NCBI RefSeq assembly: GCF_001428045.1
Contig: NZ_LMSD01000012.1
Location: 248,101-312,100 of the forward strand
From: Paenibacillus sp. Soil750
GTDB taxonomy: Bacteria; Bacillota; Bacilli; Paenibacillales; NBRC-103111
DNA: 64,000 bases
Direction: 5' to 3'
Shown one piece after another: positions 1 to 64,000 of the stretch. The notes beneath the pieces were generated by a model. That model ran no database searches and had not been told where the DNA came from. It was given only the letters and a program-made list of their open reading frames with translations. Within the stretch, counting starts at the first letter, position 1. Each line of letters begins with the position of its first letter. The position numbers and the translations under genes are program-made.

Positions 1-817
1 GGCTCTGCATGTCCTTCGTCAATATCTTGTCGGCCAGCTGAGCTGCGCCAGTTTCTGGACTATCAAAAGTGATCATTTGCGTTTTCACCGCTTTGATCTC
101 GGGTACCCACGTTTTGGCAACAATCGTTGGCGAGCCTTTGAGTCCAATCTTTGCCCGCTCCAAATCTGGAAAATCTGCCGTAGTCCATACTGTAGGCTTA
201 TATCTAGCCGCTCGAATCATGCCCGGCAAAGATGCTCGTCGCACTTTATTCAGTTCTTTTAGTGCTGTGATCAGTACTGGCATGCTTGTCTCAACCACTT
301 CAATGCCATCCTCCAGCAAACGATGAACGCGTACTTTGCGTTTTTCTTCATCGACCTTAACCACTTTATTGACATAGGTAAGTTGTTCCAAATCCAATCG
401 GCAGGCTACGCCTGGGCCAACTTGTCCGGTGTCACCATCTAACGTTTGTTTTCCACAAAATACGATATCCACCGGCCCCCACGTTTCCGCAATTTTGCGA
501 ATTGTTCGAGCAACAACGTACGAGGTCGCTAGCGTATCCGCTCCTGCAAACCCGCGATCCGTCACCAACACAGCATCATCAGCGCCTAAAGAAATACATT
601 CTTTAAGTCCTTTTTCAGCGGGTGGCGGTCCCATCGTGACAACTGTAATACGTGCACCTTGCTCATCTTTAATGCGCAATGCTTCTTCCAAACCATGCAT
701 ATCATAGAAATTCACAATACTTGGAACACCTTGACGAATGAGTGTATTATTCTTGGGATCAATGCGAATTTCTCTAGAATCCGGTACTTGTTTAATACAG
801 ACGACAATATGCAGCAT
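1..817 (-). CDS. etfB: Electron transfer flavoprotein beta subunit (FixA/EtfB), cut by the window edge
   Basis: The 272 visible residues read MLHIVVCIKQVPDS at the start and run off the left edge without a stop. EtfB pairs with EtfA to carry electrons from acyl-CoA or other dehydrogenases to the membrane quinone pool. Seen: the N-terminal nucleotide-binding fold, the GADDAVLVTD and CGKQTLDGDTGQVGP segments, and the C-terminal family region EVVETSMPVLITALKEL followed by RRASLPGMIRAARY. The start is fixed by AGGAGGG eight bases upstream. etfA would be expected just beyond position 1. The family is clear; which dehydrogenase it serves is not visible here. Confidence 0.88.
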   Translation of the reverse strand, partial: MLHIVVCIKQVPDSREIRIDPKNNTLIRQGVPSIVNFYDMHGLEEALRIKDEQGARITVVTMGPPPAEKGLKECISLGADDAVLVTDRGFAGADTLATSYVVARTIRKIAETWGPVDIVFCGKQTLDGDTGQVGPGVACRLDLEQLTYVNKVVKVDEEKRKVRVHRLLEDGIEVVETSMPVLITALKELNKVRRASLPGMIRAARYKPTVWTTADFPDLERAKIGLKGSPTIVAKTWVPEIKAVKTQMITFDSPETGAAQLADKILTKDMQS

Positions 818-863
818 CTCTGCACCCTCCTATTTCTGCGGGGAAGTGGCTTGCATGTTTACC

Positions 864-883
864 ACAGGCCTCGGAGGGCCTGT
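864..883 (-). promoter_or_regulatory. Hairpin in the 5' leader of etfB
   Basis: ACAGGCC and GGCCTGT form a 7-bp perfect stem around six bases, about 47 bases upstream of the etfB start. No T-run follows it, so it is not a normal terminator. It may be a leader structure or a protein site; no function is assigned. Confidence 0.3.
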
Positions 884-1032
884 CATCATTGTGAATTTTG
901 TCACGTAAATGTCGATGCGTAATCGCTTTCAGAGCAATTTATTGCCTTTCGAACAAGCATAAAGATAAGAATCTAACACAGTATATGCGCGAAGATAAGG
1001 AACTTGACTAAAGTCTTGAAAAAATTGAAATA

Positions 1033-1362
1033 CATGCTCATGCTCGACTGACTATTTCACTGCAAAGCATTTTCTGTGGTATCTACAAGGTAAAGTAAGC
1101 CCGTAACGACTTCCATTTAGCACAATATTGGGAAGTTCTTCTCAATCTGCATGCTCATGTTCGATAGACTATTTCACTGAAAGGCATTTTCTGTGGTATC
1201 TACAAGTGACATGAAGGTAATTCAATAACTCGCTAAAGTAAACTTAATTATTATTCTATTTCCGAAAAATCTAGCTCCCCCTCTTGCTCGAAAAGACATA
1301 CATCGTTCTTTCCAAAGGAGGCTTCTAGCTCCAATTATTTATTGTAGATACCACAGAAAATG
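1033..1362. repeat. 57-bp direct repeat pair plus an inverted partial copy (MITE-like)
   Basis: The segments 1033-1089 and 1150-1206 are near-identical 57-bp direct repeats, both beginning CATGCTCATG and ending GGTATCTACAAG, 117 bp apart. The last part returns inverted at 1342-1362 (TTGTAGATACCACAGAAAAT), so the interval is bounded by matching ends facing each other. The enclosed DNA has no credible gene; TCTAGCTCC also occurs twice inside (near 1268 and 1324). It may be a decayed non-autonomous element or a regulatory repeat. I see no target-site duplication. Confidence 0.6.
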
Positions 1363-1441
1363 GTTTCTCTCGATAAATTAGGGGAGGGGACACCGTGGGG
1401 TGCGTCTATTAGTTGCGTGAGATGAGCTAGGTTGAGTGGAT

Positions 1442-1596
1442 TATTTGGAGTATTGGGAGTGTTTGGAGTGTTTGGAGTGTTGGGAGTGCGTAGGTGCGCG
1501 GGGTGTGGGGCCCGTAGGGTACGTGGGGCCCGTAGGGTACGTGGGGCCCGTAGGGTACGTGGGGCCCGTAGGGTACGTGGGGTCCGTGGGATCCGT
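1442..1596. repeat. Minisatellite: 9-bp units followed by 18-bp units
   Basis: From about 1442 to 1486 there are five copies of a 9-bp unit (type TGTTTGGAG). From 1507 to 1578 there are four exact copies of an 18-bp unit (GGGGCCCGTAGGGTACGT), followed by a degenerate fifth copy to 1596. All units are multiples of three, so open frames run through them on the plus strand with glycine at every third residue. The first frame opens with TTG at 1432 and has no convincing ribosome site. It is very G-rich on the plus strand, unlike its surroundings. I regard it as non-coding. Confidence 0.8.
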
Positions 1597-1667
1597 GGAT
1601 TGGGTAAATCGAATCGGGTGAGTAATTAAGTTAGCTGCTATGTTTTGGATACGTTTTTGGTACAGAG

Positions 1668-1705
1668 AAAAAACTGCCCACTGGCTTTTCAGCCATGTGG
1701 ACAGT
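1668..1705 (-). terminator. Rho-independent terminator of the sulfur operon
   Basis: Read on the minus strand, the stem runs from ACTGTCCACATGGCT through a GAAA loop to AGCCAGTGGGCAGT and then a run of T. It lies just past the stop of the last operon gene at 1734. Confidence 0.85.
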
Positions 1706-1733
1706 CTACAGATACCTAGTGGTCAAATTTTAA

Positions 1734-3056
1734 CTACACATTCACCTTCGTGTATCGATTCGCAGGTACAGGTATGCCGAGGTTTCCACGAAGTGTATCT
1801 GCTTCATACTCGGTTCTATACAATCCGCGCTCCTGTAGAATTGGCACTACGTGATCAACGAAGTCATCCAAGCCTTTTGGCAATGCAGCGGCGATGATAA
1901 AACCATCTGCGGCATTTTCTTCGAACCATGCTTGCACGCGATCTGCCACATATTCAGGTGTGCCTGTGAATTCGTTACGAGGCGTAGCCACATTCAAAGC
2001 AACTTGGCGCAGCGTTAGGTTCTTCTCTTTGGCAGTTTGCTTAATTTTGTCAGTTCCGCTGCGGAAGCTATTGCTCCCGAAATCCCCCAGCTCTGGAAAT
2101 GGTTCATCCAACGGATATTGAGAGAAATCGTGATGTTCGAAGAATCGGCCTAGGTAATCCAACGCTTTGTCAATGGTAACGAGGTTCGCGACTTCTTGAT
2201 ATTTGCGCTCAGCTTCTTCTTCTGTAAGTCCGATTATCGGGGCTATGCCCGGTAGAATTACTACTTCATCCGGATTACGGCCTTCGGAGGCAGCTCTCTT
2301 TTTGATATCAGCATAGTAAGCTTTCGCTTCGTCAATCGACTCATGTCCTGCAAAAATCGCATCCGCGACTTTCGCAGCAAACGCTCGGCCATCCTCGGAA
2401 GCGCCTGCTTGGAATATGACCGGCTGTCCTTGTCTTGAACGAGCGATATTCAACGGCCCCTGGACGGAGAAATATTCACCTTTGTGGTTCAATGTATGGA
2501 GCTTGCTTGGGTCAAAAAACACACCGCTTTCCTTATCACGAACAAAAGCATCATCTTCCCACGAATCCCATAGTCCGCGTGTCACTTCCAAATATTCATT
2601 AGCGATCCGATAGCGCTCTGGATGAGATGGGTGCTCTGTTTTGCTATAGTTTTTCGCTGAACCTTCAAGTGGAGAGGTAACAACGTTCCAACCGGAACGT
2701 CCGTCACTGATCAAATCAATGGAAGCAAATTGACGGGCCACCGTGAATGGTTCACTGTATGACGTCGATAATGTTCCCACCAGTCCAATGTGCGAGGTGA
2801 CCGAGGCTAACGCTGAAAGAATGGTAATGGGTTCGAATCGATTTAGGAAATGCGGGATCGATTTCTCTGTAATATATAAGCCATCTGCGATAAATACAAG
2901 ATCGAATTTACCGGATTCGGCTTTCTGTGCTTGTTGTTTATAAAAGCCAAAATTCACACTGGCATCTGTAATCGCCTCAGGATGTCTCCAGCCTGACACA
3001 TGACCACCTACGCCGTGAATGATGGCACCTAATTTGATTTGCTTTTGTTTCGTCAT
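1734..3056 (-). CDS. NtaA/DmoA-family FMN-dependent monooxygenase (YtnJ/CmoJ or YxeK type)
   Basis: This 440-residue protein has the usual length of the nitrilotriacetate/dimethylsulfide/pristinamycin monooxygenase branch of luciferase-like enzymes. Those use reduced FMN and O2 to cleave C-N or C-S bonds. Seen: [62 protein letters not shown] and [10 protein letters not shown], all in family order. It is the last gene of the operon, 16 bases after the GNAT gene, and is followed by a terminator. By analogy with Bacillus ytm/yxe operons it probably oxidises an N-acetylated S-substituted cysteine. Its substrate is inferred from context only. It starts at an ATG with an AGGACGGAG-type ribosome site. 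Confidence 0.9.
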
Positions 3057-3072
3057 CGTTCTCTCCGTCCTT

Positions 3073-3603
3073 TCACAATATCGCTGCAGTCTGTATGTGT
3101 AACCGATAGCTTTTCACGAGTATTTCACCTTTTTGAATATCCTTGTCATAAGCGCGTTCGAAGCCCAATCGTTCATAAAGCTTCACAGCGGACTCCATCA
3201 TATCCGAGGTGTGCAAATGAAGTGTAGCAGCACCTAACTCGGCAGCGCGTCTTACATTTTCTTTAATCAATGCGGTAGCGATTCCCTTGCCTCTGGCACT
3301 TGGCGAAACCGCTAGTAAACGAAGGATAGGTGACTCAATCTCAAGCTCTGGCGCGCCGTAAGCGGCTTCGGAGGATAGGAACAACTGAGAGCTACCCACA
3401 ACTTCATCGTCAATTAGTGCAATAATCCGCGCGATGGGCTTACTACTATCCACAGATGCGATAATATTTTCTTTATATTGATCCCAGCCTTCTGGAGGCA
3501 GTACTTCCCGATATTGACCATAGGCATCTTCTAGAACTTTTCGAATCGCTTCGCGGTCACCCTCATTGGCTTCCCGAATGTGAATCTCTTTTGCATCCGC
3601 CAT
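3073..3603 (-). CDS. GNAT N-acetyltransferase (YtmI/SnaA-like by context)
   Basis: This 176-residue GNAT protein has the acetyl-CoA motif [20 protein letters not shown] near residue 93 and the C-terminal [12 protein letters not shown]. In the Bacillus S-methylcysteine/S-succinocysteine pathway such an enzyme acetylates the amino group of the modified cysteine before oxidation, and that role fits here. It lies between the DinB gene (12-base gap upstream) and the NtaA-type monooxygenase. The start is supported by GGAGGG at good spacing. The family is certain; the substrate is inferred. Confidence 0.85.
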
Positions 3604-3615
3604 ACCGAATCCCTC

Positions 3616-4092
3616 CTATACGTGCGCTTCCAACGCATTCTTGATTCGTGCAATTTGTGCTAAATGAACCTGCACATGTGCGATAAAGGAGTTAACAACA
3701 TCTTTAAGTGTAAGTGTTTGTCCTTTGAAATTTACGCCTGTTTTCTCCCAATCATCGGGTGATAATCGTCCAAATAGCTCATGGTTATACACGAGTAATG
3801 ACTGAAATAAAACTAAAATATCGGACGCTAAACCTTCATTGGCTTTGGCGCTGCTGACCCATGGATCTTGATCAAAAGCTGGCAATATGGCTGATGAGCC
3901 AGAAATAATAGCACGGATTCGGAAGGAAACGACAATGTTATGGTCGGCCAAATGGGACAGAACCTCTGTTACACTCCATTTATCCAGCGCTGGCTTCCAA
4001 ACTAATTGCTCTTCGCTCAGTCCCTGGATCGCTTCCTGAAGTTGTTGATGGGTATGCAAATAGAGGGATAAGTCAGGAATTGTTGTACTCAT
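3616..4092 (-). CDS. DinB-superfamily protein (possible thiol S-transferase)
   Basis: This 158-residue four-helix protein shows the DinB/YfiT metal-site pattern: LSHLADHN in the second helix and HVQVHLAQI near the C-terminus, giving three or more candidate histidine ligands. Members include bacillithiol- and mycothiol-dependent S-transferases. Its ATG overlaps the TGA of the preceding amidohydrolase gene (ATGA), so the two are translationally coupled. A DinB protein is not, as far as I recall, a standard member of Bacillus ytm/yxe operons. It may be a thiol transferase handling bacillithiol adducts of the same substrates. Function is inferred. Confidence 0.8.
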   Translation of the reverse strand: MSTTIPDLSLYLHTHQQLQEAIQGLSEEQLVWKPALDKWSVTEVLSHLADHNIVVSFRIRAIISGSSAILPAFDQDPWVSSAKANEGLASDILVLFQSLLVYNHELFGRLSPDDWEKTGVNFKGQTLTLKDVVNSFIAHVQVHLAQIARIKNALEAHV

Positions 4093-5276
4093 ATGGATAC
4101 CTCCAAAGGTTCGTCAGATGATAGGTCTTCTAAGGCTTTCTGAGCTATAATAGCAAAATATCGCGCACTAATCGGCAAAGCTCGTTCGTCAATATCAAAA
4201 GCAGGATGATGCCACTCTTGCGGGCCTGATGTACCCATGAATACGAAAACTCCGGGAATTTTCTTCTGGTAGAAAGCAAAATCCTCGCCTGCTGGTGACG
4301 GCACAGGTGTAATGACATTCAAACCAGCTTGTTCTGCAGCTTCTTTCGCCAACAGCGCTAATTGCTTATCATTGAACACAGATGGTGGTCCTTTGATCCA
4401 CCGAACAGCAGCCTTCGTCCCATAAGCAGCGGCAACACCATGCACAACCTGCTCCAATCGCTCGATAACAAGTGTTCGGACATTCTCATCAAATGTGCGC
4501 AATGTGCCATCTAGTATGGCTTTATCAGGAATGACATTCCATGCTGTTCCGCTATGGATGCGTGTCACACTAATGACTGCACTCTGCAACGAACTAACAT
4601 TGCGGCTAACGATAGATTGCAGTGCCGTGATGATATGCGCTCCAGTTACAATGGGATCGATCCCCGCTTCAGGAACAGCCGCATGTGTGCCAAGTCCTTC
4701 GACTTCGATCACGAATCCGTCCGCCGCCGCCATCAGAGGCCCATCTTTGATCCCTATCGTTCCGACAGGAAGATCAGGCTTGTTATGCATGCCATAAATC
4801 GCGCGAACCCCTTCAAGTGCGCCGCTGTTTATCACCTGCTCCGCACCTTGCGCCTTCTCCTCAGCTGGTTGAAAAATAAATCGAACTGTTCCCTTTAGCT
4901 CATTTTCCTGCTGTTTGAGCAAGATCGCAGCGCCAAGCACAGCAGCTGTATGAAAATCATGACCGCAAGCATGCATCTTCCCTGCAACCTGCGACGCATA
5001 AGGAAGCCCTGTAGCTTCTTGAATCGGAAGGGCATCAATATCAGCCCGTATGGCAATAATTGGCCCTTTCTGCAAGCCTCCGACCTCTGCAATAAGACCC
5101 GTTTTTAGCTGGAAATCGGCAATACGAATCCCCGCTTCCGTGAGCCAACCATGAATCGCAGCAGTTGTTTGAATTTCCTCATGCGACAATTCAGGATGCT
5201 GATGTAAATGACGTCGAATATTCACCAACTTCTGTGCCAAATCCGATGACGTCTGCTGGAAAGTTATTGCACTCAT
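4089..5276 (-). CDS. M20-family amidohydrolase/N-acyl amino acid deacylase (YtnL/YxeP type)
   Basis: This 395-residue enzyme belongs to the M20D aminoacylase group and probably hydrolyses the N-acetyl group from a cysteine derivative to release the free amino acid. Seen: RRHLHQHPELSHEE at the N-terminus, AIRADIDALP, the metal motif KMHACGHDFHTA around residue 107, QPAEEKAQGAEQ, and GEDFAFYQKKIPGVFVFMG. The dimerisation-domain segment GTHAAVPEAGIDPI is in place. AGGAGG precedes the ATG by eight bases. Deacetylation would be the last step of the acetylate-oxidise-deacetylate route suggested by its neighbours. Confidence 0.92.
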   Translation of the reverse strand: MSAITFQQTSSDLAQKLVNIRRHLHQHPELSHEEIQTTAAIHGWLTEAGIRIADFQLKTGLIAEVGGLQKGPIIAIRADIDALPIQEATGLPYASQVAGKMHACGHDFHTAAVLGAAILLKQQENELKGTVRFIFQPAEEKAQGAEQVINSGALEGVRAIYGMHNKPDLPVGTIGIKDGPLMAAADGFVIEVEGLGTHAAVPEAGIDPIVTGAHIITALQSIVSRNVSSLQSAVISVTRIHSGTAWNVIPDKAILDGTLRTFDENVRTLVIERLEQVVHGVAAAYGTKAAVRWIKGPPSVFNDKQLALLAKEAAEQAGLNVITPVPSPAGEDFAFYQKKIPGVFVFMGTSGPQEWHHPAFDIDERALPISARYFAIIAQKALEDLSSDEPLEVSI

Positions 5277-5296
5277 TTCACATGCCTCCTTCGGGC

Positions 5297-6307
5297 CTAC
5301 ACTAACAATTCCGCGAATGCTTCACTCAGCAGTTCAAAGGAACGCAGGCGTTTGCTAAAATCTTTCACAGATGTCGTTACGATAAATTCATCGATATTAT
5401 ATTTCTGCTGAATCTCGATCAGCTTTTGGCGTACAGTCTCTTTCGTACCCTTCGTAATTTCCGCTTGCTTCTCTTCAACCGTAAATTTGGCCTGTGTTTG
5501 GCGGCCATATTCTTCCGCTTGCTCAAGCGTTCCGACAGTTAACGTCTTGCCGTTTTCCAAATGAATTTTGACATTCTTGTATTCGCCTGCAAGCTCAATA
5601 GCTTCTTCTTCCGTATCTGCTACGATTAGTGAGAGTGCCAAGAGAAGCTTAGGTTGTGTGCCTTTATCCGTATTAAAATGTTGATGATAAGCTTCAAATG
5701 CCGCTTCTGCAATCGCATGATCTCCATTAATGAATTGGGCAAAAACATATGGTAAACCAGCCTCAGCAGCCGATTGCGCGCTCGCTGCACTTGCTCCGAG
5801 GATATAAATCTCCACAGGCACACTTGGAATTGGAGAGACTTTCAATCCCTTCAAGGGATGCTCATCATGCAGTTGATTTTTCACAAATTGTTGTAAATCC
5901 TCTAACTTCTCCGTCAAAGTAGCTGCTTCGGTAATTCCTTGCTGCAACGCTTTCGTTGAACGAGGTAAGCCGCCAGGTGCGCGACCAATGCCGAGATCTA
6001 CCCTGTCTGGTGCTAAAGAAGCTAGCACATTGAAGTTCTCTGCCACCTTATAAGGGCTGTAGTGCTGCAGCATGATGCCGCCGGAGCCAATGCGAATGCG
6101 CTCTGTTTTGGCCAGTAAATGTGAAATTAAAACCTCGGGTGAAGAACCCGCTACTTGCTCGGAATCGTGATGCTCGGATACCCAGAATCGGTTATAAGAG
6201 AGCGACTCTGCCTTCTGTACAAGCTCAATCGTATGCTGAAAAGCGTCATAAGCCGTTTCGCCTGGAAATACGACACTTTGATCTAAAATGCTCAATTTAA
6301 TCCCCAT
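5297..6307 (-). CDS. Luciferase-like flavin-dependent monooxygenase (YtmO/CmoO type)
   Basis: Members of this group resemble bacterial luciferase and need FMNH2 from a reductase. Seen: KLSILDQSVVFPGETAYDAF at the start, RFWVSEHHDSEQVAGSSPEV, IRIGSGGIMLQHYSPYKVAE, and DLGIGRAPGGLPRSTKAL. I chose ATG 6307 (MGIKLSIL, 336 residues) because GGAG lies nine bases upstream and the family normally begins this way; an upstream in-frame ATG at 6328 has no ribosome site. Two different flavin monooxygenases in one operon match the Bacillus ytm operon (YtmO plus YtnJ). No flavin reductase gene is present in the window. Confidence 0.9.
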   Translation of the reverse strand: MGIKLSILDQSVVFPGETAYDAFQHTIELVQKAESLSYNRFWVSEHHDSEQVAGSSPEVLISHLLAKTERIRIGSGGIMLQHYSPYKVAENFNVLASLAPDRVDLGIGRAPGGLPRSTKALQQGITEAATLTEKLEDLQQFVKNQLHDEHPLKGLKVSPIPSVPVEIYILGASAASAQSAAEAGLPYVFAQFINGDHAIAEAAFEAYHQHFNTDKGTQPKLLLALSLIVADTEEEAIELAGEYKNVKIHLENGKTLTVGTLEQAEEYGRQTQAKFTVEEKQAEITKGTKETVRQKLIEIQQKYNIDEFIVTTSVKDFSKRLRSFELLSEAFAELLV

Positions 6308-6341
6308 GTTCATACACTCCGTTTCCATAACTGAGTTGATG

Positions 6342-7094
6342 CTAGATGTTGTAGCTCCATTCAGGCGTAATACGCTTCAGGAATTGTTTCGTCCGCTCTT
6401 CTTTGGCATTGCTGAAAATATCCCTCGGTTTGCCTTCCTCCACAATGACACCTTCATCCATAAAGACCACATGATTAGCCACTTCTCGGGCAAAGCCCAT
6501 TTCATGGGTGACGATAATCATCGTGATACCTTCCTTCGCAATCTTCTGGATCACATCCAGCACTTCACCAACAAGTTCAGGATCGAGTGCGGATGTCGGT
6601 TCATCGAATAAAATGACTTCAGGATTCAGAGCCAGCGCACGGGCAATTCCAACACGTTGCTGCTGTCCACCGGACAGTTGGCTTGGATAGGCGTCTAACT
6701 TGCTTCCCAACCCCACTTTCTCCAGCACTTTTACGCTAGTTTCTCTTGCCGTAACTTTCGATTGCTTTTGAACAATCACAAGGCCTTCCATAACGTTTTC
6801 GAGGACCGTTTTATGCTTGAACAAATTGTAATGCTGGAACACCATCGCTGTTTTTTGCCTGAGTGCATGAATCTCACCTTTGCTGGGGCGCTTGCAATTC
6901 ACGGTGAAATCCCCGATCGTCACTTCACCGAGACTCGGCTTTTCCAAATAGTTCAAGCAACGGAGCAACGTTGTTTTACCTGAACCGCTGGGGCCAAGAA
7001 TACAGACGACTTCTCCTTTTTGCACGGTAAGGTTGATTCCTTTCAGCACGTCGTTTTTACCAAACGATTTGGTGATATTCGTCAGTTGAATCAT
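6342..7094 (-). CDS. Polar amino acid (cystine-type) ABC importer, ATP-binding subunit
   Basis: A 250-residue ATPase of the HisP/GlnQ/TcyN type that energises uptake by the two permeases upstream. Seen: Walker [13 protein letters not shown] near residue 35, Q-loop [17 protein letters not shown], signature [15 protein letters not shown], Walker [13 protein letters not shown] and the H-loop VTHEMGFA. Its ATG overlaps the stop of the preceding permease gene by four bases. It is closest in make-up to TcyN, but sequence alone does not prove cystine as substrate. Confidence 0.93.
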
Positions 7095-7801
7095 GACACG
7101 CCACCTCGGTTATACAGATTGATTCGTTTCTCTAGTAAGCCTGTGGCTCGTTCAATCAAGAAGGTGATACCCCAGAACAGTAAGGCTGCTGCAATATAAG
7201 CTTCGAAAAATTTCCAATTCGTCGTTGCGACAATTTGTGCTTTGGCGTTGATTTCCACTACAGATACGGTAAAGGCCAGTGTAGAACCGTGCAGCATGCC
7301 AATTAGCGTATTGGATAAGTTCGGTAAACTTACGGCTAATGCTTGTGGCAAAATAATACGACGTAATGCCTGTGTCGTCGTCATCCCGATCGAATAAGCA
7401 GCTTCCATTTGCCCCCGATTAATCGCCACGATGCCTGATCTGACGACCTCCGAAAGGTAAGCGCCAGCGGTAATCGAGAAAGAGAGAAAGGCAAAGCCGA
7501 TCATGGGTATAGACACTGAGCGGAAGCTCCAACCGAAAGCAACCGCAATCGAGTCAATGATCATTGGCAATCCGAAATAGATAAGAAGCAGATGCATAAG
7601 CATCGGTGTACCGCGAACAAACGTCACGTAAGCTGTTGCGAGATAATGAATAAAAGGCACGCGGTATAGTCGGATTAAAGCTACGGAAGCACCTATTAAG
7701 AATCCAAAAAAGACAGAAACTACGGTAATAATCAGTGTAGTAGGCAGTGCAGAAAGCAATTGAACAAAAGCCGTCCATATGAATCCAGGGTCGATACTCA
7801 T
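7091..7801 (-). CDS. Polar amino acid ABC importer, permease subunit 2 (TcyM-like)
   Basis: A 236-residue membrane protein with about five helices and the HisM-type family pattern: [40 protein letters not shown], and the EAA loop [25 protein letters not shown]. It overlaps both neighbours by four bases, so the whole transporter is translationally coupled. With the next permease it should form the heterodimeric channel. Confidence 0.92.
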
Positions 7802-8574
7802 GCTTGGAAGCCCCCTTTATCCGGCTGCGAGGACCATACACCTTTGAACCATCGGCGTGATAATGGTTGACGTTCTTCTGTCACAAGCGGTTGCTCGTGT
7901 AGGAGCATGCGTTTCTCGATGTACATAAATAGCTTTTCCAGTCCAAAGCAGATGACGAAATAGATGATGGATAAGGAAATGTACGTTTCCATAAAATGCT
8001 GTGTTGCCGCTCCGAGCGTTTGTGCTTTCCCCATCAATTCCATGGCACCAAGCGAGAAGGCCAATGAGGTATCCTTTAAGTTGGCAATAAGCAGGTTCGT
8101 AAAGTTGGGCAGCGAAATCGCAAGTGCTTGCGGCATAATAATGCGGGTAAAAGCTTGATAGCCCGTCATGCCTACAGAGTAGGCGGCTTCTACTTGCCCT
8201 TTGTCTACGGCTTTTACCGCTGCACGGATGACCTCAGAAATATAAGCGCCAGAGTGTAAAGCAAATGTGAGAATAACAAATGATAAGACAGGGGCTTTGG
8301 AGACATCCACATGGATGGCCTTCAGCAGTTCAGGTAAACCATAATAGATCAGAAATAACTGAATCAGAATTGGTGTTCCGCGAAAAAAGGAAACATAGAT
8401 CTGTGATAACCTTTGCACAACTGGTATTTGATAAAGCCGGGGCAATGCAATGAGAAATCCAAAGACGATCCCGAGCACCATCGAACAAACAACTATGAAT
8501 AAGCTGATATGAATGTAGTTCAGTAATTTGGGCAGAAAATCAAATACATAGGTGATATCGAATTGGGTTGCCAT
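7798..8574 (-). CDS. Polar amino acid ABC importer, permease subunit 1 (TcyL-like)
   Basis: This permease is paralogous to its neighbour, with YVSFFRGTPILIQLFLIYYG and the EAA loop GQVEAAYSVGMTGYQAFTRI. I chose ATG 8574 (MATQFDITYVF, 258 residues) because AGGTGAG lies nine bases upstream, while the in-frame ATG at 8595 has no ribosome site. The basic C-terminal tail after the last helix is longer than in subunit 2. It follows the binding-protein gene by about 40 bases. Confidence 0.9.
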   Translation of the reverse strand: MATQFDITYVFDFLPKLLNYIHISLFIVVCSMVLGIVFGFLIALPRLYQIPVVQRLSQIYVSFFRGTPILIQLFLIYYGLPELLKAIHVDVSKAPVLSFVILTFALHSGAYISEVIRAAVKAVDKGQVEAAYSVGMTGYQAFTRIIMPQALAISLPNFTNLLIANLKDTSLAFSLGAMELMGKAQTLGAATQHFMETYISLSIIYFVICFGLEKLFMYIEKRMLLHEQPLVTEERQPLSRRWFKGVWSSQPDKGGFQA

Positions 8575-8614
8575 GATGGTGATCTCACCTTTCATAAAGT
8601 CATGACATGCTTAT

Positions 8615-9496
8615 TTATTTGCTATCTTCTTTTTTCGTAAAGTCTCCGCCTAACCACTGCGTACTCAACTTCGATAGTGTGCCATCTGCTTTGACAGCTT
8701 TTAGAGCGACGTCAATTTTGTCCGCAAGCTCTTGTCCGTCTTTATCATTTTTGCGGAATAAGAAACGCACTTCAGCTTCTTCAATAATCGGGCCAACTAC
8801 TTTTAATTTACTTTGCGGATCTACGAGTGGAAGTAAGAAATCCGCTCCAAGTGCTCCATCAGCACGTCCTGTTGTAAGCTGGGTGACCAAGTCGTTGGCT
8901 GCGCCACTCTGATAGACAATTTTGATCGCATTATCATTGGCTTTGTTATAGTTCTCCAGCAATGTGGCCTCTGCACTTGTAGCCGTCGTTAATGCTTTCT
9001 TGCCTTTCAAATCATCGATCGTTTTCACAGTTGTGTTATCTTTGGCTACAATGACTTTGGTTTTCCAATACGCATAGGGCTCGTTATTGAACAAATATTT
9101 CTGCTCACGCTCTTTGTTCTTCTCAATTTCATGTGCAACAAAATCAATTTTGTTCGTTTCTAAGCTAAGCAGTAAGTTGGCGAAGTCCATCGTTTTAAAC
9201 TCGAACTCATATTCGGGCAACCGCTTATCAATCTCTTTCACTAATTCAATATCGTATCCTGTTAGTTTTCCGTCCTTATCCAGAAAGGCTACGTTCGGGA
9301 ATTGTGTCCCTGTGCCAACGATGATTTTCTTTACTTTCACAGGTGCAGCCGTTGCAGCCCCAGTGGCTACTGGCACTTTTGATGCATCAGCAGCAGCTTT
9401 AGGAGAAGCATTCGTTGTCTCGCTTTTCGCACCGCAGCCTGCCGCTACCAAAGTTAATGCTAATGTTGTTACCGTAAGTGTTGTGAATTTTCTCAT
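8615..9496 (-). CDS. Amino acid-binding lipoprotein of the ABC importer (TcyJ/TcyK-like)
   Basis: A 293-residue family 3 solute-binding protein. The lipobox LVAAGC at residues 16-21 marks it for lipid anchoring outside the membrane. Seen: VGTGTQFPNVAFLDKDGKLT GYDIELVKEI, the family region for ligand binding near residue 65, and FVAHEIEKNKEREQKYLFN. It begins the operon, with a GGAGGGG ribosome site. Binding-protein genes of this sort in ytm-type operons recognise cystine and related sulfur amino acids; here that is inferred from the enzymes downstream. Confidence 0.92.
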   Translation of the reverse strand: MRKFTTLTVTTLALTLVAAGCGAKSETTNASPKAAADASKVPVATGAATAAPVKVKKIIVGTGTQFPNVAFLDKDGKLTGYDIELVKEIDKRLPEYEFEFKTMDFANLLLSLETNKIDFVAHEIEKNKEREQKYLFNNEPYAYWKTKVIVAKDNTTVKTIDDLKGKKALTTATSAEATLLENYNKANDNAIKIVYQSGAANDLVTQLTTGRADGALGADFLLPLVDPQSKLKVVGPIIEEAEVRFLFRKNDKDGQELADKIDVALKAVKADGTLSKLSTQWLGGDFTKKEDSK

Positions 9497-9611
9497 TGTG
9501 AACCCCTCCGAATTTTCTTTTTATTAATCCTTATAATTCCTACTTGTTTTGTATGAATTATTGTTATGCCTTTAATTTATCATCAAGTTGTCGAACTGGA
9601 TAATAGAGTTT

Positions 9612-9631
9612 TTCTATATGCATATCGAGAA
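9612..9631. promoter_or_regulatory. Candidate LysR operator upstream of the sulfur operon
   Basis: TTCTATATGCATATCGAGAA is a near-palindrome with a perfect ATATGCATAT core and TTCT/AGAA ends. It lies right after the LysR stop codon and about 115 bp upstream of the binding-protein start, where a LysR recognition site would be expected. On the minus strand TTGATG and AATAAT with an 18-bp gap follow as possible -35 and -10. Confidence 0.5.
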
Positions 9632-9632
9632 G

Positions 9633-10529
9633 TTAAATCGTATCCCGAATCGACTGAGCGATTCCTTTACATATATCTAAGCAAGAGTTGAAAAACAAGG
9701 CGTTCTCACCATTCAACACAATCATGTTTGTTTGCAGGGAAATACCTGTTATTTCCGGAAACTGAATCGGGAACAGCTTCCCCTCCTTGACTTCCTGTTC
9801 GACACATAGACTAGGAAGAAACGCAATACCAACACGTCCTAGCACTAATTTCTTCGCCGTCTCCAACGTATCCGTCTGAAATTCAATGTTCGGCGGCTGC
9901 TTCATACTCGCAAATAGCCGGTGTATTCGCATCCAGTCGAGAGATCCGCATTCAAAGAAGACAAGGGGATATTCACCTATATCATCAATAGAAATAGCTT
10001 CGTTCGCTATTAAGGGATGGCCTTCGTAGACATATAGACAAATTGGATCTTCATAAGCTTTGGCAGATAGGAGATTCGGGTGACTAATATTCCGTACAAA
10101 GCCGAAATCAAGCTCTCGATTCAGCACCTTATTAATGATCTCCTCGGACGAAGCCGTAGTCAGCTTATAGTTCACATCTGGATATTTCAACTTAAGCTTT
10201 GGAATAATGGTTGGGATGATATAGTTCGAAACGGATACGGTACAACCTACGCGCAACTCGTTTGGCAGTGTACGTTTCTGCTTCAATTGAATTTTACTTT
10301 TCTGAAAAGTTTGCAAGAGTTGTTGGGCATATGGGAGAAATTTCTTCCCATCATCCGTCAACGAAATCTGCTTCCCAATCCGCTCGAACAGTCGACAATC
10401 CAGCTCACGCTCTAAGGATTGTATGCGTGCTGTGACGGATGGCTGGGATAAAAAAAGCACTTCCGCCGCTTTGTTAAAACTGCCATAATGAATAACGTAG
10501 ACGAAGGCTTCGATATTCTCAATGTTCAA
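9633..10529 (-). CDS. LysR-family regulator (YtlI/CysL-like by position)
   Basis: A 298-residue LysR protein with the N-terminal winged helix NIENIEAFVYVIHYGSFNKA, then LSQPSVTARIQSLERELDCR, and a C-terminal inducer domain. I chose the TTG at 10529 because AAAGGGG sits at ideal spacing and the HTH then begins at the usual distance; an in-frame ATG at 10550 lacks a ribosome site. It lies directly upstream of, and in the same direction as, the sulfur operon. It probably activates it in response to sulfur status, as YtlI does for ytm. Confidence 0.9.
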   Translation of the reverse strand: MNIENIEAFVYVIHYGSFNKAAEVLFLSQPSVTARIQSLERELDCRLFERIGKQISLTDDGKKFLPYAQQLLQTFQKSKIQLKQKRTLPNELRVGCTVSVSNYIIPTIIPKLKLKYPDVNYKLTTASSEEIINKVLNRELDFGFVRNISHPNLLSAKAYEDPICLYVYEGHPLIANEAISIDDIGEYPLVFFECGSLDWMRIHRLFASMKQPPNIEFQTDTLETAKKLVLGRVGIAFLPSLCVEQEVKEGKLFPIQFPEITGISLQTNMIVLNGENALFFNSCLDICKGIAQSIRDTI

Positions 10530-10604
10530 TACGAGCACCCCTTTCATCAAATAGGCAATAAAACTTATTATTCCGATTAATTAACTTGGTTTTATATTGG
10601 TATA

Positions 10605-10634
10605 ACTATAGATCAACACCCATAATAGTGTCAA
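10605..10634 (-). promoter_or_regulatory. Sigma-A promoter of the LysR gene
   Basis: On the minus strand a perfect TTGACA (10634-10629) is followed after 18 bases by TATAGT (10610-10605), about 75 bases upstream of the TTG start. Confidence 0.6.
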
Positions 10635-10637
10635 TAC

Positions 10638-10676
10638 AAAAAAAAAGCTGATCTCCCTTTACTAGCGGGAGCAGCT
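10638..10676 (-). terminator. Terminator of the DUF4091 operon
   Basis: The stem AGCTG(A)TCTCCC pairs with GGGAGCAGCT around a short loop, and a run of eight T follows on the minus strand. It lies 22 bases past the DUF4091 stop. Confidence 0.85.
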
Positions 10677-10697
10677 TTTTTCATATTTTAATCCCAT

Positions 10698-12368
10698 TTA
10701 ACTGTTTACTGCAATCGCCTGATTAATTCGCTCGCGCACTTCAAGCATCCATTCTGTACTACGCGGATAAACGGAGAACGTAAGCGGCTCTGACAACCCT
10801 TCTTCAAGCAAGGCAACTGTTCTCTCCTTGCCGATCCTCGTCTCGAGCAATTGTAAGGCTCGCAAATCCTGCAGCGCTTCATGGAATACTTCCAACCGAA
10901 TCGACTCAATTGGCCCCGCTTCACCTGGGTAAACGACAAAACTGTCTCCTGAAGGGAACGTATGCAAGGCATCTGTCACTTTGAACGGATCCAATTGTTG
11001 AATGGAATACTGGGAGTAATAGAAGTTGTATCCCCAATGCAGAAACCCTTGGATGCCAAACTTGTACAACTGCAAGCCAATGATCCTATTCCGTGCAGAC
11101 GGCATGTTAAAGAAACGGTTCGACACTTCTTTGTACTGTACACAGCAGTAATAGGTCCATAAATCAGGGACACCTGCCTTGAGGAAAGGCTCGATATGAT
11201 CGTTCGATGGAATCGGCTTCTGAACAATCCCCTGCTCGTAGAAGGAGATCTCCGTCAGCGCATCGATAATCGGGTAATTGGAAGGAAGGAGTTTCTGAAC
11301 GAGATCACTCGCCTTTTTATACGTATCCAAGTTGGCTTGGGTAGGCTCATCCGACACATGAAAATAACTGCAGGACGCGATGCCAAGTCGATGGATGACG
11401 CGATCAAGTTCTGGTATGAGCTGCCCGAGGAAATGAGCGTAGTCTTCCCCGGCGGCATCTGTTTCCCAACCGAAAATCCGTTGCTCTACCCCGCTAATAC
11501 AAGCCACAATCTTCGGCGTATGTTTAGCCCCCCATTGGGTGAACAGATGCGAGAATTCAAAGTACTCAACACCTTTGTCCTGACAAAGTGCTACCCAACG
11601 CTCTAGCTTTGTAAACCCAAAAGCATACGTCGTGCTGCCATCGATCTTACCATCATCAACACTTACATCAATTAACTGTACGGTTGGGCGCTCTCCCCCT
11701 ACTACGGTATCTAGCGGTGGGGTAAAGATCGGCGTAAGAATCATGTTGATTCCGTGTTTTACCGCAGTTTCTAGAAACTGCCCTATGCGCGACCAGTGCT
11801 CCTCACTGAATACAGGAATGTTGTAATGTGTCGCAAGGCAATCCGTATGAAACCATTCCGTATGGATAAGCTTCTGTTTCGGAAGTGTTGCTGCGAGTAC
11901 AGTGAGTTCCAGGACTTCTTCACTTAACTTCTCCCCTTGTGGCGAAAGGAAGCCTACCTGCACGTTATACGTGCCCGCAAGAACAGATGAATCTAATTCA
12001 ACATGGATCCAGACAGATCTCCATTGGCCAGGAAGTGCGGTTACGGTTGAATCCTCAAGTGGATACAAGGGGTCGGGATACAACCCCGGCGTCGTTCGCA
12101 GAACGTGCTGATCATGGTTCGCATAGCAAGGCATTTCAGAAGGAACAAGACCTACAGCACGAATTGTAAAAGGTAGACCCAGTGTCGAATTGACCTCTAC
12201 ACCGATGTTTTTCAATAGTTGATTGGAGGTAAAGGCAATTTGGAAAGCAAAGTGCTCTCCTCTCAGTGCCGATGCTTGTTTGTACGGCGCTTCTTGTGGA
12301 GCTTCATCTGCAAATACTTTGGATAACGAGCTTAAGCAAATGGTTTGAAAAGTATCCTTGGGGTCCAT
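10698..12368 (-). CDS. DUF4091-domain protein, probable glycoside-active enzyme
   Basis: A protein of about 556 residues. The N-terminal third looks beta-rich (HFAFQIAFTSN, GQWRSVWIHVELDSSVLAGT), followed by a barrel-like region and a C-terminal DUF4091 segment around IQGFLHWGYNFYYSQYS and PSGDSFVVYPGEAGPIESIR LEVFHEALQDLRAL. DUF4091 proteins are commonly found in polysaccharide-use loci and are thought to be hydrolase-like. Acidic candidates include HVSDEPTQ near residue 337. It has no signal peptide, so it should act inside the cell. I chose the second ATG (12368), nine bases from GGAGG. It is co-transcribed with the oxidoreductase gene upstream. Confidence 0.82.
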   Translation of the reverse strand: MDPKDTFQTICLSSLSKVFADEAPQEAPYKQASALRGEHFAFQIAFTSNQLLKNIGVEVNSTLGLPFTIRAVGLVPSEMPCYANHDQHVLRTTPGLYPDPLYPLEDSTVTALPGQWRSVWIHVELDSSVLAGTYNVQVGFLSPQGEKLSEEVLELTVLAATLPKQKLIHTEWFHTDCLATHYNIPVFSEEHWSRIGQFLETAVKHGINMILTPIFTPPLDTVVGGERPTVQLIDVSVDDGKIDGSTTYAFGFTKLERWVALCQDKGVEYFEFSHLFTQWGAKHTPKIVACISGVEQRIFGWETDAAGEDYAHFLGQLIPELDRVIHRLGIASCSYFHVSDEPTQANLDTYKKASDLVQKLLPSNYPIIDALTEISFYEQGIVQKPIPSNDHIEPFLKAGVPDLWTYYCCVQYKEVSNRFFNMPSARNRIIGLQLYKFGIQGFLHWGYNFYYSQYSIQQLDPFKVTDALHTFPSGDSFVVYPGEAGPIESIRLEVFHEALQDLRALQLLETRIGKERTVALLEEGLSEPLTFSVYPRSTEWMLEVRERINQAIAVNS

Positions 12369-12408
12369 GTGCATATTCCTCCATTGTTAGAAGATTCAAA
12401 AGGGGCAT

Positions 12409-13542
12409 TTAATCCCAATTTAAAGTTTGGAATGTCCCGGTTTTTGCAGACTCTTGTGCTTTGATACACATCAGAGCACTCATCAAACCATCATCAAGCG
12501 TCGAGATGGAGCTAGCCGTCTTCTTCATGATTTCTGTAAAATTACGTGCCAGCTTCTCATCACCGCCAAAATGATTACTTCCCGCAGCGATCTCATAGGT
12601 CTCCACCCGCGCCGTATGATGCATATGCACTTTAACTATGCCTGTGTAGAAATCAAAATCTACCGTACCTTTATACCCCATAAAGCGCGCTCCACGTGCT
12701 GCAGCACCATTTCGAATAAAGAAATTCTGTGAATAGGACATATGCATACCGCTTTCATATTGAAACAGCGCACTTCCGGAATCTTCATTCCCCGTATCTT
12801 TGGCGTAGCAGCAATACTGCCATGATGGATCTAGCACTTCGGCTGTATGCACTGTGCTCTCCAAGCAGGTGCGATTATCTTCGCAATCGACACATTTGAG
12901 CCCAGCGGATTTATGACCTTTGAAAATTTGCTTCGATGTCATCGCACAGACTGTAATCGGCCTTTGCCCAAGTATAGCTTGAATATAATCAAGATCGTGC
13001 GTTGCTTTTTGGAGGAATAGCCCCCCTGTTTCTTCCTCGTTTCGGTACCAGCTTTGAAAATATACACGGCCATAAGGTACATTGTTAATCGCTTGGACAT
13101 GTTCTACTGTGCCGATTTTACCCGATTCAATGATCTCCTTAACCAACTCCACAATGGAGGTTACGCGTAATGGGAAGGATACCACGACAGGCGATTTGGA
13201 TGCCTCGTATCCTTGTTTCAAACGAAGAAGATCTTCGTAGTTTGTAGCTACTGGCTTTTCGATATAAAGAGGTAGATCATGTTGTAATACTTTCAACCCC
13301 ATTGTTGTATGGAGATTACAGCGAGTGCCAATCATGGCCCCGTCTAGCTGTTCCGTCTCCAGCATTTGTTCCGGCGTATCATAGTACTTAATGTGATCCC
13401 AGCCTTGCTCTAGTAACTTGGCTTTAATCTGATCTTTACGTACATCAACAATCGCTTCAATTCGGCAGTCCGCATCTGCCTTCAATACTTCATTAATCAC
13501 ATGACTAATTCTAAGTCCATATCCAATTACACCTATCTTCAT
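12409..13542 (-). CDS. Gfo/Idh/MocA-family NAD(P)-dependent oxidoreductase
   Basis: A 377-residue protein with Rossmann start KIGVIGYGLRISHVINEVLK, the family motif YIEKPVATNYED near residue 93, and KATHDLDYIQAILG with the catalytic-type histidine. It probably oxidises or epimerises a sugar or inositol. An unusual insertion near residues 215-245 carries CVDCEDNRTC and a later CC pair, which could bind metal. It starts the operon shared with the DUF4091 gene, 34 bases apart. GGGGGAG precedes the start. Confidence 0.9.
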   Translation of the reverse strand: MKIGVIGYGLRISHVINEVLKADADCRIEAIVDVRKDQIKAKLLEQGWDHIKYYDTPEQMLETEQLDGAMIGTRCNLHTTMGLKVLQHDLPLYIEKPVATNYEDLLRLKQGYEASKSPVVVSFPLRVTSIVELVKEIIESGKIGTVEHVQAINNVPYGRVYFQSWYRNEEETGGLFLQKATHDLDYIQAILGQRPITVCAMTSKQIFKGHKSAGLKCVDCEDNRTCLESTVHTAEVLDPSWQYCCYAKDTGNEDSGSALFQYESGMHMSYSQNFFIRNGAAARGARFMGYKGTVDFDFYTGIVKVHMHHTARVETYEIAAGSNHFGGDEKLARNFTEIMKKTASSISTLDDGLMSALMCIKAQESAKTGTFQTLNWD

Positions 13543-13688
13543 GCTAGCTCCCCCTCGAACTTTGCGATACCTTGATTATAAAAGAAGTACTGAGGCTTTT
13601 CTTTGTCCAGAAAGCCGATTTTTTTGTAATTTCGGCTGTGTTATGATAGACCTATACGAATTGCATCGAAAGATCAGGAGTGACACCC

Positions 13689-14585
13689 ATGACGATAAGC
13701 GAAACGAACACGACCGAGTATCAGCGGACACATTTGAGGATGAGTCTGGTAATCCAAAAAGTCATTACGATGCATTACTTCGAGTTTGGTAAAGATTATT
13801 CGTTTAATGGGGAGAAACATGACTTCTGGGAATTTCTCTATGTTGATCGTGGCGAAGTGGAAGTTCATGCCGATGCTCAGCGCTATTTACTTAAACAGGG
13901 ATCTATCATTTTTCATAAACCCAATGAATTTCATAGCTTCTATGCGACCAAAGGAAAAGCGCCCAATCTGATCGTCATGACGTTCGATTGTCATTCGAAA
14001 GCTATGCAATTTTTTGAGCAAAAAGTGCTGCATTTAGAAGATGAGGAACGTAATCTCCTTGCCCAAATCGTACGTGAGGGACAACAAGCCTTCGAATTCC
14101 CATTCGGTCATCCCCTTGTTCGCAGACAGGATGCGCCTGTTGGTAGTGAACAAATGATTCAAAGCTACCTAGAAATTCTCTTAGTGCGTCTGCTGCGGAA
14201 ATCTGCTCAGGCGGAATCCGATACGCCTCTCTCTACGGTTGCTAAGGAGAAGTCAGTCCATGATTTGACTAGCAAAGTCATGAGTTACATGGAAGCGCAT
14301 ATCGATGCTCATCTAACGCTAAACGAAATCAGCCAAGTGTTCTGTGTAGGCAAAACACAGCTCAAGGAGCTGTTCAAAAAACATACGAACTATACGCTCA
14401 TGGAATACTTCGCCAAATTGAAAATCGACCAAGCCAAAATCCTAATTCGCGAAGAAACGTATAATTTCACAGAGATATCTAGGCAATTGGGCTTCAGCTC
14501 CGTTCACTATTTCTCCAAAGCATTTAAGAAAGCAACGCTAATGAGTCCATCCGAATATGCTAGAACGGTCAAATCCCGCATGTAA
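13689..14585 (+). CDS. AraC-family transcription regulator
   Basis: A 298-residue regulator with an N-terminal cupin-like sensing domain (DFWEFLYVDRGEVEVHADAQ, IIFHKPNEFHSFYA) and a C-terminal double helix-turn-helix (LTLNEISQVFCVGKTQLKEL; FTEISRQLGFSSVHYFSKAF KKATLMSPSEYA). The ATG at 13689 is preferred: CAGGAG lies eight bases upstream, while the GTG at 13680 would overlap it. It is divergent from the oxidoreductase/DUF4091 operon and likely controls it in response to a sugar. Confidence 0.9.
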   Translation: MTISETNTTEYQRTHLRMSLVIQKVITMHYFEFGKDYSFNGEKHDFWEFLYVDRGEVEVHADAQRYLLKQGSIIFHKPNEFHSFYATKGKAPNLIVMTFDCHSKAMQFFEQKVLHLEDEERNLLAQIVREGQQAFEFPFGHPLVRRQDAPVGSEQMIQSYLEILLVRLLRKSAQAESDTPLSTVAKEKSVHDLTSKVMSYMEAHIDAHLTLNEISQVFCVGKTQLKELFKKHTNYTLMEYFAKLKIDQAKILIREETYNFTEISRQLGFSSVHYFSKAFKKATLMSPSEYARTVKSRM

Positions 14586-14610
14586 GCACTTATCTTCCTA
14601 AAAGCCAAAA

Positions 14611-14647
14611 AATCCCGAGAAGCTGCCATTCGCAGTTCCTCGGGATT
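14611..14647. terminator. Bidirectional terminator between convergent genes
   Basis: AATCCCGAG pairs with CTCGGGATT, with an inner GCTGC/GCAG pairing. A-rich DNA precedes it and T-rich DNA follows it, so it can serve both the AraC gene and the GNAT gene. Confidence 0.8.
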
Positions 14648-14669
14648 TCTCTTTGCTCGCCTTTGATGA

Positions 14670-15110
14670 TTACTCTTCGTCTTCTTCCTCAACTTCATAC
14701 GTACACAGGAACCGCTCTACGCCTGGATATTTCTCACCCAGACTGCGAATGACGAATCCAACATTGCGATAAAATTGCACAGCCTCTTCATCGGTTTCCA
14801 CCGTAATGCGAACTGGCTGCATATCATCAATAATTTCAAGCAGCATACCGCGTCCGAAACCTTCTCCCCTGCTTTCAGGTTCAACTGCGAGATGCCGAAG
14901 CGTCATTTCTTGCTTCTCATTCAACTCAAAGCCAATAATGCCAACAGGTAAACCTTCCGATTCATAGGCAAATAACCATGTGTTTTCATTATTTTCATAT
15001 TGACTGAGGGCTTCTTGAAGACTTTCAGGATCTGGAAACACACTATAGCCAAGTAATTGTTGAATATCACCCTCGTGAAGGCGGGATTTCACATTTAACA
15101 GCACGTACAC
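14670..15110 (-). CDS. GNAT acetyltransferase
   Basis: A 146-residue GNAT protein with RHLAVEPESRGEGFGRGMLL as the acetyl-CoA motif near residue 72 and AVQFYRNVGFVIRSLGEKYP near the C-terminus, ending in an acidic tail (EVEEEDEE). It starts at GTG 15110; a second GTG six bases downstream is also possible. Substrate unknown; nothing nearby points to one. Confidence 0.85.
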   Translation of the reverse strand: MYVLLNVKSRLHEGDIQQLLGYSVFPDPESLQEALSQYENNENTWLFAYESEGLPVGIIGFELNEKQEMTLRHLAVEPESRGEGFGRGMLLEIIDDMQPVRITVETDEEAVQFYRNVGFVIRSLGEKYPGVERFLCTYEVEEEDEE

Positions 15111-15190
15111 TCACTTCTTTCTATATTCGTATATCTCTAATATTCTACTAATGGGTGATGACTGTCAACTTACGCCAATTGGCATGCTAT

Positions 15191-16516
15191 CTATCCTGAC
15201 AAGGTCGCTTGCTTCACAGTTCGAATGGCTAGTGGCACAGCAAAAGCAACTATGCTTGCTATTAACCCATAAACGAACATCCCATGAATGCCGGTGTAGA
15301 AGATGTCTGCTTTCGTTACAATCGAGCCCATTACCGTGACACTGACCGCCGTTCCAATGTTACGTGCAAAAAGCTGCAGCGAGGTCGAAATCCCCTTCTG
15401 ATGGGCCTCGACTAACTGCTGAGCACCGATTGTTGACACCGTAAACAAAAGTCCAAAAGAGAGTCCCAGCATGGTAAGCGTGCTGAACACGTAGCCGAAC
15501 GAGGTGCCTTCACGGATAAAGAATAGTAAAACGGCTGTGACGACAAGTAAAGCGTTCCCCGTTAACAGCAATGGTTTATAGCCGAAGCGTATCACCCATT
15601 TCCCACTCGGGATTGCGACAACCATCCACCCGATCGATGTGCCGAGCAGCGCAATTCCACTTACAAATAGCGAATGCCCTTGATTTTGCAAAAATAAAGG
15701 AATAAAACTGGACGTTCCGAAAAGAGCCGCACAGCTGAGAAAAGAGCCGCCTATCATCAATGCCACAGGCTTATTGCGCATCAACGTCATGGGAACAATC
15801 GGGGCAGCATGCCCTTTTTCATAGAGGAAAAATGCAATAAGCAGAACCACACCAATAGCTCCATAGATGTATGTATAGGAATGTACAACGGTTATTAGAA
15901 GTAAGGACGATATCCCCGCGGCAAATAATAGTGCACCCCAGTAGTCGATTACCGCTTTCTTCGGTTGATACACTTCTTTGTAAGGGAGCAACGCAAGTAA
16001 AGCAATGAGACATATCGGAACATTCACGAAGAAAATCCAGCGCCAGTTCAAATAGGTTACAAAAAACGTACCTAACGTAGGAGCTAGAATCGCCGCTAAT
16101 CCCCACATGCCTGTGAAAAAGGCTTGAACCTTCCCACGCTGCTCCACTGGGTAAATATCGCCGGCAATAATGGATGGGAATGGCATCATCACCCCAGCAC
16201 CGATCCCTTGAATCGCTCTGAAAATAATGAGCTGTACCATGCTATCTGCTAATCCGCAGAGGACTGAGCCCCCTAGAAATAACAATATACCCGCGGCATA
16301 TATCCGTTTGCGCCCAAATAAATCCGATAAACGCCCTGCTAAAGGGGCAAGCACCGTAGATAGTACCATATAAGAGGTAAATGCCCAGGCATATAGGCTG
16401 TTTCCACCAATGTCATTCACAATGATCGGCATCGTTGTATTGGCAATTGTCGTGTCCATTGACGCGACTAACATGGCCAGTACGATACTGACCATCACGG
16501 TAGTTCGATTACGCAT
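15191..16516 (-). CDS. MFS drug/solute exporter, DHA2 (EmrB/QacA)-like
   Basis: A 441-residue multi-helix membrane protein. Seen: SMDTTIANTTMPIIVNDIGG in helix 1, motif A GRLSDLFGRKR, FRAIQGIGAGVMMPFPSIIA, and a motif C-like region ILAPTLGTFFVTYLNWRWIF. It is a proton-driven exporter by family; the substrate is unknown. At 441 residues it is shorter than typical 14-helix DHA2 proteins. The start is supported by GGAGG. It is divergent from the TauE gene. Confidence 0.88.
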   Translation of the reverse strand: MRNRTTVMVSIVLAMLVASMDTTIANTTMPIIVNDIGGNSLYAWAFTSYMVLSTVLAPLAGRLSDLFGRKRIYAAGILLFLGGSVLCGLADSMVQLIIFRAIQGIGAGVMMPFPSIIAGDIYPVEQRGKVQAFFTGMWGLAAILAPTLGTFFVTYLNWRWIFFVNVPICLIALLALLPYKEVYQPKKAVIDYWGALLFAAGISSLLLITVVHSYTYIYGAIGVVLLIAFFLYEKGHAAPIVPMTLMRNKPVALMIGGSFLSCAALFGTSSFIPLFLQNQGHSLFVSGIALLGTSIGWMVVAIPSGKWVIRFGYKPLLLTGNALLVVTAVLLFFIREGTSFGYVFSTLTMLGLSFGLLFTVSTIGAQQLVEAHQKGISTSLQLFARNIGTAVSVTVMGSIVTKADIFYTGIHGMFVYGLIASIVAFAVPLAIRTVKQATLSG

Positions 16517-16627
16517 GAATTGTCCTCCCTAAGCTGACTTTGACACATCTATCCATTGTACCTGATTCCAGAAATGATGAATAGCAAGCGATTTACTCGG
16601 GATAGTGACGAGCCTGGAAAATTTCTC

Positions 16628-16656
16628 TTTACAAATACCTTTTGCAGGACTAAAAT
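16628..16656 (+). promoter_or_regulatory. Sigma-A promoter of the TauE gene
   Basis: TTTACA at 16628-16633 and TAAAAT at 16651-16656 are separated by exactly 17 bases, about 45 bases upstream of the preferred start. Confidence 0.65.
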
Positions 16657-16700
16657 TAATCCAATATGTTTAGTGGGTAATGAAAAGAGGACATGACAAC

Positions 16701-17465
16701 ATGACTTTGAGTATTATTCTAATGGGTGTAATTGTTGGATTTCTGGTCGGAATGACAGGTGTTGGCGGCGCTTCCTTGCTGACTCCCATATTAATTTTAA
16801 TTGGCATTCATCCTTCCATTGCTGTAGGAACAGATCTTCTTTATAACTCGATTACGAAGCTTTTCGGTACGGTCCAGCATTGGCGGCAGAAAACAATCGA
16901 CTTTAAACTTGTGAAAATGCTTGCCCTAGGCAGTATTCCAGGTGTCGTTCTTGCCGTTGTGTTCCTGAAATTATTCGATTCTTTCTTCGATAATCAAGAA
17001 GTGATCATCAAGCACGCTCTCGGCTATGTGTTAATTCTGGTAGCCTTCGCAACGTTATTTAAGGTATTCTTCGGGCATCGACTGAAAGAAAATCGTTGGC
17101 AGCTCCAATCTTTAGAAGAGAAGCGCTGGTTGACGATTACGATTGGCGCCGTTCTTGGCTTCATTGTTGGGCTAACGTCCATTGGCTCTGGCTCTTTATA
17201 TGCGATTGCCATGCTCTACTTTTTCCGAATGATTCCCGCTCAGCTCGTGGGTACGGATATCGCGCATGCCTTCCTACTCTCCTCGACAGCAGGTATTCTA
17301 CATGCCAGTATGGGGAATGTGAACTACACACTCGTCTTTAATCTTCTGATTGGTTCGATCCCTGGTGTACTCATCGGCAGTATGCTCGCAACGAAAGCAC
17401 CTACAACTGTACTTCGTACGATTATTGCCACCTTAGTATTAATTAGCGGTCTTAAATTAATTTAA
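16701..17465 (+). CDS. TauE/SafE-family membrane exporter (sulfite/organoanion type)
   Basis: About 254 residues, strongly hydrophobic, with the duplicated TauE motif: GVIVGFLVGMTGVGGASLLT in the first half and GAVLGFIVGLTSIGSGSLYA in the second. Such proteins export sulfite, sulfoacetate or other small anions. The ATG at 16701 has AGAGG about ten bases upstream; the in-frame ATG at 16680 does not. It is a single gene with its own promoter and terminator. Confidence 0.88.
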   Translation: MTLSIILMGVIVGFLVGMTGVGGASLLTPILILIGIHPSIAVGTDLLYNSITKLFGTVQHWRQKTIDFKLVKMLALGSIPGVVLAVVFLKLFDSFFDNQEVIIKHALGYVLILVAFATLFKVFFGHRLKENRWQLQSLEEKRWLTITIGAVLGFIVGLTSIGSGSLYAIAMLYFFRMIPAQLVGTDIAHAFLLSSTAGILHASMGNVNYTLVFNLLIGSIPGVLIGSMLATKAPTTVLRTIIATLVLISGLKLI

Positions 17466-17472
17466 AGTTGCA

Positions 17473-17499
17473 GCAGAGCCATAGGCTTTGCTTTTTTTT
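17473..17499 (+). terminator. Terminator of the TauE gene
   Basis: GCAGAGCC and GGCTTTGC form the stem, followed by eight T. It starts seven bases after the stop codon. Confidence 0.85.
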
Positions 17500-17677
17500 G
17501 TTTAAGAGGAGACCCCCCCCCTGTCGGATTCTGCGGTTTCCCGGGAAATAGCAGAATTATTTCCTGCTATGCCGCGCCCATTTTTCCATACAAATAGGCT
17601 CATACCTACACCGTGATACGACCCTCACTCATACGCTGTGAAGAACAACATGTGATCATAAAGGAGCGCTACTGCAC

Positions 17678-18079
17678 ATGCAGCGACTAATGTGTAAAGG
17701 GAAGATACATCGTGCGACTGTAACGGAAGCCGATTTGGATTATGTAGGCAGTATTACGATTGATGGACTACTGATGCGCAAGGCGAATATCCATCCGTAT
17801 GAAATGGTTCAAGTCACTAGCCTGCGCAATGCAACCCGCTGGAAAACGTATGCGATTCCCGCTCCAGAAGGCTGCGGCAAAATCGGATTAAACGGTCCGC
17901 CGGCCCACCTCTTCTCTCCCGGAGACCTCGTGATCATTCTCAGCATGGGACTCATGGATGAAGAGGAAATACGTGTGCTCAAACCACAGGTCGTTTTCGT
18001 TGATAGTCATAATCAACTACTTCAAGTGGAAGAACATGATCTCGTCATTCAAAGGCAAGAAGAGAAAGCTAATGAGTAA
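17678..18079 (+). CDS. panD: Aspartate 1-decarboxylase
   Basis: A 133-residue pro-enzyme that converts L-aspartate to beta-alanine for pantothenate and CoA. The self-cleavage site is visible as DYVGSITID: cleavage between Gly and Ser leaves the pyruvoyl group. Other family blocks are LMCKGKIHRATVTEADLDY, ENAHxx-type ILSMGLMDEEE and PQVVFVDSHNQ. The length is close to the usual 127. AAAGGAG precedes the ATG. panB and panC are not adjacent. Its end overlaps the next gene's start. Confidence 0.95.
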   Translation: MQRLMCKGKIHRATVTEADLDYVGSITIDGLLMRKANIHPYEMVQVTSLRNATRWKTYAIPAPEGCGKIGLNGPPAHLFSPGDLVIILSMGLMDEEEIRVLKPQVVFVDSHNQLLQVEEHDLVIQRQEEKANE

Positions 18080-18818
18080 TCTATCCACGAGTAAATGGAC
18101 GAAATATAAACTACTGCGCAAATCAAAAAAACTTCAAGCGTTTCTGCCTGAAACAGATTGGTTGAGTGAGAGCAGCTTCTGGCGCATGCTGACCAAATAT
18201 GGTCAAATCATTCTAAAACCGACTGGCAGTTATGGCGGGAATGGCGTTATTCGGGTCAAAACCGTAGGAAGCTCTTCCTATGAGGTCCATGATGGTGCCA
18301 AACGCCGAACGTATACGAAGCTAGATGAGATCAATGCATTTGTTAAGAAGAAAGCAAATAAAAACTACATCGTCCAACAACGTATCCGCCTTGCCACCAA
18401 GAATGGCCGTCCCTTTGATATGAGAGTGATGGTTCAACGACACACGAAGTCTAGTTGGCAAGTGACAGGGATGCTCGCGAAGGTGGCCGGCAAAGGCTTT
18501 ATTGTCACGAATATTCGCATGAGCGGTGGCCGTGTAGTTACTGTAGAGAATGCTATCCGTGGCTCTGAACTTAAGGACATGCAGAGTTCTGAGCTCCTTG
18601 CTGAGCTGCATGCCGTTGCACTCCGTTCAGCCGATCAGCTAGGTCCTTCCTATCGTTGGGTCAAAACGATGGGGATCGACATGGCCTTCGATAAGCAAGG
18701 ACATGTTTGGATAATTGAAGTAAACTTCGCTCCTATGCTCGAATTATTCTTAAAGCTGCCTAATAAAGCTACCTACCGTACAATCAAATCATTTCATGCA
18801 CGTAGGAAGCAAACATGA
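18072..18818 (+). CDS. YheC/YheD-family ATP-grasp protein
   Basis: About 248 residues from ATG 18072, which overlaps the panD stop by eight bases. Seen: GQIILKPTGSYGGNGVIRV (nucleotide-binding strand and loop), NYIVQQRIRLATKNGRPFDM, and the C-terminal metal-binding block MGIDMAFDKQGHVWIIEVNF. YheC and YheD are endospore coat-associated in Bacillus. A ligase-type reaction is implied by the ATP-grasp fold, but no substrate is known. It lacks the N-terminal extension of full-length YheD. An upstream in-frame start inside panD is unlikely. Confidence 0.85.
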   Translation: MSNLSTSKWTKYKLLRKSKKLQAFLPETDWLSESSFWRMLTKYGQIILKPTGSYGGNGVIRVKTVGSSSYEVHDGAKRRTYTKLDEINAFVKKKANKNYIVQQRIRLATKNGRPFDMRVMVQRHTKSSWQVTGMLAKVAGKGFIVTNIRMSGGRVVTVENAIRGSELKDMQSSELLAELHAVALRSADQLGPSYRWVKTMGIDMAFDKQGHVWIIEVNFAPMLELFLKLPNKATYRTIKSFHARRKQT

Positions 18819-18852
18819 TCGCTCCTACTAGAGATGCTGAGGAGGTCCAGAT

Positions 18853-20091
18853 ATGAAACAATGGGAGCTGCATTGCTCACGATGTTCTGCAAAACTGCCC
18901 TTCCGCTATCAAGATATGAAATGCACATGCGGCGGCACTTTATTGGTTAACTATGATCTTGAGCACGTTGCACAAACGTTCACGAAAACATCCCTTACTC
19001 TGCGTTATCCTTCTATGTGGCGATATCACGAACTACTTCCCATTCACGATCCGTCCCATATCGTTTCCTTAGGTGAAGGCTGGACGCCTCTACTGCGACT
19101 ACCCGATTGGGAGAACAAGCTATCGCTCAAACGTCTATGGATCAAACGAGAAGAACAAAATCCAACAGGCAGCTTTAAATCACGCGGATTCTCGGTCGCG
19201 GTTTCCCTATTGAAACAAGCCGGAGCAACGAAAGCTGCAGTTCCGTCCAACGGGAATGCAGCCAGCGCTTTAGCCGCCTATGCAGGAAGAGCCGGCATTC
19301 AAGCGTTTGTTTTCATCCCTATGGATTGTCCCTCTCTCATTGTAGATGAATGCCCGATGTACGGAGCAACGACTGTACTCGTCGATGGCTTTATTCATGA
19401 TGCTGCCGCGATCATTGAGTCTGGCCGCACCGAGCAAGGCTGGGTGAATGTCGGCACATTGAAAGAACCCGGCCGTGTAGAAGGCAAAAAGACGATGGGG
19501 CTTGAACTTGCGGAGCAGTTGGGCTGGACGTTCCCCGATGTGATTATTTATCCCACGGGCGGCGGCTCCGGCATTATTGGCATGTGGAAAGCATTCTTGG
19601 AGTTGAAGGCATTAGGCTTCATTGATTGCGACATGCCGAGATTCGTTTGTGTACAAGAGGAAGGCTGTCAGCCTATTGTGGATGGTTTGAATAAATCGTT
19701 GAGGGGATCGAGTGTAAGCAACACGGCTTCGCTGCCTGTTGGGGATAGAATTATTCCCAATCCAACAGGAATGCGTGTTCCGAATCCGCCGGATTTGGAA
19801 CTGCTTCTGTCCATTGTCAAGCAAAGCGGTGGAACTGCCATCGCGGTGTCCAAAGAGCAAATTGCCCAAGCCACGCATAGCTTAGGCTCGGAAGGTATTT
19901 CCTCATCTCCCGAAGGCGCGGCAACTTGGGCAGCGATGCTTGCCCTTAGTGATCAAGGCTGGCTTCGCCCCACGGACACCGTGGTACTTTTCAACACTTC
20001 GCATGCGATGAAGTATGCAAAGCTTGGGACAAGTGCGGCTATTCCTATCATTCGGACATACGATGACTTTATGCTTTATCGGAACATTTAG
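18853..20091 (+). CDS. thrC: Threonine synthase
   Basis: A 412-residue PLP enzyme converting O-phosphohomoserine to threonine. An N-terminal zinc-ribbon-like segment (HCSRC, then KCTCGG) is typical of the longer thrC type. The PLP lysine lies in NPTGSFKSRG near residue 110, the substrate loop is AVPSNGNAASALAAYAGRAG, and the phosphate-binding glycines are YPTGGGSGIIGMW. AGGAGG precedes the ATG. The thr neighbours hom and thrB are absent. Other fold-type II enzymes share this layout, so an alternative specificity cannot be excluded. Confidence 0.87.
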   Translation: MKQWELHCSRCSAKLPFRYQDMKCTCGGTLLVNYDLEHVAQTFTKTSLTLRYPSMWRYHELLPIHDPSHIVSLGEGWTPLLRLPDWENKLSLKRLWIKREEQNPTGSFKSRGFSVAVSLLKQAGATKAAVPSNGNAASALAAYAGRAGIQAFVFIPMDCPSLIVDECPMYGATTVLVDGFIHDAAAIIESGRTEQGWVNVGTLKEPGRVEGKKTMGLELAEQLGWTFPDVIIYPTGGGSGIIGMWKAFLELKALGFIDCDMPRFVCVQEEGCQPIVDGLNKSLRGSSVSNTASLPVGDRIIPNPTGMRVPNPPDLELLLSIVKQSGGTAIAVSKEQIAQATHSLGSEGISSSPEGAATWAAMLALSDQGWLRPTDTVVLFNTSHAMKYAKLGTSAAIPIIRTYDDFMLYRNI

Positions 20092-20112
20092 CTTTGTTTG
20101 ATGGTGGGGCAG

Positions 20113-20555
20113 GAGATAGTCGATTTTTTCGACTATCTCACTGCCTTTTACTTCTCTTGGGCCGGAGATAGTCGATTTTTTCGACTATCTCACTGCCTTT
20201 TGCTTCTCTCCGGCCGGAGATAGCCGATTTTTTCGACTATCTCACTGCCTTTTGCTTCTCTCGGGCTGGAGATAGTCGATTTTTTCGACTATCTCCTCGC
20301 CTTTTGCTTCTCTTGGGCCGGAGATAGTCGATTTTTTCGACTATCTCGGCGCCTTTTACTTCTCTTGGGCCTGAGATAGTCGATTATTTCGACTATCTCA
20401 CTGCCTTTTGCTTCTCTTGGGCCAGAGATAGTCGATTTTTTCGACTATCTCGGCGCCTTTTGCTTCTCTTGGGCCAGAGATAGTCGATTTTTTCGACTAT
20501 CTCCGCGCCTTTTGCTTCCCTCGGGCTGGAGATAGTCGATTTTTTCGACTATCTC
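20113..20555. repeat. Nine-copy, 52-bp tandem repeat, each with an 11-bp hairpin
   Basis: Copies begin at 20113, 20165, 20217, 20269, 20321, 20373, 20425, 20477 and 20529, exactly 52 bp apart. Each has a 27-bp inverted repeat: GAGATAGTCGA, five T, then its complement. A conserved linker of about 25 bases (type GCCTTTTGCTTCTCTTGGGC) separates them. Variation is concentrated in the three bases after the right arm (ACT, CTC, GGC, CGC, AAT) and the base before the left arm. One left arm (20217) has a T-to-C change; the loop of the copy at 20373 has an A. It fills the gap between convergent genes. No linker resembles an unrelated spacer. Confidence 0.95.
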
Positions 20556-20567
20556 AATGCCTACCCC

Positions 20568-21236
20568 TCACTTGCTGCGATGCAAAAGTGCTATGGCTTT
20601 TTCAGTGATCAGGAATTGATAACTTCTTGTCAGACTTCCACCACTCGGGCTCAGTAAGCCTTTGGATAGCAAGCCTCGTAATATTTTGCTACAAGTTACT
20701 CTCGTAAGCTGCAACCAGTGGCACACTTCCTTTACATTTAAAGGCTTATTACTTGTTAAAGCAAACCTCAAAATCTCCCGCTCATAAACCGGCAACTCGT
20801 GCAAACCTACTGCTTGCGCATTACCGAATCGGCCTATCCATTCGTACAGGTTTCTTTGGCAGAAACTCGGTTTTTTCTCAAGCTCATCTCGGTTAAATGG
20901 GAAATAGGTATACCCGAGCATCGCAACACTTCGAGCACGTGCCCTTTCGAATGAGAAACGGTCTCTTGTTATTTTCTCAGCGTGCGTAATGAAGCTGTCC
21001 TCCTCGAACACAATCCGCAATGTGGGATGACAAACGTCCCCATATATCTTCACACCTGACAAACTTAACATTTCATATTCAAGTTCCAACCCATCAAACG
21101 AGCCTAATACAGGCAACAGCACCTCCTTTAAAAGTATCTTCGTTCCCGTCAAATCCCTACGCAACATCTCCAGCCTTTGACCTTGTGCATGATGAACTTG
21201 CTCATTCCAAAAGACCTCATACTCCTTCTCAAACAA
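20568..21236 (-). CDS. Hypothetical protein: nuclease-like N-terminus plus winged helix
   Basis: A 222-residue protein from a TTG at 21236, with AGGAGG eight bases upstream. Residues 70-120 read like the DUF559/VSR endonuclease core: GDVCHPTLRIVFEEDSF, then a basic DRFSFERARARSVAMLGYTY and FPFNRDEL, which imitates the D...E...LGW...F pattern. Residues 145-220 look like a MarR-type winged helix (NVKEVCHWLQLTRVTCSKIL RGLLSKGLLSPSG). A DNA-binding or DNA-cleaving role is inferred. It ends 12 bp from the hairpin array. The family is not named with confidence. Confidence 0.7.
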   Translation of the reverse strand: MFEKEYEVFWNEQVHHAQGQRLEMLRRDLTGTKILLKEVLLPVLGSFDGLELEYEMLSLSGVKIYGDVCHPTLRIVFEEDSFITHAEKITRDRFSFERARARSVAMLGYTYFPFNRDELEKKPSFCQRNLYEWIGRFGNAQAVGLHELPVYEREILRFALTSNKPLNVKEVCHWLQLTRVTCSKILRGLLSKGLLSPSGGSLTRSYQFLITEKAIALLHRSK

Positions 21237-21254
21237 ATCAATCGCCTCCTAAAC

Positions 21255-21298
21255 AAATAAAAACGCCGCCAACTCCTACAAACAGGAGCTAGCGGCGT
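21255..21298 (-). terminator. Terminator of the 21326 gene
   Basis: On the minus strand ACGCCGCTAGCTCCT pairs with AGGAGTTGGCGGCGT, followed by TTTTTATTT. It resembles the hairpin at 36428-36459. Confidence 0.8.
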
Positions 21299-21325
21299 GT
21301 GCTTCACGCATGAATCATTGCTATC

Positions 21326-21955
21326 TTATTGACCTAAATTATTTTCTTCATACAAGCGGTACATCGCTTGAATCAACGGTTCTGCTGGGTCACGATTCAA
21401 TAAATATAATGTCATTAAATATTGAAGCGGAAGTGCGCAAGTGTTATTACCGTCTTCGACAGCAACAAATCCAGCTTCTAGTACAGGACCATGCTCCTCA
21501 TGAAGCTCTAGATCTACGTAGATCTTCTGTTCAGGGAACTCCTCACGAACGGCTGCCGCACAGTAAGGAACAATATGCTTGTCCAACAGTTCTTTGGCTT
21601 CATCTTCGGATTGAGGCGGATTCGGAAGAAGATGACTTTCTTCGCTTCTCAATAAATCAACGAAAAATGAGGACATCCATAGTCCTGCATTTGGATTCGT
21701 TTGGAAGTTTCGCATAATTTCATTCAAGAAAAATCCGCATGCCGTGGACTTTTCGTCTTTTTTAAGTGTAAAAGCAAACATCGGACCGTAGGTTGGGTTA
21801 TTGCCAATTTGTCCATCAACTTCATACTCAGGGAACTGTTCTTTCACAATTTCTTGGATATGTTGAAACCATGTAATAATGACTTGGGCTTGATCACGTT
21901 CTGGATCATGTTCAATCTCTTCAGTTGCTTGTGTTTCGATATCTTTGTCTGTCAT
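21326..21955 (-). CDS. Hypothetical acidic protein, about 209 residues
   Basis: From ATG 21955 (MTDKDIETQATEEIEHD). AGGAGG lies 11 bases upstream; further upstream in-frame ATGs would lack a ribosome site. The protein is acidic and soluble, with two similar halves: each has a region of the type PTYGPMFAFTLKKDE and HGPVLEAGFVAVEDGN after a predicted helix, and YEVDGQIGNN parallels IYVDLELHEE. That suggests an internal duplication. No catalytic motif is seen. I do not recognise the family. Confidence 0.7.
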   Translation of the reverse strand: MTDKDIETQATEEIEHDPERDQAQVIITWFQHIQEIVKEQFPEYEVDGQIGNNPTYGPMFAFTLKKDEKSTACGFFLNEIMRNFQTNPNAGLWMSSFFVDLLRSEESHLLPNPPQSEDEAKELLDKHIVPYCAAAVREEFPEQKIYVDLELHEEHGPVLEAGFVAVEDGNNTCALPLQYLMTLYLLNRDPAEPLIQAMYRLYEENNLGQ

Positions 21956-22064
21956 TGTCGTTATAGCCTCCTGAATCATTCTTAATGGCACGAATATTTC
22001 TATTGTAACGCATTTACGCCAGTTCAGAAAGTATATGTTGTAATTTACATGCCGAAATGCACTC

Positions 22065-22931
22065 TCAAGAAGCAACTAGCTTCATCATAAGGATGCCAAC
22101 CATCGCAATTGCTAAACCGGATTGTTCAAGTTTTGAGAATTTGTCTTTCAAAATAAATCGCGTATACAACAGTACGATCAGTACATTCAGAGCGACAACC
22201 GCCGAAACCAATCCGGTAATTCCGTTCGCAAATCCATGTATGATAAGAATCATTCCCATGACATTCGTAATACCAACGCCCATTCCAAATAGGAACGTTT
22301 TGCGTTCTGTCCAAGCACTTCCCCCTGTTTGCTGCGCAGCGCCCACCTTCTTATCTTTCCACCACCAGATGGCGAAGCAAATCGTGCCTGTTGCAAACAT
22401 AAAGAACAAGGTCGGAAATAGCGAAGCATGCACGAGAGTTGTCCATTTACTGGACAAGTCGTTGGCTGCAAATAAGAGGAGTGCGATCACACCCCAACCC
22501 GCACCTTGTAGGTTTTTCAAAGTAATATCGTTGGAATACCTGACGAATAAAATGCCAATGACAATTACAACAAAAGCAAACAGCTGAAGCAAGTTCAGCC
22601 GTTCACCCCACAGGATATATGCAAATAGTACAACTACAACCGATGGCAATCCTGTCAAAATAGCAACTAAGGAAGCCTTGCCGACTGCGAAGCCTTTGAA
22701 CATGCTGGCGTTGGCTCCAAAGGAGAACAACCCCATTTGAATCCCAATAAACGCCGATATTTCCCATTCCGACTGCCAAATTAGGGCACATGCTAAACTT
22801 ACGACCGCTCCCATTGCAAATGTGCCACAGAGTAGAACGTTTCGATTTAGCGATTGCTGACTAGACCAATGATATAAAATTCCTCGCAGCCCAAAACATA
22901 GCGCCGCGAGGACGGAAAATAGTAACCACAT
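22065..22931 (-). CDS. EamA/DMT-family transporter
   Basis: A 288-residue protein with ten hydrophobic segments in two EamA repeats: LAALCFGLRGILYHWSSQQS at the start, LTGLPSVVVVLFAYILWGER at the end of repeat 1, and GLVSAVVALNVLIVLLYTRF in repeat 2. Such proteins export metabolites or amino acids. Substrate unknown. GAGG precedes the ATG. It follows the DUF2157 gene by about 40 bases, so the two may be co-transcribed. Confidence 0.85.
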   Translation of the reverse strand: MWLLFSVLAALCFGLRGILYHWSSQQSLNRNVLLCGTFAMGAVVSLACALIWQSEWEISAFIGIQMGLFSFGANASMFKGFAVGKASLVAILTGLPSVVVVLFAYILWGERLNLLQLFAFVVIVIGILFVRYSNDITLKNLQGAGWGVIALLLFAANDLSSKWTTLVHASLFPTLFFMFATGTICFAIWWWKDKKVGAAQQTGGSAWTERKTFLFGMGVGITNVMGMILIIHGFANGITGLVSAVVALNVLIVLLYTRFILKDKFSKLEQSGLAIAMVGILMMKLVAS

Positions 22932-22972
22932 GATGTTCGTTTCCTCATTCTTTCATTATTAAAAATATTGAT

Positions 22973-25189
22973 TTATTTCTCTGTTAATCGTACTAATATC
23001 GCATCCCCGTTGGCGGATACTTTGACCTCAGCGAACTTGGCATTCTGTTCATACGTTCTTCCAGTGCCTTCTGGGATGAAGAAATTCTCGATACCATACT
23101 TAATTCCTTCATAACCCTCTCTTTCACCATTCAAGCGGACTTCATCAGGGGCAAGTTGATCTCCATCTTTGTACTCCCTTCGGAACTCATACACCGTTGA
23201 AGCTCCGCTTGGGCCTAGAACAACGGCTATTTTTCCATTGGAAGTCCGTTCTTCTACGTTGTCTTGATAGATTGGAGGCTCTGAAATCGTGTAGCGTAGA
23301 CGAACATAGTCCCCTTGAATTAAAGAACGCGGATCCAACGGCTGCAGCTGCAACTTGATCAGCTTCCCGTGACTAAGAAGATACTCACTCTTGCCAATTT
23401 GCAAAGACATAGCCGCTACTTGAAGTAACACTAATAAGGCAATGATCCAACGATTCGAACCATAACCCGTTTGCAGAAGCGAAGCATCGTCTGTGTCGAG
23501 TCCCTTCTTCTTCTCAATCCACACTGTAATTCCAATGATCAAAATACCGATAATCGCGAAACTAATGGATTTATGCAGAAGCTTCCACGCCAAATCGTAA
23601 TATTTGTATACAAGGAAAGCGATCCAGAACCCCATCGACCAATCAAATAGCCATTTGATATGAAGCTGTCTGCTTATCAGAATGGCCGCTAGAACGAGTA
23701 CAAAGAAAAGCACGTTCGTCGTATAGTACCACCCTGATTCTGTGATAAAGGTTAGGGCAAACAGTGCTAATAAGAAAGTGGGATAGCTGCTGTATAGGAC
23801 GGGCTCGCGGTAGGTTGATAGACGAATCACCTGACCACCTGCGAAGAGCAGGAAGAGTAAACCCGCAAGAATACTAAGAACAGCAACGCCACTATGGTTC
23901 CAATCATATAAGACAAAAGCTAAGATAATTACAGAGGCTTGGAAGAACAGGATCCTTGTAATCAGTCCCTTTAAAAATACAAAAGCCACAAGTGTTAAAG
24001 CTAAATAGATGAGCAGCATTAACGATTTGTCTGTGACAACGGCTGCACCAGTCCCCAACATAAGTCCACTTATCAAGATAGTAAAGCGAGCTAATACATT
24101 GAACCCTCGCGCGGCTAACATCCCAATCACAGCTACTAAGCCATATCCGATTAAAATATTAGCAGGTTCATCAAACCCTAACACAACAGTCACGAGCCCA
24201 ATCAGCGTGAAACTTCCTAACAGAGAACCGATGATAATGACAGAAATGGTAAGAACGCGTACGATCCACTTGGTGAAGTCTCCATCGCCTTTGGTTTCCG
24301 TCGTTGCGTCCACATCTGTTCCCGCTTCATTCTTCTCAGATGATGGCTTCCAAGCGCGCACATAGTTCATAAACATCACATTGGCACCGATAAACACGAT
24401 CACGAACAACAAGCTCACGATAAAAAAGAGTTCATTATGGTACTCGATAATCAATTCAATATACTTCGTGGTAATCGCGGCTGAAATCCAAAGCCCTGCG
24501 AACAGCAGATAAACTTTACTCTGTGTTCGATGTGCATACAGGACGGCTGCTGCCAGCGCTGCAATGAGCGGCAAGTTCATCCAAATCCCATAATTCTCGA
24601 ACATATGAGATACCGACATGATAACGAAAATACAAAGTGTCGCTTGAAAGGTCACCCATTTGAGAAATGGGGAATGTATGATGCCCTTCTCAAACAAGAC
24701 GAACAAGGTACCGTTCACGATCGCAAGCCCTAACCAGATAACAAGTGTAGTTCCCTCGGCTTCGGAAAAACTCCCCCATTTAGGAAAGAAAAACAGTCCA
24801 TATGCGAGATGTCCAAGTATATAACTCAAGACATAATAGGGCTGCCACCTTGTAAGGATCGCATACAGAACTGCTGGTAGAGACCACACTAGAAACAAAC
24901 TATAACTATCCGCGTGTGAATTATAGGTTTGGCCGATCAACCCGACCCCAACTCCAAAAGAAATACAGCTGGCAAACAAACTTAACTTACTTAAAAACTC
25001 TCTTCCCACTTGGCGGGAAAGCCAAACGGATAGCCCGTAAAACCCCAATATAAGGACAAATATAGGAATAAATTTCTCTAATCGGTTCAACTTCTCCCAG
25101 TTAGAAGCAAAGAAGTAACCAATAGCAGTTAAAAGAGCACTAGCCCCCAGAACATAACCAAGTTGAACCATGGTTTTGTTGGAATTCAT
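22973..25189 (-). CDS. DUF2157 multi-spanning membrane protein with a C-terminal GDYXXLXY domain
   Basis: About 738 residues. The N-terminal 140 residues fit DUF2157 (GASALLTAIGYFFASNWEKL, GLIGQTYNSHADSYSLFLVW). A long series of membrane helices, about 20, follows. The C-terminal 150 residues lie outside the helices and carry DPRSLIQGDYVRLRY, the signature that names the GDYXXLXY family. These domains are often separate genes; here they are joined. Function unknown, probably envelope-related. ATG 25189 is chosen because AGGAG lies nine bases upstream. Confidence 0.82.
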   Translation of the reverse strand: MNSNKTMVQLGYVLGASALLTAIGYFFASNWEKLNRLEKFIPIFVLILGFYGLSVWLSRQVGREFLSKLSLFASCISFGVGVGLIGQTYNSHADSYSLFLVWSLPAVLYAILTRWQPYYVLSYILGHLAYGLFFFPKWGSFSEAEGTTLVIWLGLAIVNGTLFVLFEKGIIHSPFLKWVTFQATLCIFVIMSVSHMFENYGIWMNLPLIAALAAAVLYAHRTQSKVYLLFAGLWISAAITTKYIELIIEYHNELFFIVSLLFVIVFIGANVMFMNYVRAWKPSSEKNEAGTDVDATTETKGDGDFTKWIVRVLTISVIIIGSLLGSFTLIGLVTVVLGFDEPANILIGYGLVAVIGMLAARGFNVLARFTILISGLMLGTGAAVVTDKSLMLLIYLALTLVAFVFLKGLITRILFFQASVIILAFVLYDWNHSGVAVLSILAGLLFLLFAGGQVIRLSTYREPVLYSSYPTFLLALFALTFITESGWYYTTNVLFFVLVLAAILISRQLHIKWLFDWSMGFWIAFLVYKYYDLAWKLLHKSISFAIIGILIIGITVWIEKKKGLDTDDASLLQTGYGSNRWIIALLVLLQVAAMSLQIGKSEYLLSHGKLIKLQLQPLDPRSLIQGDYVRLRYTISEPPIYQDNVEERTSNGKIAVVLGPSGASTVYEFRREYKDGDQLAPDEVRLNGEREGYEGIKYGIENFFIPEGTGRTYEQNAKFAEVKVSANGDAILVRLTEK

Positions 25190-25275
25190 GCTATTCATCT
25201 CCTCTCTTACTATGCTTCTAATTCTACAGGAGATCGCTGATTTGAGAAGTACTATCTATTCCTAGTACCTGATCA

Positions 25276-27096
25276 TTAGCCTATGGATGAAATACGACCA
25301 TCTGCTTCATTCTCTTGAGCATGACTTCCTTGTGAATGATGCACGAGTTGTTCATAAATGCCTTGCATGGCGAGTAACTCGGTGTGTGTGCCTTCTTCAA
25401 CAATTTCCCCATGACTCATCACGATAATACGGTCGGCATGCATAATTGTTGATATCCGATGCGCAATCACGATGGACGTTCTTCCTTCAGCAACAATGTT
25501 CAGGGCCGTTTGTATGAGCTGCTCGGTTTGTGAATCCAAATTAGCCGTAGCCTCATCTAGAATAAGAACCTTGGGTTGGAATACAATGATACGCGCAAAA
25601 GAAATCAATTGCCGTTCACCTGCCGACAGCCCGCTGCCTCTCTCTGAAATCCGGGAGTCATACCCGTCCTTCATCCGTGAAATGAGCGCATCTGCTCCGA
25701 CCAATTTGCAAGCTTCAATGACCGTCTCTCGTGAAATCGCAGTGTCAAACATCCTTACATTTTCAAAAATACTTCCCGCATATAAATAAGGTTCTTGCTG
25801 GACCAAACCAATCGTTCGATGGAGATCTGTCTGTGAAATGTCCCTAATATCAATACCATCTAACCGTATGGCGCCTCCCTGCACGTCATAGAAGCGACAC
25901 AGTAGACTGATCAGAGAGCTTTTGCCCGCACCTGTTGTGCCTACAACACCAATCATTTCCCCAGGAGCGATATGTAAATCCAAATCTTCAATGACTGCCG
26001 TATCCTTCTGATACCCGAAATGAACATGATCAAACTGAATGTCTCCTTGGACATTAACAAGCGGAATCAATTCTGAAACCTCTCGGTCCTTTACTTCCGG
26101 TTGCGCCGAGAAAATATTCCAAATCCGACTCATGGATACTTGGGTAGATTGAAGTGTATTCCATTGCTGAGTGATGTTATTAATAGGCTGAAAAAACTGT
26201 CTAATATACGTAATAAACGCGTAAAGCACACCAAACTCGATCGCTTTATCGAAGACAGCAATACCACCCACCCAAGTAATAAAAGCGATCGATAAATTCC
26301 CCAATATGTCAAAAGAGCGGTTAAATAACACACTTGTTCGAATCTCTCTTAGATTGGCTCTGAAATACCCAGTGTTCTTATCCGTAAAGCGACTCATTTG
26401 CTCCTTCTCTTGATGGAACGCTTGAATAAGGTGCATGCCTGATAAGTTTTCAGCTGTGAACGCTACCATTTGCGATAACTTGGATCGTGAGAGCTGGTAC
26501 GTCTTGCGCATATATGTACGGAAACCTACCGCGATGAGGACGATGATAGGAATGACGATCATACTATACAACGTCAGCATCGGATCCAAATGATACATGA
26601 GCACGATAATGAAAATCAATGTCATGCTGTCACGTACTAAGCTTAAGAGCACTTGGGTGAAAAACTGGTTCAACGTTTCCGTATCACTAGACACATGCGT
26701 GATCAGGCTTCCGCTCGGCGTTTTATCATAGTAGGACATCGACTGCCTGAAAATATGTTGAAATAAATCTTTACGGATTTTGGCTACAATGCTTTGACCT
26801 GCGAATTGCAGCAAATTATTTTGTAAGTAACTGAAAAACATGCTAGAAATAGATAATACCCCGTACAGCAAGCAAATCTTGATCAGTGCGTTGAAATCAT
26901 TTTTCCCAATCATGAGATTGTCGTCGATTGCAATTTTGACCAAATATGGCTGAAATAAATCTGCCGCGATACCTAATAAGGCACATACAACAACAGCAGC
27001 AAACGTGAGCTTGTGCGGTTTGGCGTACACAGCTAACGAACGAAAGGAAGCTTTCGATTGACTCTGGTCTTGTGGACGTTTATTCCGCTTGAACAT
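25276..27096 (-). CDS. Heterodimeric ABC exporter, subunit B (canonical catalytic glutamate)
   Basis: About 606 residues: six-helix membrane domain to about residue 320, then the ATPase domain. Walker A GVVGTTGAGKSS, Q-loop VQQEPYLYAGSIFENV, signature LSAGERQLISFARI (changed from LSGGQ), Walker B VLILDEATANLD, H-loop IAHRISTI. ATG 27096 has AAGGAGG at ideal spacing; it overlaps the end of subunit A. By length and pairing it is like YheH/YfiC/TM288. It probably exports drugs or lipids. Confidence 0.92.
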   Translation of the reverse strand: MFKRNKRPQDQSQSKASFRSLAVYAKPHKLTFAAVVVCALLGIAADLFQPYLVKIAIDDNLMIGKNDFNALIKICLLYGVLSISSMFFSYLQNNLLQFAGQSIVAKIRKDLFQHIFRQSMSYYDKTPSGSLITHVSSDTETLNQFFTQVLLSLVRDSMTLIFIIVLMYHLDPMLTLYSMIVIPIIVLIAVGFRTYMRKTYQLSRSKLSQMVAFTAENLSGMHLIQAFHQEKEQMSRFTDKNTGYFRANLREIRTSVLFNRSFDILGNLSIAFITWVGGIAVFDKAIEFGVLYAFITYIRQFFQPINNITQQWNTLQSTQVSMSRIWNIFSAQPEVKDREVSELIPLVNVQGDIQFDHVHFGYQKDTAVIEDLDLHIAPGEMIGVVGTTGAGKSSLISLLCRFYDVQGGAIRLDGIDIRDISQTDLHRTIGLVQQEPYLYAGSIFENVRMFDTAISRETVIEACKLVGADALISRMKDGYDSRISERGSGLSAGERQLISFARIIVFQPKVLILDEATANLDSQTEQLIQTALNIVAEGRTSIVIAHRISTIMHADRIIVMSHGEIVEEGTHTELLAMQGIYEQLVHHSQGSHAQENEADGRISSIG

Positions 27097-28834
27097 CGTC
27101 GTTACCTCCTTCTTGAATAGCATACAGCTCCGCGTATAAACCGTCTTGGGCTAACAGTTGATGATGGGTGCCCCGCTGAACAATTCTTCCTTCATGCAGC
27201 ACGATGATTTCATCGGTGTGCTTAAGAGCAGAAATCCGGTGTGCAATCCAGATCGTCGTCTTATTCGTTCGTTCTTTCCGAATCGCATCAATAATGTGCT
27301 TTTCCGTTACCGAATCTACGGCACTGACGCTGTCATCTAGAATCATTAAAGGCGAATCTTTGATAATTCCTCTTGCTAAGCTCGTTCGTTGACGTTGTCC
27401 CCCTGATAAGGTTACCCCGCGTTCACCTAGCTTCGTCTCAAATTTTTCTGGAAAAGACACGATGCTGGACAATATTTGTGCTTTATTGGCAGCACGTTCC
27501 ACTTGTTCTATAGAGGATTCCCTTTTGAAGAAGGCAATATTATCCCGAATGGATGTACTGAACAAAAAGCCCTCTTGCGGCACGTAAGCGATTTGATTCC
27601 GCAGACTTTCAAGCGTCACATCACGGATATCGCTATCTCCGATCCAGACTGTTCCTTCCGGCGGATCGTAGATTCGCAGCATGATTTTCATCAGCGTAGA
27701 CTTCCCGCTGCCCGTTTTGCCAATGATACCGATTGATTTCCCTGGTTCAATGGTCAGTGAGATATCATGAAGCACTTCATCCTCATCATCCGGATATGCA
27801 AAAGACAGATGCTCAATACGAATCTCTTCCTGATCTAGGTGCGTAGGTTGAGCAAGCTCATTCTGCTTAATGTCAGATTCCTTCGCTAGTAACTCATTAA
27901 CCCGCTCCAAGGAAGCTCGTGAACGCTGCAGCGCATTAATGACACGCCCAATTTGCTGTAAGGGATTCACCATCATCCGAATATACAACGTTAATTCAAC
28001 GAAATGACCAATCGTAATACGCCCATGAATCGTCAAATAGCCCCCGAAGGCAATCGCAATAATTAGCGATACCGCACCCAGAAACGGAATTAACGCTTCA
28101 AATAAAGAGGAAAGTCGTACTAACCGAAGTTGGTTGTCTCGAATCCGATCGACCGTTTCGCTAAATCTGCTAATCATGATCGGTTCTACCGCGAATTTCT
28201 TTGCAACACGGATGCCTCCAAATTGCTCTTCGGCTGACTCAGTCATCGTACCTAATGCTTCCTGAACTTGTAAGGAGCGCTGCTTGATGACTGGCTGAAA
28301 CTTAGCGGATAACACAGGAATTAGTAATAAGGGCACGATACAGATCAGAATGACGTACAACGGAATGGAGCTAAACAACATCGAAACGATAGCGGCAGCT
28401 ATTAAAATAACGGAGTTCGTAATCTGGTTGATCCCGAGTGAGATGGACTCTCGAATAACTGTCACATCATTCATCACATAGCTTAGCAGCTTACCGACAC
28501 CATTTTGGGAATAAAAAGTTGCTCCAAGCCGGGTAAAATGATCAAATAATCGATTTCTCGTTTCGAACTCGAAGCGTCGACCGCTCCGCATAATCATGTA
28601 TTGTCCTATCGCGCACAATACGCCAAAAGTCACGCCAATTACAAGCAGCTGCACGCTGTACTGCGCAATTAAACTTTTACTGAGTCCACCCTTCTGGAGC
28701 TGGTCCGTAAACATGCCTAGCAGTTTGGGATAGTACGAGTGCACAATATTCCCTACCGAAATCAAGAGTGCGGCGATGACATACACCAGCCAATTCTTAA
28801 GCAAGAAATCAACCAATAACCGTGTCGGCTTCAA
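27080..28834 (-). CDS. Heterodimeric ABC exporter, subunit A (degenerate catalytic site)
   Basis: The ATPase domain has Walker A GIIGKTGSGKST, signature LSGGQRQRTSLARG and Walker B LMILDDSVSAVD, so the catalytic glutamate is aspartate. With subunit B's altered signature this gives one weak and one strong ATP site, the pattern of YheI/YfiB/TM287-type heterodimers. I prefer the TTG at 28834 (AGGAAGTGA upstream, about 584 residues like YheI); an ATG at 28912 would add 26 residues but has no clear ribosome site. The two genes overlap, which indicates an operon. Confidence 0.9.
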   Translation of the reverse strand: MKPTRLLVDFLLKNWLVYVIAALLISVGNIVHSYYPKLLGMFTDQLQKGGLSKSLIAQYSVQLLVIGVTFGVLCAIGQYMIMRSGRRFEFETRNRLFDHFTRLGATFYSQNGVGKLLSYVMNDVTVIRESISLGINQITNSVILIAAAIVSMLFSSIPLYVILICIVPLLLIPVLSAKFQPVIKQRSLQVQEALGTMTESAEEQFGGIRVAKKFAVEPIMISRFSETVDRIRDNQLRLVRLSSLFEALIPFLGAVSLIIAIAFGGYLTIHGRITIGHFVELTLYIRMMVNPLQQIGRVINALQRSRASLERVNELLAKESDIKQNELAQPTHLDQEEIRIEHLSFAYPDDEDEVLHDISLTIEPGKSIGIIGKTGSGKSTLMKIMLRIYDPPEGTVWIGDSDIRDVTLESLRNQIAYVPQEGFLFSTSIRDNIAFFKRESSIEQVERAANKAQILSSIVSFPEKFETKLGERGVTLSGGQRQRTSLARGIIKDSPLMILDDSVSAVDSVTEKHIIDAIRKERTNKTTIWIAHRISALKHTDEIIVLHEGRIVQRGTHHQLLAQDGLYAELYAIQEGGNDDVQAE

Positions 28835-29016
28835 AACGACATCACTTCCTATTACAATTTTGACTCGCTTGTAAGTCTTTCTCCATGTATTAAAAACGTC
28901 CGATCCACGCATTTTCCAGTATACGCCTATTCAGTTCCACTTCCTATATCAGATATTGACGTTATAATAAGAGAAGTCGTCATAAATTTACATAGACCTA
29001 TAGGAGGCGCAGGATC

Positions 29017-29223
29017 ATGGACTTTATTTTAGATCGTATCGAAAATAAAATTGAGTTTTTTCAGGCTTATGATTTAAAAACACTTGAAAAGAAAATCAAT
29101 GATCAAGTCGACAACAACAAGGCGCTAATGCTCGATGTTTATGCCATTCAGCACAATATCGTATTCGACCCGAATGCGGGGAAAATGCTATATAGCGCTG
29201 TTGTTCATTTCAAAGTGAAATAG
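29017..29223 (+). CDS. DUF2536-family small protein (YrzA-like)
   Basis: A 68-residue protein, MDFILDRIENKIEFFQAYD to LYSAVVHFKVK, with AGGAGG ahead of the ATG. The size and the ends KIEFFQA and SAVVHFK fit the DUF2536 family as I remember it. Function unknown. It is divergent from the ABC exporter and one base from the next AraC gene, so the two are likely co-transcribed. A TATAAT at 28963-28968 may be its -10. Confidence 0.75.
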   Translation: MDFILDRIENKIEFFQAYDLKTLEKKINDQVDNNKALMLDVYAIQHNIVFDPNAGKMLYSAVVHFKVK

Positions 29224-29224
29224 C

Positions 29225-30142
29225 ATGACGATGAAGCGCATCATTACGGAATCGGGTGGCCACTTATATTTCGTTCCCGAACTGCCCATTTATGTAAATC
29301 GTGTTCATGAGTCCTTCGACTTGCAACAGCATACCCATGATTTCATTGAAATCAGCTATGTGGCAGAAGGCAGAGGTTCCCATTATATAGAAAATGTCAG
29401 TATGAATGTTACGAAAGGCGACCTCTTCTTCCTGCCTGTTGGCATATCCCATGTGTTTCGTCCCGCATCTACGAATCAGAACAAGCCGCTCATCGTATAT
29501 AACTGTATTTTCACACAGGCATGGATGAACCAATTACTTCAGCATGCAGTGACAATGGGAGAGCAAGAAATTCCACTTTTTTTTCAAAAAGCAACCGATC
29601 CTCATGGCGGTGTAGAATTCCTATCATTTCATGAACAAAATGGTGAATTTCAACCGTTGTTTGAACGATTACATTTCGAGTATAAAGCTCGACGAGCTGG
29701 TTTTATTACTGTTATGCAGTCGTGTGTTGAGCAGCTGTTCGTCTACATGCATCGAGCGAAGTTCGATCCGGATTCTTCTGTTCCTCACACTAGCATGAAA
29801 AGCATCGAAAATTTGCTGACTTATATTCGGATGAATTGCAGCGATCCGATTACGTTAGTCGAGGCAGCTGCAAAGCTTTCATTGAGTGAACGCCAGCTCC
29901 AACGACAATTGAAAAAGCTCACAGGCATGAGCTACACAACCTATGTGCAGCATGCACGGTTGGAAGCGTGTTGTCAGTATTTACGCGAGTCCACTGATAA
30001 GATCAGCGTTATCGCTGCGCGTGTTGGATATCAAGATATGAAATTCTTCAATCAGCTTTTCAAAAAAATGATCGGTGTCACACCGCGTCAATACCGCCAG
30101 CAGCAAGCTGAGCGCAAAAAACCACTCGCATCAATTGAATGA
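29225..30142 (+). CDS. AraC-family transcription regulator
   Basis: A 305-residue protein with a cupin sensing domain (HTHDFIEISYVAEGRGSHYI, GDLFFLPVGISHVFRP) and two C-terminal helix-turn-helices (ITLVEAAAKLSLSERQLQRQ; ISVIAARVGYQDMKFFNQLF, then GVTPRQYRQ). It is convergent with the CE7 esterase gene and may regulate carbohydrate genes. The start has only a weak ribosome site (AAAGTGA), which is consistent with coupling to the small gene upstream. Confidence 0.9.
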   Translation: MTMKRIITESGGHLYFVPELPIYVNRVHESFDLQQHTHDFIEISYVAEGRGSHYIENVSMNVTKGDLFFLPVGISHVFRPASTNQNKPLIVYNCIFTQAWMNQLLQHAVTMGEQEIPLFFQKATDPHGGVEFLSFHEQNGEFQPLFERLHFEYKARRAGFITVMQSCVEQLFVYMHRAKFDPDSSVPHTSMKSIENLLTYIRMNCSDPITLVEAAAKLSLSERQLQRQLKKLTGMSYTTYVQHARLEACCQYLRESTDKISVIAARVGYQDMKFFNQLFKKMIGVTPRQYRQQQAERKKPLASIE

Positions 30143-30155
30143 GAGTGGTTTTTTA
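30117..30155. terminator. Bidirectional terminator
   Basis: AAAAACCACTC and GAGTGGTTTTTT form a stem around about 13 bases that span the end of the AraC gene. The A-run and T-run on either side let it serve the convergent esterase gene as well. Confidence 0.75.
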
Positions 30156-30160
30156 ATTTG

Positions 30161-31120
30161 TTAAAGATCTAACATAAATTGGAAAGTCAAATCACCGAAA
30201 CCTGGCAGTCCTTCATGTCCGAAATCCGGGAAGATTTCTAGTTTTTTGTTTGCAGTGATTTTATTATAAGCCGCAAATTGGGTAGACGGCGGGCATACCG
30301 TGTCCATGAGACCTACGGCCATCATCACATCACCTTGAATACGATTAGCTAGGTTTTGAATATCAATATAGCCTAATTTCGTGAAATATTCTTCCTCACG
30401 TTTGTGCTGTGGGTCATGACGGCGGAAAAAGTCTTTCAACTCTTGGTAGGCATCCTTTGCCAAATCCATCTCCCATACGCGCTTGTAGTCACTCAGGAAT
30501 GGATAGACGGGTGCTAATTTCTTAATGCGTGGCTCAAGTGCTGCACAAGCAATCGTTAAAGCACCGCCTTGTGACCCCCCCATTGCGCCTACACGTGCAG
30601 GGTCTACTTCAGGCATACTCATCGCAATGCCAGCAAGCTGTGCGGTATCTAAGAAAATATCACGGAACAGGAGCTGATCTGGGTGATCATCCAATCCACG
30701 AACGATGTGTCCTCTTAGAGTCGTCCCTTTGGTTCCGCCAACATCCTCCGAGAATCCACCTTGACCACGGCAATCCATGGAGAAGAAGGAATAGCCAAGC
30801 GCTGCATAAGAAAGCTTATCGTTCCAATCACCCGAATTACCGGAGTACCCATGGAACTGCACAATCGCTGGATGTGGCTCAGTCACATTCTTTGGACGAA
30901 TATATTTCGCGTAAATGCGAGCACCTTTAACACCTGTGAAATACAGATCAAAGCAGTCCGCATACGGTACTTGAAATTCACTAGGGCGAAGTTCGATTTG
31001 CGGATCTACCGCCTTCATTTCAGCGATTGCACGCTCCCAATACGTATCAAAATCTTCGGGTCTTGGATTTCGTCCTTCGTAAGAAAGAAGCTTTTCTAAT
31101 GGATAATCAACTGCTGGCAT
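30161..31120 (-). CDS. axeA: CE7 acetyl esterase (acetylxylan esterase/cephalosporin C deacetylase)
   Basis: A 319-residue alpha/beta hydrolase. All three CE7 marks are present: DCRGQGG near residue 119, GGSQGG with the nucleophile Ser near 182, and FGHEG with the catalytic His near 300; DTVCPPS supplies the Asp region. It has no signal peptide, so it should deacetylate small acetylated oligosaccharides after uptake. It is in an operon with the 31145 gene upstream (24-base gap). GAGG precedes the ATG. Confidence 0.92.
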   Translation of the reverse strand: MPAVDYPLEKLLSYEGRNPRPEDFDTYWERAIAEMKAVDPQIELRPSEFQVPYADCFDLYFTGVKGARIYAKYIRPKNVTEPHPAIVQFHGYSGNSGDWNDKLSYAALGYSFFSMDCRGQGGFSEDVGGTKGTTLRGHIVRGLDDHPDQLLFRDIFLDTAQLAGIAMSMPEVDPARVGAMGGSQGGALTIACAALEPRIKKLAPVYPFLSDYKRVWEMDLAKDAYQELKDFFRRHDPQHKREEEYFTKLGYIDIQNLANRIQGDVMMAVGLMDTVCPPSTQFAAYNKITANKKLEIFPDFGHEGLPGFGDLTFQFMLDL

Positions 31121-31144
31121 GTGTCCATCCTCATTTCTATGAAT

Positions 31145-32791
31145 TTAAGCGATCGTATACGAAGTGAAATCGATGACCTCACCATCAATGAGTTTACGGA
31201 TTTCCTTCGTTGGATCGCCGCTTAACAACAATGTTTGATTGGACAAGGAAGTATATGTAATCGTGTTATTTGCACCGTATGTAGGTTGCTTGGCTTTCAT
31301 CATTTCTGCAAAATGGTGAACATCGCGAATGCCGAGTGACTCTGCATTTGCTTGATCAACGCATTCGACGACGACTGCATTTGTTCTACCTCGACTAGTG
31401 ACAAAACAACGATCCTCCAGAACTTCACGATGATATGGTTGCTGGATGTATACGGCCATTAAAGCGTTACCTACCCGTCCAAATAGTCCGTTTGGTGACT
31501 CAACCCACTCACCTAGCGGCAAGCACCCTTTGATGTAGGTAGGCTGGTCTTCTGGTATGGAATAGGTAGCCATAATAACTTGTTTATGAAAAAGCACTTC
31601 TGTGTATTCGCTTTGATGACGCAAATCTCCTTCTGGCTGCTCCAAATCTGGATGGAAAAAATAAGCATGATTCACACCTTGTACGTGATCAAGCGGGAAC
31701 GCAATGTCCCAGCGATGCTGTTCGTTATCGAACTCGCGAATTCGTTCCCACATACCGCCCATTGCAAAGCTTTCTGTGAAGTATACATAACTATGGAGAT
31801 GATCATTCTCATGCTGAGCTTGACCGATTTGTTTAGGAATTTGTCGTTTAATTTCGACGGGGACTGATGACCGATGCAAGGCAGTTTGAATGGTTTGGGC
31901 TGGCGCTTTATATTCAAGGAATCCCGCATATTCGGTTCTTGGCATGTTCGCCGGCAGTTTGAAGTCCCCGTATTGCACATAATCGTGCAGCACATTCGTA
32001 TCCTTAGGCATGTCATGCGGCCAAATCCGCGCGTGCGGACCTGCCCAAGCGCCACCCAAGTAGAACGTCGCTCGCTCGCTCCACAAATAATCCAGCATGC
32101 GAGCTAGCTCACTTCGGATTGCTGTATCTTGGATCAACTGCCACGCACAGGTGAAAGCCTGCACCCAATGCCAGAACCACGGGAGACCACCGTATTCTGT
32201 CATCCCATTGGCTGTGACTCGTTTGAGTGTTAATTGCAGACTTTCGTAACCATCTTGGACTAAAACGGCATCTTCATAGCGTTGTCCGAAAATCAGCTTC
32301 GCAGCCGTATATTTGGCTTCGTGATGACCATAACTTGTTAGCGGTTTCCGATAAAAGTTGCTGTCGTAAATATGGCGAAGCGTCTTATCAAATGCTACAC
32401 GAAGCGCTTCACTCAACTGCTCTTGATATCGCTGGGCAAAATAAACCATCAAGCTCCCCATGAGCTCAACTGGCAATGTATTCTTAGACGCCTCTTGAGG
32501 CGTTGGTCTTAAATTAAGTGGCCAGTGACCATAAGTGCTACTAGCTGGATCTTGATCTTGAATCTCAAGTAGATGAAGGAAAACACCCTCTGCTTTATCC
32601 CTCGCTTCCTTACGATCGCCTTCGAAGGTGATCGTGGGATCCACAGAAGCAGCGAATAGATAGGATGCGTAATAGAAATTGTCACGCACGTCCCCTTCGA
32701 ATAGAAAACCATTGCTCAGAACTGGCTGTTTATAAGCTGCATGCGCAATATTCGCAATAATTTCGTCTTGGCGTTGCTGTATCGTAGTCAA
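31145..32791 (-). CDS. Unrecognised enzyme-like protein, 548 residues, in a carbohydrate operon
   Basis: A TTG start at 32791 has AGGAG eight bases upstream. The first 330 residues are helix-rich with aromatic and acidic patches (RDNFYYASYLFAASVD, SYGHHEAKYTAAKL, GGLPWFWHWVQAFTCAWQL, HDYVQYGDFKLP), which suggests an alpha-toroid carbohydrate enzyme. The C-terminal 200 residues look beta-rich, as in alpha-toroid lyases and hydrolases. No signal peptide. It is first in an operon with the CE7 esterase, under a LacI-type operator. I cannot name the family. Confidence 0.8.
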   Translation of the reverse strand: MTTIQQRQDEIIANIAHAAYKQPVLSNGFLFEGDVRDNFYYASYLFAASVDPTITFEGDRKEARDKAEGVFLHLLEIQDQDPASSTYGHWPLNLRPTPQEASKNTLPVELMGSLMVYFAQRYQEQLSEALRVAFDKTLRHIYDSNFYRKPLTSYGHHEAKYTAAKLIFGQRYEDAVLVQDGYESLQLTLKRVTANGMTEYGGLPWFWHWVQAFTCAWQLIQDTAIRSELARMLDYLWSERATFYLGGAWAGPHARIWPHDMPKDTNVLHDYVQYGDFKLPANMPRTEYAGFLEYKAPAQTIQTALHRSSVPVEIKRQIPKQIGQAQHENDHLHSYVYFTESFAMGGMWERIREFDNEQHRWDIAFPLDHVQGVNHAYFFHPDLEQPEGDLRHQSEYTEVLFHKQVIMATYSIPEDQPTYIKGCLPLGEWVESPNGLFGRVGNALMAVYIQQPYHREVLEDRCFVTSRGRTNAVVVECVDQANAESLGIRDVHHFAEMMKAKQPTYGANNTITYTSLSNQTLLLSGDPTKEIRKLIDGEVIDFTSYTIA

Positions 32792-32854
32792 GTTGTCATC
32801 TCCTATTGAGTAACATAGTCAAGTGAAGAACATTTTTAAGTTCAAAACACGTGT

Positions 32855-32903
32855 TGAAACGTTTCACTTCACCAATTTTATATGTTAATAAATGTAGCGT
32901 CAA
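32855..32903 (-). promoter_or_regulatory. Promoter and LacI-type operator of the 31145/CE7 operon
   Basis: On the minus strand TTGACG (32903-32898), 17 bases, and TAAAAT (32880-32875) form a good sigma-A promoter. A perfect 12-bp palindrome TGAAACGTTTCA (32855-32866) falls at about +3 to +14, the right place for a LacI-family repressor or CcpA. The leader to the TTG start is about 75 bases. Confidence 0.7.
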
Positions 32904-32930
32904 TGCGAATTTGCTAGGATAGGGATGCTA

Positions 32931-32955
32931 GTTGGGTTGGGTTGGGTTGGGTTGC
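32931..32955. repeat. Short GTTGG tandem repeat
   Basis: Four copies of GTTGG followed by GTTGC, upstream of the 31145-operon promoter. Simple repeat, no known role. Confidence 0.8.
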
Positions 32956-33002
32956 TTACACTGCTTCAAGGGGCTCCCTTTCGTCTCCTGAGTTAGTGTT
33001 AA

Positions 33003-33191
33003 CAGATTAACTGGAAATTGTACAGCTATTTCGCTTATATCCCCTTGGAAAATCAGATTAGATGTAAAAAATGTATTTAATTTCTTCAGTTTTCCTCAAT
33101 ACAGTCAAATTTCTTGAAATTAACTTCAGAAAATCCATCTAATTTCCATTTCAACGGAATTGCCTAAGCATTAACTGTATAAAATCCATCT
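33003..33191 (-). repeat. Interspersed 189-bp element, copy A
   Basis: Read on the minus strand this segment aligns without gaps to 57731-57919. By eye about half of all positions match, with strongest blocks at element positions 1-20, 51-80, 111-130 and 161-185. Two direct copies of ATGGATTTTNTNNNGTTAAT lie 51 bp apart at its start. The rest of 32956-33300 holds nothing I can identify. Confidence 0.65.
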
Positions 33192-33302
33192 ATATCTATC
33201 CGGAGCGTACAAATCTTATTTAAAGCACCTCATCGCTTACTCTAGGAAAGCTTATCGTCACTTTCATCAATTCCATTTTGACTTTAAACATCCCCTGCCC
33301 AT

Positions 33303-33331
33303 GAAAAAGAACCTCCGCAAACCTGCGGAGG
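33303..33331 (-). terminator. Terminator of ald
   Basis: CCTCCGC pairs with GCGGAGG around six bases, then TTCTTTTT on the minus strand; it is 15 bases past the ald stop. Confidence 0.85.
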
Positions 33332-33345
33332 CCCCAAATTCTGAT

Positions 33346-34461
33346 CTATCGAATCAGCGAATAAATATCCGTGTACGCATAGCCATGAGCCTCAGCGACG
33401 GCTTGATACGTGACATGTCCTTGTGTCACATTAATCCCCTTAGCGATGGCTTTGTTATCGAGCGCTGCACGCACGAAACCTTTGCCTGCAATTTGTAGAC
33501 CATAGCTGGTCGTCACATTCGTCAACGCTAATGTAGAGGTACGCGCCACGGCTCCCGGCATATTGGCTACGGCATAATGGATGACCCCATGCTTCACATA
33601 GGTTGGCTGATCATGGGTTGTAATGCGGTCGATCGTCTCAATCGATCCGCCCTGATCAATGGCAACGTCGATGATCACACTGCCTGGACTCATCGTTTTT
33701 ACCATTTCCTCGGTGACGAGTCGAGGTGCGCGAGCGCCAGGAATCAGTACCGCGCCAACAACGAGATCCGCACGGCGTACTACTTCAGCGATGTTGTAGG
33801 GATTGGACATGATCGTTTTCACACGGCCCTGAAATTGATCATCCAATTGACGAAGCCGGTCGGCATTCAAGTCAATGATCGTTACGTCAGCACCGAGCCC
33901 GATGGCCATTTTAGCTGCATTTGCGCCGACGATGCCGCCTCCGATCACAGCTACTTTCCCTGTTTCAACGCCAGGGACACCACCAAGCAGAATGCCTTTG
34001 CCGCCATGAGCTTTCTCTAGAAAATGAGCACCGATCTGCACAGACATGCGTCCAGCCACTTCGCTCATCGGCGTTAGGAGCGGCAAGCTCCCGTTCTCGA
34101 GTTGAATCGTTTCGTAGGCGATGGCTGTTACATTTTGACTAACCAGGGCATGCGTTAATTCCGCTTCAGGAGCAAGATGCAGATACGTGTACAATATCAA
34201 ACCATCATGAAAGTAACCATATTCTTGAGGCAGTGGTTCTTTCACTTTGACGACCATGTCCGATGACCATACTTCCGCTGCGGTTGCAACGATTGTTGCA
34301 CCAGCCGCTGCATAATCCTCGTCTGTGAAACCAATGCTGTGCCCTGCTAACGTTTCGATCCGCACTTCGTGTCCTGCCTGTTTGTATGAAAGCACCGAAC
34401 TTGGTGTCATGCCAACGCGAAACTCATTATTTTTAATTTCTTTCGGAACGCCAATAATCAT
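33346..34461 (-). CDS. ald: Alanine dehydrogenase
   Basis: A 371-residue enzyme interconverting L-alanine and pyruvate with NAD, important for alanine use and sporulation in Bacillus. Seen: [20 protein letters not shown], substrate-binding Lys in [11 protein letters not shown], catalytic His in [13 protein letters not shown] loop [20 protein letters not shown], and [10 protein letters not shown] near the active site. Length and order are standard. It lies downstream of a PucR-type gene. Confidence 0.96.
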
Positions 34462-34520
34462 GCCCCATCAACCTCTCTTGAGGACCCCCTAATGAAAGGA
34501 TCGCTCTCTACTTGTCTCCA

Positions 34521-34548
34521 AGTATAAGAGAGATTGTGGCACATGCCA
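34521..34548 (-). promoter_or_regulatory. ald promoter with an inverted repeat over a weak -35
   Basis: TATACT (34526-34521) is a good -10, but the -35 position reads ATGGCA. The inverted repeat TGGCACATGCCA (34537-34548) covers that site. This is the layout of an activator-dependent promoter, consistent with an AdeR-like PucR activator. The site is inferred. Confidence 0.45.
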
Positions 34549-34583
34549 TTAGACATTTTGTCAAAAAACTACCGCTTTTCTTT

Positions 34584-36239
34584 TCACAATTTCTTTTCTG
34601 GATGAAGGAGCTGATAGGCTCTGATTCCCACTTGTAGCGCCAATCTTTTCTCAGGAAGCATATAATCAGCGCCTAGGAGCTCTTCAATTTTGTCCAATCG
34701 ATAATAGAGAGATTGTCTCACGATAAAAAGCTGCTGCGCAGCGATTTGCTTCGATCCATCATGGTCGAGATACACTTTAAGCGTTCGCAGCAGTTCGCTG
34801 CCTTTTAGATTATCGTGATCAATAATTGGACCGAGATAGGATCGGACGAATGACGCCAGTATTCCTTTGTCCGCGATATGAAATAACAGTTCGAATACGC
34901 CTAGCTCATCATAAAACATGACGTTCTTCTGCTGCAGCGTAACTGTTAATGACAACGCTTGAAGCGCTTCCTGATAGCTGCGATAGGCGTTCAAAAAGCT
35001 TTGAATAGGCTGTCCAATACCGATCTTCAACCGAGTCCCCGCGTGATCCTTCATCCCTTGAAGCGACTCAAGCACATGCTGCAAACGCTCCTTAGCTGGC
35101 TTTTTAGGAGCTTTATCGAATGCAAGAACAACAAGTCTGTTATGTTTTAACGTAATGATGGGATAAAATAGCTGCCCCTCAAAAATCGATCTAGCCGCAA
35201 GCGACAAATGAAGACCCGCAGATTCGATTCCTTCCTCTTCCGCAGTCATACCATCTTCTTGCTCCTGCTCAAATTCGATCAAGAGAACCTGATACGTTAG
35301 CGCATTCAGACGTTTAAATTCACCACCGATTAGATCTTTGATCTGCTCCTCCTGATGAATGCGCATATGAAGCAGATCATCTACCCACAGTGTTTGGGAA
35401 TACAATTTCCGTTCTTCCATGTACCGTTTCCGCAACAAATCCTGTGCAATAGACAGAGAGGCTGAGTCTAGAATTAAATATTCATACTCCTGCGGCTTAC
35501 GATCAAGCACGAGCATAATGTGGGCCCAGGTTTTACCCATAGCCCCAACAGGCTGAACGATTACGGATTGTCCCTCTATGTCTTCAAAATACAACCCTGC
35601 TCCTGTTTCGTCATACCCGCTTTCTGTACTTCTGCTTGCAAGGAAAGTCAGCCATTGCGCTGACTCCCGTTTGCCAAGCGGCGGAGTGAATTTCGGCCCA
35701 GCATCGATTGGCACATAAATAACTTGACCTTTGGTGCTGCTTTGCAATAAAGCAAGTACATGCGTGACACCTTGGGAAGATAACGTCATCCGATGAAATT
35801 CACGCGATATTTTCTCCAAATCCTGAAGTGCCTTATGATGCTGATTAATAATATGAGCATGGATATCCTGCGTGATGTCAATAAATCGAACCGCTTCTGG
35901 GAAAATAATGAGCGGGAAATCGTGAGCCTCGGCCGCATCCATCCATTCTTGGGGAACTGAACTTATATAGTGTCCCATCTCGATACAAAGACAGGTTACG
36001 TTTCTGTGGATTAACTGCTCTAGATAGGTCATGAACGATTTCGTATCGTTCTTAAATGCGGCACCTGTCGTTAGGATCATCTCGCCTCCTTGCAACAGTT
36101 GTTCAAACTGAATCACCTCGATAATGTGAACCCAGCGTACCAATCGTCCTAAGCCCATTTTGCCAGCCGCGATATAAGCATGTTGAAATGAGGGGCGTGC
36201 TAATATCTCTTCAACGGTTAATTGATAGTTTTGATGCAT
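34584..36239 (-). CDS. PucR-family regulator (AdeR-like activator of ald)
   Basis: A 551-residue protein with an N-terminal PucR domain (LTVEEILARPSFQHAYIAAG, GGEMILTTGAAF), a middle domain, and the C-terminal helix-turn-helix LYRLDK-type region: YLDHDGSKQIAAQQLFIVRQ SLYYRLDKIEELLG. In Bacillus subtilis AdeR, a PucR protein, activates ald; adjacency here supports the same job. It is in the same direction as ald, with 122 bases between. The ribosome site is modest (AGAGAAGTGAG). Confidence 0.88.
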   Translation of the reverse strand: MHQNYQLTVEEILARPSFQHAYIAAGKMGLGRLVRWVHIIEVIQFEQLLQGGEMILTTGAAFKNDTKSFMTYLEQLIHRNVTCLCIEMGHYISSVPQEWMDAAEAHDFPLIIFPEAVRFIDITQDIHAHIINQHHKALQDLEKISREFHRMTLSSQGVTHVLALLQSSTKGQVIYVPIDAGPKFTPPLGKRESAQWLTFLASRSTESGYDETGAGLYFEDIEGQSVIVQPVGAMGKTWAHIMLVLDRKPQEYEYLILDSASLSIAQDLLRKRYMEERKLYSQTLWVDDLLHMRIHQEEQIKDLIGGEFKRLNALTYQVLLIEFEQEQEDGMTAEEEGIESAGLHLSLAARSIFEGQLFYPIITLKHNRLVVLAFDKAPKKPAKERLQHVLESLQGMKDHAGTRLKIGIGQPIQSFLNAYRSYQEALQALSLTVTLQQKNVMFYDELGVFELLFHIADKGILASFVRSYLGPIIDHDNLKGSELLRTLKVYLDHDGSKQIAAQQLFIVRQSLYYRLDKIEELLGADYMLPEKRLALQVGIRAYQLLHPEKKL

Positions 36240-36421
36240 GTAAACTCACTTCTCTCTACTCGTTCTCGATCTAATCTTCTCTAAAAGTTATCCACAATCT
36301 TCGTCATAGAGTATTTGTGGATATAAAATGCATACGTTCAATTAGTTACATTTTCAGTGTACACGAAAATCTAATAAGATTCATATTCCTACGCCAACAT
36401 CCGAATGCTTCCTTCAAACAT

Positions 36422-36459
36422 GAAAATGCCGCTAGCTCTTAGAACAATGAGCTAACGGC
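36422..36459 (-). terminator. Terminator of the GH-A gene
   Basis: On the minus strand GCCGTTAGCTC pairs with GAGCTAGCGGC and is followed by ATTTTC. Nearly the same stem occurs at 21263-21298. Confidence 0.7.
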
Positions 36460-36492
36460 GTATGAGCCACATGTACAATCAACTTTTCCCAA

Positions 36493-37767
36493 TTACAGTT
36501 CTATCGAATTTCTGATCCGAAGCACATCTTCATTCGCTTGACGGACCAATTCCGCGAACTCTTCATACGGTTCGTCTGCAAGATCCAGCAGCCCATAATT
36601 CCCAATCAAGCCTTGCGGATTCCCATAGTCGTACATGGCGAACCAATGCGTTCCCACAACGAAGGGCAACCGGGCCGCTTCTTCCACAAAGTTCCGATAC
36701 GTTTCTCCCCTGCGGGACTGATTCCTAACAAGGACATTACGGGCTCCATTCGTATTGATCAGGAATCCCGCTTCCCTACCCGCACAGAAGCTGAATTCAG
36801 TTATCATAAATGGCAAGCCAGTTCTATCGTGAATGTGACTCATCCAACGTTCAGGCAGGTCGAAACTATAAAAGTTCAACGTGATGACATCGGCATAGTC
36901 TTTCATCACATCAAAAACAATCTCTGGTGTACTCGTTCCAACCATCCGGTCACCCAGATTAAGTCGGTTTGGATCATATCGCTTGAGCGCAGCCGATGTC
37001 GTTTGGTAATACACCTCTGCAATTAGACGAAGGAAAGCCATTTTATCCGCTTCCAGCGCTTCAGGATGATCCGCTCGGTAAACCGCAATATGCGCCAAAT
37101 CTTCGAAACCCATATATTCGGAACCCCATGTCTCATTCAAACTCTCAATCGAGCTATGGTGTTTCCTCAACATCTCAATCCAAGCCAACTTGCCGTACCC
37201 TCTTGCCGGCTGTTCCAAATAGTCGTCAACTAGGCTCGTATCATTAGCACCGTTGCCAGGGTCATTGTTGCCCCATTTGCCCCCGTGTCCCCACCAATGT
37301 ATTTCATTATCGGTATAATACCCAATAACACCCGGATCGTTCAATAGGGCTTCACCACGCCCGCTCATAAAGCAATCCAGACATGCACGTTCGACAGAAG
37401 CATGGAATTTGGGGTCGAAAACATCAGGGAAGCCTGTCCCCCAATCCGTATTCACCTTCGGCGCAAATCTGGACATGCGGATTTCAACTGTTTTCGGTGT
37501 GCCGTTTCCCCAATAGAAGGGTTCGTGCCAAGCGCCTAATGTGTTGAAGCCGAACTGCTCAATCTGGCTCAGCTTTTCCGCAGCCCATTTGGGAAACCAT
37601 TCACGATTCCCGCCATATTTGTGTACCAGATCCGTTTTCAGCCAATGTGCCTGATCCACGATCTGATTATGCACACCATTTACACCAACGGAATAAAAAG
37701 GAGTGTTTTCCGGCGAAATAAACGCCCAATTCCCATTAAATTGCCCAACTTTATAGAGTTGACTCAT
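36493..37767 (-). CDS. Intracellular clan GH-A glycoside hydrolase (GH42/GH50-like)
   Basis: A 424-residue barrel protein without signal peptide. GVIGYYTDNEIHWW near residue 147 gives the acid/base Glu, and FMITEFSF near 310 gives the nucleophile Glu, the clan GH-A pair. FNTLGAWHEPFYWGNG and DVITLNFYSFDLPERW fit the barrel strands. The exact family (GH42, GH50 or similar) and substrate are not decided from sequence. It has its own promoter with the shared activator box, directly after the response-regulator gene. Confidence 0.82.
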   Translation of the reverse strand: MSQLYKVGQFNGNWAFISPENTPFYSVGVNGVHNQIVDQAHWLKTDLVHKYGGNREWFPKWAAEKLSQIEQFGFNTLGAWHEPFYWGNGTPKTVEIRMSRFAPKVNTDWGTGFPDVFDPKFHASVERACLDCFMSGRGEALLNDPGVIGYYTDNEIHWWGHGGKWGNNDPGNGANDTSLVDDYLEQPARGYGKLAWIEMLRKHHSSIESLNETWGSEYMGFEDLAHIAVYRADHPEALEADKMAFLRLIAEVYYQTTSAALKRYDPNRLNLGDRMVGTSTPEIVFDVMKDYADVITLNFYSFDLPERWMSHIHDRTGLPFMITEFSFCAGREAGFLINTNGARNVLVRNQSRRGETYRNFVEEAARLPFVVGTHWFAMYDYGNPQGLIGNYGLLDLADEPYEEFAELVRQANEDVLRIRNSIEL

Positions 37768-37810
37768 GCTACTCCTCCTAAGAGCTAATGAATAAGAACG
37801 CTTTATTCTC

Positions 37811-37865
37811 AGTTTAGGGGAATCGATTCTCCGTCACAATGAGGGCATGGCACGATATAGATCGG
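37811..37865 (-). promoter_or_regulatory. Promoter D with a weaker shared activator box
   Basis: TTGTGA (37839-37834), 17 bases, TAAACT (37816-37811). The box at 37837-37865 begins CAATGAGGGCAT and keeps CGA, but its distal half diverges from the other three. It drives the GH-A gene and lies just past the response-regulator stop. Confidence 0.55.
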
Positions 37866-37888
37866 AATAGTCGGAAACTGAATCTGAC

Positions 37889-38977
37889 TTAACGCTCCAT
37901 TCGTTTTTTGAATTCGGCGGGAGTTAAGCCAAACTGTTCTTTAAATACCTGAGAAAAGTGAACACTGTTATCGTATCCTACATCGTGTGCAATCTCATAA
38001 ATTCGCTTATCGGTGCCTAGCAGCAATTCTCTCGCTTTCCCCATCCGTATTTGAATCAAATAGTTCCAAACCGTCGTTCCGGTTTCCTGTTTGAATAAAT
38101 GGGCGAAATGATTCCTGCTTATCGCAACCTGATCCGCAATTTCCTGCAAATTCAGCTTATCTGCGTAATGGTCGTTTATGAATGCTTTTACCTCTTCTAT
38201 CGCCCTGCGGGACGGTTGGTCCTTAACGGCTTGTGTGACTGCAAAAATCCGTTGTGCCCCTTCCTCCAGACGGCGAACCGCACACAAGCGGAAATAGCTG
38301 CGAACTTTATCTTGCAGAATCGTCTTTTCCCAAAGGCCTAAATCTTTGCCCTCTTGCAGCTCAATTTTGACCTTTTCTTTCTTGAGCTCTTCCACAATCA
38401 TTTCCAACCATGCCATGGAAAGGGGATTTAACAAATAGAATCGGTCTCCTGCCAGACTCTCCAACATATCCAAGGTATCCACGACTAAGAGCGGAAGCGT
38501 CTCGAGCTGAACGGTCTGGATGTGCAGTACCCATCGCTGAAGCATGTCCTGATGATGAGGAATCGATCGCATGAACAGCATAGCGGCTTCCGCTCGCCGC
38601 TGCGTGGCCACCTCACCGATTGCTCGGGCAAGAGCTCCATTCAGCTGCTCCTGGTCCACAGGCTTGATAATATAATCGATGGCTCCGAGCTGCATACTTG
38701 TTTTGGCAAATTCAAATTCGTCATAGCTGGAAACGACCACAGAAATCATCCACGGATATCTCTCGTTGACCTTCGCAATCAGATCCAGCCCGCCCATCAG
38801 CGGCATTTTGACATCCGTCACACAGATATCCGCGTAATGTTCCTCCAACCATTCCAGAGCCTTCACACCGTTGGCTGCCAAGCCAGAAACAACGGTTTCC
38901 TCGCTGAATTGCTCGATTTTGCTTGCTAAACTCGACCGAATAAGGTGCTCGTCATCTGCGATAAGTACACGGAACAT
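37889..38977 (-). CDS. AraC-type response regulator (YesN-like)
   Basis: A 362-residue regulator. The receiver domain has DDEH near residue 8, phospho-acceptor Asp in ICVTDVKMPLMGG near 56 and the conserved Lys in IIKPVD. The C-terminal double helix-turn-helix includes LNLQEIADQVAISRNHFAHL and IYEIAHDVGYDNSVHFSQVF. It follows the kinase gene by five bases. Its likely targets are the four promoters with the shared box (37811, 44365, 45256, 52546). Confidence 0.93.
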   Translation of the reverse strand: MFRVLIADDEHLIRSSLASKIEQFSEETVVSGLAANGVKALEWLEEHYADICVTDVKMPLMGGLDLIAKVNERYPWMISVVVSSYDEFEFAKTSMQLGAIDYIIKPVDQEQLNGALARAIGEVATQRRAEAAMLFMRSIPHHQDMLQRWVLHIQTVQLETLPLLVVDTLDMLESLAGDRFYLLNPLSMAWLEMIVEELKKEKVKIELQEGKDLGLWEKTILQDKVRSYFRLCAVRRLEEGAQRIFAVTQAVKDQPSRRAIEEVKAFINDHYADKLNLQEIADQVAISRNHFAHLFKQETGTTVWNYLIQIRMGKARELLLGTDKRIYEIAHDVGYDNSVHFSQVFKEQFGLTPAEFKKRMER

Positions 38978-38982
38978 TTCGG

Positions 38983-40803
38983 CTATCGCTCCTTTTGGCT
39001 GTTCAATCTATAGGGAATTCTTACGGTGACCTTAACGCCTCCAAGACGGCTTCCTTTACTAATTTCGACACCTACACCATTCATCTGGTAAAAGGCTTGC
39101 AAACGGAAATGAACGTTTAAGAGACCGACATTCGTGAGCGAGGCGTATTCTTCTTGCGATGGCGTCACCTGTAGCAGTCGAGTCCGGAAAGCTTCCAGCC
39201 GCTCCTCGTCGTAGTTTTTTCCATTATCTTCAAAAATGATCGAGACGAAGTCACCGTCCCGCTGCGCAGATACCTCCAAACATGTCAGCTCACCTGTGGT
39301 TTCAATGCCGTGCTTTATGGCATTTTCCGCAATAGGCTGTAGAATGACTTTTAAACAAAGCACCTCACGGCAGTCCTCCGGTATGTGAATGTGGTAGCTG
39401 ACTTCCTCTCCAAATCGGATACGGCTTATATTCATATAGTGATTGACATGAGCAATCTCATCCTCCAACTTCACAAGCATATCCTGGTAGTTGGATGTGT
39501 ATCTAAGCATGCGCGATAACGAAATGGAGGTCTTCTCGATGTCAGTATGTCCAGCTAAATGAGCCATGGAATTAATAGATTCTAGTGAATTATATAAAAA
39601 ATGAGAGCGGATCTGGGACTGCATCGCAGAGAATACGGCTCGTTGCTGCATCAACTGTGTCTCCGTCAACTGTAGGATCGAGTCTTCGAGCTCATTCAAC
39701 ATCCGGTTAAAGGAATGGCTTAAATCCGATACTTCGTCCGAACCTTCAATATGAATGCGATCCCTGAAATTCCCATACTGAGCCCGCTTCATATGGGACC
39801 TGAGCTTGGACAAACGACTTGTAATCGAAGTGGCAACCAAAGTGACAAGAATGATCGCAAGAAGGATACCTGTCGATGCGATCCCGATCGTGACATTACG
39901 AACCCTATTGATGCTGGACGTGATATCTTGATTGGAAAGAATCGCGACCGTTTTCCAACCGGTGTAAGGGATCGTATCGAATACAATCAGCTGTTGCGTT
40001 TCTTTTCGAAGGTACGTACCGCTTTGCGCAGTCAATTGTTCGGTAATATCGGGTTCCAGAACGCTGCCCACTTGCGATTGATTCTGATGAACCAAAATGG
40101 TTCCATCTGGTTTGGCAATAAGTCCTATACCTTTATCTCCAAGCTCCATCTGGTTGAGAATGGTTTGCACCGGCTCCAGTGAGATATCCATCTTCAGGAA
40201 CCCTTTGGCATCAGGCTCGCCAAATTGGCCAGCCATCGACAAGATAAGTACTTGCTCCGGATTACTTTTATAATTCACATATGCGGTACTTTGAACGACA
40301 CGATGATGAACCTTCTCGAGCCGACCAACTTCACTCAGCCATGGCTCGTTTGCCATCGAATAATCCTTGGATAGCCCCGAAGTGAGCGCGTAATTAAATT
40401 CGCCGCCTTTATCCGATAACATAGATATGGACATGATCTCAGGCTGGCGCACAAGAAAAGACCGCAAGTAATTACGCTCCAAAGAATGAAAACCGGAAAT
40501 GAGCTCGAAGCGATCCATTGGATCAACTTTGAGCCACTCTGTGAACTCATTGCTTGTTCCAAGAACCAGAAGTCCACGCTCATATTCCATGTATTGTCGG
40601 TTCAGATTGAGATTGGCTTGACGCAAAATCTGCTCGCTGAAATGAGAAACGTCCTGCCGGATGGTTCGGGACGTATCGTAATAGCTGAAAAACCCGATCA
40701 TCGACACCATTGACACAATGATAACGATGAGCAGGCTAACCAGCTTCCATTTTAAGGAGGCATGTATTTTTTTCCACACTTCTGCATCTACACCCCCATA
40801 CAA
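38983..40803 (-). CDS. Sensor histidine kinase (YesM-like)
   Basis: About 606 residues: helix near residues 20-42, an extracellular Cache-like domain to about 290, second helix (ASTGILLAIILVTLVATSIT), HAMP, then the His_kinase/HATPase pair. The phospho-acceptor is in SHFLYNSLESINSMA near 405; the N-box is ILQPIAENAIKHGIETTGEL. It probably senses an external sugar. The start at TTG 40803 is uncertain; GTG 40779 (giving MWKKIHASLKWK) is an alternative. Confidence 0.92.
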   Translation of the reverse strand: MYGGVDAEVWKKIHASLKWKLVSLLIVIIVSMVSMIGFFSYYDTSRTIRQDVSHFSEQILRQANLNLNRQYMEYERGLLVLGTSNEFTEWLKVDPMDRFELISGFHSLERNYLRSFLVRQPEIMSISMLSDKGGEFNYALTSGLSKDYSMANEPWLSEVGRLEKVHHRVVQSTAYVNYKSNPEQVLILSMAGQFGEPDAKGFLKMDISLEPVQTILNQMELGDKGIGLIAKPDGTILVHQNQSQVGSVLEPDITEQLTAQSGTYLRKETQQLIVFDTIPYTGWKTVAILSNQDITSSINRVRNVTIGIASTGILLAIILVTLVATSITSRLSKLRSHMKRAQYGNFRDRIHIEGSDEVSDLSHSFNRMLNELEDSILQLTETQLMQQRAVFSAMQSQIRSHFLYNSLESINSMAHLAGHTDIEKTSISLSRMLRYTSNYQDMLVKLEDEIAHVNHYMNISRIRFGEEVSYHIHIPEDCREVLCLKVILQPIAENAIKHGIETTGELTCLEVSAQRDGDFVSIIFEDNGKNYDEERLEAFRTRLLQVTPSQEEYASLTNVGLLNVHFRLQAFYQMNGVGVEISKGSRLGGVKVTVRIPYRLNSQKER

Positions 40804-40810
40804 GTGAAGA

Positions 40811-40845
40811 ACAACCCTCTTCCGGGAAACCCGGTCGAGGGTTGC
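40811..40845 (-). terminator. Hairpin between the importer operon and the kinase gene
   Basis: AACCCTC and GAGGGTT form an outer stem with an inner CCGGG/CCCGG pair. Only GTTCTTC follows on the minus strand, so termination is likely partial and the two-component genes could be read from the importer promoter. Confidence 0.6.
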
Positions 40846-40862
40846 TTTCCAAACCCAATGAC

Positions 40863-42407
40863 CTATTTTTTCCTATTTTTATTGTACCAGTCTGTACGCT
40901 CCTTGACCATCTGATCGCCGCCTTGCTTGCGCCAGGTTTTAACGAACTCGTCAAAGTGTTCAACAGGTGCTTTGCCAAGTACAATTTTGCTGCCTTCTTC
41001 AAGGAACATCGTATCAATGTTGTACGTGTTTTTGGCAGCCGGCATGCCTACAGCCTCATTCTTGAACCCTTCTTTATCGCCTACAGCCCATGCAGCCTTC
41101 AACTTGGCGAAAGCAGCAGGATTACTTAGTTTGGCTTCCTCTACCGCAGGATTCGTACCATGAATCTTGAAGATCACGTTAAATGCTTTATTTTTCTCCA
41201 TCTTCGCTGTGTCAACTATGATCTTGCCGTTTTCTTTTTTATAAGAATCTCCTTCTTGCCCCAAATCGGTGAACATCTGGCCATCTTCGCTCATCAGCCA
41301 ATCAAAATATTTGATAACGGCTTCCGGATTTTTGGTACTCTTCATGATGATGTACGTTTTGGCAACCGGGCTCCAGCGGGTGCCGAGAGGACCATCATAA
41401 CCTGTACCTCGCGGAGTAGGAATGGCTACGACATTCGGTTTATCGTTCGGAATCGTTTTGTCTAGATCAGCTTGCCATTGCCATGCCAGTTGTTGTGTGT
41501 GCGACCACATGCCGACCAACCCGGATTTGATTTTCTGTTCCCAAACCGTCCTGGAATTGGTCAGAAACTCCGAATCCATTACTTTTTCGTCCACCATCGA
41601 TTTGATAAATCCAAGCGATTGCTTCATATTGGGATGAATATTCTGGATGATCACTTCGTTGTTGTAATAAACTTCCGTGTAGGAGTTATTGACGCCCCAC
41701 ATGCCGAAGATATTGTCACCCCAAGTGAATTTCTCCCGCATGGAGAATGGGATTTCATCCTTCTTGCCGTTTCCGTTCGGGTCTTTATCCCGGAATGCCT
41801 TTAGAACAGTCATCAGTTCATCGGAAGTTTTGGGAGCTTGCAGTCCTAGCTTATCCAACCAGTCTTGACGAACGTAAAGCGTTGAATTCGAATTACTGGA
41901 AGGCTGCGGAATGGCCAGAATTTTCCCGTTTACAGATACAGCATCCCATGCAGCTTGAGGAATATTCTTTTTCAAATTTGGACCAAATTTATCGATCAGA
42001 TCGTTCAGTTCGAGAACCTTGCCTGCGGCAATCAGATCAGCTTCAGGGCCTGACCAAGATTGATAGACATCTGGGAAATCACCGGATGCAAATTTCAGCT
42101 TAAGCTGGTCTTCATACTGCGAATGGGGTAAGGATACCAAGTCCATGTCCGTGTTCGTTTTCTTCTCCATGTAGACAATGTTGGGATCATTCGCATCCAA
42201 TGGAGGAAGTGACTGATCGGAAGCAAACATCCGGATTTTAACTGGTGCCGCTGGTACCGCTGGTGTTGCGGTAGCTGCTTGCGTTGCCACTGAAGTTTTG
42301 GTTGCTTCAGGCGTGCTGACCGTATTGTCTTCCCCGTTTCCACAGCCTGCAGCTAGTAGCGAGAAAGCGGACAATATAAATGCTGTTTGCTTAAACCCTT
42401 TTCTCAT
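40863..42407 (-). CDS. Sugar-binding lipoprotein of an LplABC-type importer
   Basis: A 514-residue family 1-type binding protein. The lipobox LLAAGC ends at residue 22, followed by a low-complexity Thr/Ala/Pro linker. Seen: YMEKKTNTDMDLVSLPHSQY, FPDVYQSWSGPEADL, and KAFRDKDPNGNGKKDEIPFS, a calcium-like loop typical of LplA proteins. The third gene of the importer operon. Oligosaccharides from pectin-like or other complex glycans are plausible cargo; no direct proof. Confidence 0.92.
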   Translation of the reverse strand: MRKGFKQTAFILSAFSLLAAGCGNGEDNTVSTPEATKTSVATQAATATPAVPAAPVKIRMFASDQSLPPLDANDPNIVYMEKKTNTDMDLVSLPHSQYEDQLKLKFASGDFPDVYQSWSGPEADLIAAGKVLELNDLIDKFGPNLKKNIPQAAWDAVSVNGKILAIPQPSSNSNSTLYVRQDWLDKLGLQAPKTSDELMTVLKAFRDKDPNGNGKKDEIPFSMREKFTWGDNIFGMWGVNNSYTEVYYNNEVIIQNIHPNMKQSLGFIKSMVDEKVMDSEFLTNSRTVWEQKIKSGLVGMWSHTQQLAWQWQADLDKTIPNDKPNVVAIPTPRGTGYDGPLGTRWSPVAKTYIIMKSTKNPEAVIKYFDWLMSEDGQMFTDLGQEGDSYKKENGKIIVDTAKMEKNKAFNVIFKIHGTNPAVEEAKLSNPAAFAKLKAAWAVGDKEGFKNEAVGMPAAKNTYNIDTMFLEEGSKIVLGKAPVEHFDEFVKTWRKQGGDQMVKERTDWYNKNRKK

Positions 42408-42448
42408 ATTAACCTTCCTCTCAGATCTTGTTTATGAATCAAAGCGTG

Positions 42449-43327
42449 TTACTCTTTGATCGAACCGATGAGTGCGCCCTTAATAAAGTGCTTCTGGATG
42501 AAAGGGTAAACCAAAAGGATCGGAACTGTCGCGACTAGAATCGTTGCCATCTGCAGACCTTGCGGGGAAAGGACGACGTTGGATTCAACAAGGGAAGCCA
42601 TTTCCTCGTTCATGTTAAACTGTGCAATCAAATTATAAAGATACAGCTGCAACGGCCTCTGTTTGAAATCATTGATGTACAGCAGAGCGGAAAAGTAATT
42701 ATTCCAATGACTTACGGCATAAAAGAGAATCAAAGTCACCATGATTGGCGTTGATAAAGGAACTGCAATTCGCCACAAAATGGAGAACTCCTTCATACCA
42801 TCTACCCGGGCAGCCTCGAACAGTTCCTCTGGCAGCGACCGGAAGAAGGTCAGGCATATAAACATATTGAAGGCCGAAATCGCACCAGGAATGATTAAAG
42901 CCCATACTGTGTTCAGCAAGTGAAGATTTTTTACAATTAAGTACGTCGGAATCATTGGCGCTTGGAAGATCATCGTGAAGACAATCAGCAGTAGAATGAT
43001 ATTTTTCCCTTTAAGACCCTGCTTAGCGAGCGGATATGCGGTTACGACTGTCATGAACATGTTGACCGCTGTTCCGACTACGACGATGAATAAGGTGATG
43101 CCAAATGATCTCCAAAACACTTTATTTTCCATCACTACCTGATAATTCGTAACATTTAAACCTTTAGGCCAAAAAGTAACTTCCCCCCGGATCAGCGCCT
43201 CCGGCGAACTAAGCGAGCTTGCGATGATATAAAGGAAGGGCAGCATAACAGCAGCGCACGCAATTAGCAGTACGATGTAGTTAAACGCATCGAAGACTTT
43301 TTCTCCGAATGTGAGACGATAGCGCAT
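42449..43327 (-). CDS. Carbohydrate ABC importer permease (LplC/YesQ type)
   Basis: A 292-residue MalG-type permease with six helices and the EAA loop EELFEAARVDGMKEFSILWR IAVPLSTP. The final KHFIKGALIGSIKE is typical of LplC proteins. GAGGGGG precedes the ATG. It pairs with the next permease; no ATPase is encoded, as usual for systems powered by MsmX-like shared ATPases. Confidence 0.93.
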   Translation of the reverse strand: MRYRLTFGEKVFDAFNYIVLLIACAAVMLPFLYIIASSLSSPEALIRGEVTFWPKGLNVTNYQVVMENKVFWRSFGITLFIVVVGTAVNMFMTVVTAYPLAKQGLKGKNIILLLIVFTMIFQAPMIPTYLIVKNLHLLNTVWALIIPGAISAFNMFICLTFFRSLPEELFEAARVDGMKEFSILWRIAVPLSTPIMVTLILFYAVSHWNNYFSALLYINDFKQRPLQLYLYNLIAQFNMNEEMASLVESNVVLSPQGLQMATILVATVPILLVYPFIQKHFIKGALIGSIKE

Positions 43328-43344
43328 TGCTTGTTCCCCCTCTC

Positions 43345-44313
43345 TTAGAATAGACGCTCGCCAGTCGTACTGCGGCTGATCCGGTTAGCAACAATTAATA
43401 GTCCGAACCCGACAATCGACTTAAACAATCCAATCGCCGTAGTCATGCTGTATTCACCTTTGAGAATGCCTTCCCGATATGCGTACGTATCGATAATGTC
43501 CCCAACCTCATACGTAATTGGACTCAGGAAGACATAGATTTGCTCGACGCCCAGATCGAGGGTATGCCCGATTTTCAATAGCAGAAGCAGCATGATCGCT
43601 GGCATCATACCGGGAAGCGTTACATGCAAGAGCTGCCTCCAGCGACTTGCTCCATCGATTCGAGCAGCTTCGTACAACGAAGGATTGATTCCCGCAATTG
43701 CCGCTAAGAAAACAATTGCGCTCCAACCCGCTTCCTTCCACATTCCGGAGCTGACGACAATCGTACGAAACCAGCTTGGCTCTTGTAGGAAAAAGATCGG
43801 CTCGTAACCGAAGGCCTTTACCATATGATTAATAAGTCCGATCTGGGGGGACAACAGCATGTAACCGAAGCCTGCAATGATGATCCACGATAGAAAATGA
43901 GGCAGATAAACGATGGTCTGTATGGTCCTGCGCATCGCCATGCTTCTGATCTCATTCAATAGAATGGCAAGTATGATTGGAGCAGGAAAAGCAAAGATCA
44001 GTTGATAAAAGCTAATGGCCAACGTGTTCCATAACAACCGTCGGAAGTGTACAAACTCGAAAAACTGCTGAAACCATTTGAAGCCTACCCAATCGCTTTG
44101 CAAGAAGCCGCCATACAAGTTGTACTCTTGAAACGCTATAATGCTTCCTAATAAAGGAACATACTTGAATATTAAAAAGTATAAAATACCTGGTGCCAAC
44201 ATCGCATAAAACGGCCAAAAACGCCTCATATAGCGAAATGTTGGGATTCCGGCAAGTCGCGTGTGCTTATTCTGAAGCGCCGCATCCTTCGCACTTGTCG
44301 GTGCATTACTCAT
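43345..44313 (-). CDS. Carbohydrate ABC importer permease (LplB/YesP type)
   Basis: A 322-residue MalF-type permease. Seen: YAMLAPGILYFLIFKYVPLL in helix 1, SWIIIAGFGYMLLSPQIGLI, EAA loop SLYEAARIDGASRWRQLLHV TLPGMMP, and the ending NRISRSTTGERLF common to LplB proteins. First gene of the importer operon, with a GGGAGG ribosome site and promoter A about 50 bases upstream. Confidence 0.93.
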   Translation of the reverse strand: MSNAPTSAKDAALQNKHTRLAGIPTFRYMRRFWPFYAMLAPGILYFLIFKYVPLLGSIIAFQEYNLYGGFLQSDWVGFKWFQQFFEFVHFRRLLWNTLAISFYQLIFAFPAPIILAILLNEIRSMAMRRTIQTIVYLPHFLSWIIIAGFGYMLLSPQIGLINHMVKAFGYEPIFFLQEPSWFRTIVVSSGMWKEAGWSAIVFLAAIAGINPSLYEAARIDGASRWRQLLHVTLPGMMPAIMLLLLLKIGHTLDLGVEQIYVFLSPITYEVGDIIDTYAYREGILKGEYSMTTAIGLFKSIVGFGLLIVANRISRSTTGERLF

Positions 44314-44364
44314 GAAGTTCGCCTCCCTCTTTGCTGAGATGTATCTTGGTCTCTTCTTACTTAA

Positions 44365-44419
44365 ATTGTAAGTGAAGCGTTTACACCAAACAATAAGGGG
44401 ATCAACCGAAAAGCATAGG
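44365..44419 (-). promoter_or_regulatory. Promoter A: shared activator box, -35/-10 and an internal cre-like site
   Basis: TTGTTT (44393-44388), 17 bases, TACAAT (44370-44365). The activator box occupies 44391-44419 and overlaps the -35. The 17-base spacer is almost entirely GTGTAAACGCTTCAC, which resembles the CcpA cre site, so activation by the local regulator and catabolite repression can both act here. Confidence 0.7.
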
Positions 44420-44506
44420 AATCGTCTTGGGTTGTCTGGTTGATTAATTCATGAGCCCGTTTTTTCCAGGATTTGTACGAACAGATCGAACGATTATCTA
44501 TTATTC

Positions 44507-45196
44507 TTATTCTTTTATTTCGTCTTCATCCAGACGGTACACTTGTAAATTCGCATATTCAGCGATCAAAGGCGCCATCTGACGTAAACCGATCTTGCCG
44601 CTGCCCAGAACGTGACCATATTCTGTGCCATCGTCCTCCCACTCCAATACAGGCAGTTCGTTTATTGCAAAACGGACCTTCGCCCCCTGCTTCCGAAGCA
44701 TCATATGATAGGGCGATATACAATCCTCCACATTTGGAATCGGATCCGCACCTTGAGCTACTAAATGAAAACCATAGCTTTTGCGCAAATTGCATGTATG
44801 AAATCCTCTTTCATCTGGGTACCGACGCCGGAAATAAGAAATATGCAACGCGTTGATGTCTCCGTGCGTGTAATGTGCATATTGTCCAGACCGTTCGTTC
44901 AAATTGGTGGCGAACAAATCTTCCCCGTACTTTCCGGCTGCAGCAAAAAACATCATACTCAGACCAGGCTCCTTAACTGGCCAAAAATCCCACTCCACCT
45001 GAATGTCTCCAGGAAATTCTTCAGGACACCAGAACACATAATTGGCCATTTGTTCCAAGCTTTCGTCGAGCGCGTTTTCCATCCGCAGTCTGCCGTTAGG
45101 AAATGTGATTTTAGCCATGCCTTCCAACTTGAAGTCCTGAATATCCTCAATCGATGCCAGCTTATTTTCGTAGATTAGCGTCCGCTTTTCTGACAT
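44507..45196 (-). CDS. DUF1961-family protein (YesU-like)
   Basis: A 229-residue beta-rich protein, likely a concanavalin-like jelly roll. Seen: PGDIQVEWDFWPVKEPGLSM MFFAAAG and YAHYTHGDINALHISYFRRR. YesU in the Bacillus rhamnogalacturonan locus is of this family, and the surrounding YesMN- and Lpl-like genes fit. The biochemical role is unknown; a carbohydrate lyase or binding role is possible. It has its own promoter with the shared box. Confidence 0.82.
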   Translation of the reverse strand: MSEKRTLIYENKLASIEDIQDFKLEGMAKITFPNGRLRMENALDESLEQMANYVFWCPEEFPGDIQVEWDFWPVKEPGLSMMFFAAAGKYGEDLFATNLNERSGQYAHYTHGDINALHISYFRRRYPDERGFHTCNLRKSYGFHLVAQGADPIPNVEDCISPYHMMLRKQGAKVRFAINELPVLEWEDDGTEYGHVLGSGKIGLRQMAPLIAEYANLQVYRLDEDEIKE

Positions 45197-45255
45197 TGTC
45201 TCTATTCCCCCTACCTGACTTTTTCTTTCTAAAATTTAGAAGTTCCTTTATCTCT

Positions 45256-45310
45256 ATTCTATCGCTAGCGCCTGCACCCAACAAGGAGGAGATCTTCCGA
45301 AATGCATAGG
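45256..45310 (-). promoter_or_regulatory. Promoter B: shared activator box upstream of the DUF1961 gene
   Basis: TTGTTG (45284-45279), 17 bases, TAGAAT (45261-45256). The box at 45282-45310 reads CAAGGAGGAGATC, then CCGAAATGCATAGG, almost identical to A and C in its distal half. Confidence 0.7.
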
Positions 45311-45394
45311 GTTAACAGGCTTCTCACACAAATTAAGCCGTCCTGCTTACGCAGAACGGCTTGAGTATACATAGGGATAAACTATCCCGATTCA

Positions 45395-48256
45395 CTATGG
45401 CAGAAGACCCGTTCCCTGATAAGGCGATGTCGCATCCAGCCTGAAATCCTCCTTCATTGGTGTCAGAAGACTCCATGTGGCTGGATTTGTAGCAGGATTC
45501 TTGCCCGTGTGGGTCCCTGCTTCCACATTTTTGTACAGATTACCTGTTGGGAAATCATACACATAATCTCCGTAATTGAAATAAATCGGGACAGCGTATA
45601 AATCCGAATAGTCATCCCATCTTTCAACTAGGCTCCAATCAAAGGTAGAAGAGAAGGGCGCAACATCCTTGAATTTAATCGGAGCTAAACTTGCATTAGT
45701 CGTATTACCCGTTGCGGTAATATTGCCTAATGTCCCGTTGTTTCCAGCTATGCTGTCAATGAAAACTTGCCCGCCATCTCGTGTATTGTTCGTGAAGACC
45801 ATCGGATTGTGCGTATTGTCCGAAACATAGAACATTTTGTTCGAATTCACATGTCCACCAGGAATTTCATCATAGTGGAAATTGATTTGCCGAATCACAT
45901 TATTTTCAAACCTGAATTTCGATGCATAATTGGAAGGCGTATCATGGATATAGGCAAATATATCCCTACTATGGGAGAAGTAATTGTCATGCATCACAAC
46001 TTCATCTGTAGGATCTGGTGTCTCTCCTGGAGCTGCAGAAAATCTTAATGTAAATAAGGAGCTGGCGGTGCCAATAAATACGTTATTATAGATCTCAGCA
46101 CTGCCGGTTCTTTGACCATACTGGAAGGTACCGTCCTGCCATTGCTGGAATGGATCTTTCCAATCAAGAGCGTTCATGACGACAACGTTATTATAAACCT
46201 TGACGCCATCTCCCATATTGGTCAATTGTATACCTTCCGTACCGGATCTTAAGACCCGATTATTAAAGATTTCCAGATTGGTGAAGATATGCTGTTTGCT
46301 GATATCACTGCTGGTATTACCAATGTACATCCCTTCCGATTCCGAATCGTGGATGTACATATCATGGATTTTTACGCCATCCATGGTCGCCGTCGGAACA
46401 CCGTCCGTTTTAATCAATAGACCAGCGAATCCGGCATGTGCAACCTCTATATGCGCAAGCTCGAAGTTTGTGGCGTTCTTGCTTACACTGATGCCATTGG
46501 AATCGTTGCGGCCCACTTCAATTCCATATTTGCCTGCGGAAGTCAAGTAATTTCCATTCTGATGCCCTTGGAAATTGACATGACCTGTTTTAAGCACACT
46601 GTCATATTTGCCTGTTAGAATCCAATGTTTACCGCCTTCGATGGACAACGTATACGAATAGGTGCCGCTGACTTTTACCTGACCGCCATAGTTTGTAATA
46701 ATCAGCGGATTACTGGCCGTCCTTAGCGGTAGATTCCCAAGTTTAATGTATTGATAATTCCCGGCAGGGATGTAAAGCCGTTCAAGTGTCTGCCAGTTGA
46801 CATTTGGGAAAGAAGCTTGCAAGTCAATGTAGTAGATGGAAGTAGCCCCTTGAACGGGCAATATCAATTGGCTGTATTGGGAGATGGCCAGATCGAATGT
46901 GCCAAATATACCGGATCCATCCTGCGCAGTTGCCTTTACCGTTACGTTCCCATCCGATTCCGCTGTCAGCAGGCCGCTTGAAGTAATCGTAGCGCTTCCG
47001 GTTCCGTTCACAACCGACCAAGTGACGTTGGCATTCGTTGCATCGAAAGGCTGCACAACAGCCGACATCTGCAGTGTACTACCCGTTAATAGGCTGGTGG
47101 CTCCTCCCGCTCCTGTTACGGTTATTCCACTTACAGCACGATAGGGTGAGTCTTGAATCCCGTTGCCATTCTCGTCAATCCATCCAACGAACGCGTATTC
47201 ACTGGCCCTATTCGTCATCGAAAGAGGACTGCGTGCTAACAAATACCTGGCCTTCGGCACCACAGGGTTGCTGGTGACATCTTTGTCCTTCACCCATGCT
47301 GTCGTTGCTCCGGTTGACAGATTTTGCGCACTGTTGAAGTTGATTCGCGTTTCCGTGAAACCGCTGTCATTCACCGTGTCAATGTCATCATCCCACCAAA
47401 GTGACGCATAGGGTGTCTGGTTTCCTGAACTAGAGGCTCTGTATTTGGTCCATGTTGACGTTAATCTCACCTTGCTCCAATCCGCTCCAAAGTCCATATA
47501 GCCCACCCTGTCGGCATAGGCTGGCGCATCATCCGCTGTTGTGCCTCCCGTCGGTTGACCCGTTAGAGAATCGAGACTTGGCTGACCATCAAAAGCGTTA
47601 TCTAGAGGGTAAAACTGGCTTCCACTCGCCTGTCCCGCCACAGTAGGTGTAATGATTTTATAGGACTCCTCAACGAGATATCCCACCATTGCATATTCGC
47701 TCGCTCGGTTTGTCATGTTGATTGGAGAGCGAAGCATCAAATACCGTCCCGATGGCGAAACCGGGCTGAGACTTACGTCATTGTCCTGTATCCAAGGTGT
47801 TGTAGTGCCTGTGTTGGGGAGATCCTGTACACTGTTGAAGTTAAGATGAGTTTCCGTTAATCCACTGTCATTGGTCATGTCGATATCGTTGTCCCACCAT
47901 ACTTCAGTATAGGGGGTCATATCACCGACACTTGATGTCCTATACTTCGTCCAGGTAGATGTGATTCGTATATTTGCCCAATTCGTGCCGAGATCCACAT
48001 ATCCGACCCGGCTCGTGGAATAGGCTGGCGCATTGTTCGGTCCTGCACCACCGACTGGCACTCCGGTAACATCGAGCGCAGCATCCGTACTGTCAAAAGC
48101 ATTCTCTAACGGAAAGAATGTACTTCCCGTCGCCGCTCCGGCAGCGGAAGGTTGAATCATCTGCAACGCTCCATTTGCCATTACAGTGCTTCCCATGAGC
48201 AAAAACGCAAGCAACATCAGGTTGACAATCAACGTACTCGTGAGCAATTTTTTCAT
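45395..48256 (-). CDS. Secreted parallel beta-helix protein with two N-terminal modules and a Big2 domain
   Basis: A 953-residue protein with signal peptide (basic MKKLL, hydrophobic core, VMANGA). Two tandem copies of a roughly 170-residue module follow: each has FYPLDNAFDG-type, VGYMDFGADWSKVRLTSTWT and MTNRASEYAFVGW segments. A Big2/Ig-like domain (VSGITVTGAGGATSLLTGST, VTWSVVNGTGSATIT) comes next, then a long right-handed beta-helix with KIHDMYIHDSESEGMYIGNT and NNRVLRSGTEGIQLTNMGDG. Probably a polysaccharide lyase or hydrolase; the catalytic residues are not identified. It is a close paralogue of the next gene. Confidence 0.85.
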   Translation of the reverse strand: MKKLLTSTLIVNLMLLAFLLMGSTVMANGALQMIQPSAAGAATGSTFFPLENAFDSTDAALDVTGVPVGGAGPNNAPAYSTSRVGYVDLGTNWANIRITSTWTKYRTSSVGDMTPYTEVWWDNDIDMTNDSGLTETHLNFNSVQDLPNTGTTTPWIQDNDVSLSPVSPSGRYLMLRSPINMTNRASEYAMVGYLVEESYKIITPTVAGQASGSQFYPLDNAFDGQPSLDSLTGQPTGGTTADDAPAYADRVGYMDFGADWSKVRLTSTWTKYRASSSGNQTPYASLWWDDDIDTVNDSGFTETRINFNSAQNLSTGATTAWVKDKDVTSNPVVPKARYLLARSPLSMTNRASEYAFVGWIDENGNGIQDSPYRAVSGITVTGAGGATSLLTGSTLQMSAVVQPFDATNANVTWSVVNGTGSATITSSGLLTAESDGNVTVKATAQDGSGIFGTFDLAISQYSQLILPVQGATSIYYIDLQASFPNVNWQTLERLYIPAGNYQYIKLGNLPLRTASNPLIITNYGGQVKVSGTYSYTLSIEGGKHWILTGKYDSVLKTGHVNFQGHQNGNYLTSAGKYGIEVGRNDSNGISVSKNATNFELAHIEVAHAGFAGLLIKTDGVPTATMDGVKIHDMYIHDSESEGMYIGNTSSDISKQHIFTNLEIFNNRVLRSGTEGIQLTNMGDGVKVYNNVVVMNALDWKDPFQQWQDGTFQYGQRTGSAEIYNNVFIGTASSLFTLRFSAAPGETPDPTDEVVMHDNYFSHSRDIFAYIHDTPSNYASKFRFENNVIRQINFHYDEIPGGHVNSNKMFYVSDNTHNPMVFTNNTRDGGQVFIDSIAGNNGTLGNITATGNTTNASLAPIKFKDVAPFSSTFDWSLVERWDDYSDLYAVPIYFNYGDYVYDFPTGNLYKNVEAGTHTGKNPATNPATWSLLTPMKEDFRLDATSPYQGTGLLP

Positions 48257-48284
48257 CCACTACTTACCTCCTCATAGAAATCTA

Positions 48285-48313
48285 TACATAACCGCAGTAG
48301 CGGACTATGTCAA
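48285..48313 (-). promoter_or_regulatory. Sigma-A promoter of the 45395 gene
   Basis: TTGACA (48313-48308), 17 bases, TATGTA (48290-48285), giving a leader of about 20 bases. It lies in the 114-bp gap between the paralogues. The -10 and spacer share an 18/20 match with 51310-51329, but that second copy lacks the -35 at this spacing. Confidence 0.55.
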
Positions 48314-48370
48314 ACGATTCGAGTCTGGTTTTCATGCAGGTGATGAGTGAAGACGAATATACGTGACAGT

Positions 48371-51283
48371 TCAGTTACCTATCGTATTTTGAAGAAACGC
48401 CAAGTCCGCGAGAATGACGTCTGCGAACGCTGCATTAATATGTTTGCCTTTTTGCGAGCTTACTGCATTAGTCATGGATTGGATGCTGTTTTCGAATTTC
48501 TTGGCATTGCCTTGATCTCGCTGAATATTTTTCACGTGAGACATCAAGCTATTGCGGATACCGTTATTGCTAATCCATTCGTTAGTACTTCCGTATTCCA
48601 CCAATTCCTCCAAATGATCCGCATCCATTCGAATGACAAGTTCTAATTCCACCACGGTTTGGTTACCAGCCCTGTCTAAAGCCGTAACAACGATCGGATA
48701 CGTTCCGACCCCCAACTCATAAGCGTTTAAAGCGATCGTGCTCCCCACTGGCTCCCCATTGAAAATCACTTTAAGCGAATGTAAGCCGCTTCCTCCGTTA
48801 TCGTTAGCCGTAATGTCTACAGCAACTGATTCGGTTTGCAAGAACGACAGCTGCTCCGATGATTCGATGACTGGCGGCGTGGAATCAAACGTCTCCGTTC
48901 CTCCGTCTAACAGACCTATGCCCTGATACGGAGATGCTGGGTCGAGTCTAAAGTCTTCCTTCATCCGCGTCAAGAGCCTCCAGGTTGAAGGATTCGTCGT
49001 AGGATTTTTACCCGTGTGGGTTCCCGGCTCAATGCTTTCGTACAATTCACCGGTTGGGAAATAATAAACATAATCGCCATAATTGAAATAGATCGGCTCT
49101 TTATACAAATCCGAGTAATCGTCCCATCTCTCCACCTTACTCCAGTCAAAATCGACAGGGAACGTCACATCTCTGAAAAGAATTGGTTCCGCATCAGCTA
49201 ACGTGCTGTTGTCTGTTGCCGATATGTTGCTTGTAGTCCCGTTATTTCCTCCAATTGCATCAATGAATACTTGCTCGCCGTCAACGGTATTGTTACGGAA
49301 AATCATCGAATTGTGTGTATTGTCTTGAACATAAAGTAATTTGTTCGCATTTACTTGTTCGCCAGGTAACTCATCGTATTGGTAATTGAATTGCTGGACG
49401 ATATTGTTCTCGAACCGGAATTTCGACGCGTAGTTGGAAGGCGTATTATGAACATAGGCAAGGATATCTCGTCCATAGGAGAAGTAATTGTTGCGGAACA
49501 CGACTTCATCTGTCGGATCAAGTAGCTCTCCGGGTGCTGCCGATAATCTTAGCGTGAAAAGGTTGCTAGCACCTCCGATAAACACATTGTCAGAGATTTC
49601 TGCGCTTCCAATGCGTTGACTATACTGGAAGACCCCGTCCTGCCAGAGCTGGAATGGATCTTTCCAATCCAGAGAGCTCATCACGACTACATTGTTATGA
49701 ACTTTGATGCCATCCCCCATATTGGATAACTGAATGCCTTCCGTTCCTGACCGCAGGACCCTGTTGTTGTAGATCTCCAGATTGGTAAAAATATGCTGTT
49801 TGCTGAGATCGCTGCTGGTATTGCCGATATACATCCCTTCAGACTCCGCATCATGGATGTACATATCATGGATTTTAACACCGTCCATAGTTGCTGTCGG
49901 TACACCATCTGTCTTAATTAACAGTCCCGCAAAACCGGCATGAGCAACTTCCATATACGAAAGCTCGAAGTTTGTAGCACCGTTGCCTACACCAATCCCA
50001 TTGGACGTATTTCGGCCGACCTCTATACCGTATTTGCCAGCGGAATCGGCATAATTGCCGTCCTTATGTCCCTGATAGTGGACATCTCCGGTTTTTAATT
50101 CTTCGTTATATTCCCCAGTCAAAATCCAGTTCGCACCGCCTTCGATGGACAAGGTATAGGCGTGTGTACCGCTAACCGCTACTTTACCGCCATAGTTGGT
50201 AATAATCAGAGGATTATCGGCGCTACGTTTGGGGAGGTTGCCCAATTTGATATATTGATAGTCCCCCGAGGGAATGTACAAACGCTCAAGTGTTTGCCAA
50301 TTCACATTTTTGAAAGAGGCTTGCAAGTCCTTGTAATAGATGTTGGTATTTCCTTGATCAGGCAAGATCAACTGGCTGTACTTGGAAATGACAATCTCTT
50401 TATTTCCTGTCACGCCTGACCCATCTAGTGCCGTTGCCTTTACCGTCACCGTACCTTCCGAGCCTGCAGTAAGAAGTCCACTCGCATCAATGGTTGCGCT
50501 TCCGGTTCCGTTCTGGACGGACCACACATAGGATTTATTGGTTGCGGTAAAAGGCTGTACGACAGCCGACATTTGCAGTACAGTGTTCGTCAACATGCTA
50601 GTTGCCCCGCCTGTACCCGAGACGGTAATTCCGGATACAGCGCGGAACGGCGCCTCCTGAACTCCGTTGCCGTTGGCATCGATCCAACCAATCATTGCGT
50701 ATTCACTGGCTCTATTGGTCATCGTCGCAGGTCCACGGAGCAGCAAATATCTAGCCTTTGGCGAAACAGGGTTATCGCTGACATCACTGTCCATGAACCA
50801 TGGTGTCGTGGACCCCGTTGAAAGACCTTTTGCGCTATTGAAGTTGAGGCGACTTTCCGTGTAAACGCTGTCAATTACCGTGTTAATATCATTATCCCAC
50901 CAGAGTTCCGCATAGGGGGACTGATCGCCCGAACTGGACGCTCTGTATTTGGTCCATGTCGACGTGATCCTAACCTTGCTCCAATCTGCTCCGAAGTCCA
51001 AGTAACCAACTCTGCCTCCGTTATAAGCGGGGGCGTCCGCAGTTCCTACGCCCCCAATAGGAACGCCGGAATTCTCATCTAGATCCGGTTGACCGTCAAA
51101 GGCTCTATCCAGCGGGAAAAATTGACTTCCTGCAGCTGCACCTGCCGAGACCGGCCGAATAATTTGCAGTCCTTCTGTCCCCGCAAAGCTTTGTAGCGGT
51201 TCGCTTTCCATAGCTTGGATACCTGTAGGTACCATCCATAAGCTCAACATCATGCACATCCATATACTGCTAAGTCTCCTCAT
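48371..51283 (-). CDS. Secreted parallel beta-helix protein with Big2 and C-terminal Ig-like/helical domains
   Basis: About 970 residues from ATG 51283 (AAGGAGG upstream; an in-frame upstream start is rejected). Signal peptide MRRLSSIWM...GIQAMESEP. One N-terminal module, then a Big2 domain, then a beta-helix nearly identical to its neighbour (VPTATMDGVKIHDMYIHD in both). Unlike the paralogue it adds an Ig-like domain (TPPVIESSEQLSFLQTESVA, VTALDRAGNQTVVELE) and a helical tail near residues 875-970. Probably acts on an extracellular polysaccharide. Confidence 0.85.
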   Translation of the reverse strand: MRRLSSIWMCMMLSLWMVPTGIQAMESEPLQSFAGTEGLQIIRPVSAGAAAGSQFFPLDRAFDGQPDLDENSGVPIGGVGTADAPAYNGGRVGYLDFGADWSKVRITSTWTKYRASSSGDQSPYAELWWDNDINTVIDSVYTESRLNFNSAKGLSTGSTTPWFMDSDVSDNPVSPKARYLLLRGPATMTNRASEYAMIGWIDANGNGVQEAPFRAVSGITVSGTGGATSMLTNTVLQMSAVVQPFTATNKSYVWSVQNGTGSATIDASGLLTAGSEGTVTVKATALDGSGVTGNKEIVISKYSQLILPDQGNTNIYYKDLQASFKNVNWQTLERLYIPSGDYQYIKLGNLPKRSADNPLIITNYGGKVAVSGTHAYTLSIEGGANWILTGEYNEELKTGDVHYQGHKDGNYADSAGKYGIEVGRNTSNGIGVGNGATNFELSYMEVAHAGFAGLLIKTDGVPTATMDGVKIHDMYIHDAESEGMYIGNTSSDLSKQHIFTNLEIYNNRVLRSGTEGIQLSNMGDGIKVHNNVVVMSSLDWKDPFQLWQDGVFQYSQRIGSAEISDNVFIGGASNLFTLRLSAAPGELLDPTDEVVFRNNYFSYGRDILAYVHNTPSNYASKFRFENNIVQQFNYQYDELPGEQVNANKLLYVQDNTHNSMIFRNNTVDGEQVFIDAIGGNNGTTSNISATDNSTLADAEPILFRDVTFPVDFDWSKVERWDDYSDLYKEPIYFNYGDYVYYFPTGELYESIEPGTHTGKNPTTNPSTWRLLTRMKEDFRLDPASPYQGIGLLDGGTETFDSTPPVIESSEQLSFLQTESVAVDITANDNGGSGLHSLKVIFNGEPVGSTIALNAYELGVGTYPIVVTALDRAGNQTVVELELVIRMDADHLEELVEYGSTNEWISNNGIRNSLMSHVKNIQRDQGNAKKFENSIQSMTNAVSSQKGKHINAAFADVILADLAFLQNTIGN

Positions 51284-51377
51284 ACTTACCTCCTTATCGT
51301 GATACAAGTTATACATAACCGCGTTAGCGTGTCATGCCATACAGAACAGGGAGATTACTAATACGAGTGGGGATAAC

Positions 51378-52487
51378 TCATTCCAGCTCATTCCCCCAAA
51401 GCTTGCCAGAACCTTTGGACTTTCTCCAGGCATCGCGCCAGCGGTGAACGTCGCTCGCCGTGATTACTGGCATATTTTGACGCAATGATCTTTGCGGAAT
51501 CGCTGGAAAAGCTTTATGCGGCTCACTTTGGTACCAATAGGCAACACTGGCGATGTCTAATGTCAGCACGTTAGCATGCCCATGCTCAATACTGGAGCGG
51601 AGTGACTTGCGGAAGTGAATGGAATCCTCTAACAAAAAACGGTAACAATGCGTACGCCCCATAAAGCCTAGCTTATCCGGTATTCGGGCGTATCCGAAGT
51701 AAGGATGGGCATACAACTCGTTCGGGCACCAAGAGGAATTGAAGAAATCCTCCGTGCCTGTGCCATGCAGTGATCCCGGCCATGGTTCACCATCTACCAT
51801 AAACATGTCGTCGCCTTCTCCATACCACATCGGTCCTGGACTATCGACATAGTAATTAACGCCGACAAAATGCCCACGTCCCTCAATTTCTGCAAACAAA
51901 TAATTGCCTTCATCCGTTTGATTTTTCGGTGGTTCACCCATAAGTCCCCACTCGTTCTCTTGCTCACATGACGGTTCGGTTATTTCCCGGTTCCACCATG
52001 CGTGAAACCGTCCTGCATCGTCCGGTATAGAAGCATGCTCCTCATAATCAATGTAATAATAAAAAGAGGGGACCTCGGACTCCGAGTCGTTCTCGAGTGT
52101 GATTTTCGCACCATCGGAGAACGGCATCGGGAAGTAACAATTCAGTCCTCTTCCTCCTGCTGGAGCCGCAGCCATCGGAAGGGAGGCAAATAAATAATGC
52201 TCGCCCCAGCCCTGTCCGAAGAAATCGCCGATTGGACTTTGTACGCTTGGCTCCGATTCGCCGTCCCAGTACATGCGCAAAATTAGGTTGCGGTTGTACA
52301 TGGGATCCTTCGCATTGATCGTTATCCAAATATGTTTGATAATCCCCGCATTGTGCATCTCAGCAAGAACTGCTGTCTCTCCAGGCTTAATTTTAATATA
52401 ATCGTCATTTCCTCCCGATCGGTCGTAGCTCGAAACCCGAAATGTTTTGCAATCCTGAAATCGATACAATCCATCCAATAGGCCCAT
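51378..52487 (-). CDS. DUF2961 (GH172-type) protein
   Basis: About 369 residues from ATG 52487 (AGGAG eight bases upstream). Seen: IKHIWITINAKDPMYNRNLI, the family block SPIGDFFGQGWGEHYLFASL, LNCYFPMPFSDGAKITLEND, and DGEPWPGSLHGTGTEDFFNS. DUF2961 now includes GH172 enzymes acting on fructose or arabinofuranose linkages. No signal peptide. Driven by promoter C with the shared activator box. Confidence 0.87.
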   Translation of the reverse strand: MGLLDGLYRFQDCKTFRVSSYDRSGGNDDYIKIKPGETAVLAEMHNAGIIKHIWITINAKDPMYNRNLILRMYWDGESEPSVQSPIGDFFGQGWGEHYLFASLPMAAAPAGGRGLNCYFPMPFSDGAKITLENDSESEVPSFYYYIDYEEHASIPDDAGRFHAWWNREITEPSCEQENEWGLMGEPPKNQTDEGNYLFAEIEGRGHFVGVNYYVDSPGPMWYGEGDDMFMVDGEPWPGSLHGTGTEDFFNSSWCPNELYAHPYFGYARIPDKLGFMGRTHCYRFLLEDSIHFRKSLRSSIEHGHANVLTLDIASVAYWYQSEPHKAFPAIPQRSLRQNMPVITASDVHRWRDAWRKSKGSGKLWGNELE

Positions 52488-52545
52488 TAAGATCTCTCCT
52501 CGGTTTAGTGGTCGTAGGGAAGTTGACCTTCGCTTCATAATTCTT

Positions 52546-52600
52546 ATTGTATGGTTCGCCTATGCATCAAACAATGAGGCAATCCCCCGATTTGCATAGA
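52546..52600 (-). promoter_or_regulatory. Promoter C: shared activator box upstream of the DUF2961 gene
   Basis: TTGTTT (52574-52569), 17 bases, TACAAT (52551-52546). The box at 52572-52600 reads CAATGAGGCAATC, then CCGATTTGCATAG. Confidence 0.7.
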
Positions 52601-52629
52601 CATCGAACGGTACTTATTCATTCAATGAG

Positions 52630-52665
52630 AAAAACACGTACCCATCCCATCGGGACGTGTACGTG
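52630..52665 (-). terminator. Terminator of the GH88/DUF2264 operon
   Basis: CACGTAC/GTACGTG outer stem with an inner GTCCC/GGGA(T)G pair, then GTTTTTC on the minus strand; 17 bases past the DUF2264 stop. Confidence 0.75.
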
Positions 52666-52681
52666 CTTTGAAATGTCTAAT

Positions 52682-53842
52682 CTACTCATATAACGCTTTA
52701 TCTATTGCAACCGTCTGACCCGACCAAACTTGTTGTGAGGTCCACGGTACATCCGCTCCTTGCCAGAACGCATCATTCGCTGCCAAGCCAAGCGGTAGAA
52801 AGACCGCAGAGCATAAGTATAAGCTTCCTGTTGAGATATAAGGTTCGCCCAGCTCTGGCTGATGTCCGCAAAGTCCTATTCGCAACCAACCGCCTTCATC
52901 GAAGGTGCCTGGTGCTTCAATCAATCTGCGAATGACAGCAGTTAAAGCTCCGCGTACTTGAGCCGGTTGAACGCCAATAGGCAACTCGCGCCGCTGTGAA
53001 GTTTGCGCCAACGCTTGGAAGGCTCCAAAGCGATAAGCTAACGAACGACCGATCGCTGGGAATGTACCTTCTGGCGAAATCATGCGCTCCTGAACGGCCG
53101 CATAACGCTGCGCGCGCTTCAGGATGTTCTCGCGCATTTTACCCCAATCCGCATACAGCTCATGCACATGCTCAATAATATCCACCATCATCGGCTGAAT
53201 AACGAAGCTGTTATAGTAATCCGCATGATAATCTACGCCATCCCCATACATGCCGTCGCCTAGATACCATTGCTCATGCTGCTTTAGTGCAAAGTCAACA
53301 CGCATATGATCCCAGTCCTCGCCCATGACACCTAGCGCGGTTTCCGTCATCGCTGCGAAAAGCAGCCAGTTATTGAAGCCTGGCTTACGAGTCCGCGAGG
53401 TTTTCATCGCGGCAGCGAGATTCTTTTGAACGCGAGGATCCAAGCTATGCCATAGGGTATTCGGTGCCCGCAATATGGCATGCGCTAAGAATGCCGTATC
53501 TACGATTGGCTGCATTCCGTGAGCAAAGTTCAAGAAATCCGGTGATTCCGGATCCGTTGCCGCATCCATCGCTTCACGTGCTAGCTTACCATACGCCTGA
53601 CGAAGCTGTTCCTCCTCGGCATCTAACGCTGGTGTCTCTAACCAAGGTGCCATCCCGACGAGCGTACGACCGAACGCTTCGAGATGCGTGAACGCGCGTT
53701 GCTCTTCTTTTTTACATTCAACTGGCATTGTGGCTCGAAGTTGTCTACTTGCTAGCGCCCGAAGGACAGGCTCAGCGATGCGAAGCATCGTCTGAACCCA
53801 ATAAGCGCGATCTGTTGCCACCGCCGATTGTGAATTACTCAT
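52682..53842 (-). CDS. DUF2264-family protein
   Basis: A 386-residue helix-rich protein. Seen: RAFTHLEAFGRTLVGMAPWL near residue 50, SPDFLNFAHGMQPIVDTAFL, RKPGFNNWLLFAAMTETALG and WYLGDGMYGDGVDYHADYYN, all in DUF2264 order. This family is found in pectin and uronate use loci and is likely an alpha-toroid glycan enzyme. It overlaps the GH88 gene by eight bases, so both are translated together. Confidence 0.87.
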   Translation of the reverse strand: MSNSQSAVATDRAYWVQTMLRIAEPVLRALASRQLRATMPVECKKEEQRAFTHLEAFGRTLVGMAPWLETPALDAEEEQLRQAYGKLAREAMDAATDPESPDFLNFAHGMQPIVDTAFLAHAILRAPNTLWHSLDPRVQKNLAAAMKTSRTRKPGFNNWLLFAAMTETALGVMGEDWDHMRVDFALKQHEQWYLGDGMYGDGVDYHADYYNSFVIQPMMVDIIEHVHELYADWGKMRENILKRAQRYAAVQERMISPEGTFPAIGRSLAYRFGAFQALAQTSQRRELPIGVQPAQVRGALTAVIRRLIEAPGTFDEGGWLRIGLCGHQPELGEPYISTGSLYLCSAVFLPLGLAANDAFWQGADVPWTSQQVWSGQTVAIDKALYE

Positions 53843-54956
53843 ACCAATACCCCTTGAATCCTTTTTCTAGACGAAGCAAAGCCTCTAAATAATAGTAGTC
53901 TCCCCAAATGACATAATCATCCGGTGCAGCTCCGCCGCGAACACTATAGGAACCGCGCTCAAGGAATCCTTGCGCATCTGGCTTGCCAATCGTAGCGTAT
54001 GATTTCACTAGTCCAGCCATCGAACGTTGCACGCCATTTTCCAAATACGCACGATCCGGATCATCTGGTGCCAAATGCTCAAGAATCTCTAACGCCCCTG
54101 CAGAAGCAATCGCAGAAGCAGAACTATCCCGCTTCGTTTCGGCATTTACTGGTGCATTGAAATCCCAATATACAACGTCATCTTCTGGCAAACGCTCGAA
54201 GAAATAACGCGCTAAGCGTTTGGCTGTCTCTAAATAGAGCGGATTTTTCGTATAGTGGTACGAAAGTGCAAACCCGTAGATCCCCCACGCTTGTCCTCTT
54301 GTCCATGTCGATCCATCTTGATAACCTTGATGCGTTCCACCGCGCAGCGGCTCTCCTGTTTCTTGATCAAAGTAGAAGGTGTGGTAGGATGAGTCATCAC
54401 CGCGCACCAAGTAGCGGCGTGATAAATCCGCATGGATGATCGCTACATCTTTATATTTCGTATCTCCGGTTTGTTCATATGCCCAGTAAAGCAACGGCAG
54501 GTTTAATAGGCAATCGATAATGATCCGTCCGCCATTATGCGCGTCACCCTCAGGACCCCAAGCTTGAATGTACTGGCCTTTCGGTCTCCAACGCTTCATC
54601 AAAACATCTGCAGCTTGCAAGGTAAGTTGCTTCGCATTCTCATCTTTCTCAAGAATCCACTGCGCCTTCGAGGAAAGGGAATATAGGAAGCCAATATCAT
54701 GATGATCCAAACCAACATGATTCTCAAGTCTTTGTTTAAAGCTCGCTACTGTTTTCTGTGCAGCCTCTTGGAATACTTTGTCACCGCTATACTGGTAGCT
54801 CAGCCACAATATCCCTGACCAGAAGCCATCCGTCCAATCGGTATTCGGATTCAAATGATAAATATCGTTCTCACTGACATGAGGGAACTGATCCCCGAAA
54901 CGCTCAATATTCACTTTCGTCTTCTGCAAAGCATCCTCAATAGCTTGTTTCCACAT
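53835..54956 (-). CDS. ugl: GH88-type unsaturated glucuronyl hydrolase
   Basis: A 373-residue alpha/alpha-toroid enzyme that removes 4,5-unsaturated uronic acids left by polysaccharide lyases. The two conserved aspartates are visible in DHHDIGFLYS near residue 88 and GRIIIDCLLNLPLLYWA near 147. Other family blocks are DWTDGFWSGILWL, DGSTWTRGQAWGIYGFALSY and YWDFNAP. No signal peptide, so it acts after uptake. GH105 is a related alternative. A LacI-type repressor probably controls it. Confidence 0.88.
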   Translation of the reverse strand: MWKQAIEDALQKTKVNIERFGDQFPHVSENDIYHLNPNTDWTDGFWSGILWLSYQYSGDKVFQEAAQKTVASFKQRLENHVGLDHHDIGFLYSLSSKAQWILEKDENAKQLTLQAADVLMKRWRPKGQYIQAWGPEGDAHNGGRIIIDCLLNLPLLYWAYEQTGDTKYKDVAIIHADLSRRYLVRGDDSSYHTFYFDQETGEPLRGGTHQGYQDGSTWTRGQAWGIYGFALSYHYTKNPLYLETAKRLARYFFERLPEDDVVYWDFNAPVNAETKRDSSASAIASAGALEILEHLAPDDPDRAYLENGVQRSMAGLVKSYATIGKPDAQGFLERGSYSVRGGAAPDDYVIWGDYYYLEALLRLEKGFKGYWYE

Positions 54957-55017
54957 GATAGAATCACTCCGTATCCCTTGTTATAGGTTGCTCAGTACCT
55001 GCTTCAACTTCACGAGC

Positions 55018-55072
55018 GTGTTAAACGTTTAACACTCATATTTAGATTAAATTGAAACGTTTAACCTGTCAA
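55018..55072 (-). promoter_or_regulatory. GH88 operon promoter with two LacI-type operators
   Basis: TTGACA (55072-55067), 17 bases, TAATCT (55049-55044). An 18-bp perfect palindrome GTGTTAAACGTTTAACAC (55018-55035) lies just after the start point. The spacer is a second copy, GGTTAAACGTTTCAATT (55050-55066). Two AACGTT operators covering the promoter and start point imply tight repression. Confidence 0.75.
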
Positions 55073-55271
55073 GTAAAATTAACGGCTTTACGTCCTTTTT
55101 GGACATGATCGTTGATCCCAAAACAATACCAATGCATGAAGAGAATCATTGAGCTACTTTATTTTTAAAAATAGGCTTAACCCACTAAAAAAAAATAGAA
55201 CCAACGTCGATTTTCATACGTAATACTATTCATGCATGACATTCTTTCAGGGTTAGGGAGGTTTCTTGCTT

Positions 55272-55364
55272 ATGACAATGACATTAGCTTTTCACCAAAA
55301 CACTTCAATTCGGGACGCTATCTCTGAGATCATCTGGTATCTAAGAAAGAAACGTAGAATTTAA
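55272..55364 (+). CDS. Possible 30-residue small protein
   Basis: ATG at 55272 opens MTMTLAFHQNTSIRDAISEI and ends in a basic tail KKRRI. GGGAGG lies about 11 bases upstream, longer than ideal. It is the only candidate in the gap between the GH88 promoter and the SDR terminator, and the only plus-strand one there. No family known; could be chance. Confidence 0.3.
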   Translation: MTMTLAFHQNTSIRDAISEIIWYLRKKRRI

Positions 55365-55398
55365 TCCTAGCACCATGCCCTAAAAAACATAGAAGAAG

Positions 55399-55444
55399 AA
55401 CAAAGCCTATGGCTTTCCGTTAACGGAGAGACATAGGCTTTGTT
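55399..55444. terminator. Long hairpin after the SDR gene
   Basis: AACAAAGCCTATG and CATAGGCTTTGTT form a perfect 13-bp stem with an inner CCGTTAACGG palindrome. T-rich DNA follows on both strands, but no clean T-run. Confidence 0.65.
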
Positions 55445-55461
55445 CTATTTGAACTGAACTT

Positions 55462-56244
55462 CTATAAGGCTGCGCCTTTTCCACCATCAATATTCACAGA
55501 GGTCCCCGTTACGTAGGAAGCTGCATCCGATGCTAAAAATGTTATCACATTCGCCGCTTCCTCCGCATTACCAATACGGCCTAATGGTATATCATGCCGC
55601 GGGTCACTTGCGAATTCCTCCCAAGTAAGCTCTGGAGCACGCTTTTTCCAAACCTTCTCGATTTGGTCACTTCGGATGGTTCCAATACACACGGTATTGA
55701 CTCGAATCTGTGCCGATCCCAAATCTTTGCTCATCGCATTCGTTAAAGCCAATCCAGCCGCTCTGCTGACCGAAGTTGGAAGCGATGAGGCAGGAGGCGT
55801 CTTAGCCGCGGATGTCGTAATATTCACAATCGATCCACCGCCTGCTTCGCGCATATGTGGAATCGCAAATTGCGAGCAATGAATGGCCCCGAATAATTTC
55901 AATTCCAAATCTTGGCGCCATACAGCTGAACCTACTTGTTCAAATGGTGCCGCAGCGGAAGTTCCCGCATTATTCACAAGAATATGTAAACCACCGAAAC
56001 GTTGAACCGTTTCTTCGATTGCTCTCTGACAATCAGCTTCCGACGTCACATCCGCTTGAATCGTGAGAACCTCACCTTCGGTAAGATTAGCAATGTGGAC
56101 CGCAGCTTCTTGAAGCTGCTCTACATTACGTGCAAGAATAGCCACCTTCGCCCCTTCGCGGGATAAAGAAATGGCGGTAGCAAGTCCGATCCCTTTACTT
56201 CCTCCCGTGATTAAGGCCACCTTATTTTGCAAGCCTAATTGCAT
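55462..56244 (-). CDS. SDR-family oxidoreductase
   Basis: About 260 residues from ATG 56244 (AAGGAAG ten bases upstream; a 298-residue version would lack a ribosome site). Seen: TGGSKGIG cofactor loop, NNAGTSAAAPF, and ADVTSEADC. At the active site the order NITTSAAKTPPASSLPTSVS has serine, but the usual YxxxK tyrosine and lysine are not in place: the motif reads SLPTSVSRAAG. That makes ordinary dehydrogenase activity doubtful. C-terminal VTGTSVNIDGG is standard. Confidence 0.88.
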   Translation of the reverse strand: MQLGLQNKVALITGGSKGIGLATAISLSREGAKVAILARNVEQLQEAAVHIANLTEGEVLTIQADVTSEADCQRAIEETVQRFGGLHILVNNAGTSAAAPFEQVGSAVWRQDLELKLFGAIHCSQFAIPHMREAGGGSIVNITTSAAKTPPASSLPTSVSRAAGLALTNAMSKDLGSAQIRVNTVCIGTIRSDQIEKVWKKRAPELTWEEFASDPRHDIPLGRIGNAEEAANVITFLASDAASYVTGTSVNIDGGKGAAL

Positions 56245-56344
56245 ATGGTTCGCTTCCTTTCCCTCAATAACAGAATAATAGCAATCTATAGATAAGCATA
56301 CGCCATCACAGCGCCATTTTTCAAATCTCATCTGAAATAACAGC

Positions 56345-56383
56345 AAAGAAAAAACCATCAGGACTTATCATCCTCATGGTTTT
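56345..56383 (-). terminator. Terminator of the 56399 oxidoreductase gene
   Basis: AAAACCAT(G)AGG pairs with CCT(G)ATGGTTTT around a ten-base loop and runs into TTTTTTC on the minus strand. Confidence 0.8.
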
Positions 56384-56398
56384 CCATTATTTTCATTT

Positions 56399-57484
56399 CT
56401 ATTGGTTTAAATATACAGCTTTGCCCGTACGAGCCGACTCATAAATGGCTTCAAGAATTTGCGATACTACGAAAGCTTGCTCAGGCGTAACAACCGGATC
56501 AATATCTTGATCAATCGCATTGATCCAAGTACGCATTTCTACATCAGCAGCGCTTTCGCTTTTACCATCGTAGAAAGCAACTCCGCCTGCTTTCAAATCA
56601 ACCTCGGTTGTGTAGAGACGACTGTGCTTCTCACCATTGATGCGAAGGCCGCCTTTCATATCCGCTCCACCTTCTGTACCGCTTAACGAACACTTCGCTT
56701 CGTCTACTTCAAGTGTGTTTAACGCCCAGCTGGATTCAAGAATAATGGTTGCACCATTCTCCATTACGATCATCCCGAAAGCGGAATCCTCAACGGTAAA
56801 CTTACTTGGATCCCACGGCCCCCAAGCGTTAGCCGCGTTTTCTTTATGGGACAATTCATGGTAGGACGTACCTAATACAACCTTCGGCTTATAGTTGTCC
56901 ATCATCCAAAGAGTAAGATCAAGGGCATGCGTACCGATATCGATTAACGGACCGCCACCTTGCTTCTCTTCATCAAGGAATACACCCCATGTCGGTACAG
57001 CACGACGACGAATCGCATGTGCTTTAGCAAAATAAATGTGACCAAGCTCACCATCAGCACATACGTTTTTCAAATGCTGACTATCCGGACGGAAACGGTT
57101 GTTATAACCAATGGTCAGCTTTTTGCCAGTACGTTTCGCCGTTTCAACCATGCGTTTCGCATCTTCTGCTGTTTTCGCCATCGGCTTCTCACACATAACA
57201 TGCTTGCCAGCTTCAAGAGCAGCAATTGAAATTTCCGCATGTGAAATATTCGGTGTTAATACATGCACGATATCAATCGTGGCATCTTGCAATACTTCTC
57301 TATAATCTTCGCAAACGAGCGCGCCTTCAATCCCATATTTCGCTGCAGCTGTTGCTGCACTCTCTTGGACGATGTCACAAAATGCGACTAATTCAACATT
57401 AGACAGCTTGCTCAAACTAGGCAAATGCTTGCCATTTGCAATTCCACCGCAACCAATAATACCAATACGATACTTACGTGACAT
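56399..57484 (-). CDS. Gfo/Idh/MocA-family oxidoreductase
   Basis: About 361 residues from ATG 57484 (GGAGG eight bases upstream). Seen: YRIGIIGCGGIANGKHLPSL, VLTPNISHAEISIAALEAGK HVMCEKPMAKTAEDAKRM with the EKP lysine near residue 93, and GGGPLIDIGTHALDLTLWMM with the catalytic histidine. It probably handles a sugar or uronate in the nearby catabolic set, but it stands alone between gaps and terminators. Confidence 0.92.
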   Translation of the reverse strand: MSRKYRIGIIGCGGIANGKHLPSLSKLSNVELVAFCDIVQESAATAAAKYGIEGALVCEDYREVLQDATIDIVHVLTPNISHAEISIAALEAGKHVMCEKPMAKTAEDAKRMVETAKRTGKKLTIGYNNRFRPDSQHLKNVCADGELGHIYFAKAHAIRRRAVPTWGVFLDEEKQGGGPLIDIGTHALDLTLWMMDNYKPKVVLGTSYHELSHKENAANAWGPWDPSKFTVEDSAFGMIVMENGATIILESSWALNTLEVDEAKCSLSGTEGGADMKGGLRINGEKHSRLYTTEVDLKAGGVAFYDGKSESAADVEMRTWINAIDQDIDPVVTPEQAFVVSQILEAIYESARTGKAVYLNQ

Positions 57485-57730
57485 GTGAAGACCTCCAGTA
57501 GGTTTTTTCCTTGCATACAAATATATGATATCTAGACAACTCTCTTAAATGTAGCACATGAAAACGCTTATTTTTAGTCTAACATTCGGACAAATCTCAC
57601 TCAGAAATTACGACATGTCATAGGGATACTGGTTGTGGACATCGAATACGGAGATGGATGTGGACATGTGAGGCGGATGCTGGATCTAAGCGCTCCCATC
57701 CAGCATCTTTTTACGCCGCACTAAACAAAT

Positions 57731-57919
57731 AAATGGATTTTATGTTGTTAATTTAACTGCTTCTCCCCATCTGGGAGCATTAGATGGATTTCCTACAGTT
57801 AATTTCCGCAATAATCCACCAAACGGCGATTCCCCTTGATATTAGCTGTATTTTTTCCATCTATTCGTTAAATCTTAGATAAAACGGCAATATTAACAGT
57901 ATTTTTTACAGTTATTTGA
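57731..57919 (+). repeat. Interspersed 189-bp element, copy B
   Basis: The partner of 33003-33191 in the opposite orientation. Direct copies of the ATGGATTT core begin at 57733 and 57784, 51 bp apart. GTATTTTTTCCATCTA at 57848 is roughly the inverse of the core, so the element can fold. The rest of 57485-58061 shows no gene or site I can support; a 79-codon frame at 57916 is rejected. Confidence 0.65.
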
Positions 57920-58061
57920 AAGCTAGCTACTCAAACGAGCACACTATTCCTGCTCCTACTTCACTCAAACCAATTTCTACTCGCAATCAGCTTGTCACAC
58001 ATCATCTCAACTTATTAATTAAGGGTGTAAGCCCCGCTTCCCCGAGACCTCAAACACGACA

Positions 58062-58092
58062 AATAACCAGAAGGAAATTTCTCCTGGTTATT
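58062..58092 (-). terminator. Terminator of the 58105 gene
   Basis: AATAACCAG and CTGGTTATT form a 9-bp stem with an inner GGA/TCC region; on the minus strand TTATTTG follows. Confidence 0.75.
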
Positions 58093-58104
58093 ATTTGGTC
58101 TTCC

Positions 58105-58770
58105 CTAACTACCACCTGCGCGCTTCTGAGCTTCCTCCAAATAACTTCGATATAGCCCCTCATTCGGTTGTTCCTGTGTTAAATTCTCGTAGTAGCGTGC
58201 AACTTTTTGGAAATAGTAGCCATGCACATCACTTGTCGGCACAAGCCGGTAGGGATCCCAGCGATACGTTTCTACCTGGTACGCTTGACCTTGCTCCTGT
58301 GTCCAAAGGGCAATTTCACAGAGGCCATCTGGACCATTCCGCGTTGGCATATCTTCGATTTCCAGATGTGAATAGGTCGTACCAGGTGGAATTACGCGCT
58401 GAAAACCTGTTTGCGTCCATTGAATAATATCCAGTTCTGCTATGGGTTCATCCGCCCGCTCCCAACCAATAAGGACATCCCAGCCTTCTTTGCGTGAAAT
58501 AGGCGCTGCAGCAAAGTCTTTCACTGCAAGATCTCTTCCAGTTGATGCAGACCCGATCGGAAACCAATTGCCTGAGTACTCTTTCAAGGAGAACAAATAT
58601 TGATGGTCTAAATATCTATATAGGGCTGTGATTTCTGGAAACCCATCACCATCCACATCGGCGTATAGAATCGCCGCGGGATCTCCCTCCTGCTTCAGCA
58701 CGACAATCTCGGCCTCCTCAGGTATACAACTGCGGACGACGGAAAGAAAATCAATTGAAGACAAGCTCAT
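58105..58770 (-). CDS. Hypothetical protein with an FG-GAP/VCBS-like segment
   Basis: About 221 residues from ATG 58770 (AGAGGG upstream; a longer version has no ribosome site). AILYADVDGDGFPEITALYR is a calcium-loop pattern like FG-GAP repeats; a second weaker one may be GPDGLCEIALWTQE. No signal peptide or membrane helix is seen. It lies 97 bases past glpX. Function unknown. Confidence 0.75.
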   Translation of the reverse strand: MSLSSIDFLSVVRSCIPEEAEIVVLKQEGDPAAILYADVDGDGFPEITALYRYLDHQYLFSLKEYSGNWFPIGSASTGRDLAVKDFAAAPISRKEGWDVLIGWERADEPIAELDIIQWTQTGFQRVIPPGTTYSHLEIEDMPTRNGPDGLCEIALWTQEQGQAYQVETYRWDPYRLVPTSDVHGYYFQKVARYYENLTQEQPNEGLYRSYLEEAQKRAGGS

Positions 58771-58867
58771 GTTATCCCTCTTTTCGCATCTTCTCAACAC
58801 AAGTATATGCAGAGGGGAACTTGGCACATGTCTAGCTTGTAATTCCTAGTTTTGTTGTTCTTGCGAA

Positions 58868-59833
58868 TTAGGCGCTCCCTCGCTGCTCCTCATGTAACTG
58901 GTGAACGCATTGGATAAAACGCACAGTCTGTGTCTCTGCTCTCATCACTACCGAGTGGGTTTGCGCACGACCGCCCCAGCCATACTTGACACCATGTAAG
59001 AAATCGCCTGATGTAACCCCTGTTGCCGCGAAAATAATATCGGAATCGCCCACAAGGTCCCGCATGCTTAACACTTTCGATGGATCCGAAATACCCATGG
59101 CTAGACAACGCTGATGTTCTTCTTCATTCTCAGGCAGCAAACGCCCTTGCAGTTCGCCCCCCATACAGCGCAAAGCAGCTGCTGCAAGGACACCTTCGGG
59201 TGCTCCCCCTGAACCTACATGCAGGTCAATCCCCGTTTCCGGGAATGCCACTGCCATCGCACCTGCTACATCACCGTCACTGAGCAAATATATTTTGACT
59301 CCGAGTTTACGTAAGATCATTATGTGTTCGGCATGTCGATTGCGATCCAGGATAGAGACCGTCAGCTCTGAAATTTCCTTATGCAGAATGCTTGCCGCTT
59401 TCTGAATGGTCACCTCAAGCGGATCTTCGAGACTCAGCTTGCCAGCCAAGCGTGGACCAACCGCCAGCTTCGCCATATACATATCAGGGGCATGGAGGAG
59501 ATTGCCTTTTTCTGCGATAGCCACAACAGATAGGGCATTATTCCGACCGCTTGCCACAATATCAGTTCCCTCTAATGGATCAACAGCCACATCAAATTCA
59601 GGTCCTACGCCACTGCCTACCTCTTCCCCAATGTAAAGCATTGGCGCTTCATCCATTTCCCCCTCACCAATAACAACCGTCCCCCGAAAAGGAACAGCAC
59701 TAAAATATTCCCGCATCGCGGAAGTTGCGGCTCCATCCGCATCATGCTTATTCCCTTTCCCTGTCCAGCTAGATGATGCAATGGCTGCTGCCTCTGTTAC
59801 CCGCACGATTTCCAATGATAAGTCTCTGTGCAT
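58868..59833 (-). CDS. glpX: Class II fructose-1,6-bisphosphatase
   Basis: A 321-residue metal-dependent phosphatase making fructose 6-phosphate in gluconeogenesis. Seen: VIGEGEMDEAPMLYIGEEVG, the metal/substrate motif DVAVDPLEGTDIVASGRNNA, ILDRNRHAEHI, and LHVGSGGAPEGVLAAAALRC. The length matches GlpX. It follows the PPDK-regulator gene by 46 bases. Together with ccpN it forms a gluconeogenic unit. Confidence 0.96.
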   Translation of the reverse strand: MHRDLSLEIVRVTEAAAIASSSWTGKGNKHDADGAATSAMREYFSAVPFRGTVVIGEGEMDEAPMLYIGEEVGSGVGPEFDVAVDPLEGTDIVASGRNNALSVVAIAEKGNLLHAPDMYMAKLAVGPRLAGKLSLEDPLEVTIQKAASILHKEISELTVSILDRNRHAEHIMILRKLGVKIYLLSDGDVAGAMAVAFPETGIDLHVGSGGAPEGVLAAAALRCMGGELQGRLLPENEEEHQRCLAMGISDPSKVLSMRDLVGDSDIIFAATGVTSGDFLHGVKYGWGGRAQTHSVVMRAETQTVRFIQCVHQLHEEQRGSA

Positions 59834-59879
59834 AAGCGATCCACCCTCTCGAAATTGGTTTGATTCGTTGTCTGATGCG

Positions 59880-60683
59880 TTATGATCTTTCCGCCAAAAT
59901 TAAGCCCGCTGTTTCCTCAATTGCTTTCTCGCTCACATCAATAATCGAACAACCCAATTCACTATAAAGTTTCATGGCAAAAGCTAATTCTTCCTCTATC
60001 CGCTCTTTCGTCGCATATTTAGCACCGAAAGGGAGACCAACGGCTTTCAGTCGTTCTGTACGAATACCAATCAGCTTATCCACACTCATCGTAAGTCCGA
60101 CAAGCTTCTTCGGGTCTAGCTCAAATAATAGACTAGGAGGCTTAACCTCTGGAACTAAAGGATAATTCGACACCTTAAATCCTTTGTGCGCCAAATATAT
60201 GCTAAGCGGTGTCTTGGATGTTCGTGATGGTCCCAGCAGGACGATATGGGCTTGTTTCATTGTGCTAGGATCTTTGCCATCATCACTATTGACTGTAAAT
60301 TCTACCGCTTCCACACGCTGATAATACTGTTCATCCAACTGGTAGAGCAGCCCAACTTTACGCTTAGGCGAATCCTTAAACGTGTCAATAAAGGCTTGCA
60401 TCATAGGGCCCATAATATCGATGGCATTCACGCTCAATCGGATAGCTTCTTGCCGCATCATTTCTCTTAGTTCAGGCAATACAAGCGTGTAGGCGATAAA
60501 CCCTTTTAGTCGTGAGGCTTCCTCTACGATCGTTCGTACTTCATCTTCCGTTCGAATGGAACCATGTCGTTTAACGACAACCTGACTTGCATTAAACTGC
60601 CGAATCGTTGCTTGAACAACCGTATTTGCTGTTTCTCCTACCGAATCCGAACATACGAAAATGGTATGCAGCTTCTCTCCCAT
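59880..60683 (-). CDS. ppsR: Bifunctional kinase/pyrophosphorylase regulating PPDK or PEP synthase
   Basis: A 267-residue DUF299 protein. It phosphorylates and dephosphorylates pyruvate phosphate dikinase or PEP synthase. The P-loop is GPSRTSKTPLSIYLAHKG near residue 153, and the N-terminal block is IFVCSDSVGETANTVVQATI. In Bacillus this gene (yqfL) follows ccpN, as here with a 16-base gap. GGGGGG precedes the ATG. Confidence 0.94.
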   Translation of the reverse strand: MGEKLHTIFVCSDSVGETANTVVQATIRQFNASQVVVKRHGSIRTEDEVRTIVEEASRLKGFIAYTLVLPELREMMRQEAIRLSVNAIDIMGPMMQAFIDTFKDSPKRKVGLLYQLDEQYYQRVEAVEFTVNSDDGKDPSTMKQAHIVLLGPSRTSKTPLSIYLAHKGFKVSNYPLVPEVKPPSLLFELDPKKLVGLTMSVDKLIGIRTERLKAVGLPFGAKYATKERIEEELAFAMKLYSELGCSIIDVSEKAIEETAGLILAERS

Positions 60684-60699
60684 GTAAATTCCCCCTGAT

Positions 60700-61335
60700 T
60701 TACTTACCTAGCGCTACATCCAGCAGCAATTTGGTCATTGTTGTTTTCGTAATTCGGCCTACAACTTCCAGTCCTTCCCGGCCCTCAATTGCCTTAACGA
60801 CGGGTAAGCTGTCCACTTCATGATGAATCATCTTCCGAGCTGCTTCCAGCACGCTATCTTCAGGGTTCACCGTAATAATGTTCGGTTGTCTGGTCATCAC
60901 CAACGAAACTGGCATTGCCGTTGCCGTTGCATGTCCTAATGTAACCTTGAGTAAATCCTTTCGTGAAACCACGCCTGCTAGTACACCCTCCTGATTAACA
61001 ATCATCAAACTCCCCACATTCTCGAGAAAAAGGGCAACAACTGCATCACTAACGGTTACTGTTTCCCGAAGCAAAAAGGGAATGCCCATTACGTCCTTCA
61101 CCTTCATGGACTCAATCAACTTGCTCGGTGCGTGGACGTCGTGTGCTGCTGTTCCTAGAAAATAGCCCACCTTTGGTTTGGCATCGATATGACTTAACAT
61201 GACTAAGACCGCTAAATCCGAGCGAATGGTCGGTCGACTAACCCCCAGCAGCTCAGCGATACGTTCTCCAGTAATTGGCGCATATTTGCCGACGAGATCA
61301 ATTATTTCTAACTGGCGAGCCGTAAGTTCGATGAT
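60700..61335 (-). CDS. ccpN: CcpN-family transcription repressor with an apparent AUC start
   Basis: About 211 residues if started at ATC 61335: winged helix IELTARQLEIIDLVGKYAPI TGERIAELLGVSRPTIRSDL, then VGYFLG, and two CBS domains (SLMIVNQEGVLAGVVSRKDL; SLPVVKAIEGREGLEVVGRI). CcpN represses gapB and pckA under glycolytic conditions in Bacillus. Upstream of the first ATG (61200), 45 in-frame codons encode the conserved HTH and contain no ATG, GTG or TTG; the frame opens at TAG 61345-61347. AGGAGGG (61340-61346) lies four to seven bases before two ATC codons. Order with ppsR and length 212 in Bacillus confirm identity. Confidence 0.9.
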   Translation of the reverse strand: MIELTARQLEIIDLVGKYAPITGERIAELLGVSRPTIRSDLAVLVMLSHIDAKPKVGYFLGTAAHDVHAPSKLIESMKVKDVMGIPFLLRETVTVSDAVVALFLENVGSLMIVNQEGVLAGVVSRKDLLKVTLGHATATAMPVSLVMTRQPNIITVNPEDSVLEAARKMIHHEVDSLPVVKAIEGREGLEVVGRITKTTMTKLLLDVALGK

Positions 61336-61381
61336 GTTTCCCTCCTAAAGCAATGAAATATCGTTATATAGTATGTTCTAT

Positions 61382-61409
61382 TTGTTATATATTGTACATT
61401 ATATAACAA
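61382..61409. promoter_or_regulatory. Near-perfect 28-bp palindrome upstream of ccpN
   Basis: Arms TTGTTATATA (61382-61391) and TATATAACAA (61400-61409) flank TTGTACAT, itself palindromic except its outer T pair. TTTGTTATATA differs at one position from the CcpN operator consensus TRTGHYATAYW as I recall it. It lies 47 bp upstream of ccpN and suggests self-regulation. Confidence 0.5.
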
Positions 61410-61477
61410 TTCTCTGAAATATAAAGATGTTTATTGCCTATAAAAGAATTTTTTATCACCTATTTCCTCTTAGAGAC

Positions 61478-61525
61478 AAAAAAGAGAGTTTCCCAAAAGC
61501 CATAAGTATGGCCGAGACACTCCCT
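61478..61525 (-). terminator. Terminator of the chromate-transporter pair
   Basis: GCCATA/TATGGC inner stem with an imperfect GAGT/ACTC outer stem, then six T on the minus strand. Confidence 0.65.
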
Positions 61526-61538
61526 CAAAGTCTATATT

Positions 61539-62081
61539 TTATAAGAAAAAAGCGATTCCCAGGACACCTGCCCCAACAATAACAACAAATGGATGCACCT
61601 TATATTTAACAATCGCCATGAAAGCGCCGCCTGCAATGAGAAGCGTTGCAACTTGTTTCCACGTGACCCCTGTATCTACCGTTCCGAAGGATGATTGGCC
61701 AAAATGCAGCGCAGCATAGACGATAAATCCTGTCACAACAGGTTTGAGACCGTAAAAGGATGATTTGAACCACGGATGCGAGTGCCAACGAAACAAGAAG
61801 GCCGCTGCGAGGATGATGATCACCAGAGACGGCAGTACCATGCCTAACGTCGCAAGAATGGCCCCAGGGATCCCCGCTGTCTCATAGCCAATTAACGTGG
61901 CGCTATTCGTTGCAATGGGACCAGGGCTGGTGCCAGACAAGGCAATAACATGATGAAATTCATCCTGTGTCAGCCAATGATGCCGTTCAACCTCAAGCTG
62001 GATGACAGGAATCATGGCATAGCCCCCGCCAAAGGATACGAGACCAATTTTGAGAAATGCGAGAAATAATTGGAGTAGCAT
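61539..62081 (-). CDS. Chromate transporter family protein, second half (short-chain CHR)
   Basis: A 180-residue protein with about five to six helices. Seen: FLKIGLVSFGGGYAMIPVIQ near the start and IALSGTSPGPIATNSATLIG, both CHR signatures. In many Bacillota two such half-length proteins act together for chromate efflux or anion transport. GAGG precedes the ATG. It follows the sister gene by about 20 bases. Confidence 0.9.
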   Translation of the reverse strand: MLLQLFLAFLKIGLVSFGGGYAMIPVIQLEVERHHWLTQDEFHHVIALSGTSPGPIATNSATLIGYETAGIPGAILATLGMVLPSLVIIILAAAFLFRWHSHPWFKSSFYGLKPVVTGFIVYAALHFGQSSFGTVDTGVTWKQVATLLIAGGAFMAIVKYKVHPFVVIVGAGVLGIAFFL

Positions 62082-62100
62082 CTACGAATCACCTCATCCT

Positions 62101-62745
62101 CTAGATCCCATCCGCCATAAACCATTCAGCGGACTTGTTGTCAACGTTCTTAGATGTTGTTGTATCTGTATGAGATGGAGGATTTGTCATGCCCCATTTG
62201 TTCTTAAGATACGTTGTGACGAGACCGACCAGTACGCCGAGTGTGATCAACACGAGAGGCGATACCTGAACGACGAGCATGACAATCACAGTTCCTACTG
62301 CTATAAGGAGGGTAAGCCGATCGAAGATCGATGATTTTGCCATTTTGTACGCGGCAGCCGCAATAAGACCTATAATCGCAGCATGGATCCCCTCCATGAG
62401 GGCTTGCATTTTGGGGTAATGCTCAAGCCAAGCATAAATCACACTTAGCAGGAGAACGATCAGAAAGGTCGGTAGCGTAATCCCTACGACGGCCGCGATA
62501 GCTCCAGCAATTCCTGCGAGACGATAACCGACCAACGCAGACACATTGACACCAACTCCACCAGGGGCTGCACCGGAGATGGCCAGAAGCTCTGACATTT
62601 CCGCGTCTGACATCCAATTCTTCATGATGACGACCTCTCGTTGAATGGCAGGAAGCATGGCATAGCCACCACCAAATGTAAGCGGGCTAATTCGAAGAAA
62701 TGTCCAAAATAGGCGAATCAACTTGCTGAGTATGTTCCCTGTCAT
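62101..62745 (-). CDS. Chromate transporter family protein, first half (short-chain CHR)
   Basis: About 214 residues from ATG 62745 (GGGGGAG upstream; GTG 62763 is less likely). Seen: FLRISPLTFGGGYAMLPAIQ and LLAISGAAPGGVGVNVSALV GYRLAG. A paralogue of the next gene with the same signatures. The last 30 residues (PPSHTDTTTSKNVDNKSAEW) form a hydrophilic tail absent in the sister. Confidence 0.9.
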   Translation of the reverse strand: MTGNILSKLIRLFWTFLRISPLTFGGGYAMLPAIQREVVIMKNWMSDAEMSELLAISGAAPGGVGVNVSALVGYRLAGIAGAIAAVVGITLPTFLIVLLLSVIYAWLEHYPKMQALMEGIHAAIIGLIAAAAYKMAKSSIFDRLTLLIAVGTVIVMLVVQVSPLVLITLGVLVGLVTTYLKNKWGMTNPPSHTDTTTSKNVDNKSAEWFMADGI

Positions 62746-62886
62746 TTTGATCTCCCCCTCCACTTAATTCTATTTTGAATTAAAGTAAAGGAGAAATCCA
62801 ATCAATAATCGTAATCTCATTACAAGTTTTTGCTTATAATGTGGGACTCTCACCCATTTTACCGCTATTCCTACAAACAGTTTGAT

Positions 62887-63801
62887 TCACTTTGACAAAA
62901 AGGGGCGAGCTTGCTTCTTCATAGCCCTATTCGTCAAATACACACCTAACACGATGGAGGAGGCTCCCAACAGATGATATAGCTGCAAGGATTCCCCCGT
63001 AAAGGTGGTTGCAAAGATCGCGCTAAACAAGGGTATGAAGTTGAGAAATCCTGCGCAACGCTGGGGACCGGCTAGCTCTATTGCTTTATTCCAGCTCAAG
63101 AAAGCTACGATGGACGCGAAGATTCCCACATATAGTAACCCGCTAACCAAGCCAGGACTCCAGGACACATCAGGTGATTGGATGATCCACTCTATGGACG
63201 CACTTGGAATCAATACCACAAGCGCAACGAATACTTGCACCAGTAAAAATGGGCTTGCCGGAAAGCGGCCAGCCATTTTTTTCATACCTACGGAATATAA
63301 AGCCCAGCATAAGACGGCGATCAACATGTACATATCACCTTGATTGACGGACAAACGGAGGAGGGCAGACAAATCCCCTTGACTAATAATCCAACACACA
63401 CCTAGGATGGATACGCCAATTCCAGGTAATGCCCACCAGGCAAGTCTTTCCTTCATAACTGCCCAAGTGATGAGAACAACGAATATAGGTGTCGCCGAAT
63501 TCATTAATGAGGCATTAATTGAGCCCGTGTATTGGACAGCGACATACGTGAGTGAGTTAAATCCCGCTACTCCTGTTAGGGAGAGGAATACAACCATTTT
63601 CCAATTCGCTAGAAATTCATGTTTGAGTCGCCAGGCTGCTTTGCCAAAAAAGGGCAGTAAACACAAGAACGCAATACTCCATCTAACCATTGCTAACGTG
63701 ATGGGAGGAATATGTACTACGAGTGACTTACCCGCCACAAAGTTACCTCCCCAAATGCAGGTTGCCAGTATTAATAAAAGGTACGGGGATCGTTTCAACA
63801 T
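62887..63801 (-). CDS. EamA/DMT-family transporter
   Basis: A 304-residue protein with two EamA repeats: TCIWGGNFVAGKSLVVHIPP at the start, SLMNSATPIFVVLITWAVMK at the end of repeat 1, and FASIVAFLSWNKAIELAGPQ RCAGFLNFIPLFSA in repeat 2. RhaT/YdcZ-like exporters have this layout. Substrate unknown. AAAGGAG precedes the ATG. Single gene. Confidence 0.88.
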   Translation of the reverse strand: MLKRSPYLLLILATCIWGGNFVAGKSLVVHIPPITLAMVRWSIAFLCLLPFFGKAAWRLKHEFLANWKMVVFLSLTGVAGFNSLTYVAVQYTGSINASLMNSATPIFVVLITWAVMKERLAWWALPGIGVSILGVCWIISQGDLSALLRLSVNQGDMYMLIAVLCWALYSVGMKKMAGRFPASPFLLVQVFVALVVLIPSASIEWIIQSPDVSWSPGLVSGLLYVGIFASIVAFLSWNKAIELAGPQRCAGFLNFIPLFSAIFATTFTGESLQLYHLLGASSIVLGVYLTNRAMKKQARPFLSK

Positions 63802-63930
63802 CGCCTATGTATCTCCTTTAAGTTGACGTTATGTATTTCTAAAAGAGGACTGCATCTACAATCTTGAAATGCCTCTTGGAAAAAGATACATACTAAAGCA
63901 TAGCGTTGGCAAGCATAAATATTTAAAAGC

Positions 63931-63961
63931 AAACAAAAGTCTCCGTTTTTCTCGGAGACTT
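63931..63961 (-). terminator. Terminator of a minus-strand gene beyond the window
   Basis: AAGTCTCCG pairs with CGGAGACTT around seven bases, followed on the minus strand by TTTGTTTGC. No gene lies between it and 63801, so it likely ends a gene starting past 64000. Confidence 0.7.
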
Positions 63962-64000
63962 CAAGTGAAATCAAGTGAAATTGTGTGACTACAGTATGAA

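Follow-up and report, generated by a model that had tools for sequence, protein, structure and literature searches.

The Bacillus subtilis YesM-YesN/YesOPQ/YesU locus encodes a kinase, an AraC-type regulator, a solute-binding protein, two permeases, the DUF1961 protein YesU, and a GH42 enzyme. Two-component control of an oligosaccharide importer is also found in XynDC/xynEFG of Geobacillus stearothermophilus. When gene content alone is compared (Pfam), the Paenibacillus cluster described here likewise combines a kinase, a regulator, a solute-binding protein, and two permeases with a DUF1961 gene, and its likeness to XynDC/xynEFG was compared solely in the two-component control of an importer. 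Rhamnogalacturonan lyase families gave no match among the 20 region proteins scanned.

Carbohydrate import in Caldicellulosiruptor bescii involves the AraC-type two-component regulators AviRS, MosSQ, BxgRS, AxeRS, and GxgRS, and the available text of PMC8579813 describes sites upstream of mapped promoters for three of the five AraC-domain two-component regulators. Judged from text descriptions, these systems resemble our cluster in their tandem-repeat sites and in having oligosaccharide importers encoded next to a local kinase-regulator pair. A fixed distance to the -10 element is not stated in that text, unlike the 33-bp phase reported below. In Clostridium cellulolyticum, the kinase XydS and the AraC-type response regulator XydR activate a polysaccharide-degradation cluster, and the effector domain of XydR binds upstream DNA, for which the available text gives no consensus (PMC3572039). 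XydR is larger (532 residues) than the regulator studied here (362 residues). The pneumococcal systems TCS07 and TCS09, called YesMN and YesNM in PMC11034029, have regulators of the YesN kind. As described in the accessible portion of that source, the RR07 motif is CTWWWWWWAG, and pneumococcal YesN has no clear repeat, with conserved AATTC and C/T stretches that may be direct-repeat parts. By eye, neither motif resembles the box that we describe. Binding sites seem to be known for few YesN-like regulators, and our searches of literature outside subscription journals recognized no published box for this regulator clade.

The window is the whole 64,000-nucleotide stretch of DNA that was analyzed. 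The genes relevant to this study are as follows.

36493..37767, minus strand: GH-A target gene, a glycoside hydrolase resembling the beta-agarase catalytic region (PDB 4bq2, E 8.9e-29)
37889..38977, minus strand: AraC-type response regulator (REC + AraC HTH), the putative activator at all four promoters
38983..40803, minus strand: sensor histidine kinase (HAMP, His_kinase, HATPase_c; dCache_1 below cut-off)
40863..42407, minus strand: solute-binding protein of the importer
42449..43327, minus strand: permease of the importer
43345..44313, minus strand: permease of the importer, lead gene of the importer-kinase-regulator unit
44507..45196, minus strand: DUF1961 target gene
45395..52538, minus strand: DUF2961-headed target unit (co-transcription predicted from gene order)
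48371..51316, minus strand: Big_2/beta-helix protein, second in the DUF2961-headed unit
45395..48256, minus strand: Big_2 protein, third in the DUF2961-headed unit

The response regulator carries Response_reg (E 5e-23) and HTH_18 (E 1.5e-23) domains, and its residues D55 and K105 are invariant among six aligned homologs. It adjoins a sensor kinase of the His_kinase/HATPase type, as expected in a YesN-like two-component system. Among relatives of the solute-binding protein with solved structures are AlgQ1/AlgQ2 and further extracellular solute-binding proteins of family 1. At an E threshold of 0.001, the GH-A gene product matches no Pfam or NCBIfam family. The DUF2961 gene was listed as 51378-52538, and its start with a ribosome-binding site is the ATG at 52487. 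The second and third genes of the unit, at 48371 and 45395, encode paralogous proteins (71% over 800 residues). A terminator-like hairpin (45335-45362) follows the DUF2961-headed unit.

Architecture of the box at four promoters

Each of the four target units is preceded by a promoter whose upstream region carries a related box.

37811..37878, minus strand: GH-A promoter, the weakest of the four sites; -10 TAAACT 37811-37816, -35 TTGTGA 37834-37839, proximal half-site 37844-37858, distal half-site 37864-37878
44365..44432, minus strand: importer promoter; -10 TACAAT 44365-44370, -35 TTGTTT 44388-44393, spacer 17 bp, proximal half-site 44398-44412, distal half-site 44418-44432
45256..45323, minus strand: DUF1961 promoter; -10 TAGAAT 45256-45261, -35 TTGTTG 45279-45284, proximal half-site 45289-45303, distal half-site 45309-45323
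52546..52613, minus strand: DUF2961 promoter; -10 TACAAT 52546-52551, -35 TTGTTT 52569-52574, proximal half-site 52579-52593, distal half-site 52599-52613

A shared box locked to the -35 element had been predicted at these promoters, and this claim is partly confirmed, with the strings proposed for the box serving as a consensus. The four sites lie where the original prediction placed them; their orientation is that of the minus strand, on which all the target genes are encoded. The predicted overlap with the -35 element and the 17-base spacer hold throughout, since TTGT.. occupies the -35 position and exactly 17 bases separate it from the named -10 element in all four cases. The predicted -35 and -10 hexamers are all present, although they had been listed in an order different from that of the promoters. 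A scan for the generic sigma-70 consensus picks up none of the four.

The shared strings are less uniform than had been proposed. The string CAATGAGG is exact in two sites, and the others have CAATAAGG and CAAGGAGG. ATC and CCGA, named as common elements, are each found in three sites, whereas the GH-A site has ATG and ACGA. TGCATAG, expected in three of the four, occurs in two, and it is the shorter GCATAG that occurs in three. The GH-A site is weak, lacks CTATGC, and differs from the others in its distal part.

The box that had been described corresponds to the proximal half of a longer site, whose distal half had been missed. The complete box is a 20-bp tandem direct repeat with a proximal core that begins 33 bp before the -10 element, and the direct-repeat signal at offset 20 has a z of 3.8 (0.007 over all offsets). 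The repeats are about two helical turns apart and adjoin the -35 element, as in a YesN-like regulon, and this arrangement matches the expectation for an AraC-type dimer.

The short shared motif alone does not exceed chance: it has four window matches at up to three mismatches versus a mean of 1.78 in shuffles that preserve single-base composition only, and 10 of 100 shuffles reach four matches. A genome-wide motif search, which had been suggested as a check, found the full 29-mer box CTATGCNNNTCGGNNGATNNCCTNMTTGT confined to the cluster, with three matches in the 8.3-Mb genome (up to three mismatches allowed, none present in any match) and no match for the reversed control. This 29-mer misses the GH-A site. 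When one promoter at a time was left out of training, every held-out site (4/4) was the best non-training position on both strands of the 64 kb, the weakest being the GH-A site (17.9 versus 13.8 for the runner-up position). A 20-mer scan of the genome at up to three mismatches gave 18 matches versus 15 for the reversed control. By eye, the 14 matches outside the window have no convincing -10 element at the right distance, and therefore no wider regulon was detected in this genome. Across 104 family genomes, all 12 matches to the 29-mer with zero or one mismatch sit at loci of this regulator, and at up to three mismatches the count is at background level (35 versus 32 for the reversed control).

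Conservation in relatives and phase at distant loci

Related strains had also been proposed as a place to look, and in three congeners every one of the 11 orthologous promoters retains the box. The boxes of the importer, DUF2961, and GH-A promoters are conserved in G010, G013, and G015, and that of the DUF1961 promoter is conserved in G013 and G015; G010 lacks a DUF1961 gene at the locus. Both the box and the 17-bp spacing are retained at all 15 sites of G000, G010, G013, and G015. Compared by eye, spacer sequences drift between species while the boxes stay.

A similar box is present at importer promoters in two other genera. G035 has the box at two promoters, with a 1-bp deletion in the importer box, and its regulator is 81% identical. 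G051, with a regulator 58% identical, has a similar box at the importer promoter and a -35 to -10 spacer of 16. Overall, regulator identity in the genomes that have boxes is 98, 98, 98, 81, and 58%, and the best in G020 is 47%. The G020 locus lacks the regulator, the kinase, the importer, and the GH-A gene; what is left of its DUF2961 promoter is a scar that breaks off within the box and retains the distal part alone, and its DUF1961 gene is kept without a box. This regulator loss is a single event, in the only relative seen to have lost the cassette.

A profile trained on the family of this locus was run upstream of importers linked to homologous regulators (46-57% identity). For the explored set, 49 regulator places yielded 20 loci beyond the relatives of the window, of which two near-duplicates were excluded, as were six loci whose stretch contained no suitable importer homolog. 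In the remaining 12 loci, which were inspected by eye before the phase was fixed, a distance of 33 bp from GAT to the -10 element is the top phase (summed score 141 versus at most 93 for any other). The fresh set drew on 11 further places (G055 among those left out) plus L166, L168, and L169, with L165 and L167 judged duplicates; 10 of the 14 were used, because four lacked a same-strand importer homolog. Phase 33 is again at the top in this set (summed score 98 versus at most 60 for any other).

The best site is at 33 bp in 11 and at 34 bp in 2 of the 22 distant importer promoters, several of whose loci resemble mutual orthologs. At 16 of the 22 loci there is a site scoring at least 10 at phase 33-34, and at 6 there is none. 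The AT core recurs upstream in all 16 of these sites, at 20 bp (6 loci) or 21 bp (10 loci).

The phase was also evaluated at importer promoters of YesN-type loci that are more distant. These 52 promoters were taken from 75 loci as an intended negative control, with looser picking (best permease homolog in the locus, either strand). The mean score at phase 33 is elevated (5.2, z 6.2), yet it is surpassed at phases 43 (6.1) and 25 (5.4), and the rule is therefore not universal. The set is not clean, given that an apparent ortholog group (L194, L196, L199, L204, and L212) has a CGGTAGAT-like site at phase 33. Some other matches in it (L201, L214, and L240) resemble coding DNA of the regulator itself.

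When 30 genomes of the genus were searched for TCGAAAGAT with TANAAT 17-45 bases downstream, there was no real enrichment (95 versus 83 for the reversed control), and the phase was therefore tested at importer promoters only. Ten of the 95 matches are at phase 33, four of them no more than 3 kb from a clade regulator. The remaining phase-33 matches mostly recur near-identically or look coding.

The proposed regulon and competing explanations

We consider it very probable, from sequence comparison, that the response regulator at 37889-38977 binds the four boxes. The predicted link between the boxes and this local YesN-like regulator gains support from the comparative tests, because the boxes track the regulator, G020 has lost both, and the phase recurs with regulator homologs. 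The kinase encoded at 38983 would sense an extracellular oligosaccharide and phosphorylate the regulator, whose head-to-tail dimer may then occupy a tandem pair of half-sites 20 bp apart, each with a unit of roughly AAAnCGnAnnATnCC. Roughly four bases lie between the end of the downstream half-site and the -35 hexamer, so that the regulator could contact the polymerase sigma subunit at that point and initiate transcription from promoters whose own -35 elements are poor. The predicted targets are the importer operon, the DUF1961 gene, the DUF2961-headed unit, and the agarase-like hydrolase. Because the importer operon also carries the kinase and regulator genes, the circuit would probably form a positive loop.

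It is improbable that the boxes serve another regulator, such as the one-component AraC-type proteins encoded at 29225-30142 and 13680-14585 or one encoded elsewhere. Position by itself does not prove binding, and both of these proteins have the same class of DNA-binding domain as the response regulator. However, the response regulator tracks the boxes, unlike either of these two proteins. In G010, which has boxes, the closest counterpart of the 29225 protein shows 40% identity and contains an internal stop. The 13680 protein is 95% identical in G020, where boxes were lost; among genomes with boxes, its identity is at most 44% over its length in G035 (67% over 165 residues) and 60% in G051. 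Moreover, the phase recurs at importers tied to homologs of the response regulator in other genera and families.

Even less probable is negative control, in which the regulator, perhaps when unphosphorylated, would obstruct the polymerase at the -35 element. The site does adjoin this element, and the available text of PMC11034029 mentions repression by unphosphorylated pneumococcal YesN as possible. Nevertheless, the -35 hexamers are poor both here and in homologous systems (TACCCC, TAGTCC, and TAGTGC), and a fixed distance to the -10 element is expected for polymerase contact, and less so for a blocker. The C. bescii tandem sites of three of the five regulators are also read as activator sites in the available text of PMC8579813. 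We give the least credence to the idea that the likeness reflects one promoter copied within the cluster, or the -35 element of an alternative sigma factor. The boxes are all in one cluster, where the paralogy of the 48371 and 45395 proteins indicates that copying has happened. Outside the boxes, however, spacers and leaders differ by eye among the four promoters and drift between species, and the -10 elements are ordinary. Neither version fits the 20/21-bp tandem repeat or its reappearance in distant systems.

Activation by the response regulator at 37889 would tie the four transcription units of the cluster into one regulon. Beyond this locus, there is a reasonable though far from certain case that a Paenibacillus-order regulator clade shares one cis rule, namely a tandem TCGnnAGATnCC-like repeat of 20/21 bp with its proximal core 33-34 bp from the -10 element, in which half-site variation tracks the two recognition helices. 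A similar switch at the same place in many related clusters suggests a readable rule of target choice for this sugar-sensor family. A search with the regulator returned 483 first-look candidates in this genome alone, some of which may not be true relatives. A fixed-phase site that holds across genera and families turns target finding into a sequence search and provides precise mutations to test. If the clade rule is true, many of these regulators could have their targets deduced from sequence, and the rule would supply a convenient system in which to decode AraC-type DNA specificity.

The spacer of the importer promoter contains a cre-like (CcpA) element, TGTAAACGCTTCA, which is one base off TGTAAACGCTTNCA and is conserved in four species. 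The TGTAAACGCTTNCA pattern is enriched genome-wide at up to one mismatch (40 versus 8).

A shared box and its tandem copy

Four minus-strand promoters in the window carry one common box fixed against the -35 hexamer, as the original prediction held, and in each case 17 bases lead to the -10.

GH-A gene promoter, 37811, minus strand: box, -35, 17 bases, -10
Importer promoter, 44365, minus strand: box, -35, 17 bases, -10
DUF1961 gene promoter, 45256, minus strand: box, -35, 17 bases, -10
DUF2961 gene promoter, 52546, minus strand: box, -35, 17 bases, -10

The minus strand encodes the genes behind these promoters and is the better one on which to read the box, CTATGC NNN TCGG NN GAT NN CCT N M TTGT, which enters the -35 and is followed by the -10 after 17 bases. 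The strings first proposed for the box hold as a consensus and not as exact letters at all four promoters: CAATGAGG is letter-perfect at two of the four sites, ATC and CCGA are each present at three, TGCATAG at two, and GCATAG at three. The accompanying -35 and -10 hexamers had been listed in an order that differs from that of the promoters. A generic sigma-70 consensus scan detected none of the four box promoters.

The box as first drawn covers the proximal copy of a repeat and the -35 only; the distal copy had been overlooked. When nine promoters were aligned, a direct repeat with a unit of approximately AAAnCGnAnnATnCC was observed at offset 20 (z 3.8 from 1000 joint column permutations; 0.007 once the best of all offsets is taken). 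The distal copy lies directly upstream, and at the importer cgATtCC precedes CTATGC. Members of the AraC family are expected to bind in this way, with both helix-turn-helix units on one repeat unit and the second monomer about two turns farther on.

The short motif originally described has no significance in the window on its own (10 of 100 shuffles equal its count), whereas the full box is significant. Weight matrices made from any three window promoters were used to score the fourth against the other window positions on both strands, and the held-out promoter ranked first in all four runs. Held-out scores were 25.2, 26.2, and 26.4, with 17.9 for the GH-A promoter; no other position scored above 15.7, or above 13.8 in the GH-A run. 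A 29-mer form of the box, searched with up to three mismatches in the 8.3-Mb genome, gave three matches, all exact and at the cluster, and its reversed control gave none. A looser 20-mer search returned 18 matches versus 15 in the control. The 14 matches beyond the four window sites have no convincing -10 by eye, and therefore, within the reach of this search, the regulon is local, although sites as divergent as that of GH-A could escape it elsewhere.

Association of the box with the regulator

The original proposal assigned these promoters to the local AraC-type response regulator (37889-38977, minus strand). Comparison among genomes favors this putative assignment, since the regulator tracks the boxes and the two AraC-type one-component proteins encoded in the window, which we compared as candidate rivals, do not. 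The best relative in congener G010 of the protein at 29225 is 40% identical and has an internal stop, yet G010 has boxes. Conversely, the protein at 13680 is 95% identical in G020, a relative where boxes are lost, and in box-bearing genomes of other genera it reaches 44% across its full length in G035, rising to 67% for a stretch of 165 residues, and 60% in G051. Neither follows the boxes in the way that the response regulator does.

Three congeners (G010, G013, and G015) have the cluster with a 98% identical regulator. The box and its 17-base spacing are kept at 11 of 11 orthologous promoters, a count that reflects the lack of a DUF1961 gene at the G010 locus, while spacers and leaders drift. 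In G035 the regulator is 81% identical and the importer box is present minus one base. A second box there, one mismatch from the 29-mer, heads a GH42 beta-galactosidase gene (L081:10695-12737), a target beyond those of the window cluster. In G051, which belongs to a further genus (regulator 58%), the importer promoter carries CAATAGAAATCGGAGGATGCCCTCATTGT, and 16 bases separate it from the -10. Across 104 genomes of the family, the 29-mer at zero or one mismatch gave 12 matches, all at the box loci described here; at up to three mismatches, 35 matches set against 32 for the reversed control show no enrichment (sums by the author).

G020 retains the neighborhood (PucR, alanine dehydrogenase, DUF2264, GH88, and the DUF1961 gene at 94%), and its locus lacks the regulator, kinase, solute-binding protein, permeases, and GH-A gene. 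The closest relative of the regulator anywhere in this genome is 47% identical. At L079:13860-14240, the DUF2961 promoter is a scar in which the distal part of the box is kept and the remainder, the -35, and the -10 are gone; all that is left of the DUF2961 gene is a fragment fused to the DUF1961 leader. The DUF1961 gene has likewise lost its box. This is what regulator loss would predict, but it is a single event that mere decay could explain.

Spacing at importers of homologous regulators

We examined the regions upstream of importer genes linked to regulator homologs (47-55% identity, 12 loci). The phase test was set after likely sites had been spotted by eye and combined a half-site matrix, built from seven sites of this locus's family alone, with a generic -10; the distance separating the first base of GAT from the -10 was scored over 22-45 bp. 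The summed score is 141 at 33 bp versus at most 93 at every other distance. The z at 33 bp is 10.3 (40 mononucleotide shuffles), but because other distances also reach z 5.9, it is safer to rely on how the distances differ from one another. With the test unchanged, a fresh set of homologs (46-57% identity, other families of the order included; 10 of 14 loci usable) gave 98 at 33 bp versus at most 60 elsewhere (z 9.8).

The best site lies at 33 bp in six of 12 explored and five of 10 fresh loci, and at 34 bp in two more of the 12. A site scoring at least 10 at 33 or 34 bp is present at 16 of the 22 pooled loci, a number that is effectively smaller because some look like mutual orthologs; three of the 16 (L254, L259, and L166) score higher at another distance. 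At all 16 sites the AT core recurs exactly 20 bp (six loci) or 21 bp (10 loci) upstream, a feature that played no part in their selection. The -35 position is often poor (TACCCC, TAGTCC, TAGTGC, TAGGAT). Importer genes at L120 and L125 are preceded by near-perfect tandem CCGAAAGAT...TCGAAAGAT repeats at 21 bp.

Among 52 importer promoters of more distant YesN-type loci, phase 33 has an elevated score (locus mean 5.2, z 6.2), compared with means of 11.8 and 9.8 for the two clade sets, but phases 43 (6.1) and 25 (5.4) exceed it. That set was chosen more loosely, one ortholog group supplies several matches, and some matches look coding. We read the 33-bp spacing as the rule of a single regulator clade, perhaps with a wider echo.

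Proposed mechanism, known systems, and neighboring units

About four bases separate the proximal half-site from the -35 hexamer, and its distance to the -10 is constant, the arrangement expected if an activator contacts sigma at the -35. The importer operon begins at its box promoter and encodes two permeases, the solute-binding protein, the kinase, and the regulator (gaps of 17, 41, 59, and 5 bases). Because both signaling proteins are encoded there, their levels would rise on their own signal. The substrate may be an acidic or galactose-containing oligosaccharide. This guess draws on the nearest structures of the solute-binding protein (family-1 and AlgQ-type) and the GH-A protein (beta-agarases), and on the GH42 enzyme of G035.

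A kinase and AraC-type regulator next to an importer is a known kind of system, as in XydS/R (PMC3572039) and the Caldicellulosiruptor bescii set (PMC8579813). In the latter, three of five AraC-domain two-component regulators have tandem sites upstream of mapped promoters, interpreted as activator sites. Pneumococcal YesN is of the same kind, with no clear repeat reported for it (PMC11034029). No published description of the box was recognized in the literature searched, whose coverage excluded subscription journals. If general, the spacing rule would go beyond adding one more system of known type.

Between the -35 and -10 of the importer promoter (44371-44387), a cre-like TGTAAACGCTTCA is shared letter for letter by four congeners, whereas other spacers drift, and it might add catabolite repression atop the activator. 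The GH88-DUF2264 genes (52682-54956) seem to be under another regulator: two LacI-type palindromes, TTAAACGTTTAA and TGAAACGTTTAA (55021-55064), flank and overlap their likely promoter and are kept in all five genomes compared, even in G020, where the two-component cassette is gone. Between DUF2264 and the DUF2961 promoter lies a long hairpin with a T-run (52628-52668), noted by eye and absent from the terminator-scan list, that would insulate the two units. The DUF2961 frame as listed (start 52538) opens only about 8 bases past the -10, and the likelier start is at 52487, where an ATG is served by the ribosome-binding site GGAGAG. Two large paralogous proteins (45395-51316; 71% over 800 residues) correspond to a single gene in G010, G013, and G015, and may reflect a recent duplication in the Soil750 strain.
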